A stretch of 64,000 nucleotides of DNA from Ectocarpus siliculosus (lineage: Eukaryota; Sar; Phaeophyceae; Ectocarpales; Ectocarpaceae): positions 62,493 to 126,492 of the forward strand of contig FN648598.1 of NCBI GenBank assembly GCA_000310025.1, given 5' to 3'. Below are positions 1-64,000 of the stretch, one piece after another. The translations under genes were made by a program, and so were the position numbers. The first letter of the stretch is position 1, and each line of letters opens with the position of its first letter. The notes under the pieces are model-generated. The model did not search any database and was not told the origin of the DNA. It was given only the letters and a program-made list of their open reading frames with translations.

Positions 1-382
1 TGAGCAGTCTTGGCGCCAAATGTTCCAGACCTCTTCTGTGAGACGGCGAATACAGACAGTCCCGCCTTCACAAATACGTTGCTCTGTCGCTCACTAGATA
101 CTCTTTCAAGGACGGCATTGCACACGCTCAACCTGGGACTATCCCCCCCTGCGACGGTACATACTCACTGCAATGTTCCGGAACCTTTTCGTTCTAGGCG
201 AAGCAAGCGATAGATGCCTAGACGCAAAACCGCACGAACCTACACAAACTCTGCGTAGCGCAGTCTAGCGGTACGGCAGCAGTGTCCCCGACCGTACCGA
301 ACCTGTAGTTGATGCGGCGCAAACACTTGGCGCAAAACACGGCACAAAAACAAGAACACGCTCATACGCACGGCCTCCTTAC

Positions 383-3300
383 TTCAGGACTCGCAGCCTC
401 GCCCTCGCCCTCGCCCTCGTCCTGATCCTCTTCGTCTTCCTCCGGCGGGGCGGGCTCCATGCCCTTGAAAACGCGAATGTCGTCGAGGACTTTCTTGCTC
501 GACAGGTACACGTTTCCGGCCAGCGTTCCGTGGAAACCCGTGCCCACCTTTCATGTTACCGTACGGTACGGTATCCGATGGATACGTAAGTGCACAACCA
601 AGCGAGCGGGTTCGTTTGGTGTCAAATCGGGAGTGTGGGAACAGCAGGTCTGTAAAAAAAGGTCTCGCGTAGCAACCGTGCGGGCCGGCAGAGTTTCAGA
701 TATGCTACTTTAACACTTTCGTATCATCAGGCGTTAGCGCAACGCCTGTCGTTTTTATCGAACACACGGCTTGCAACGGCGTTGCGAGCCTGAGGCTACA
801 GGTGGGTGATCAGTCATCCGCCCCAAACACTCCACTCTGGTCTCAAGCCCCAAACACTCGTGTGGCTGTTATCGTCGCCCCAAGCCTCCATTTCCAACAG
901 AAGCGCCGTGACGTCGAAAACCACCACCGCCTCAATACGGACGGCCCTCTCAGACGCACATGACGACTACCATGACATAGAAATAAGCGACGAGACGTAC
1001 GTCTGCCCCCCCCCCCCCACCGCCCACCTTGTGCACCCTCTTCGTATCGGCATCCCAGACGTAGACATACACCCCGTCGGTCGCAGGGTTACAGCAACCC
1101 CCGCCTGCCGCCGCCGCTCCATCCTTGCGGCCGTTTCCACCACTACCACCAGCGCCTCGCCGGGCACTCGAGGGAGTCGAGCCACTTGTGCCTTCGGCCT
1201 CAGTGTCTAGGCGTGCCGGGAAAGACGCTGTCCAGGTGCCGGGTTTAGGGATCGAAACCTGCACCGCAACATCGGGGTTGGGAGAACACGCACATGGAAA
1301 AAAACTCGAAGACGAAGCCACCAACACGAGAGCGATGATGTTGGAGCCACCCAAAACTCTCGAGCTCGAGGTACAAACAGGTAGTACACCTCATCCCACT
1401 ATCCTACGACACACAGTCCGTATGCATACTCTACGAGCTTTCAGATTCCGCAATGAGGTACGCCACAGGAGCCAACAACACACACTGGAAGAAGCAACAC
1501 AAAAATGGCCGGCACCCGTGCTGCCTGCTGCGGCGCAACGGATCAACGAAAGAGGCCTCGCCCGGCTGCCTACTCCGGCAGAGAAAATCAAGCCCCACCT
1601 TGGGAGGCGTGGAGTGGTTCCTGAGTTGCTCCAGGGGCCCGCTAGCGGAAGGGGGAAGTGCCGGCACGTCCAGTTCCAGCAAGAGCATGGCCACCCGGAC
1701 CACGTCCGACACGGATCCCGTCGCAACCCCGAGAGACAGGAGCAACGCCACAGCCTACCCGGACCGATTGAGCCGTGGGGGGTTACGCGAACCGCCGAAG
1801 GGGGACGGGAAGAGGGGGAGGGGCGAGGGAGGGGGGGGGTACGCCAAACGTTTTACTTTGCTGCGTAACGGATCAAGGCTACTCTGAACAGGGGGTGGGT
1901 GTGCGTAGTCGAGCATAGAAAAGAGCAACGAGGCCATTCACGCTGTGTACCATGGTTTCAGAGAAACAGCTTGGTATCATACAGGTTAATGTTGAAGCAA
2001 AAGAGCACACGCGTTGAAAAGAACGGCACACATTGATCTTGAGTACAAGACCGCAGCAGAGAGCGCGACGTGTTTTCTTGCTGCCCAGGTGAGACACGAA
2101 GCTGCGAAATACATGTTTCGTGCGTGCCACCGCAGGAAAAACGTTGAAAGTACCCAACCGCAGTGGTAAATATCGCCGCAATCTCACCCGAAGTTGTAGT
2201 ATGATTAAACAAGTACCCCGGATCTCACACACGATCACCGTGACAGGCGGCAGGTGACGCTGTCAAACAAGGAGAATGTGCTTGGACAAAAAAATTAGGG
2301 TTCTGAAACGATAGTGGCATGGTTGCAACGTCGGGCGTACTCAGTCCTCTTCGCGTTCGGTCCGGATCTGAAAGTGATTTTGAGAGTTGGGCTAGAGTAT
2401 GCTATACCTGTGTTCTCTCGTCCTTGGACGATCCGCTCTCGACAGTCGCCACCCTCTCGGCCACCTCACGTACTTGAGTCAAAGTCTCGAGGTACGCCGA
2501 GGAGGACCCGACCTGCAACGGGTCAAAGCACCAAACACAAACAAGGCGTAAGCGTCAACGTTTGGACCCAACCTCCACATGTCCTCCCCCAAAAAAATAT
2601 ATATATGCTTCTACAAGTGACAGCTTGAGAAAAAAAATATGTAGAGTGAATATTTCGGTGGAAACGGATGCACATACTGGTGATGGCAAGGTGAAAAAAC
2701 ATGGAAACCTGCCCGAGGTCACTTGGCAATGACAACGGAGAAAATACGTGCTCGCAAGAACACAACACAAACCCGATAGTTGTACAATCACGCATGAACG
2801 GCGAAGAGCGTCCATTCCAGAGCCACTTGTACCTGTCCCAGAGCGAAAGGTGCGGATGCCTGAAAGAGATCCATGAGGGTTTGCGCCATGCTCGCGAACA
2901 GCCCTGGGACCGTGGCGCGAAGAGCCCCCATGAGCGTGAGCGACATGCGCATCGAAGCTGAGGTCAGGATTGCGGCTGGGTCCGACTCTCCCCGTCCCTG
3001 TAGAGGTGGAAAAGACAACAACGCACACACAGATACGCCAATTTTGTGTGTTAACTCGAGGTGCGGCTGAGCGAGCGATGCCGACACTATAATAGTTAGT
3101 TTGCACACCGCACCAGAATCCGCAGGCGTTGGAGAAAACTGCACTATAATACAACTACTTTTCTTCCTCGCCCGTCGAAAGGAAGACAAGCGATTGGGCT
3201 GGGTGCTGCACCCACCCACCTACCTCTTCGTTAGAAGAGGGAGGGAGAGCGAACGCCGATGAAGCAGCCAACGCTCCGGCGCCTCCCTTGCCACCCGCCT

Positions 3301-4493
3301 CCGCCTTCATCCTTCTCATCGTACGGAATGCTTGCCGCATGAGAGCCACATGTATGCGCTACATGCGAGAGCGAGTGCATGAGAGGGAGCGTTGGGGGGG
3401 AGGGGGGGTTGAGCTGGCAATAGACCGATAAAAGCCAAACACTGAATAAGGCCAGGCATGGCACGAGACGTGTGGGGCAGGTATTCAGTACATCCAACTC
3501 CCGCTCCCAAGCGTATTACAAGTCTGGTTGCACCCGTCGCCAGAAACGAACGCATTCGCAATCTCTGGAGTCGCACCTCACAACGATGGTACTTGTATCA
3601 CACAACCACACACGCACATTTCGAAAGCGTCATCCGTTTGTAGCCGCACTAAGACTGAGGTAATTTCATTGGTCACCGGTTATAGCGCGGCGAATGCTAA
3701 CAGTAAAGACACTCCCGCGCACGCGCACACCTGAAACAATCTTGATCGCATCCGGGTCGCCGTGGAATGCGTCGAGGCTCGCAAGTAGCTCTCTCCCAGC
3801 AGGGGCGGGAAGTCCTCCACGCTCGTGCCCTCGCCGTTGCCCGTGTCTGCTCCCGCTGTTCCGTTAGGCAAGTCTTGCTGCGGTCTAAGCAGTTGCAGCA
3901 TGCGTCGAACGGCGTCTTGGCCGTGCAAGCCACCTACTCCGACGTCGGCCTCCGCTGACAGTCCGGGGGAGCCGTCATTTCCCTGGACCTTAAAGGGGGA
4001 GTACGGTGAGCGAGTGGCAGGATCGGAGGAGGACTATGAACAACAGAGGTCTCGGCAAAGGGCTCGATATGACTGTTCGTGAGATCAGTGCTCCTCAGCT
4101 ATGGATAAGCTCTCCTCCTCTATATCCCCCTCTGCCCTTACAGGGATGGCATCGGGGAAGTGGCCTCGACTGCCTTGGGTGGCGCAACTGTTTCATCTGC
4201 ACCTAACGTCCGCAATGGAAGGCGTCTGTAAGGTGAAAACACAATGTTCTTTTGCCACGGCCTGTCGAAAGCACGATGTGAGCTCTCCTACAGCCCATTT
4301 CCCTCCACCACTTGCCCACAACACTGCACCTGAAAGATGTCATACTACCGTACTCCGAAACCTAGGCTGGCCTGACGGTAGGCACCTGTTGACACCTCCC
4401 TCTTACCGGAAGCATCTCAGTCCCTTCATAGGGCGGAAGGCTGGTATACTCCTCTTCCAAGAAGTCGTCGTTGAACAGCATCGACCCTTTTAC
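383..4493 (-). CDS. Large multi-exon protein, family uncertain (giant HECT/ZZ-type scaffold suspected), partial
   Basis: Eight exons are supported on the minus strand, in transcription order 4493-4407, 4033-3731, 3358-3224, 2997-2833, 2512-2408, 1754-1599, 1258-1028 and 547-383. Each is bounded by AG/GT, each is a multiple of three, and all are open in one frame (449 codons). The product has Leu/Ala-rich helical stretches such as SVSDVVRVAMLLLELDVPAL and LFASMAQTLMDLF. Joining the last two exons gives VYVYVWDADTKRVHKVGTGF followed by HGTLAGNVY, a propeller-like 'IGTG..GT..GHVY' pattern I associate with very large ubiquitin-ligase scaffolds (HECTD4/MYCBP2 type). An acidic DEEDQDEGEGEGE run follows. 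The gene continues beyond the left edge, and its 5' end was not found. The exons are solid; the family is a guess. Confidence 0.6.
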
Positions 4494-6334
4494 CTGTCAC
4501 AGCGATTTAGCAAGGCGGTCACTCGAAAAGTTAAAACAGCAGGTGTGTGTAGGGATGAGCAGCTGGTCTACCGCACATGAGCGATTGCCCTGCGAATTAA
4601 AAAAAAAAACAGAAGACACCTTCTTGCTTTGCGACATTCCAAAAAGCAACCAATATCCCCCCGGCGACTACATAAAACAGAGGTACCTCTACCACCCCGC
4701 CTAGCAGGGAAAATACATGCTGGCGCGTGGACAACGCAGATAAATCTTCCGAACCCCTGGTACCAGGGGAAAATGATAATGTTCAATTGAGAGCAGGACG
4801 AGGGGTGCTTACCAACCCAAACAACCCGACACAAAGCTCTCCATTGGTAAGCGCTAGGTCACCTACTGTACGTGGGAAGCCAAGCCGCGGCGCAAGAGGG
4901 GGTTTGAGCTAGGTTGCTGTACGTGCAAGCCTAAGGGGTAAGGGCTAAGTCATCGTATGTAAGGCTAAGCTGCGGCGCAATAGTGGTGAAAACTACCAGT
5001 AGGTTGCTGTACACGAACTGCGATTTTCTGAGAAATCATATTCCGACAAGGAGACCACGACTTTTTCGGCCTACAGTAGTAGTCGGGAACACTAATACAA
5101 GGCAGAGGTGCGCCATGCCACAGCCGTACGTACGTAAGCACGGCGTGTGTTTTTCCTCGGACGGATTGGATCAGAAAGGCCTTTCGCATCGCTCTCCCCC
5201 CGTCGTTCTGTATTGATACGCATGTTTGGGGCATTTCCGCTTCTTCGTTCTGGTGTAGAACAGCATTGGCGTGACATTCCTGGTCTTCAGGGACGGACTA
5301 CTGCTGTACTGTACTTTACGTACCTCGTTCTCACGATGATGCGTCTACGTGTGCACCCAGCGTGTTGCTTGTACAAGCCTGCTGGTACTGCTGTCGCGCT
5401 AACTTGTCCATGTATTGTACCGTGGTCCCCTGCTGCTGCTATTGTATGGGTTTCTCTGTTTTATTCTAGATCATCGAGGCATCTGCGGTTGACTTCGTGC
5501 TGTGCCCCGCGGCCGTTCCCCGTATGCATACAATACAATACAGGAACAGTTATGCGTCGCTCAGGTTTAAATAAATCAAACGTAACGTACAGGCACTTGG
5601 TGCATCGCTGTGCACTCACCAGATGGGTATGGCGCATCAGACAGTGAAGGCTCTGCCGAAAACAAACAAACTTCTGTGAGGTGTGTATACCTTCAAACAA
5701 ACTCTCTCCGCAACTCCGAACTTCAAACACGTTAACCATTATATGTACGGTACCACATCTCCGTACACCTATTCGACGATCATGTCGCAAGCAAGGTCGG
5801 TCCTTCGACAGTTCAAACGCCCGCCGACTTCATTTAAAAAAAAAACACAACGCGCTGTACCAGACACAAACCTTAACCATGCAGCGAGCACTGCCGCCGC
5901 TCTACGCACATTTGTCACGTCACCTCGTCGGTTGTTGACCATGGTCAGTGCATAGGTACTGCTGTAGGCTCCACGAAAAATGGCCAGGTGTTGCTTGAAA
6001 AGCTCTATGCACACAATTTATTTGCTCAAGTCTTTACTTGTAGAGTTCTCACCGAAAGCCATTTCAAGTCTTCTTCCACCACATCAGCGTCATCGATTGC
6101 CACGCTGCCGGCATGCTCAAGCACATTGCCCATGCTTTTGCTGTGTTTCTCTTACTCTCTCCTCTCTCGTTCGTTCTCGTTCTCGCCAACCTGCTCACTG
6201 CTCACGCTCGCAAGCGTACGAGCAACACTTCAAGCGCGAAGAGCAACAAACGCGCCTGACACAAGTGTTGGGGCCAAAATGCCGAGCTGACGATTCTAAA
6301 GAATCCCCCAGCTCCAGTCGAGCTTCGCGTAAAC
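4494..6334. other. Stretch without a supported gene
   Basis: About 1.8 kb between the first recognised exon of the minus-strand gene and the first PPR gene. Short open frames exist on both strands but none has splice-bounded or conserved content. Upstream exons or the promoter of the minus-strand gene may lie here. The only structured element seen is the imperfect duplication at 4851-5015. Confidence 0.5.
4851..5015. repeat. Imperfect tandem duplication, ~75-90 bp unit
   Basis: Two related units, 4851-4925 and 4942-5015. Both contain a GCTAGGTCA/GCTAAGTCA start, a GC[CT]GCGGCGCAA core and an AGGTTGCTGTAC end. They differ by several substitutions and small indels. No coding or regulatory role is visible. 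Confidence 0.5.
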
Positions 6335-9300
6335 TTGCCAAGGGCACTCGCGCACCCGTTTGCAACAACGAGCGACTGCTGTAGGAAGGAAAGTGCTGTA
6401 AATGCGAGCGCTGGCGAACTCAAACTACCACAATGGTATTTTACGATGGCGTTCTGGTTCTCGCGTGAGTGTGTCCCCTGGGTTCCAAATTTCTCTCTTT
6501 CGCCGCACAACAGCAGGGGGCATCACTACAAGTGCTGCTCCGCGCACTGCTGTCCAGCCTACCGCCCTGTTCCGCTCAGCGCGGCAGCGGGCATGATGGA
6601 GCCAGCTAGCCACTCATGCTTCAGAGTTAATTCTAGGTTCGCACCCTTGTGTTTCATCCCTATAACGCACAGAGGTCGCCCACGACCAAACGAGCCTTGG
6701 CGGTTATCAAGGCGGAAGCACCGGCTTGGATGTTCTGCTGCCGGCGCACGAACAGCAGCAGAGGGAGATCATGATGCCCATGGTGGTGTTGGTGTTGGCA
6801 ATGATGGTGGTGGTATTGGTGGTGGTCACGAGCAGGCTGCAGCAAGGTCGCCGGCCCCAGTCCAAGGGTGGACTGCAAGAAAGGGCAATGAGTCCCTCAA
6901 CATCAAGGAGATGAACGTAAGTGCGCATGTTGGTCGCAGGACCAGACTGTTGGTACAGACAACGCATGCAAGATGACAGCAGCAGAGGCCACGCAGCTGA
7001 GTGCGAGCACATCGATGTTTTTCAGTCAGCAACGTAAATTGCCAAGGCTCCGCCGTAGGATGTGAAAAGCCTGCCCGTGTGCTCGCGTGGCATTAGTGTT
7101 TTCGCACAATATGTAGCAAGCTGCTGTCTGTTGCTGCGTGCCATGTTGGTGATGATGTCATCAAGATTGCGGATGATCTCGAGCAACCATCGTAATTTTA
7201 TGGATGTTCACCGATGCATATCATACTCCAAGGAGAATGCCATTGGAAATGCTGCCGGACGTCACCTCCAGACTACAGAGACAACAGCAGGTCAAGAGAA
7301 GGATATGTAGCTCCACCGTCACCATGCAGGCGGGATGAACAAACCCATTTGCATGTAAGCTTGCGGTAAAACTAGGAGTCGTCGGGGCTCACCATGTCGT
7401 TCGTGGCGATTGCCTAGACTGTGCATACTATTTTCTCATGAAGCCTTGCAGCAGCTCTTGTTCGATTCAGACGCACACAAGCTGAGTGCCGCGACTCGGA
7501 GTATGCCTACCGCCATCTACGTCAAGAAAAATGGCTCCCTTTGACGGCATCTGGTTGCTTTGCCCCTGGCCGGCTTTCGAAACAGCAGTTCAGGAGAAAG
7601 ATTCGCGTAAGAAAAGTATCGAAAAGAATCGCGCGGACGACGAGGCACAACTCCTTCATCAGCACTGCCAAGGTGCGGGGGGCGCGTGGTCAGTGGCGTG
7701 AGGTTCTAAGGCTGCTCGACAAAATGGCCGAGGACGGCATTCCTCTCAACAGCTATGCCTACAACAGCGCTCTGAGCTCGATCGCCAAGTCCGGACGGTG
7801 AGTAAAACATGCACATCTGTTGAGGGGGAGAGAGTCAATAAGTTTGGCAACCTCATGATTCAATGTTTGAAACGGTTCCGACGCTAATTTTCCACGGAGG
7901 TTGTTCCAGCAGTTGGTTGCGCAGAAAGTGTGTTAAAACGAGCTGCTTCTCTCCAGCGGTCGCCATCCTGGGGCATTGTTATCAAGTTGGGCTGGTGTCT
8001 TGTTCCCGACTTCCCTATTCGCGACGCCTGACCCCTTGCCGACAGAGTTTTAAAACCTGTAAAAAATTCTCCCTCAACATGCATGCGTGCCTTACCCGAT
8101 CTATGCCAATGGTTGTGGTGGCACAGATGGCGCGAAGCGTTGGCATTGCGAGACCGGATGCTGTCCGAAGGAGTCAGACTTGACGGCTACACTTTCAGCG
8201 CGCTGATCGAGGCCTGTTCCAAGGGGGGAAATGTGAGCGATGGGTTTTCTTGTCTGAAAGCGTAAACCACCCAAAGGGCGAAAGTGGCTCGATTGCTGAG
8301 ATTACTTCAATACAGCGTAGGAAGGACCGCGTGTTGGGTTGTGACAGTTTCTTTATTCCGAGGCTAAGCACTGCGCCGGTGTTGTGATTCTCCTTAGCGC
8401 CATTTTTTCCGCGCACGCTGCTTTCTGGACGGAGGGTGGCAAAAGTTCAACGACCATGTCGATCTCCGTCCAACAGCCTCTCTCCTCCCATCGCTCAAAT
8501 AGGTAGCGAAGGGCGTGGAACTCCTGCGGGAAATGGTCGATGCGGGCGTTGCAAGAGATTGCTTCTCCTACAACGCGGCGCTACATGGGTGAGACGAGAA
8601 TACCGGAATCGGAGTAAAGACTGGTGCAAGCAAACCGCGCTTCACATTCACGAAGCTGACAGCGATAGTACCGTGTGGCCATGTGAAATGAACCGGTATG
8701 ATCCTGGTGGACGGATGTACCTGCCTGGTACATGGTAGGTGGTACCCGAGTGTTTCAGTCGACATCTCCGATGGAACGGCAAAGGTTTAGGGTCGCTCCT
8801 AGTAGACGTGGATCGCCGAACATGTTTCTCATCGATGAATCCGTAGGGTTTCCATTGAATGACCTCCGCCGCTCCGCCGTCCGTGGCTGAATTGCCCATG
8901 CGTGGTTAAACCGGCCAGGTTCGTCCGAAACGGCGACTCGAAAAACGCGTTGCTTATGCTCGAAGATATGGTTGCGGATGGCGTGCGGCCAGATGCCATC
9001 ACCTACGGCACGTTGCTCGCATGTGTGAGTGAGTAGATCCTGGTGTTTCAAGCATCGGAATGTGTTCTGGGTGATTGATTGCGGGTGCCTGCTGATTTGA
9101 GCTAGCGACTGACATTCTGCTTCTGACGCTTGAACGTGAGTTCGGATGTAGTCGCAATCGCACGAACTGGGATTTGTGTTCATGTTATTCCCAAGCGGCG
9201 GACAAGAGTTCGTTCGTGGCTACAATTCGATTTTTTTCGACCTGGAGATTGACAAAAGAAAGAGATCGCTGAATTTTTCTCGCGACAACAATTGAACTTA

Positions 9301-10216
9301 AGCACCTCAGAAGGAACATGGAGCAAGCAACTCCCGTGCGCAAGGAGTAAAATGATGTCCAGCAACACACGAGATGGCAACACCCGCACACGATTGCATC
9401 GTGGTCCGCGCCGATAACTTGTCATTTTCCATTTTTCGAACCTAAACGTGGCGTCCTGATTGTGCTATTTTGCCGTGTACTTGTGACGTTGCCATTACGG
9501 ATCCGGTGGTTGTCGGAGGTCGTGTGCATTTCATGTTGCTCTGAACCTCGCCGTTCTGTCGCAGTGTGGGAACTCAGGAGAATGGAAGCTCTGCATGAGC
9601 CTCATGGACCGCATGCGATCGGAGGGGATCACCCCCAACGCTTACAGCTTCAGTCCCCTCATCAAGGCTTGCGGCAAGGTACGTTGCGAACGCAGACTTG
9701 TCCTTTTCATGCGTGGTCTTTGTGACGGAGGCGAGACGGATGCCAACACACACATCGAAACAACGGCGGACGTGATGGGGAAGTTGCGAGAGGGACACCT
9801 GTTTATCGCCCGTGCCTCAACCAACAGACGAGACGAAACACCTTTCGACTTGGGTTCTTCATGTTTCAGCAGGAGAAGCTGGCACTCGCTCTTGTACCCT
9901 CCACGATGCTGTTTTGTGAATGACGTCGTCTTTGAGCTTTGAGGCCTTTCCTTGCCTTGTTCTGTAGCAACGTGGGAAAAGCATTGAGGCGATGTTCTGT
10001 GTCACGCACGGGGCTATTCTCGCTTCACCAAGACACGAGGACATTGCATGAAGAGTCAGGAATGACGAGTTGCGCTCGATCATTTCACACGGATTACGAG
10101 CACAGGGCATTCCGCACGCGCAGATGCTTCGACGTATCATGCAATTGAACACACCGACCGGGCCGGCCTGCGCCAAAGAGTACGGCATCACAGCGGCGGC
10201 TGCCTACTACAAGTAG
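6335..10216 (+). CDS. Pentatricopeptide repeat (PPR) protein A
   Basis: PPR proteins bind organellar RNA. Supported exons: 6335-6916 (N-terminal, Gly/His-rich, donor GTAAGT), one ending at 7797, then 8127-8232, 8503-8588, 8919-9024, 9565-9678, 9968-9993 and 10060-10216. Most introns fall at equivalent points of the 35-residue repeat. Spliced repeats include WREVLRLLDKMAEDGIPLNS, WREALALRDRMLSEGVRLDG, KNALLMLEDMVADGVRPDAI and WKLCMSLMDRMRSEGITPNA. The frame closes across each junction, for example CG|A TGG gives R-W. The last exon ends GITAAAAYYK followed by TAG. The start is uncertain: ATG at 6335 or 6446, the latter beginning MAFWFSRECVPW, could be a transit peptide. The stretch 6917-7650 probably holds one or two exons I could not fix. 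The weak donor at 9994 is tentative. Confidence 0.75.
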
Positions 10217-10759
10217 ACCTTGTGTTTTCAAAATAATACGCGCACGGCATTGACGGAAGAAAGGTGACCGTGCGCCCCCCCCCGCGTTCGGGCCCCCTCG
10301 AGGCTGCCACCCGCGTTGACGGACCCCGCGAAAGGGTCCATGGGGAGACGTACTTGTTGTACATCTATTTCGAGAGCGGCCTAGACTATGTACACCACCC
10401 GAAAAAGTCCTTCTCTAAAAGCCACGTGTGTTTGCTGTAGACTACTACTACATCGATCTACATATCCCCTGTGTTCCTCCACAGGGGAAGTACAGTAGAC
10501 TAATGTACATGTCGCCTAATGTGTGCAAAGACTCTTGGATTCCTTCTGCAAACGTACCATCTACATGCCCTCGTACTACCGTAGACTATTATTCATATGT
10601 GTTCCTGCACGTTCTCTGAACTAGATTGTGAGGCCTTCTGGAATACCCAACCGGGCTTCTTTTCGCCTCCGCCGCATTGCCTGTCTCGCCCACGTGCGCC
10701 AATTGGAAACTTTCTGCCGTCATTCCATCGCCCGCACCAAACTGGTTGTTGTGGTGCAG
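10217..10759 (+). other. Spacer between two PPR genes
   Basis: The stop of PPR gene A lies at 10216 and the first certain exon of PPR gene B at 10760. The stretch has a C-run near 10269-10280 and TA-rich segments but no recognisable exon. The promoter, 5' UTR and first coding exon of gene B should be here. I could not place its start codon. Confidence 0.4.
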
Positions 10760-13700
10760 GAGGGACGCTGGGCGCTGGCAGTGAAGACCCTTGAGGACAT
10801 GGAGGCGTCGGGGCCTACACCGAACGAACACAACTGGCTGATGGCCATCGGCGCGTGAGTTGTCACCTTGGGAAAGAGGTCGCTATTCCGTGAGCTCCAA
10901 ATGTCTTCTCCCTGCCTCGTTGTACTCACTCGTTCCCCTCCCCTGTGGAGTGCAGCACTTCTGAGACAAGCTCTTCGGTGACTTGCTCCCAGCGCTGGAA
11001 TGCGATGGTGTCGAAGCAACTGCTGTTGCAGGCGACGGCGGAACAGCAGCGGGGTAGTTTCTCACTTGTAGTGAAGTTATTGTGCATTCGACAAAGAACA
11101 ATATCATTTGCCGACCGTGGGTGCCGTCCATTTCATTCGCGTCCGCCTGTAATATGCGGAAAGTATTTACGCAAATTTGTTTTGCGTGGCCGAAACTCCG
11201 GCCTTTGCCCTTTTGCTCAGTGGTGGAGCCTTTGAAACCCGAGTACTCCGCGGCAGGAAAATTGAGGTTCTTTCGTTTCACCACCGCGCTTCATAACAAC
11301 GCTGCCCATTTGTACAGCTGCGGGAACGCCGGACAGTGGGAGGAGGCTCTACGTCTGATCGACAAGCTGGAGGCCTTGGCGCTGGGGGGGGAGGGCGTGC
11401 CGATGTCGACCACCATGTACAATTTTGGGATTGACGCGGTGAGTGTGTATGTATATGATGTATCGTGCCATTGGCCCCCGAGGAGTAGGCCAGAGAGGTC
11501 AACAGGTTTCAATGCTCTTGGCTACGATTGGCTAGAGAAAGGCTATTCGGAGACCATTCCATCCCTAGGGCGTCAGCGTGTTTGCATGTTGTATACTAGG
11601 GCGGTGTGAAGCCATGAGTGAGTAACGCCAGCGCTAGAATAGCACCTTGCGACAAGCGGTGTTCTCCTCTCGCCGCGAGATGTCCATCGAGATGGCATGA
11701 CTATCGCGCAGAGCTTGCCGCGGCATCAATGCTACCACAAACCCACGCTTATGCATGGCCAGTGCATACGTGATACCCCCCTCTTTCTTGTTTTTGTCGT
11801 GTCGTCGTCAATAAACCAACCTGTCGATCCATCGATCAATGGATCAGTGCGCCAGAGCCGGGAGATGGGACCAGGGCGTGGCGCTCCTAGAGAGGATGAA
11901 GAGCAACCCAGCGACGCCGCCCGACGCGCAAACGTACTCTTACCTCATCGACGCCTGCGCCAAGGATGCCAACTTGGAGGATGCCCTGGCGTACCTCACG
12001 GAGATGAGAGCTGTTGGACTGGCGTGAGTATGCTCACTCCTCATGTTGTCTGTGATGGTCGTGCCCACTCGTATGCTACTGTAGTTTCTCTTCAGTCTCT
12101 TGAGATACAAAATGGGGTCAAAGGGAGAAATACATCCCCCCATCTACCTGTTTTTTTCTCGGATGGTAGAGGTTTCAGCAAGTGCGTTCCTCGCAAAGAC
12201 TCGCGCATGGCAACATGTTTAGAGCCTTTCCTGCATACCATGTTTTGGACGCCCTCGTTGATTGGTGTGTTGCCAAAGCTAGCCCGCTCGTGGAGCTCTC
12301 CCTTAGGTCCGCTACGATGGTGGAACAATTTCCGCTGTTCTGCCTGGTCTTACCCCCCCCCGCATCACCCAGGCCCACATTTTTCGCCTATATTTCTGCG
12401 ATGAGCGCGATAAAGGTAGCTGGACAGTGGAAAGAAGCTCTTAGCCTGCTGGACGAGATGGCCAAGGGCAGGCTTATTTCAGACGTGTTTAGGTAAGGGT
12501 GGGTCGTCACTTGCCGCTCGTATTCCGTGCGCGGAAGATAACTCGTGAGGCGGTTCGTCAGGCTGGATGCTGCTGCTATTGCTGGTTCTGCCTGCGTCTT
12601 TGGAGCAGCAAAGCAGCACCGCCGTGTTTTCTTGGGGTGCCGCCTTGCCTTCGACGGGTGGGGTCTATCGAACGTTTATCGAAGGGTGTGTCAACTCTCT
12701 TCCCCAACATTTTTTGGGGAATTTGACCGAACTCAGCATCGTTGACAGTCCTAACGTAGCCCCGCACGCTGTGGCGATGACACATCAGTGCGCCTGGCGT
12801 GTTTTTGGGCCGAGTCAAGCAAGCTACGCTCAAATGGTGTTGTGTCGAGAACCCTCCGATGCCGTTTCTTGCCATAACAAGACCCTCCCACCGACTTTTC
12901 TTGTACGACCCTCTGCTTCTTGAAAGTAGGTGAAGAAAGGGCGGTGTTGAGTTGTATGGCATCCGTTTCTCATATTTGCGTTGAAGCATCGTTTTGTTCT
13001 TTGTATCCTGCTTTCGCCCCTTCAGCTTCTACAATGTGGTGGACGCGTACGGCAAGGACGGTCAGCTAGCGCGCACGCTGGTCCAGACCAGTGCCAATCC
13101 AACGGAGATCGCCGCAGATTCCGAAAACGAGGTGAATCTTAATCCTTGCGTGCGGGTTGTGTCGTGTCATGATGTTTGTTCGCATCGTTGTCAAATGGGA
13201 GCAAGTATCACTTGTTTCTTACGCGCCATGCTGGGGTTAAAGGATCGTGAGATCACAGTTCGAATTGTAGTCCGTGTCAGCAAGTGCACGCCTTGCGTAG
13301 TGCCCTGCCTACGGATGAGAGTCATTGCACGCACCACAGTAGAGCTTCGGTGCGCCACGTGACCTCGGACACCCTGTGGTTGACGTCGTCGATGCCCAAG
13401 CGACGGAGCATCAGGCACCAGTGTTTCGTGACATGGCCTTGAACGGCCTCAGCGGCTGAAAGGGTGATGCGAATTTGAACAAGACATGTGTGCGCGCCTC
13501 GTAGCAGATGAGATCCGATGCGGATCTGAACGCGTGGCGGGCGGAGGATCCAGACGAACTGGTGAAGCGAATGGAGAACAACGGAGTCGAGCTAGACGTG
13601 ATGAGCTTCAACATCCTCATCGATGCCTGCGCCAGAGTAAGAGCACAACCGTAAATAGTTGTTGGTAGCCGCGTTGTCCGTGTGTTTGCGGGGCGGGATG

Positions 13701-15894
13701 GTGGCTTTGGGTGATCCATGTTTCAGCACATTTGATCTAAATTCGTGTTCTGTTTATGCTGTAGACTCGCAGCCACCCCATGGCCTGTCTATACCGTAAC
13801 CCCTCTTCCAGCGGCTTTTTCCACAATCGCTACTCTTTATCTCCAAGCAGCTTGAGAACTTGCACGGAGATTTCAGGTCGAAAGTTCCTCCAGCACCCAT
13901 TCCCCACTGGATTGAATCAGTACAAGAAGTACGGATCAAAGTACGGATCAAAGCCAAGCCACCGGGCTTTCCCACTATACTGCAGTATACCGCTCATCGG
14001 GTCCCGTTGCCGCTCTCGATGTCTCGTGTGCCATTTCGCAAGGGAGGGAGTCATTGGGCAGCCGCAAGGCTCCTCACTAAGATGAAGTCCCTCGGACTGC
14101 GACCGAACAGCTTGAGCTACAACCCCATCATCCACAGCTGCAGGGGCGGTACGGACGAGGAGTGGCGGCTTGCCCTTGACCTCCTCGACGAGATGCGGAA
14201 ATCCGGTCTGACGGTGAGATAGATGTCCAGAGGGTGCCGGACCGAGTCCGGCCACTGCTATTGCGAACGAGACTGTTGGTTTTGACCCAGTACTGGAACG
14301 CGAGCAGTTGTTTGGTCTAGTGCCTTCGGCGGCGTGTGTTCTGGGGGGGTTGGGGTTGGGGACGGCCGGCGGGTGTTTCATGTAGCTCCGGCAACCACAG
14401 TGATCATATCGTCCAGAGCGGCAGTGCTGCTAACACTGCTGTTGTTGCCGTGAGGTGTTGGCTATGATGCTTGGAGTTTCTGTTTTTTAGTCTCTTCCTT
14501 TCCTTTGAGTTTTCGTCCATTCAAGGAGTTTTTGGTGCGGACGTCTCTTTCCGTTCCTACTTCACCAATGCCCCATGGCGCACCTCTTCGTCGTCTCCTT
14601 TCCGCACTCTAGCCTGACGTTATCAGTTTCAACACAGCGATCACGTCCTGCGCGAAGGCTGGGGATTGGCGACGTTCGCTTAATCTTTTCGCGGGCATGA
14701 AGGTCGAGGGGGTCACGCCCGATATCCTATCGTACAACGCCGTCATCAGCGCTTGTGCGAAGGGGGGGCAATGGCGGATTGGGCTCGAGCTCCTGGCAAA
14801 GGTACTGTTTTCCTATGTGGGGACGATATCGTGCACGACCGGTTCGAAAAGCGGTGCCCTTCCTCGTTGACCATTGGGGGCGTCGGTGTCCCTGTGGTTT
14901 GTAACCGTCATGCCAGCCGGCGCACGGTTCATCCCCGATTCGTGGATTCAAACCCATTTACACATGCATGTCAACTTTACTGCGGTATGTTTTGACCGTC
15001 AACCAATCTTGGTTGAAGCGCGAAGTTGCACAAGGTTTGACAAAAGAAACGCCTTCGTCGTGCTGCCTGACAAATTCACCTCCTGGTTCATGTGCTATCT
15101 CGGCGTGATATTCTGACTACGAGGTATTATCTGCCGCCGCTTGGCGCTGGTACACATCCTTACGATCATCCCCCTGTTTTTCTACCCCCTGCCCTGGGAA
15201 GGTGCGTGCGGACCCCACGCTGGAGGCCAACCAGAGAACCTACACGTCCGCAATCAACTGTTTTCAGCAGTTCCAGGGAGGACAATCGGTGGCAAGCTTG
15301 GCGTCGACGTTGGCAGGACAAAGCTCTCGCGAGGAGATGCTCCTCAATCCGATACCGACCAGCGATGTTTATCTAGGAGGGTCTCCGGGTACGCCGGAGG
15401 GCGGTGAAGTTGGTTAAGAGCACGACGAAAAAGGGGCTTAACACTTTGGCACTTCCGGTGCATCTTGAACATGCTTCGGTCTGTATCTTCGATCGGTGGG
15501 CGGCCGGCGAATGGCACTCTGTGAAAAAGCAAGCTTTTGGGAGTCGCCGCTAAGCACCCGACAACCCCGCCGGCACGTGGGACACCCCCGGAACGCGTGC
15601 CTGCGTCACGCCCCTGTGGTAGCAGCCCTCCGGAGGAAAAGTCGGATGACCCCGAGGGTGCCGAACCATCGGCGGTGACGATGGCGATGATTCGGTCGAG
15701 CGCGAGAAGTTCTTCGGCGGCGGGGGTGGAGACGATGACGAGGACGTCCCCACTGCCGCCGGCCGGGAGCAGCAGGGGGACTGGGCAGACGAGGACGAAC
15801 CCGAGGAGGAGCCCGAGGCTCTTACATCTCCCGCCTGGCGCATCCATCGTGGAGATGCTGAAACGGCACCACCGCGATGGGACCGACCCTCCTG
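10760..15894 (+). CDS. Pentatricopeptide repeat (PPR) protein B
   Basis: Second PPR gene, same strand. Supported exons: 10760-10854, an ill-defined one near 10957-11060, then 11318-11438, 11848-12023, 12373-12492, 13026-13131, 13505-13636, 14043-14213, 14613-14801 and 15202 to about 15410. Phases agree from 11318 onward. Repeats are clear: WEEALRLIDKLEALALGG, WDQGVALLERMKSNPATPPD, WKEALSLLDEMAKGRLISD, WRLALDLLDEMRKSGLT, WRRSLNLFAGMKVEGVTPDI. The last PPR exon reads through to TAA at 15417. A Pro-rich then strongly acidic stretch at about 15530-15894 looks like the real terminal exon (ends PPRWDRPS, stop), but it switches frame near 15670. The N-terminus is not identified. Role inferred: organellar RNA binding. 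Confidence 0.7.
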
Positions 15895-16847
15895 AATGGC
15901 TCATGTCCATTGTACTCCCCGCCAACAATAGAGTGGTTATACAAATATTGGCTCGCTGCGCGTTAGATTAGACAGGAGTGGTTATGTAGACAGGTCGGGA
16001 GTTGACCAGAACATTATGTACAAGATGGATGTGCAACCTTCCAATAATTGGCGTCTATCAATGCTGCTGTCATTTGCAGCAAGCCAACACTGTCACTACC
16101 TAGACAGTTGTTGGCTCGGCGGTTACGGCAGTAGTAAAAGAGGGTCGACAGTGTATGTAAAACTGTTTTCTTGGTGCTCCGGGTATAATATCTTTGCCCA
16201 GAGCTGTGGGTCATAGCTAAATTGATGCTGTGTTGGTGTTGTGGCCTTTTACAAATGTGATGATTTTTGTGTTGTTGTTTGGTCCTGTGGTATCACCGTT
16301 TCTCCATCGAGCTGGCAATTTGTTGGGAAGCCAGTCAGTTTGAGAATCGTATCACGACGTTCGAATTATCTCCGCCCGAAAATAAGTTTTCTGCCCTCCA
16401 TCCACAACAACAGCACTAACACTGCTGTATGCGTACGATGAACCCGTATGAAACCAGCTCGCTCTTTTATGTTCGTGTGCAGACTCTAGTCGACTTGGTG
16501 TGAATCAGGCTTTCAGTGAGAGGGAGACGGGAAATCTACTAACACAGGAGTCAGAGACAGGGAGGGTCTTGGCGTGCCGTTGCCCAGGTAGAGTGGAACA
16601 GGCGAAAGCCGGGGATTCTGCAACAGCAGTCCACACGAGGGAAGCTGGATATTTGAAATTTGAACTTTCACGTCACGAAGTCTCTCTTGTGGAGTGTAAA
16701 CCCGCACGTTCATTCTCGGCCGGGGAGAAGATGCAGGGAACGTGGTTTAAAATCGATGTGTCCGTGTTGGTACATCCTGGTATGCAATTATGTCTTTGTT
16801 CGAGCGCTAGGGCGCGGTGACGAACGTGGAACAGAGTGGGTGGAGGG
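15895..16847. other. Intergenic region between PPR gene B and NOP2
   Basis: About 950 bases without a supported exon. Short ORFs on both strands (up to 106 codons at 16500-16820) lack family resemblance. Its right end holds the NOP2 promoter. Confidence 0.5.
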
Positions 16848-16855
16848 TATAAAAG
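16848..16855 (+). promoter_or_regulatory. TATA box of NOP2
   Basis: The sequence TATAAAAG, followed by GGCTC, lies 77 nt before the ATG at 16925. Transcription starting about 25-30 nt downstream (near 16878) would give a 5' UTR of roughly 45 nt. No other consensus TATA box this clean was seen in front of the other genes. Confidence 0.65.
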
Positions 16856-16899
16856 GGCTCTCAAACCACCCGACAACCTGCAATTCAAACCACCAAAAC

Positions 16900-16920
16900 A
16901 TGACGATCGTCCCCGGGTGA
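16900..16920 (+). promoter_or_regulatory. Short upstream ORF in the NOP2 5' UTR
   Basis: ATG ACG ATC GTC CCC GGG TGA, six codons and a stop, lies between the predicted transcription start and the first in-frame NOP2 ATG at 16925, with only 4 nt between the uORF stop and that ATG. If translated it would influence which NOP2 start is used. The function is inferred from position only. Confidence 0.4.
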
Positions 16921-16924
16921 GATT

Positions 16925-19900
16925 ATGCCTTCCTTCTCTAAGAGTACTCCCTTTTCGGTGGTGGCCACACGAAACGCTAGACCCACAGCCGCAACGATAC
17001 AGCTCTCCCTGCTTGTCCAACAAGCCATGCCCGCAAAACGACGACCTACGCCGACGAAGGCTGAAGGTAGCAGTGACAATGCAAAAAATGGCGTCAAAAA
17101 GGCCGCCGCCGCGGCAGCCAAGAGCCCTCCGCCATCAGCAGGCAAGAAGAAGAAGGCACCTCCACCCATCGCCGCCGCAGCCCACACATCCCGCGAGAAG
17201 GGCAAAGGAGCCTTCCTGGGCAAGGGCGGTGTGCTCACGCTAGGAGGTAAGACCTCTGGCGGCGGGCGTGGAAAGGGTGGGGGGCGTGGCAGCAACAGCT
17301 CCCCGGGGCGGGGCGGTCACGGTGGCCCCAAGAAGGGTAGGGGTGGTGCTGCGGGTGGACATGGAGCAGCGACGGCAACCAAAGCAGCTACTGCTGTTGA
17401 GGGCAGCAACGCGAGCTCAGAGGAGGACGGGGAGTCCGAAGATGGTGGTGAGTTGGACGAGATGGAGGAAAGCAGCGAAGACGGTAGTGAAGAAGAAGAA
17501 GAAGCGGAGCAAGTCACGGGCGCCAAGGCAAAGGCAAATAAGTCCAAACACGGCGGTGGCAAGAGGCAGGAGGAGGATTCTTCTGAAGGAGAGGAGAGCG
17601 AGCAAGAGCTGCAGTCCTTCATGGAAGCCTTCCCGGGGATGAGCAGCGACGAAGAGGAGGGGGAGGATGGGACAGGGTTGGGTGGGGCTGGCATGGTTAG
17701 CGATGGCAGCAGCAGCGATGACGCGGGGAGCGATAGTGATGAAGACGAGGAGGACGGCGGGCTGATGGATGTACGTTTGTCGCGTGTTGCAACAACGCGA
17801 GCATCTTATGTCAACAGCAGGACACATGTAAAGGCGTCGTATAGGTAGCGGCATTGACGCGTGGTTCGTGTGGTACAGACGTATCACTGTTTGTCGCGTC
17901 TGTTCTAGCACGTTGTACATCAGTAACCCCGCCAGACACGGTAGCTTCCTTCGATTTGCTGGTGATGGAATCAACTGGACGAACTCAAGGCATATACATG
18001 AGTTTTTTGTGTGGCCAGGCGTCAAGGGCTGGCTCTTTTTCGCAGAAATACCTCACTCGCTACCTTCCACAGACGTGCCCCTTTTGATCGCCTACAGTAG
18101 GGTTGCATGGCAATCAGATCGTCAAGTACATTTTCACTTTGTGTTGCCGGTTGTTGGTCCTGATTTTGAGAATTTATGCACCCTGTGCGGCTATCTATCT
18201 ATTCCTCTGATGTCCTGGTCACCACACCCAGGGGTACGGATTTGGACTTTGTGTTGGGTGTACAACCGATTCCTCGTCTCTGTCTTCTCACCATTTCGAA
18301 ACGGTTTTGTCTCTTGCCACAGATTGAGCGACAGTCGAAGGCCCTCGACAAGAAAGCAGCCAGGATGCAGGCTGAACTTCGTGACGAGGCGAAAGAAGGT
18401 CTCGAAAGGGATGTCTTGGAGGGCAGGGAGGCGTTGGGCCTTGTCCCTGCCGGAGAGGGGGACGGGGAGGAGGGGGAAGAAGGCCAGGAAGAGGAGGTCG
18501 TGCCTCCGCAGGTGCTCAAGGAGAGAATAGAGTCCGTCATCGAAGTTCTCAGCCAGTTTCAGGTGCGCCCACTTCCTGTGCTGCTGGTGCACAAACTTGT
18601 TGGCCCACAGTCGATTTTGTTGTGTCGAATTGCAAGATGCTGCGGTTGGAGTGAGGCGTTTCTTGGTGTTGGGAGGTACGGTCTGTTTGCTGGCTGAAGA
18701 CGGTCTTGCCTCTGAGACTCGGGTATTGCTGCTGATGCCGTCGGTAGTTTGCGATACGCGGCTGCTCTCTTCTGTCTGTCCACACCTCACTGATGATGAA
18801 GTGGTTGCGTAGCATGGCAACACCATCACTACGCTGTATTTGACACCCTTTGGCGACGTTCGCTTACCCATATCTGCCTTGCGTTGTCCGTCTGCTGTTT
18901 GGTACATACAGGAGAAAAGAGACCCCGCCTTATCGCGAGCAGATTACTTGGAACGCCTGGCCAAAGATCTGAAAGAGTACTACGGCTTCCTCCGAGAGCT
19001 GGTCGATATGTTTCTTCTCGTAAGTTGACAGCAGTCCCTCGTCCCGCGAAGCTACTGTAGTTCCAAACAAGATTCACCGGTGTGTGTTATTGTTGCTGTG
19101 GTTTTGAAACAACCGGTTTAGACCTCCGTTAATGGTTCATGCGTCTACTGCGCTCATGAAACCGGCAAGAGGCGCCAACATGGTGGGCGCAACCCAATCA
19201 AGGTGAAATTCTTCACTGACAGTTTGTAACCTTGGAAATACCATTTCTCATATGCTAATTATTTATTGAATGCCGCGGAGCATAAGCGGCACGTCCGACC
19301 TCGAACTATCCAACACGGCCAAAAGCTCACGGTATTGAACGAAAACCTCCCCGTGAATCGCTGGGTGGAATCTGTTGAGAATCGTCCTGTCCTTGCTCTC
19401 GAAGCTCTAACCGTGTCGTCTGGTTTCCCTCTTGTGCCTGTTTTTTCTGCAAATGACAATGAAGATGTTCTCTCCAGCGGAGTGCGTCGAGTTTCTCGAG
19501 GCGAGTGACAAGCCCAGGCCGCTTGTCATTCGCGCCAACACCCTCAAGACCCGCCGAAAAGACTTGGCAGAAGTGAGTCAGTCGCATTTCGAGGAGAATC
19601 TGGTTTGTCATCCTTTGTTTGTGGTTGCCGTCTGTTCTGCTCGTCGCTCCAGCTCACCAAGTATGTGTGGTGCATGTGTTCAGTATAGAATATTAAAATT
19701 TCTGTTTAAGGTCGCTTGTATGTATCCCGCAAGACGCATATCAGTCCAAGTATTTTGCTTTACGGCGCACTTGACCTGGCTAACGCGAGTCTTTTGATCC
19801 AACTTGTTTTGGGATTTATTTTTCTGAGACAACTCGAATCGTATTGTGTCATTGTTTCCTCTCCGTAACCCAGGCGTTGATCAAGAGGGGGGTCAGCCTC

Positions 19901-22900
19901 GAACCAGTGGCAAAGTGGTCCAAGGTCGGCCTCAAGATCACAGAGTCCCAGATTCCCATCGGTGCCACGCCGGAATACCTCGCGGGACACTACATGCTGC
20001 AGTCTGCTGCATCAATGTGTCCAGTGATGGCGCTCGCCCCCCAGCAGGTTCGTACACGAAAGAACTCAGCGAAATTATTCCCGAACACCGAAGCGGTCTG
20101 AAAATATGTTCGAAGTAGTCGATTGCAAGGATTGACATACACCGTTTGCTTCTTTGTTTTTGTGCGGGTTGATGTTTTCGTCTCACGTGTGTTGGTTTTC
20201 CTCGGTTCAGATAACCGTTGCCATGTAGATGCCTGCTCTCACCTTCAAACGTTCCGTCTACGCGTACATATATAGGTATGACGTGCCGTGGACCCATACT
20301 CAAAGCTCGATATCATGACAGCAACGAGAGATCCATTGGCGAAAAGCATGGAACGCACTTTCGAAATTATGTCATGTCTGTCGGTTTTGCCACCCTCATT
20401 GACTTGGAGAACTGAAAATATAGTAACAACCTTTTCAAGGGGGTGTGGTGTCTTGCGTGGAAGTCGGTACGCAGCTGCTATGTACTACAGGAACTGACGC
20501 ATGGCCACCGTAGGCGTCCCGGTCCTTGCTTACGCTCGTTATTTTTGTTCTTATCTTGTACGCATACCTATTTTATATTTTGCTTGCACTTTGCCGCTGT
20601 GTTGTTGGTGACTCGTCTGCAGGGAGAGCGGGTGCTTGACATGTCGGCCGCCCCCGGTGGCAAGAGCACGTACATCGCCCAGCTCATGCGGAACACCGGA
20701 GTCGTCATCGCGAACGACCTTCGCCCACAGGTCAGCACTTAAGGGGAGGGTGTGTTGAAGTGCCTCAAGGCACGGGACCTTGTCACAGCAATGGTCTGGC
20801 GTTGTCGCTGTCGTGATTCCTGTAGCCACCACCATCGCTGTGCTCTGTGTGGTCAGGGTTTGTGAAAATGGCAAGTGAGTATGCTGTTGACACAACGCGG
20901 GCGGGTCCGTGCTCGCCTGCCTCCACCTGACGTTTGTGTCAAGTATTTCGTTGTTCCGAAGCCACAACACTGGGACGCTTGCTCAACTTCTTTCACTCTA
21001 AATATAATAGTGCCTCTCTCTCACCACGGCGGCTGCTGCCCCCACGACCTCCTGCTAACATTCTGACGCTTTGCTCCCTCCCTCCACCGCAGCGACAACG
21101 GGCGACGGTTGCCAACCTGCACCGCCTCGGCGTGAGGAACGCCCTGGTGTGCTGCCACGACGGCCGCAAGATTCCCTTCAAGGGCGTCGACAGGGTGCTG
21201 CTAGACGCACCTTGCTCCGGTAAGCCGTCCGGTATCGTCTCTCAAGCACTAGGGAAGTGGTTGGGTTGCATAGCGTATGGACGTGTTGATTGGCCGTGTC
21301 TTGTGTGCACGCGCTGGAGAGGGTGGCGTTACGTGGACGGCTTTGTAGCTCGAGATGTGCACGGTATTGCGTCTTCTCAATCGTAAACCTCGAGCGCTCG
21401 CGGTTGCTGTGACGTACTACTGTTGCAGCGAACCGTCTGCCCGCTTCCAATCTTTCGCCATCGGTGTTTGCAGTTGTGCGACCCGTTACAATCCCCACAT
21501 GTGCAACTCCTGAAGTTTGTAAATGATATTCCAAACCCCACGGTGTTTGTCGTGTGGCTTCATTCCAGGGCTGGGGGTGATCTCACGCGACCAGTCGGTG
21601 AAGATCCAGCGTACCACCAAGGACATCCTCCGCAGCTCGCACTTGCAGAAGGAGCTTCTCTGTGCTGCGGTCGACGCCGTGAGTGCCAAGAGCGCCACGG
21701 GAGGGGTCATCGTGTACTCGACCTGCTCAGTCAGCGTGGCTGAAAACGAACAGGTGAGGACGCGAAAAATATTATGTTGTCGAGCTGATTTTTTTTTCAG
21801 TCAACAGCTGACAATTGTCGATTGACTTTGCAGAACTAACTCTTGCCAACCTTTTGGGGACAGCTGAGTGCTTACAAGTGTATCGTGACGTCGTACCTTT
21901 TTTTTTTCTATTTTCCAGCTTTGCACGGTAAAATGGTGTCTCCTATGAGGAATTGCTTCAAGACTGGAATTACCGTCTGAGAAATCCCTGCGGAAAAAAC
22001 TTCGAAGCGGCTGAGTCTGAGGAGGTACCCGTCGCATTCACTTTCACAAACACCTTTGAATCCAAACGCTAGATAAACGTTACCTTGTGTAAACCGATTT
22101 GAACGCAACGTTCGAGAAGATCAGGTTTCTCCCGTTCAACGTGTCCACTCGAGAAGGTCCAATATTCTGCTTGTACCATTCCGGGCCTGCATTCCACCAA
22201 ACATGTCGCGTCGCAATTGCATGATAATTGTTTCAATCTAGTTGTTAAGAGAGAGCCCGATGATTTTAGCACAGGTTATATCTACATTTTTCACCTTAGC
22301 AGAAAAACATGCTGAGAGTACCGTCGACTTCCTTATGAGGGCCTCTTTTCCCTTGCGTTTGATGAGGAGTCATGTTCCTGAGCGATATACCATGACCACA
22401 GCACAACCAAGAAGATGACATATCATCGCGCGGGCACACATCCAACACCATACGTACGTACGGATATTCGTTATGTCTTGACTTAGCTTTTCAAGTTGGA
22501 GTTTTTTTCTGGTTTCTTGTCGGGGCTATTGTATTGCGAGCATTGCTTCAAACCGGAACTACCGTGTGAGAAAACACGTTCGAGGTGGCGAGATATGCGA
22601 AGGTCAAGTCCTACATTGTACCATATTTTTTGTTGAATTTTCTCGTTTTTGTTTGTTTTGTTGAGTTCCGTAAGATGCTTTGGGGTACGCACACGGAGTG
22701 TGTGAGGTGTACACAGTTTTTTCCAGTGTCGAGTGCCTCCTGCTTGGAACGTTGTGTTTGACTGCAAGTACCGTGTTTTTTTGTTTCGCTACTCTCATCT
22801 CCTGTGAGGAATTGCTTCAAGACTGGAATTACCGTCTGAGAAAACCTTGCGGAAAAAACTTCGAAGCGGCTGAGTCTGAGGAGATGACCATTATTAACTA

Positions 22901-25900
22901 CCCTTGAAATTTTTTGAGTCCTTCTCTTTTCGTATATTGTATACCCCACCATGGCACATGACCCAAACGGTGCATCGCCCAAGGTATTTCGTTTGTCGCC
23001 TGTCTGAAGACGTATCACCCAGACCTCATCTGCGGAAAGATACTCTTCAAGTCAAGTCATAAATTGAGACACCAACCAAGGGAAATTACTTGAGAACACG
23101 AAAGATTTCACACAGGCCTACCTCCTCATTGCTGACAAAAACCACCAATACGATCGTATTGCCCGCGTAGTTGTGTTTCCTAGGGATAGGCGGTTGTTGG
23201 GAACAGTCAGATATCGCAAGTTTTCTAACCATTGTTGAGTTACGCGAGTGAGGTTACCGCGGATTGCTTGTTGCGAAGACGAAGAAGGCGCCCGATGATT
23301 ATAACTCACGTTACATCTACATTTTTTATCAGAGCATAAACTCGTGCTGAGATACCGTCGACTTCCTTATGAGGGCCTCTTCTTCTACATCTTTTTATGT
23401 AGGAACACGTTCATTTACCTCGTTAGGGTTGATTAGGACCGACTTATGGTATATTTTTAATTCTGTTTGATTGTTTTTTATTTTTGTGCCAATTTACTCT
23501 CCATCTTGCTTCTTTTGGAATGTCGATGCCTTGTGCCGGCCTATACTCCCGTGATGAATAGCTTCAAACTGGAATTACCGTCTGAGAACAAACGTGCGGA
23601 AAAACCTTCGAAGCGGCTTAGTCTGAGGAGAATCGTCTTGCCTACTTCAGCGCGTCCTAGCGTTCTCTTTTTTTTTCTGATGTGTGTGACCAATGCCAAT
23701 ACATGCGTTCAGTTCATTTGGACGATGAAGTGCATTAAATAGGGAGGCTCATCCTAATTGTGTGTATCACTGTCTCCCGTGATGAACTGCTTCAAACTGG
23801 AATTACCGTCTGAGAACAATCCTGCGGAACAAAATTCGAAGCGGCTTAGTCTGAGGAGAGTTATGCATATATCTTGTCCTTAATCTGCCTTGTGCTCCGT
23901 ACAACAGCCTCTGGGTATTGCGACTTCAAGCGTTCGTTCCCTGTAGATTTATCCCGTGATGAACTGCTTCAAACTGGAATTACCGTCTGAGATCAATCCT
24001 GCGGAACAAAATTCGAAGCGGCTTAGTCTGAGGAGAGTTAAGCATATATCTTGTTATTTCTGTCTTGACAGTATGCCCTGTACAAAGTCTTACATGGGTA
24101 TTGCGACTTCAAGCGTGTCCTGTAGATTTTTCGACGTTGGATTTATCCCGTGATGAACAGCTTCAAACTGGAATTACCGTCTGAGAACAATCCTGCGGAA
24201 TAAACTTCGAAGCGGCTTAGTCTGAGGAGAGTTATGCGTAAATCTTGTTGTTATTCTGTCTTGACAGTATGCCCTGTACAAAGTCTTACATGGGTATTGC
24301 GACTTCAAGCGTTCCCTGTAGAGTTCTTCGACGTTGGATTTATCCCGTGATGAACTGCTTCAAACTGGAATTACCGTCTGAAAACAATCCTGCGGAACAA
24401 AATTCGAAGCGGCTTAGTCTGAGGAGAGTTATGCATATATCTTGTTTTTTCTATCTTAACAGTATGCTCTGTGCAAAGTCTTATATGGGTATTGCGACTT
24501 CAAGCGTTCCCTGTAGATTCTTCGACGTTGGATTTATCCCGTGATGAATAGCTTCAAACTGGAATTACCGTCTGAGAACAATCCTGCGGAACAAAATTCG
24601 AAGCGGCTTAGTCTGAGGAGAGTTATGCATATATCTTGTTGTTACATCTATGCTGCGTAAGGGTATTGCGACTTCAAGCGTCCCCTGTAGCTTCTTCCAC
24701 TTTCGATTAGGTTGCACGAGGTACCTGAGTCCTAGAACATCACTTCGAGGCCTGTTCATGTCGGCCATGGTTTGGCGGTTTTTGTTGCTGTAGTCTCCCG
24801 TGATGAATAGCTTCAAACTGGAATTACCGTCTGAAAACAACCCTGCGGAACAAACTTCGAAGCGGCTTAGTCTGAGGAGAATCAATAGCAGTAGTGTAAG
24901 TTATATCGTGTATACAATCACAAAAGGCCAGCTTGTTCAATATTTTTGTGAGCTATAGCTTTAGTTTTACTTGTCACACAAGCGAGCAGAACCGTAGGCC
25001 ACCAGCATGGCGTTGTGTAGCACGAATGGCTGCTGCAAAGGTGTACCTCGTGCGTGGTTCTGTCACATACCCAGCCTGTGTGCCGGCTGTATTTGGCCGG
25101 ACCTACACAGGCGTATCTCCCATGAGGAACTGCTTTTCAAGACATCCGTCTGAGACCTAAAGTGCGGATGAATCGGCTGAGCCTGAGGAGAAGACAAAAT
25201 ATTTTGCGGTAACATGTTTGAACCATTACGGTACGTAGCACTGTGAAGTACTTGGTATGAGGGGAGTAGACCTTGAAAAATACGGAACGACCTCCAGTAG
25301 TAGGTAGAAGGCCCGTGTTGGTTCTTGGTGTATTGGTATCTCCTGTGAGGAATTGCTTCAAGACTGGAATTACCGTCTGAGAAAACCTTGCGGAAAAAAC
25401 TTCGAAGCGGCTGAGTCTGAGGATACATCCGAACCAACATGGTGCCTGGTACATCGTACTTTAATTTAGTTGAGGTGGATGTGCTAGAAGTCATGTGCAT
25501 GCTTTGTTTCTGCTTGAAATTCGGATGTCGTGTAGAGTGCAGTGCGCCATGCGTAGCCAAAGAGAGGGAGAGAGAGAGAGAGAGCACCCGATGATTATAA
25601 CACACGTATATCTACATTTTTTTCTCAGAGCTACAATTGTGCTGAGAGTACCGTCGACTTCCTTATGAGGGGCAAATCTCTTTCGAACTTTACGCAGAAA
25701 TACTGCACATGGTGGAACCTAAATGCAGTCTTGTTTTTCCATTTTTTGCCTCAAAGTCAGATAACAGTCCTTTTTCGATTATGTCTTGAGCAAATGAATA
25801 CCAGAACCCGAACACGAACACATACGATCGTTCTTCTCATTGTGTGTTGGGGATTGGTTGCATTGCCCGACACGCAACGTGCAGAAACAGAGGGCAACCG

Positions 25901-28197
25901 ACTCTGAACCAGAACCTAGACCGTGTTTATTCCATGGTAGTGTTGTGCCTGTGTTCTGCGTGCTGAGAGCGGGGAGCTCGTTTCCTATGATGAATTGCTT
26001 CAAACTGGTATTATCATCTGAGCAATTGTATGCGGCGAAAAATTGACGTCGACTTACGTTTAAGGATTGCACCCCCCCCTCTCCACGTTCTAGCGCCGAG
26101 ACCTTCTTGAAGTGTCCGTGATTTTGTGGATGTCATCGTCCGCAAGAACCGCACATATTTTTGTGCACGGCGAACGGGCAACTCGACCACCTTAAGTAAA
26201 TACAGCAAAAGGCTTCCGCCCTCAAGAGCAGCATGTTGAAATCAGGGCAGCGTTTTGATCCCCGTCCTGTGCCGACGGTTCAAAACAAGTCTACATAATT
26301 TTCTCAGCACTTGAAAACGAACATGTTTCGCAGTGGGGGTCATCGAAATATATGCTCTACAATCGCTGCTTGGTGGCCCGTGTCTCCTGCCCGCCCATAT
26401 TCCGTCCCGCAGGTGATCGAGTACATCCTGCAGAAGCGATACGTTAAGCTTGTGCCCACCGGGCTGGACTTCGGCCGGCCCGGTTTCAGCCGCTTCCAGG
26501 AGAGAAGATTCCATCCCAGCATGAATCTGACCAGAAGGTGCGCTAGGAATCTCTCTAGAATCGCTGTTGGCACTTTGCCCAAACGTTTTGCGGTTCGGCT
26601 GCAGAGCCATGTATACGGTGACTTGCTTGTGATGTTCGAACTTTGGAGTCACTGCCTCGTTCTTCGTTACGGCTGCGTGTCGTTTGTGTGCTGCAGACAC
26701 ACGACCGTTTTGCTTGATGGTACTTGAGCCAATTCAGACGTTGTCTTTCTGGTGGTGGGCAACCCATCGGTACAATACAACCATAAATAGGGGGGTGTAT
26801 TTAAAGAAGAGCGTGTAGTTTGGTGCACCACCGATATCATCAGCAGGTCTGTACATGCACAGCTCCCACCTTTCGCTTGAACCTTCTAACGTGCGTTATG
26901 CCATTGCGCCCGATTTTATCATCAGGTTTTACCCTCACGTGCACAACATGGACGGTTTCTTCGTGGCGAAGCTGAAGAAGTTTGCGCCGGGAGAGAGGAA
27001 GGCGGTATCCACGGGTGCGGGAGTACCCGACAAGGATGCCCCGGAAGCGAACGAGGCTGGTGCTGCCGGTGCCGCCGACGAGATGGACGTCGACTTCAGG
27101 TTCGACCGTTTCCTCCTCCTGTTGCTCTTGTTTCCTTTCAACTTCACGGGCGCTCCGTGCTACACAAGTACTACTAGTTGCGTTGGTGACGAACTGTTTC
27201 GATAGCGTCAAATATTTGGCTGGCTGCAGGTTGCATTCAACAACTTTCAAACCTTGTCTGCTTGGTGTCTGTCTGTCCATTGTATGTGTGTACATCAGCG
27301 GGAGCGACGAGGACGAGGACTCCAAGACAAAGCGAAAGCGTGCTAAGAAGGAGGCCAAGCGTGACGCCAAGAACAACGCAAAGGCCCAAGAGGCGGTAGG
27401 AGCCGAGGTGAGCGCTAGCCTGGGCACGTTTGTTCGCGGCCGACGCAGGTCCTGCGTAGGAACAACGGATTTATTTGTGCAATAAGGAGTAAATTCCTCA
27501 TGTTCCGGTTCCTTCAAGTGAGCAGTCTTCGATGGCCCCCAAGTAACTAATTGAAAAGGTCATACCAGTACTTTTATTTTAATCCCTTCGTCGTGGTTTA
27601 AAGATGGATGTACGATGATCCAGTCAGAAGACCATTTGGTGAGGCACACGGGTGGTTTTGCTGAATTTTGCTGCAGTCGTCTTCTAAATCCGACGTTCAT
27701 TGATCGCCCACCCCACTATTTCCTTGGCCTCCTCTTTCCTTCAGATCAAGGAAGTAAACAGCGATGAAGAGGAAGACGGAGGCGAAGAATCAAGGCCTGC
27801 GGCAAAGAAATCGAAGCCCGATCCCACCGCCGCCGCAAACGGCCACAGCACACCAGGCAGAGGCAGAGGTAGAGGGGCTGCTCGTGGAGATGGCGGCGGA
27901 AGAGGGGGGAGAGGCTCCGCAGGATCACCCGGTCGGGGTGCAAGTCGAGGGGGCCGTGGAAGATCGTCTTCTGGGGGACGTTCGTCAGGAGGGTATGCGT
28001 CGGCCGGCCGAAACCCGGGCGGGTTCGGCGGGGGGCGTTCGTTTGGCGGGGGCAGGGGGGGCGGGAGAGGCCGAGGGAGGGGGGGTCGCGATGGCGGTCG
28101 CGGTGGTGGAGGACGAGGAGGCCGTGGTGGTGGGCGTGGCGGTGGTCGAGGGAGAGGAGGGGGGAGAGGTGGAGGTAGAGGGCGAGGACGGGGGTAG
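16925..28197 (+). CDS. NOP2: NOP2-type 25S/28S rRNA (cytosine-C5)-methyltransferase
   Basis: Nucleolar SAM-dependent enzyme that makes m5C in large-subunit rRNA and is needed for 60S assembly. Twelve exons: 16925-17770, 18323-18562, 18912-19019, 19465-19572, 19874-20047, 20623-20730, 21093-21219, 21569-21753, 26413-26537, 26926-27099, 27299-27407, 27745-28197. They sum to 918 codons plus stop. In order: Lys/Gly-rich and acidic N-terminus, [47 protein letters not shown] motif [14 protein letters not shown] (motif IV) and STCS (motif VI), both with Cys, then [25 protein letters not shown], a Lys/acidic linker and an RGG tail of about 110 residues. A second in-frame ATG at 17027 (MPAKRRP) may be the nuclear start. 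Intron 8 (21754-26412) carries the snoRNA cluster. Confidence 0.93.
21939..22025 (+). ncRNA. Box C/D snoRNA copy 1 (snR77/SNORD65-like, type I)
   Basis: Box C ATGAGGA 21945-21951, box D' CTGA 21977-21980, box D CTGA 22017-22020, CTCC/GGAG closing stem. The guide ACTGGAATTACCGT before D' pairs with the 18S rRNA 530 loop. By the fifth-nucleotide rule the target is the U of CGGUAAUUCC (known family target: yeast Um578, human Um627). It lies about 190 nt into the NOP2 intron, in sense orientation. Confidence 0.85.
22256..22346 (+). repeat. Second intron repeat family, copy a
   Basis: About 90 nt starting CCCGATGATT, with a TATCTACATTTTT core, GCTGAGAGTACCGTCGACTT and a CCTTATGAGGGCC end. Shared with 23291-23379 and 25587-25670. 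Unrelated to the snoRNA unit; function unknown. Confidence 0.7.
22535..22602 (+). pseudogene. Degenerate box C/D snoRNA copy 2
   Basis: Recognisable from GCTTCAAACCGGAACTACCGT, but box C is lost, D' is GTGA, the guide has two changes (CCGGAACTACCGT) and the 3' half with box D has decayed. Probably non-functional. Confidence 0.6.
22796..22886 (+). ncRNA. Box C/D snoRNA copy 3 (type I)
   Basis: Box C GTGAGGA 22804-22810, D' CTGA, box D CTGA 22876-22879. The terminal stem is the best of the set: CATCTCC (22796-22802) pairs perfectly with GGAGATG (22880-22886), extended by two pairs relative to the other copies. The guide is identical to copy 1. Confidence 0.88.
23291..23379 (+). repeat. Second intron repeat family, copy b
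   Basis: Same element as at 22256, with ATAACTCACGTTACATCTAC in the first half and one base missing in GAGATACCG. Lies between snoRNA copies 3 and 4. Confidence 0.7.
23545..23631 (+). ncRNA. Box C/D snoRNA copy 4 (type II)
   Basis: First copy with the perfect box C GTGATGA (23551-23557). D' CTGA and box D CTGA (23623-23626). The 18S guide is intact. Closing stem CTCC/GGAG. The internal segment (AAACGTGCGG) differs slightly from copies 5-10. Confidence 0.86.
23773..23859 (+). ncRNA. Box C/D snoRNA copy 5 (type II)
   Basis: Model copy: TCTCC (23773-23777), C, box C GTGATGA (23779-23785), guide CTGGAATTACCGT, D' CTGA, a C'-like TGCGGAA, second guide ending GCGGCTTAGT, box D CTGA (23851-23854), GGAGA (23855-23859). 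The five-base-pair terminal stem is perfect. First unit of the tandem array. Confidence 0.9.
23950..24036 (+). ncRNA. Box C/D snoRNA copy 6 (type II)
   Basis: Box C GTGATGA 23956-23962, D' CTGA, box D CTGA 24028-24031. Guide intact. The 5' stem strand is TTATCC, so the closing stem has an internal mismatch. Same mismatch in copies 7, 8 and 9. Confidence 0.83.
24144..24230 (+). ncRNA. Box C/D snoRNA copy 7 (type II)
   Basis: Box C GTGATGA 24150-24156, box D CTGA 24222-24225, guide intact. It carries TAAACTTCGAAG rather than CAAAATTCGAAG between the boxes. Starts 194 nt after copy 6. Confidence 0.83.
24341..24427 (+). ncRNA. Box C/D snoRNA copy 8 (type II)
   Basis: Box C GTGATGA 24347-24353, D' CTGA followed by A rather than G, box D CTGA 24419-24422, guide intact. 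Starts 197 nt after copy 7. Confidence 0.83.
24535..24621 (+). ncRNA. Box C/D snoRNA copy 9 (type II)
   Basis: Box C GTGATGA 24541-24547, D' CTGA, box D CTGA 24613-24616, guide intact. Last unit of the regular ~195-nt array. The following spacer is longer and diverged. Confidence 0.83.
24794..24880 (+). ncRNA. Box C/D snoRNA copy 10 (type II)
   Basis: TCTCC / GGAGA terminal stem restored, box C GTGATGA 24800-24806, D' CTGA, box D CTGA 24872-24875, guide intact. Separated from copy 9 by unrelated spacer sequence, so conservation here is of the snoRNA itself and not of the tandem unit. Confidence 0.87.
25116..25191 (+). pseudogene. Diverged box C/D snoRNA copy 11, rRNA guide lost
   Basis: Box C ATGAGGA (25122-25128), D' CTGA, box D CTGA (25183-25186) and a TCTCC/GGAGA stem all remain. 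The 18S guide is replaced by TTTTCAAGACATCCGT and the element is about ten nt shorter. It is either a pseudogene or a copy that acquired another target. Confidence 0.6.
25337..25427 (+). ncRNA. Box C/D snoRNA copy 12 (type I)
   Basis: Box C GTGAGGA 25345-25351, D' CTGA, box D CTGA 25417-25420, guide intact. Between the boxes it is almost identical to copy 3, although seven type II copies lie between them. The closing stem differs (GTATCTCC with GGATAC). Confidence 0.85.
25587..25670 (+). repeat. Second intron repeat family, copy c
   Basis: Same element again, preceded by a GA-run (25560-25584). Lies between snoRNA copies 12 and 13. The 3' end CTTCCTTATGAGG is conserved in all three copies. 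Confidence 0.7.
25981..26068 (+). pseudogene. Degenerate box C/D snoRNA copy 13
   Basis: Box C ATGATGA (25987-25993) and D' CTGA (26018-26021) survive. The guide has mutated to CTGGTATTATCAT and the box D position reads TTAA. Lies about 340 nt before the NOP2 exon 9 acceptor. Confidence 0.6.
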
Positions 28198-29557
28198 ACT
28201 GAAACGAAATATGCTGGGGACGGGTTTGTGTCTCTGTCGGGTGTGTGACATGCCGTGTCTTGTGGGTGTTTTGTGTTGTTGCATCTGGGTGTTATCGTCT
28301 GAGTATCTACAACGGTAGATGCTGGATCATGGGCTGGTGCTGAACGAAAGGGCCTCAACGTAGATTAGGTGTTGGGAGAATCGATCCTTCGAAACGCTCT
28401 CCGAGAACCATGGGAATCGAGAGGCAAACCAGTACATGCATAGTTGTACGCATCTTCCATGTGCCACTTGCTGGCAATGGGCGGCCCGCTTGTGGCACCG
28501 CCCAGCTCTCTTTCTGGACCTTCTCTTGTTGCCCAAACGTGGCGACAAATGTGCCTGTCCTCGGTACAAGAGTGGGCCGTTCCTTCCACGTCGCCTACAG
28601 ACAGACAGACATACGTTTCGGAGCCACTGAGGGAAACTCGTTAAAACCTTGGCAGTCAGTTGTGCCTCCAGCCAGTGTCGGAAGCAGTCGAAGCGCCCTC
28701 CACCGTACGATCACCACCAGAAGCAGCACTGCGCTGATTTGGAAGAAAACAAGTAGACTACATTGGTCAGGATGGTTTCTCCCGATACTGTACTGTAATT
28801 CGATCGAGGGTTCCTTGCTGTGGGCGTGTGGGCGTTCAAAACATGACGAGGACCATATTAGTGGATGTTCATTACACGACTGCACCTTACATATGAAACT
28901 TCTCAATTTCTTGAAGCCACGTGCATGGTGCAGGAGGAGGTATCCACAGGACAACCGCAACCAAACAGCAGAACCCGCCCGAAAAACCATGCCCCCTGTC
29001 CCCTGTCCCCTGTCGGGAAGAGGTTTCCACCCAGAACCTCTGAAGGCGTTGCTCGTAAGCAAATTCGCTGTCGTGTCGAGTTGCAAAACGAAGATGAAAA
29101 TATGTAAACAGGGCCGCAACCAGCACACTCTGAGCTGCCGGTGGGAGGGTGTCCTGGCGAGCAGTACTAAAAGGTCTTGTCCCGCGTCAAGAAGATCGTG
29201 TCTTGCGTTCGATTGACAGGGGCGAGGACTGACACACCAACCCTCTGAGGCATTCTGCGCGACAGGAAATTGCGCGAAGAGCGAGACACACAAGGCAGCC
29301 GCGCTTGCTTGGATATAGGCAAACTTACAAACTTGCGCGCTGCTGAGAGATTTTGTTGTCGATCGCTTTGGGGAAGATAAGATCATCGTGCTTCTCGGTG
29401 GTACTCAGCTACAGCTCGCGATTATCCACTGGTGGAAGCGGAGTAACGAGCACGGAGCGCAAAGCGACAGTCCCGTGCAAAAGGACCAACGGCGAGGTGC
29501 AGCTTCGCTGCTACTTGCTTCTGCCACCGCCACTGCTGCTGCTGCTCCTGAAACACG
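28198..29557. other. Intergenic region between NOP2 and HELQ
   Basis: About 1.36 kb holding the NOP2 3' UTR and the HELQ promoter. Two long ORFs overlap in antisense (28410-29216 plus, 268 codons; 28595-29386 minus, 263 codons). Both are rich in Cys, His, Trp and Ser without domain-like patterns. I do not call either a gene, but they are unusually long for chance in this window. Confidence 0.45.
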
Positions 29558-46614
<17,057 letters not shown>

Positions 46615-49252
46615 CGGCGTATTGGTAGCGCATACCGCAGATCGTGTTGTGTTGAATTTTCTTTCTCGTTCAACCGAGAATATTTTTACGAGCATTGTTG
46701 CTGTTCGTTGATCCCGCCTAGCCCTAGGAGTATCATCGTGGGTTATCTTCCGATCGAGTGACGACATTCATTCGTCCTTGTTGTCAACCTAAGTAAGACC
46801 TTCTTTGAGTTGTCGTGTTTGTGAACAGCTGCGAGGTGTGGGTTCCAATAACATGCGAATGCGACAACGGGTCTTGGCAATCAATTCGTGATCCGATTGA
46901 AAAGAATGTGCCAGTCGTGTGTGAAACTCGGGGCCAGCACCAAGGCGACTACTCTAAAGCTGTCTGAACAATTCCGAATATTTGTACCATCATCGTGGCT
47001 ACGTTGTACGTCGTGTGCCCACGCTCGTGACAGCAGGGAACCTTGGAGGCGCCAAATAGCAAGACAAACCATGCAAATGGTTGGCAAAGAAAGCAGGTTT
47101 CCCTTGCTGTGTACGCACGTTAGCCCGTCATTATCGAGCGAATTTGTCTCGAGCCAAGCACATATGTGTGTGTGTGTTTTCTTGTGGTTTTCTCTCTGAA
47201 AGGAAAGCGGGGTCAGGCAGCGCTGTTTAATCAAAGCGAAAACACGAATGGCGCTGCCGCCCGAAAATTCACATAATAACGTTCAGATTTAATTAATAAT
47301 AAATAGCCCGGGGGTAGCCCCGGCCTCGGCTCGAGTCTAATTTGTTTTGGCCAATAGGCAGGGAGCAAAATATTAGGGCGAGTAAGGGGCATGGCCAGGC
47401 GAAGAGGGAGAACGCTAATTGCTCGTGCGGAGCATGCGCAACGTGCGAAAGAGGACGATAACTATCCACTTGCTGCCTCCTCCCATTCAGAAAACAGGGC
47501 GGCGTCGCAATGAAGCTGACGGGCGATGTTCGTTCCACTACTACAGCACTATCCCAATTTTTTTGAGTATGTATGCTGACAACCGGTAGGTAAGTAAATG
47601 TCTTTTTCAAGGAAACATGCACACGTGCAACCGCTAAACTATCTGTAGGAGACGCCAATGAACAGGCACGCACAGACAGGCAAAACACAACAGACAGGAA
47701 GAGGCGACGTGAACGCCCGAAAAAACAAAGAACAAATAGAGTGAACGCGCGCAAAGAAGTACCACCACTTAAAAAAAAATGAAGTACATAAGCGGGCTCA
47801 GCCGGCGAGCTTGTCAGTTGCCGCCACTCAACGGCGATAAACTGAGCGGGCGAGAGGGAGGCGACGTGGACGTTGTAAAATCTCCGCGTCTGTCTGCCGC
47901 TCGCTTTCTTCGCATACTACATGAGGAATTTAGTTAATTAAGCACTGGTCCTCTCGTCCCGAGCTATGCCTGGTTCTTGCGCTTTTTGGTTGGCACGATT
48001 TGCCCGTATGCATGTATGCCTTTCGCGCTGTCCTCGCTAGCACGATTTGCCCGTATGGATTCTGCCCGCATGGCTGTCGCGCTGTCCTCTCCAAGAGGGG
48101 GAAGAGGGGATTTATCTGGGCGAGGATTCTTGTCGGGTCGTTGTTTTGCCGACACGAAAAAAACTCTCATTTTTGTGATAGCAATACCTCTGATTTATAT
48201 CTGCCGACCAGCGTGTTTGATGGACGGTGGTGGCCGCAATGCAAACCACGCATCGCTGCGATGACAGGAAGGGACAGGGCGTGGGTGGCCTGACAAACCG
48301 GTCTTGGGACTAGAGAGTGACTAGGGAGCCACGCGGAGCAGGTGTATCGAAAGAGTCTCGATGGAAAGTCACTCTTATTGCGGATCTCTTGCCCAAGTAA
48401 GGGCGCCACAACTGCCAGAGATGTCCACCACGAAAACCATGTATCCACTGGCCTCGAGGGGTGGGAGTGTTTGAGGCCGTCGAGCAACCAGGACAATGCT
48501 GCAACTATTCGCCTCCCCTTCAAAAATCGAAATATAATCATCGTCCGCCTCGTTTTTTCTAATTTACTCGCCAAGTGCGAGGACGCGATTCCTCTGTCAC
48601 AATCAACAAGGTGCCTCGGTTTGGGATTGCCCAGAAAAGGGTATTCCTACAGTACCGACGAACAGGAAAAACCAAGGTTTCATTCAAGCCATGGAGTGCC
48701 AGCCCTCTCTCATCAACACGTTCCACCCACCACCCTCTTTAACACGGCACTTCATATCTGCGACGAGGCTTCCTACGGACCAAAGCCTACACGCCCAAAG
48801 AACTTGTTCCGCTACCGAAACAAGTGCCCGGCTGCATCCGACACTTGCGCGAAGAATAATATGTACATCAATTGAACTAGCCTAGTAACCGGTGGTACAT
48901 TTCAACATTTCAACCAAGAGGTTGATGGTTGGTTTCTCGTGGATACTCTTGGCCTCCCGTAACACCCGTCGTAAACACATTTCACATTTCACATTTCAGT
49001 CATTCTGACAGAGCCAAACCACGCATGGTAATCAAAACCGGATTCGGATGCGTTCTATCGGAAGGTCCATTTGATCCGCATGCTTGGAGACACCACACTC
49101 CACTTCCAATGTATTCTCGAGTTGGCGATCCAGCAGTCGCATCACACGGAATCGCGCGGGCCCAGCTTGCGGATCGTCTTCCGACTCCCTACTGTCCTGT
49201 TTACGGTGAAAGCGCCGGGTTGGTGAAAGGTGAGAATAAGATACGCCAACTA
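46615..49252. other. Intergenic region between convergent HELQ and PPR gene C
   Basis: About 2.6 kb with no gene I can support. It holds a TA-rich segment near 47290-47310, the duplication at 47993-48089, and two plus-strand ORFs, 48342-48875 (177 codons) and 48929-49285 (118 codons). The latter runs slightly past the PPR stop on the opposite strand. Neither ORF shows a known domain. They could be exons of a small gene or chance. Confidence 0.4.
47993..48089. repeat. Imperfect direct duplication
   Basis: GCACGATTTGCCCGTATG occurs at 47993 and again at 48040, each followed about 10-30 nt later by TCGCGCTGTCCTC. Two units of roughly 45-50 nt. Confidence 0.6.
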
Positions 49253-52200
49253 TTAGGGGTGCCCGATCCTTTGGTTGTTATTTAGAATCATAAGTAAGTC
49301 CGACTTTGCACGTATATTACATTGGATAAAGAAACGCACGGCAAACAACGTGAGGCGCACCTTTCTCGCCTTGAAGTACGTGTTCGAAAGGGCAGATGAT
49401 GGTCTTATGCCGTCCTTCTTCAGCGCAAACACAACCTTCAGAGCGGCATCCGGACGTTGCGCCCGACCACACCTGCAACGATCAACGAGATGACATTGGA
49501 TCGTGCTTTGTGAGCACCTTGTCGCGAACAATGCAAGCAAAGGAACGCTGGAAAACGGCACAGGGGCCACGGCACTTACACGTATAGTAGCCCACAGTAC
49601 GCGGAGAAAAGGTCTTTCTTGAGGTTCTCCTGCGGCCGGCGGGTTTGCTGGGCGGAAATGCCATTGACAGCATCTCGTTCGTCGGAGTCTTGCACCAAAG
49701 CGGGTCGCACACACCGTCGCCAGAACGAGATGGCGCCCTGCGAAAAGGGAATTTTCCGTTAGGGCAAAGAAACCGCAGCAATCAAAAGATATACCGCATG
49801 TCGGATGTGATACCGAACGTGCAATTCTTGATTCCATTGTACACTGCTCACAGCCTTGACGACTGCAACATGATCAAAGGCGAAGATCCAGCCGGTGCCG
49901 CGCTTGGCCGTTTATAAACACGGAAAGAGGAAAGAGCGCATGCTTGGTACCATGGGAGTGGCTGCAGGCGATCCTGAAACCGAGCGAGACGCACAGCGGC
50001 TAGCAATGACACGCACCAACAATCTTGGCTCACCGTGAGATCAGCCCCGAAGCCAACCAAGACCGCGTTGCAGATTTTGCCATTTAAGTGAATATCTCTC
50101 TCCGTGGCCTCCATATACAGCTGCGTGCACAGCTCTGTCGATGAGACTTGCTCTGCGCCGCCATCCGCAGCGCGTATCCCTTGATACCCAGGCCCACTTC
50201 TCGGCGTCCGCCACCATTGCTTCACGTGGCGCCCAGCTCTCCGCGCGTCCTGGAAACAATTACAACGGCCCAATTAATCAATTAGTGACAATCAATAGAT
50301 GAACGCTCGAACGAAGCACTGGGAAGGCTGTATGGTGCTTCGTCTGAACATGGGGAGTAGAAATCATCGCTGGCCCAGCGCAAGCTTCAAAATATTCATC
50401 ACGTTTCCTGTCGTCGTACAGTAGCGACTGCGGCATGTATGTCTCAGGTACACCACGCTGCCATTTCGCGTCTGCGGCTCTGCTGCACATTGTACATGTG
50501 TTCTGTGCCAACTCACCTCGGCCCGGGTCACCCCCGATATTACGGTGGTGTACGTGAAAATATCAGGAGAAACTCCACAGGCATCCGGCAACGTCTTCAT
50601 CTCTTCCAGCAACAGCAGGGCTGCCTCTGCTCCAATGACTCTGTCTAAGCCAGCACTGCTTGACCCTGATCGAACAGAAGGCCAACACGACACAACCGCC
50701 ATGTGCATGCAATGCAGTGCAGTGCAGGGTTGTTAAAAAATAAGAAGCGGAAGAACACATGGAGCATACATACGCTTGAGTATCCGTGCCTATTGACTTG
50801 AACGCGCTTGATCCACTCTTTGAAACGACGACCAAATGATTTGAGATGCTGCAACCGTCGAATGGGTACAAAAAACTTGTTTATCTCATATAGACCAAAA
50901 CGCAGTCCTTACCGTGAGACGATGGCCCATCAACGACAGAGGCGAACGGCGCTTGTTTTGAGCCAGCCGGCCGAGAAGATGTCGTCACGGCAGTCACCTC
51001 CGGAATATCCTCCACGCTGCCGACATCTTCAATTTCCTGCCGGGCGATCAATCAGCTCCACGTGTTAGGTATTCCGACAGCAACTACCGGCAAACGTCTC
51101 TTGCGGTCGTCCCGACCACCCTGCTTCACACATACAACACATCCAGGGCAATGTGGTGGTGCTGCCTACACTAAAGGAGGCCAATGGTCCCAGCTCGGAT
51201 CGACATCGCGCGCGGGTGCTTCAATCGCAGACCCAATCGCGTCAGAAGTGAAATGAGTTTGTAAAGGACACAGTTGGGTCCAAAAGACAAGGTATTACCA
51301 CGCGTTGCTGCGTTCGCACAAACACCAAACAACAAAGACTCTCCCTTACGCCTCGGCACACGAAAACATGAAACGTTGGTGCTAGGTGCTATGCTGTCTG
51401 TCACCACGAGGGTACATCTAGAAGGTCGAACGAACGACTCCAACTACCCTACTTGAACAATCCGTGGGGTGAGCTCGATCGCTTGACGAGAGACCTATTT
51501 CGCAGGGAACAACCAGCAAACGCATGGCATGATAGCTCTCGCCCTGCAAGATGCCGATGAAACGAGTAATGCATAAAATCCAGTGGGCAATGAAGAGTTC
51601 GTTAATCACCTCAAACACCCATGGATCTTGCACAAGGGCATATATGAGCGAGTTGTAAGAAAACACGTCAGGTTCCATGCCCTCCAGGGCCTTGATGCGT
51701 TCCATCACTTGCAAGGCTCCGTACACGTCGCTATGATCTCCGAGCGCTCTGATGCAGCTGTTGAGGAATGTCAACGACGGATCAATGCGCAGCTTCCTCG
51801 CAGTCTCCATAACGTTGTACACATCCTCTCGGCTGAACTGCAGTCGGACCAGAGCTGCCAAGGTGATGCTGTGTCGGTGAATCGTCGTACATCGTCATGG
51901 GACACCAGGACCAGGCTGGCAGTTAGTGGTGGTGATGCGACACGAAACAGCAGTGCCAATCGTGCGGTTGACAGAGATGACGCACCACGGTAAATGTATC
52001 CGCAGAAACGTAGAATTTTACTCAAACATCCGCAGGCTGCTTTCTACAACATCCTTCAAACCGCTGTAACCCAGCTTCACAACATGTTGCCGGACATTGG
52101 CGTAGGTGTACTGCTCCCAATTTGAGTTGGCGGCTCCAAGCAAACGCGGGTCCGTGATGGTTTTGTACGCCTCTGCAGGTTTACAAGCAGCGGACTGCTT

Positions 52201-55200
52201 AATACCTTAATCCTTTGTCAGATTCGAGCGACGTTGACAAGACAAACGAAAGTGCAACAAGGACTTGCGCGACTCGGCCGTGCAAATATCACAATCACAA
52301 TGGTGGAGAGACGTTGTTCTTTGTTCCAAACCTCTACTTGTACTATTCTCTTATGTTACACAAAAACAACCGATGTCTGGTGCTGGTGCAGGAGATTCCG
52401 CCTGCACGCGCTGCTTTTTAAGTCTCCATATTAAACCATTCAAACAAACAAACAACAACTGGAAGCCACAACTTGCACGCTGATCTGCAACGAGGGTCTT
52501 GTGGACTTCCACAAGCATATACCGGTGTATACATGGAACAAGCAGGCTCTCCATTGAGGCCGTCTGGAACACTTGGACTTGGACGAGGTCAAGGGTGTTG
52601 CTTCTGTTCAAGGGAAGCGACGCCACGATCCAGCCAAGTTGAATGTGATGTCCGTTTAGGGGGGCGAGAACACTCCAATACCAACAACAACAACAAAACT
52701 GGAGCTGTGCGCACGTTACCAAAACGTGAGGTCATCCCTTCCTTGCACGACAATTTGGCAAGACAACGGGCGCCGAAAAGGTCAGGGAATGTGAAAAACA
52801 ACGGTATAATGGTGGTGAAACCCTCAGTGCCTGGGTGCCATCACCAGTATCATTGCCGTAGCTGGTTATACAATCAATCCAACTCACTTGTCCGGTTTGA
52901 TACCCCTTCGTCGCATTTCAGCATCCACCAAACGAGCCTGCCGCTTGTCGTTCTCGAGGCACAGCGCTTGAAGGACCTTCAGTACAGTACAGTACAGTAC
53001 AGTACAGTACAGTAGCCAACATCGCCAGCCGGTCGTTTGCAGTTCCACCGCGTTTTCAGCACGTACAGAGGTGAAGGTTATGGACGCGTTTCACCAACTA
53101 CATATAGTCTACCCTGGTGGAAAAAATGTACGCCGTACAACCCAACGCGACTCATATGCATATAGGTTCATCCAACAAGGGGCGTTAAAAAACTGCACCG
53201 TGACGGCCTTTCATTCAACTCGCCTTTGCGCGGAGGGGTGCTGGGTGTACTGTAAATACAGCACTTCTGCAGTACTCTCGCTGGCAACATGGTAGGATGG
53301 AAGGGCGGCGTTCCAAAAACAGCCCCGCAAAAGGTCTCAATAATACTGCTGGTCGGGTTCGACACGATATTGCGGTTCCACGGCATCTCTTCGCAACGTC
53401 AGTATCAGCAGGGATACCAAGGTCATCCAAGGCTCCTACGTATCTAGCTTGTCCACGCACGAGAAGGGCATAAGAGTCATCCTTACAAACAGCTTGGTCT
53501 CTGGTAGGGCAGTGTCCCTAAAACACGCCATCATACGTTGTAGTAACAGTCGCGTGCTACCACTTTCTGCGTTCGCTACTGTGGACATACAGCCAATTTC
53601 GGCCCGGCAGCTTCGATGTACGCACATATGGATCTAACCCACGATTCTCGTTAAAAGTCTTGCAACACATCGACGACGCTGCAAGGTATGCGATACGTAG
53701 CGCAATGTACGAAAGACTTACATGTATGATGCTCAGTAGCAAATGCATATCGAGGAATGATCGTTATTGGAGCCAAGAACCATGCAATCGTGAATACACG
53801 CTGGGACAGTCAGTCAGTCTTGCTTCCAAGACAAGATATGACGTGTTCAACCAGTCTCAACCGTCAAACCTCACCAGGTTGTACGAGACGAGCGTAGGCG
53901 CCACGCTGCTCCCGTGCCCACTGTCATCCTGCCGCAAATACTTGTTGAACACCTCGATGACACGCAATGTGTCTCCCCCCTGACACAACGAGAAGGAGAG
54001 GTGCGCGACAAGAGAGGTTACGTCTACACCACAATCCCGTATTTTACTTACAAGTATGAGTGTTGCACAATGCTTCACTTCACTTAGTTAGAGAGACAAG
54101 CCCTAAACGGCGGCTGCAGAGGTCATGACGAGGAGGATAAAATGATACGATGGAACCGGCAGCACATAACCCTGAAAAGCAGACACTATTGTTTCTTTAC
54201 TCTCATCCCTCAGGGGCAACAAGGACGATATTTTAGGCCATACCTTGGTTAGTCCAGTGAGAATTGAGTTGAACGTATCCGCCCTTGGACGAATTTCGCG
54301 CCTGTTCATTTCTTCAAGCAGCTTGAAGGCCCTGTCGTCCAGATTGCGCGCCATGTAGGCAGCAATGCCAACGTTGAAAGTGATCACATCCGGCACTACC
54401 CCGGGGAAATCCTGTACGAGCACACAAGAACCGAAAGCGATCGAAACGGCCGATCCAATCCTTCATGAGCCCACCGCCCACACATCTATCGCACACAAGG
54501 GCCTAGACGCATGATGGTGTTGGTGTTCTTGAGACGAGGATCGCCCTTGTGTGTGTTCCCCGTCCTCTCCTATGCTGATTGGTCGAGGTCGAGGTCGAGA
54601 CAGTTTAGTCTATCTTTCGGACTACACACACATCAGCCACGTTGGATATCAACAATTGCGTGGTACCCACGTCAACGCTCAGAAAGGCAACCAATACTCT
54701 CAACCCAAACAATCGCCTTGCAAACAGCATCATGACGAAAGGAGCAACGCATGCACATTTCTACACCATGCTCTGTTGGCCGTGGCTGGCTCACCCCATC
54801 CAGAGCTTGTTCGAAAGTCTCGATTGCTTCGTCCAGCTTCCCTTGTTTGATGGCGTGATCGATCCGTGCGTTTATCGTGATTCTATCAGGCGCCACTCCA
54901 AGACGAGACATGAGGTTCTCTGCTTTCTTTGCGGCAACACGGCTCGCAGAAGACCTTTTCTTTGCAGCTGCGCTGAAGAAAAGGTTGAAGCTGCGCGCGG
55001 GGGGAGGAATGATAGGGTTCTATTAACATTATTTTCATCGAACAAGCGGTGGTTTACCGGCATCATCCACCTTTCCTACACTGCACCATCGGTGGCTTCA
55101 CACAAATAGGCGAAGATGAATGCAACTATTGGTGATGGGGGTGACCAGTGAACAACACCATACCCTTGTTTTGTAATTGTGTCCTCATGGGCGAGAAAAC

Positions 55201-58200
55201 TACGCAAAACGAACGACTACATATTACACACCATACGAACTGCATATGCCACAACACGGAACTTCGAGGAAGGCAGGAAGGAAGGAGCCCTAACCTCCCT
55301 TCGTTCGATGTGATTGTCCTAAGGTTGACACCAAAATGATACTTCTAGTAGTACATATGTGATGCTGGCAAGCAAACCACAGCATCAACAATATTACCCA
55401 TAGAAACACCCCCCGCTCCCTCCTCCTCACCTCCATTCTCTTATAGATCTCACAGATCTTACAGACCAGATCCAACACAACAGCACTGCACAAGTGAGAG
55501 TTACATCATAACGCCAGTAGTCCTCGCTACAGCGGAAGAAAAAATAAATTCCGATCGGAGCATGCCATGAAACCAAGCAGACAGTTCCTATTACGAAACA
55601 AAAAAAGTGTTTTTTCAAGACCAACGCTTCACTACCAGGCGTTCGCGGCAAATGTCGGCTAGGCAAGCACGCCAGTGCTAGGGATACATGCTTGGACCTG
55701 CTCAACAGGGACCGGAGAGCTAAAGCGCACGTGGAACTAAAGGGACCATAAGCGATTCACCCAGTACTGTAGCACCAACAAGTTGAAAGCCTGGTCAAGG
55801 CATGTGCGACCTTCAGCAAAATGTTCGGGGACAAACAAGATGGGAGGGAGTGGCCTTGGGTATCCTGCTGGAATGCTTTGCAGCACGCAGAGCAACGAGG
55901 AAACTTATGAAGTACAGGGTTTCCATGCCAAAAAAGGTGTGAAACAACGCCCAGAAGAATCGCGATTTTGGTGTATCAAGTATGAATGCTTTTGGAGGAT
56001 TCTGCAGAGACGGTGGTAGAATGACAGAACAAATGCAGGAATCTTCGAACAGAAACCTTCAACTTCATATGAGCAGCGTCTCACGTGTAGGCGTCGGGGT
56101 CGATACCCCACCGGCTAGATGCTCGCTCAAGCATGTCTAGTCCTCCCGCGAAATTCCCATCCTGCGATACAGTACAATAGGCAAAGATCCATTGATGAGA
56201 CCAAGAGCGGGGGGTGGGGGCGGGTGTACTCATAGTCGTGCATGCCTTAGTCGTTAGGCCATTGACCTCGCATCCCTACAAAGCCGGGACGGAGCACGCC
56301 GGGTTCTCAACGGACCAGGCTCTCACATCACCTAACGCGAAGCGCCGTGAGGTATTCGGCGAGTCGCATGGAGGGTGCGCTGCATCTTGCAACGGGTGTT
56401 CGGCATCTTGTGCTTACTTCCTCGCATACGGATGACAGCTGCAAATGACTTACCTTTGTTTTGTGGTGCTTTTCAGAGACAGTCATAAGCACTGTGTAAC
56501 TGCCTCGAGGTTGCTTGACCAATTTGACACAACGTGGTGCGATCATCCCCCTTTCGCGGAGTGAGAGTTTCGACCCCGCACACAATAATCTACTCGACCA
56601 CCATTATGGCTACCGCATAAACAAAACCTAAGACAAACAAAAGCGGCAACCTGGTTGCCGAGAGCACGAAGTGATCGGCTTGTTTTACAACGTCGTTGCC
56701 AAGCGACGGAAACCCCGATGGCAAACACCGGGGGGGGGAGAGGTGCCGAAATTCTCATGTGTCCCATCTACCAGAAAGTAAAGAATTCCGGGTTATCGAC
56801 CCGAGGGCTGCCGCGGCAGTCTGCTCGCGCGGTTGCTGGTATTGGAGAGAGCAGCTCGTCCGCTAATGTAGCACGCGCTGTCTATGATGCGCTATTGATG
56901 AGATGTTTTGTATGGCAATACTGTATTATTTTACGAACATGTTCAAGTTTTGCTTGGTGGAATCGAACAGAGTCCATGACCTTCTGTGCACGAAAAATTG
57001 AAATATCGGGGGAGATACCACTTGTGTGCTGCTCGGGAAATCGTTGAAAAACAGAATTTTCGCTGATGCTATTGAATCATTCATTGCTAATCTATTTAAG
57101 ACTCTTTTCTTCGATAGAGATGGATTCGTTGGGTCAAATTGATGAAATGAAAAAATATGCCTTCGTTGATGGTTGTTCGCACCTGCACCAGAGCAGAAAC
57201 GACGATATTGAAACAGACATCGCCGAGGTCGACGCCCCTGTCCATCATCTCGGTATAGGCCGAAACACAGCGATCTGCCTGCCTATCCCGCTTTAAGGCA
57301 TCCAGGAAAGCCCCGGCCGTGTGTTGAGTAGGGCGTTGACCCCTGTCAAGCATAGCCTGCCCCGTCACGTGAACGTGTTGAATAAAGAACGACGAGAACT
57401 CGTGACGGTTATGCAAAGACACACAACACTTGCACACACACACACGCGGTAACCTTACAAGGTTCGGAAAAGCCAAGTGCAAATCATGAAACTATATCGT
57501 AAGGCCTGTGTGCGGGCTGCCATCTTCGCCAGCACCGACAACACAGCGGGACAATATATTCACCGTTTTGTCGGTTCCCATCCGCTGCTGCACGGCAGGA
57601 TGCTCCTATATACGTGTAAGGACGTGTGCATAGGACGCCGTGATTCAGATGTGAGTTTTACTACACGCACATGTACTTTGCTGTGTAGTGGACGGCAAAA
57701 GAAACTTCCCATTGCTTGAAATTCTAGTACTCCCGGGGGTGTAGCCAAGTTGAAGCCTGGGTGCTCGACACGACAGATCCTTCAATTCCTCACTCAGTTT
57801 GAGTGTTCCAACATATCAGACTTGGGCACTGGGCACACCGCTGTGCTGTGTGACTTCATAGTGTACAACACCGAATGCATGCACTATTTTACAACCCCAG
57901 ACAAGACACAGAAATAATCCGTACCGTGAAAACCTTGTCCGCGAAGATTGGCTGTCCACATCGGCTTGCTGCCTTCAGTAGCACATCTTGAACTTGCAAA
58001 GTGTCCGCGACCTCTGGGTCAGCTGTTCGCATCTGCTTCAGATACTCCTTGTCCGCCCCGAGAGACTTCATCGTCGACGCCAGCAGCCTCTTATCGCGTG
58101 TCCGAGCAGCGGACAGCAATTTGAAAAAGTACTGCTTGCTCCGTTTCTCTATTGCCACCGAGCGACTCTCCTTTTCCAGAGACATGGAATCAGCACGTGG

Positions 58201-58353
58201 CGGAGGAGAACGGGAAGACTGATGAGAAGGAGAGCACCGAAGGCGAGGCAAGCCACATCGGGACGATACTACGTGGTGTTGCTGGTGCTTCGCCATGAGT
58301 GCATCTCCGACAGGTCTGCATGATCCCACGAAAGCATTCAAGTTGACGGTCAT
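49253..58353 (-). CDS. Pentatricopeptide repeat (PPR) protein C
   Basis: Third PPR gene, minus strand. Exons in order: 58353-57925, 57356-57183, 56161-56085, 54990-54795, 54411-54244, 53979-53875, about 53600-53487, 53386-53276, 52976-52888, about 52172-52022, 51854-51634, 51036-50914, 50640-50517, 50249-50034, 49737-49580 and 49472 to the stop at 49253. PPR units include PDRITINARIDHAIKQGKLD, PDVITFNVGIAAYMARNLDD, VDLGDVCFNIVVSALVQ, LTFLNSCIRALGDHSDVYGA and VSPDIFTYTTVISGVTRAE. The first exon has ATG at 58353 or 58184. Several junctions agree in phase (AC|C between 56085 and 54990; GT|G between 49580 and 49472). Junctions at 53600, 52022 and 50914 do not close cleanly, so an exon is missing or two genes are fused in my model. 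Confidence 0.65.
52981..53014. repeat. ACAGT pentanucleotide microsatellite at a splice acceptor
   Basis: About seven ACAGT units (ACTGT on the minus strand). On the minus strand the run ends only four bases before the GAAG acceptor of the PPR exon 52976-52888, so it occupies the place of the polypyrimidine tract. Confidence 0.8.
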
Positions 58354-59702
58354 CTGATGTCGCCACTGCTGTGCCCATCAACAATCCTCGTCTGCACTCG
58401 TCTCCACAACCTCGTAACCACTTTCCTATTGCCGTGGGAGAAAGCTGCACGACGAGAGAAGAGGAAGGGAGAACATGCAACGACCGATAGGAGGTTGTTG
58501 TTGCGTGTTGCGGGTTGATGTTGCACACCAGCAGCAGCCAGCAGGGCAGAGGGGCGCGACAGTACCGAGATGCGGTGCCCCTTCATGAAATCAGATCGCG
58601 GTGCCCCTTCACGTTGCGGATGATGCATGTGTCATGATGTGGACAGCACACCAGACACGCTTGTACCAACCAGTGCAGCACCATCGATTTGCTGTTGTTT
58701 TGTACATTCGTAGCCGTTATACTCTGGAGATTGCGGCGGAGGATGTTTTCGCTGCTTGTTGGGCGGGCTTTGGGACCATGCCGACTGCATGGAGGAAACG
58801 CGATGCGAGTCGTTCTGGGGGCTGTTCGAGGGCACAAGACGGTGGGTACCTTTCCAGCTTTCCAGCAGTAGTAATAGTGTAGTGCAACATCGGTCAAGCT
58901 CTGTTCGCGTTCCACATACTCCTAACGCACTGGCTACATCCTCACCTGCCCCCAGGACTTTCCGCCCCGCTTCTCTCCCGCCCCCCGCCACTACATACTA
59001 AATAGATTTTTACAAGAGAGTGCCATCTGTTGCATAAGATACCATACCCACCCCCTTTGGACCGATTTTCAAAGGTGGACTACCCGATTACCCTGTGCAC
59101 TAAACACGGAGTGACGGGGTGCCTTTCATGGAGAAAGTTGTCATTAGATTCTGTCATCCTTTTCCTCATGGAATAATTAATGATCGAGCTATCGGTCCAT
59201 GTGGTGATTTATTAGTAATCGAGCTATCGGTCCATGTGGTGCTTTAGATGAAAGGGTGGGGTGAGCGGGGTGATTTTCGGATTTTCGTACGTTGCATCGA
59301 CAGCCACTAACGGACTCACCAGTGAAAGACGTCAGCCTCATCGCGGGGATTATGCGAATTGCGAACACGCTTCCTAGTGCGTGTGCGACCCGTTGTTGTT
59401 TGAATAACCGTTAGTCATTTCTTAAGTACAATAAATATAATCTAGAACTCTGCGTTAGACCGCTGGGGTACCATCCCAGAATCCCAGGGCAGAGGGGTCG
59501 ACGCGGTAGTCGAGTCTCAGGTTCCAGCAGCATGTGTTTCTTTCGATCTGGGTAACATGTGCAGAATCGCCTTCCATATGCGCCCGGGTTGCCCTTAATC
59601 GCGGTCAAACCTCTTGCTGTTGGAAGCCACAGGATGAGTATCTTGTTTACACCAGTTTGGATTTAGATTCACTCGTCGCGCTTCCTTAGCCAAAACAGAA
59701 GT
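58354..59702. other. Upstream region of PPR gene C up to the retroelement
   Basis: Expected to carry the PPR gene C promoter and 5' UTR. GCGGTGCCCCTTCA is repeated at 58571 and 58596, and a 24-bp direct repeat is at 59183-59241. No exon or RNA gene was recognised. Confidence 0.4.
59183..59241. repeat. 24-bp direct repeat, 35-bp period
   Basis: ATCGAGCTATCGGTCCATGT plus GGTG occurs exactly at 59183-59206 and 59218-59241. Could be a short target-site or replication-slippage duplication. Confidence 0.75.
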
Positions 59703-59812
59703 TGAAGGTTATGTTGTACAACCTGGTGTTTTGTCAGAACGGTTAGAAAGATCAAAGGGGGCACCGTAAGTGAGAGAGAATCGATAGGTAGGTACATGTA
59801 TAACGAAAGGAA
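59703..59812. repeat. Inverted-repeat arm (outer) of the retroelement end
   Basis: Partner of 60241-60350. DIRS elements end in inverted or split repeats; this arm most likely marks the left (3') terminus of the element. Confidence 0.75.
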
Positions 59813-59817
59813 AAAAA

Positions 59818-60088
59818 ACGAACCGACGATGCTCTTGCTCTCGTTCTCTGTCTTTCCATGTGTCGCTCTCGCCAACAACATGCTTACCTCGGCTTAACCG
59901 GTCGTTCCGTGCCCTGCTGCTCAGCAGCCAGAGACACGCTTACCTTGACCCTACTTGTACACCATCATGTGCCTTCCCATGCCCCGCTTCAGCCTAGAAC
60001 ACGCTACCCATGTCCAGCTTCCGCCCGAGACACGCATACCTCGGCTTCAAAAAATGAAAATAAAACGAACCGACGATGCTCTTGCTCT
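59818..60088. repeat. Direct repeat pair in the retroelement terminal region
   Basis: ACGAACCGACGATGCTCTTG plus CTCT occurs exactly at 59818-59841 and 60065-60088, a 247-nt period. Similar CGCTTACC/CGCATACC and CAGCCAGAGACACGCTTACC-type words lie between, suggesting an older internal duplication. Confidence 0.7.
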
Positions 60089-60240
60089 CTTTCTCTGTCT
60101 CTCCTCGCTTCCGTACACTCGCTTCCTCCTTCTTCCTCCTCTGTCTCTCTTCTACTCCTCCTCTTATTTGCTTGTTGTCTTGCTCTTTCGTTCAGATGTT
60201 TCTTCTGTTGTGAGCAAGGTGCATCTCTTTCCTTTTTATT

Positions 60241-60350
60241 TTCCTTTCGTTATACACACCTACCTATCAATTCTCTCTTACCTACGGTGCCCCCCGTTGA
60301 TCTTTCTAACCGTTCTGACAAAACACCAGGTTGTACAACACAACCTTTCA
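60241..60350. repeat. Inverted-repeat arm (inner) of the retroelement end
   Basis: Complementary over about 110 nt to 59703-59812, with roughly a dozen differences. The shared segment includes GATCTTTCTAACCGTTCTGA and CAAAACACCAGGTTGTACAA. The ~430-nt loop between the arms holds pyrimidine-rich direct repeats. Confidence 0.8.
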
Positions 60351-60537
60351 CTCTTGTCTCTCACTTCCCATTTTTTTTATTATTGTGTCGCCGCGCAAAG
60401 GCCGGGTCTTGGAGGTGGAACTCTCCCCCTCCCTCCCGGCCCTTGAGCCTACTAGGGAATCCACACGCTTCCGTAAGTAATAAGAACCAGGCTGACCACA
60501 TTCCGCTGGTCGCCCAGCTTGGACACAAACCTCCCCA

Positions 60538-61700
60538 TCACGAAGTCTTGTTCTTCTTACTTTTGGATTCCTCTTCCCGATTTCTTCCCCATTCCGTCCC
60601 TTGCCCCGGTTGTCTCTCCAATACCCTTTCGCCTCCTTCCAACACCGCCGACACCCATGCTGGGTCTTGCATATTCGCCCTTACGTATGACATTCGAATG
60701 CGTTCGACGACCACCTCCCTTCCTTCTTCATCACAGCCTCCGGTACTCCTTTCGCGGCCAGCCTCGTCGCCCCACCTATCCTTCCCGAATGTAACGCAAA
60801 CTCTTCCGGTTTTAGCGTAGCCCCTGCCCCTTTCCCTTCCTTCGACCACATCTTTGACACCGCTCTTATCCCCTGCCTCATCTGTTCTGTCGCCTTCCCT
60901 CTCTGCCATACCTCCCACTTCCCTTTCCTTCTGTGTACCATCAATGGTGCCGTTGCACTTAATCCTTCACTTCCATAAATCCCGAATAGTTCCAGCATCA
61001 ATTCCACCGCTCCATTCGCCCTCCCCCTCTCCTTGACCATCACCGCTCCTTTCCTCCCTTGGTCTCCCTTCGAGCCTCTCATCTGCACTTCTATCTTATC
61101 TGCCCTTAACCTCTCCGGTCCTTCCAGCTGCTTATCGCCCTCGAAGAATGCCACGTCCCCCCTGCACAGGCAGTACACGTCGTGGATTTTTCCATCCTTT
61201 TCCGCATACAACTCTGACGCCCTCAACATCAGCAGATATGTCAAAGCCATTCCGATACATAGCACTCTTCCCCCTGCACCCTCACCGCCAACACTCTTGC
61301 TGCATTACACTCAACATTCCCCATGTCAGAGGTCTCCTCACTCTTGCTTGTGTACCTTTCTCCACGTGCCCTCTCTTAATACCTTGCGCTACCCCTTTGA
61401 TGTACGGGTTACTCAACGGCAAAGACATGTTCTGAAACTGTTGATGATAGAAATTTACCCCCACGAGCTTCCCCATTATCGTCGAATCCCTATTTCCTAG
61501 GAACGCGCTTAAGTAAGCCATGTACACTCCGCCAGCTCCTCCACTATCTCCCCTTCCTCCGACCCCCACTTTATCCACATGTTCCAAGCCCCCGTGTAAG
61601 TTTTTCTAGTCGACGCTGCAACTCTTCCAAGTGCGTAGCTTCGCGCAAAATCTCTGCACGTAGCTGCTGCTCCTCGGGCTTCAGCTCCTGCACCTGCCAA
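60538..61700 (-). pseudogene. Retroelement tyrosine recombinase, frameshifted at the catalytic Tyr
   Basis: Three frames are needed. 61700-61509 has the core-binding start YALGRVAASTRKTYTGAWN. 61587-61282 has VNFYHQQFQNMSLPLSNPYI. 61265-60681 has the catalytic domain: LMLRASEL (Arg I), FALHSGRIGGATRLA (His-x-x-Arg), GRWSSNAFE. It then reads CHT-stop where the family has its Tyr. The Tyr appears in the neighbouring frame (SYVRANMQDPAW, in 60918-60538). Confidence 0.75.
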
Positions 61701-62291
61701 CGTGTTCCGGGCGATTCCGATTGCAAGTTGTTAGCGATCTCCTCTTCCTTCCATCTCGTTATGCCATCTGCTAGCCTATTCTCCACGCCCGGTACATGCT
61801 CGCCTGAAAACACCAACCCCCAATCGTCTCCAAAGCTCCCATCATCCTCATCAGTGCCCCTACCCTCGCCTTCTTCTCCCCCCCCCCACACACTTGTTCA
61901 CCCACGACACGGCGCTTTCGTTGTCCGCCCTCATCATCACCGCCTCCCCTTTCCGCTCCGGCCTATCCCCCTTCGAAATCACCATCACATACGCCGTCAT
62001 CGCCATCGCCATCAGTTCTAGCACGTTGATGCTTATAAAGTCCCCTTCTCCCTTCTGCCTCGCCCTGATCGTCCTTCCTTGTACCTCCTCCGGCAACTCG
62101 TACCTCCAGAACACCCTCGTTTCCATGCAACCCTCCTCAAACGCTCTCATTGACGCATCCGAAAACCAGCTCCTCGAATGAACTTGCTTGGCAAAGCTGA
62201 ACGACGCCGCCGTTATCTTACTGCCCACCTCCCCCGCCCCTCCCCCTAGAAACCACCGCCACCACCCCACCTCTGCCATATAAACTCCCAT
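61571..62291 (-). pseudogene. Retroelement RNase H domain, frameshifted
   Basis: Frame 62291-61860 contains WFSDASMRAFEEG (first Asp), NVLELMAMAMTAYVMV (Glu) and MMRADNESAVSWVNK (second Asp), the DED pattern of retroelement RNase H. A second frame, 61891-61571, continues with VFSGEHVPGVENRLADGITR, the His/Asp C-terminal motif. The junction is at the C-run at 61881-61890, a likely slippage point. Confidence 0.7.
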
Positions 62292-62373
62292 GTCAGCTTC
62301 ACTGCCTTGCGTGCTTGCGCCTTCTTCCTATGTCTGCCCCACGCGTCCCCCCCTCCGGCTCGTTCCACCCCAT

Positions 62374-63677
62374 TTAGATGCAGCCCGGCAAGCTGCAGAA
62401 GCCTGTGTACGAAGTAACGGCCGGGCGGATAACGAAGGCCGCATGGTGCAGCTTACCTGCCAACACCAATACCTCGCGCACGGTAGCCTGCTTCCTGTGC
62501 TCTGGCCATTCCGCTAACCTCTCTCTCAAATCCTGCACTTTCTGTTCCGGCAATGAAATCGTCCCTGCTTCGGTATCCACCAACCACCCTAACACCACAT
62601 GTTCCGTCCTCCAGTCTGTCATCTTCTTTGCGGGCAGTACTGGCTCCTCCTGCTCATCCCTCTCCCCTAATAATACATGGTGGGTGGACGCAAGCCCCTT
62701 CGTCAAGTCCAGACACCGCTCCCCCTTGTCTTCCCACTGCACTTCCACACTAATCGCATCATTCATGAAGAACCGCACAAACGCCTGATCATTCTTTCCC
62801 CCCCCTACCGCCGGCTGCACCTTGCACTGCGGTGGGATCCGCACTATCCCTTTCCCCGTTGGCGGAGCTATCTTTACGTGTGCCGCTCCCCGTACCCCAG
62901 AAGGCGTTACCCGTACTGTGTCTCTCGTCGTCTGTCGGTGTACGTGTTCTGTCGCCGACGCCACCAGCCCCCGCCACCCAGGAATCCCCCGCCATCCGAA
63001 CTGCAACCAAGGTCTACTACCAGGAATCCCCCTACCACATACCCGAAAGCCGGCGCCCCTGCTGGGTCTACTGGAATTTGGCGAAACGCGCTCTTCACGT
63101 CCATTTTTTGCAACAAAATCGTCCTCCTTGGATACCTAGCTCTCAACCCCAGGAACCGTTCTAACACCTCCTTCATTACAGTCGCCATCCCGCACGCCGG
63201 AATTTCTTCAAAAAAGTGGTGGCATTCACCGGCCGCCCTTCCCCCCCCGTTGCTTCCGCTACTGGTATAGTCAAATCGTGTATCACCCGAAGTTTCTCTT
63301 TCTCTTCCGACCACCCCGACCGGGGACACGCGCAAACCCGGATTTTTTTCTGCAACTTCTCTCCTGAACAACACCGCCCTGCCTGCTTCCACGTCCCCTA
63401 CCACCTTCTGCCAAATCGCTCCGTGCCATTTTTGCGCGCTCGGATGATTCCCGTACGCTAACTCATGCTTCAGGTCTCCCCCCGGTCCTACTGCGATGGG
63501 TACCCCAACTTGTGCAATTTTTACCAGCACGTCCACGTGTTCAAAGCTCCCAAAACTTCCGGCAATCTTGTTCGCATCCATATGAGGCGCCAACAAACGT
63601 CCACCCAGACTCCGCACGACATGTCCGGTACCACCTCCGCTAGCATCTATCATCTCTTTCCTCGGGAGGGGGGGCAC
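62374..63677 (-). pseudogene. Retroelement reverse transcriptase, frameshifted
   Basis: The first frame (63677-63000) contains the fingers/palm motif A stretch LLQKMDVKSAFRQIPVD, with its Asp, and AFGYVVGGFLVVDL. The second frame (63006-62374) resumes with QFGWRGIPGWRGL and carries the palm motif C position as FMND instead of the usual Y-x-D-D, then QWEDKGERCLDLTKGLAS and the thumb/connection HVVLGWLVDTEAGTISLPEQ. The frame changes near 63005. The coding-like reading continues past the stop at 62374 in a third frame (QLAGLHLNGVERAGGGDAWG). Confidence 0.75.
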
Positions 63678-63948
63678 TCAAACGGGGTTCACTCGCTGGT
63701 TCACTTTGTGCATGAGGGGGGAAAGGGCACGGGGCGGATACGGGGGCCAAACTCTCAGACAACACGGCCCACGCCATATCGGCCAACACTGTCATCAATT
63801 TCAATTGTTCCGGTGACCCGGTTTTCGTTTTCCCGAGCCTCGATAGCGCTGCTCGCCACCTTGCTTTTCTCTCAGCCGCGCCACCCGGTGCTGTACCTGC
63901 TGCTCCGGACGCCACCGACCCCGGCACCGGCCCCGTCTCCGCGCCCAT
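63640..63948 (-). CDS. Retroelement 5' ORF fragment (gag-like position)
   Basis: Ala/Pro/Gly-rich open frame of 102 codons upstream of the RT. It holds KARWRAALSRLGKTKTGSPE and QLKLMTVLADMAWAVLSE, plausible helices. No zinc knuckle or other diagnostic motif. Assignment rests on position only. Confidence 0.3.
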   Translation of the reverse strand: MGAETGPVPGSVASGAAGTAPGGAAERKARWRAALSRLGKTKTGSPEQLKLMTVLADMAWAVLSESLAPVSAPCPFPPHAQSEPASEPRLSAPPPEERDDRC

Positions 63949-64000
63949 GACCCACTCCCCGCTCGCGCGCGCGCCCCATCCTGTAACCTCCCCCGCCCCC

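Follow-up and report, generated by a model that had tools for sequence, protein, structure and literature searches.

The decoding-centre uridine of 18S rRNA that corresponds to yeast U578 is methylated across distant eukaryotes, namely, yeast, human, Arabidopsis and Dictyostelium, and one of its guides, HBII-135, is also named SNORD65. Guides for this site belong to the best-comparable snoRNA systems: excerpts of PMC3511168 list Um578 with snR77, Um627 with HBII-135 and Um580 with AtsnoR77Y, and Um571 with Dictyostelium CD21 appears as the equivalent site in a list drawn jointly from excerpts of PMC3511168, PMC8817022 and PMC11542601. In Drosophila, the pseudouridine synthase gene mfl (Nop60b) carries four isoforms of the box C/D snoRNA DmSnR60, one per intron (excerpt of PMC1821038). 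Plants and Chlamydomonas commonly carry snoRNA families made up of several genes (excerpt of PMC7671301), and several snoRNAs per intron as well as local duplication have been described for plants, Chlamydomonas and Plasmodium (excerpts of PMC7671301, PMC2656528 and PMC5122169). For brown algae, no paper on a snoRNA array was found among the excerpts returned by a literature search, which contained little on brown-algal snoRNAs beyond computer prediction: one study of Ectocarpus worked with predicted snoRNA loci that add up to 88,311 bp (excerpt of PMC4513859), and these loci may contain arrays of the kind described here.

In this study, we analysed a window of 64 kb (the whole stretch of DNA under consideration, C127:62493-126492) from a 189-Mb assembly of 492 contigs. 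We are confident in reading intron 8 of its NOP2 gene as an intron-hosted box C/D array, whose excised units would guide methylation of the 18S U578 equivalent and which appears to evolve by birth and death.

The host intron, the A units and their predicted 18S target

The NOP2 exon model consists of 11 exons (17027-27407) with GT/AG ends at every intron, and its product scored 308 bits against TIGR00446 nop2p (cut-off, 210). The closest named relatives in a protein search were brown-algal NOP2 proteins, from Laminaria digitata (92% across the full 486-residue query), Sphacelaria rigidula (85%) and Hapterophycus canaliculatus (94%, covering 68% of the 486-residue query). Intron 8 (21754-26412, plus strand, ends GTGAGG...CCGCAG) lies between exon 8 (21569-21753) and exon 9 (26413-26537), both likewise on the plus strand in the exon model. 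It measures 4659 nt versus 199 to 575 nt for nine other introns and is about eight times as long as the next-longest of the ten measured.

Intron 8 contains 13 copies of an 85-nt unit, here numbered A01 to A13 by their order along the intron, all on the plus strand between 21939 and 26064. Ten are intact, and three are decayed or altered. Type 1, with the box C GTGATGA, comprises A04 (23545-23629), A05 (23773-23857), A06 (23950-24034), A07 (24144-24228), A08 (24341-24425), A09 (24535-24619) and A10 (24794-24878). Type 2, with RTGAGGA, comprises A01 (21939-22023, ATGAGGA), A03 (22798-22882, GTGAGGA) and A12 (25339-25423). Box C of the intact copies is exactly GTGATGA in 7/10 and carries one substitution (RTGAGGA) in 3/10, and both D' (CTGA) and box D (CTGA) are kept in all ten. 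The C' position reads TGCGGA in 10/10, a weak and partial likeness to RUGAUGA; the C' box is often degenerate in box C/D snoRNAs. Among the remaining copies, A02 (22541-22608) has neither box C nor box D and GTGA in place of D', A11 (25116-25190) possesses the boxes and a 5-bp stem with the U578 guide lost, and A13 (25981-26064) is diverged, with an altered guide, a degenerate box D and a match to snoZ7, a family related to snoR77Y, at 24.5 bits (E = 0.44). These counts bear out the preliminary description of 13 sense copies in one 4.66-kb NOP2 intron, ten of them with boxes C, D' and D, and the TIGR00446 score and the exon model agree on the host. Searched with a covariance model made from these copies, the 64-kb window yielded the 13 and nothing more up to E = 5, the matches of the 13 themselves being given by construction.

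No Rfam family reached its gathering score in the 64-kb window. At a permissive threshold, the search of the intron returned snoR77Y (RF01178) as the best family for all ten intact A copies, with scores of 34.3 to 40.7 bits (E = 2e-5 to 8.3e-4) that lie below the gathering score of 52; A10 scored highest (40.7 bits). Genome-wide, with 62/6854 candidates scored, snoR77Y matches at E <= 0.001 numbered three, with 1.9e-4 for the best, and each of them lies in intron 8.

The segment immediately upstream of D', CTGGAATTACCGT, is identical in ten copies (24818-24830, plus strand, in A10) and forms 13 bp with the 18S stretch GCGGTAATTCCAG, 12 of them Watson-Crick pairs and one a G-U pair. The SSU used as reference (1800 nt) belongs to a eukaryote that contaminates a bacterial record and is not the alga's; on it, the guide pairs with positions 574 to 586, and D'+5 falls on T578 (U578 in yeast numbering). 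The 12-base perfect complement plus one G-U pair proposed at the outset was thereby confirmed on the reference SSU, as was the assignment of the fifth base upstream of D' to the Um578/Um627 site, which is listed in excerpts of PMC3511168 and PMC8817022. Six SSU records were retrieved with a 31-mer that spans the target stretch, so that the presence of this stretch in all six is by construction. A pattern search of the 189-Mb assembly did not find the motif of the alga's own 18S. Two 5.8S-like fragments (75 and 47 bits) were observed at about 4339-4480 of a C4 locus and about 2770-2932 of a C1 locus, with no SSU or LSU beside them. Four viral contigs share an 18S 17-mer and have no rRNA within, and the guide motif was absent from viral contigs.

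Several controls addressed chance. When the 64-kb window was scanned crudely for boxes C and D combined with a 4-pair stem, six matches resulted, five in intact A copies and the sixth in A11; neither strand of the window had any outside intron 8, and 300 shuffled introns yielded a mean of 0.013 matches and a maximum of 1. Complementarity alone is weaker evidence: among the window's 373 other CTGA sites, one surpasses the guide in its score against the SSU (13.0, at 47576) and another reaches 12.0, and under loose scoring 4/200 shuffled guides did at least as well as the real one. The weight of the evidence lies in boxes, spacing, Rfam family and known target coinciding. In the 189-Mb assembly, the 17-mer of guide plus D' occurs 10 times, always in intron 8 and never on the opposite strand, and a 24-mer allowing 3 mismatches was found at nine places, again all in intron 8. 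Although some units form a regular tandem array, as a dispersed repeat or minisatellite might, we consider it extremely improbable that such a repeat mimics a snoRNA by chance, given that the motif is absent elsewhere in the 189 Mb and that box, stem and guide rules converge, together with the Rfam matches, on a known conserved target. Judged from its sequence, the cluster is real and its intact A units are very probably functional box C/D snoRNAs, predicted to guide the 18S U578 equivalent.

The units might instead act chiefly in cis on NOP2, through splicing or intron stability, and not on rRNA. Such host-gene roles are known for some snoRNAs (excerpts of PMC11028025 and PMC10324135), and the eightfold excess of intron 8 over the next-longest of the ten measured introns would suit them, but the complementarity of the conserved guide to 18S is exact and falls on a methylation site that is itself conserved, and we regard a mainly cis-acting role as very unlikely.

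Further rRNA targets were considered and rejected. The best rRNA duplexes for a second guide upstream of box D in the A units were matched by 53/200 and 101/200 shuffles, and scores for new rRNA targets were reached by 20/200 shuffles for A11 and by 152/200 for A13. By eye, a weak match of 6 to 7 nt was also seen between the A unit and 18S just upstream of the main target.

Family B, closing stems and probable release from the intron

A second family of three C/D-like copies of about 88 nt, here named B, lies in intron 8 on the plus strand, each copy 3' of a type-2 A copy (A01-B1, A03-B2 and A12-B3). B1 (22255-22342) has ATGATTT as box C, ATGA as box D and a CCC/GGG stem; B2 and B3 are located at 23290-23376 and 25586-25672. 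Common to all three are ATGATTA/T after CCC, an internal CTGA and the 3'-terminal GTCGACTTCCTTATGAGGG, and a 24-mer from the 3' end has three occurrences in the assembly, all in intron 8. The family snoZ13/snR52 (RF00335) matched B1 and B2 at 22.4 and 20.6 bits (E = 1.2 and 3.4; gathering score, 47), B3 not being among the matches listed. Genome-wide, with 54/7310 candidates scored, snoZ13 gave nothing at E <= 0.1, and its control was also without a match. The 3' guide CTTCCTT adjoins box D and pairs over 7 bp with 18S, which places D+5 at A420; the best-scoring duplex of family B is with the LSU and does not go beyond shuffles (22-25/200). Minus-strand matches to HOTAIR_3 that overlie the B copies (24.0, 15.0 and 14.8 bits versus a cut-off of 80) were taken as chance, the 24.0 bits over B1 exceeding the snoZ13 score there. 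From these features, family B probably represents C/D snoRNAs of uncertain target. With family B interleaved and the guide lost or altered in A11 and A13, the array is not of a single specificity, and the claim that it is has to be withdrawn.

Closing stems of at least 4 contiguous pairs were found in A01, A03, A04, A05 and A10, i.e., in 5/10 intact copies, and in A11. The stems of A06 to A09 and A12 are short, with three UCC/GGA pairs, one mismatch and then a further pair. Attributing closing-stem pairing to all ten copies was thus generous, as five of them have three contiguous pairs before a mismatch. In the aligned closing and internal stems of the A units, no compensatory double changes were seen.

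Duplexes between the 40-nt 5' and 3' flanks, including the core stem, beat shuffles at P < 0.05 in 10/15 A and B copies, and flank complementarity reached this level in 6/10 intact A copies. A12 shows a 9-bp flank complement (TGTTGGTTC/GAACCAACA). Flank complementarity was not above shuffles in A11 or in A06 to A09 (P = 0.17 to 0.92 for the latter four), and outer flanks without the core stem gave P <= 0.05 in just 4/15 A and B copies. All flank, spacer and unit-copy shuffles were simple letter or block shuffles.

For the array to work as a source of guides, the NOP2 pre-mRNA would be transcribed and spliced, and the units in intron 8 would fold via the C/D k-turn and presumably bind the common C/D proteins. 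Since exonucleases alone would be unable to free inner units, we infer that the A units are probably cut from the intron by an endonuclease acting between them. Each of the ten intact units would then direct fibrillarin to the 2'-O of the 18S U578/U627 equivalent, a uridine that would sit in a 530-loop-like helix of the small subunit, and with many copies each host transcript would be expected to deliver more of one guide. A 15-mer, TTGCGACTTCAAGCG, was observed in five spacers of the young array formed by A05 to A09 (at 23918, 24101, 24297, 24492 and 24666), the remaining spacer sequence being divergent; it is a possible candidate for a processing element.

Divergence within the array and guide copying elsewhere

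A05 to A09 constitute a young tandem array with start-to-start distances of 177 to 197 nt and homologous spacers. With gaps uncounted, its units differ at 30/850 compared letter pairs (3.5%) and its spacers at 127/877 (14.5%), the likeness of the units partly reflecting the youth of this tandem array. Outside it, A03 and A12 are identical (85/85), and A01 shows three differences from them; likeness among the 100-nt flanks of A01, A03 and A12 was not above shuffles (P = 0.07 to 0.95). Selection on old duplicates, short-tract conversion and copying of the exact unit would each fit this pattern. Spacers between A and B copies showed homology in 0/36 region pairs (none beat all 200 shuffles).

These data bear on whether the array is mostly a set of relics, in which one or two expressed units suffice and the others are passengers of tandem duplication without dosage value. 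Decay or alteration is plain in three of the 13 copies, A05 to A09 are a recent array of about 177 to 197 nt per repeat with homologous spacers, and A06 to A09 lack flank complementarity, all of which such passengers would show. However, units are about four times less diverged than spacers inside the same young array, and A01, A03 and A12 are 82-85/85 identical despite unrelated flanks, so that we consider an array made up mostly of relics unlikely, albeit worth keeping in mind. Under birth and death, which we favor, A05 to A09 would be young duplicates, A01, A03 and A12 older copies held by selection or homogenisation, and A02, A11 and A13 copies that are decaying or being re-aimed.

Closely spaced guide copies were also found at other snoRNA places of the assembly. 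U14 (RF00016) gave four matches at two places (C16:6155500-6165400 and C61:72300-82200), all under the gathering score and with 100/1831 candidates scored. The copies are paired, 957 nt apart at one place and 582 nt at the other, and the repeats are confined to the snoRNA (118 nt at 97% and 124 nt at 96%); the pairs are identical at 113/116 and 110/115 positions and have no flank likeness. In the flank-duplex test, box ends of U14 were set one base off, and the U14 values are rough. Adjoining one U14 pair is an 81-nt C/D-like unit (ATGAGGA, CTGA) in two copies, 81/81 identical and with weak 5'-flank likeness (P = 0.003); the box C variant ATGAGGA is thus also present in a unit of the genome unrelated to the A units. 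SNORD36 had one match above its cut-off (C24:568000-577500), near which a repeat search found a 60-nt C/D-like element in four copies, two of them identical, with a fifth candidate. SNORD36 and this repeated family, whose members share a ACAAATCTCA stretch, lie at 2999-5256 of the locus, near glycine-rich coding repeats. A genome search for SNORD18 gave no match, nor did its control. As the two U14 places and the SNORD36 locus show, guide RNAs are habitually duplicated nearby at each of the three further snoRNA places examined, and among these four NOP2 intron 8 ranks as the largest.

The identity of A03 and A12 over 85/85 positions with flanks that show no likeness, the 81/81 identity of the 81-nt unit and the U14 pairs (113/116 and 110/115, without flank likeness) would all be expected if snoRNAs were amplified by retroposition, i.e., as RNA-derived copies, and not by DNA duplication or conversion. 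Against this speaks that target-site duplications above chance were found in 0/11 units tested and no poly-A tail was noted, that DNA tandem duplication plainly accounts for part of the array and that the 81-nt pair retains its weak 5'-flank likeness; moreover, gene conversion or selection would produce the same picture. Retroposition therefore strikes us as a rather improbable route. We would similarly offer only as speculation, with little expectation that it holds in full, that brown algae copy guide RNAs as units with exact mature ends, by RNA templating or short-tract conversion, so that identical or near-identical copies arise next to their parent amid unrelated flanks (as in A03/A12, the 81-nt pair and the two U14 pairs), and that intron 8 is an extreme case, a decoding-site guide tuned in dosage.

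Other features of the window were noted in passing. Pentatricopeptide-repeat matches lie at 9487-9942 (plus strand) and 51418-51894 (minus strand). On the plus strand at 36553-46060, weak matches to DEAD (E = 0.15), HTH_61 (E = 0.11) and HHH_5 (E = 0.0097) follow one another in this order, and the gene is perhaps a HELQ/POLQ-like helicase, a name guessed from these matches. On the minus strand at 60681-63677, frames were seen that by eye resemble a reverse transcriptase (KMDVKSAFRQIPVDP) and a tyrosine recombinase (HSGRIGGAT); Pfam returned Phage_integrase at E = 0.17 in one of three of these retroelement-like frames and nothing else. ARAGORN found no tRNA-like elements in the window.

Comparison with known guide systems

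The array offers a testable case of copy-number amplification for a guide to one decoding-centre uridine. Should most copies prove to be expressed, one could study whether methylation of the U578 equivalent is limited by guide dosage, how ten snoRNPs leave one intron, and how guide arrays arise, homogenise and disappear.

With snR77, snoR77Y and HBII-135 (Rfam clan CL00057), the A units share the guide upstream of D' and the 18S target, as far as excerpts of PMC3511168 describe them; they differ from these RNAs in scoring 34 to 41 bits where the gathering score is 52 and in occurring as ten intact copies in one NOP2 intron. The B copies resemble snoZ13/snR52 in a possible 18S guide with D+5 at A420 and in a weak model match for 2/3 copies, but stay far under the gathering score, pair with 18S over just 7 bp and have off-consensus boxes C and D.

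In its hosting, the locus is closest to Drosophila mfl, since in both cases a gene for an rRNA-modification enzyme harbors one C/D methylation guide in more than one isoform. The preliminary description had called a tandemly amplified single-specificity cluster hosted by an rRNA methyltransferase gene unusual; mfl is a precedent for the link between host and guide (excerpt of PMC1821038), and what is left of the claim is the notable copy number. The mfl gene has four copies, one per intron, with a 28S target, whereas the NOP2 array has at least 10 in one intron, with an 18S target. The related claim that an amplified cluster is unusual holds for ten copies in one intron but must be weighed against the families usual in plants and Chlamydomonas and the local duplication at three other places in this genome. 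According to the excerpts available, clusters in plants, Chlamydomonas and Plasmodium contain mixed guides or few copies, whereas intron 8 has one guide in 10 intact units. The kind of RNA, the 18S target and hosting in an intron of a ribosome-biogenesis gene are already known from these systems, and the notable feature of NOP2 intron 8 is the copy number of one guide in a single intron.
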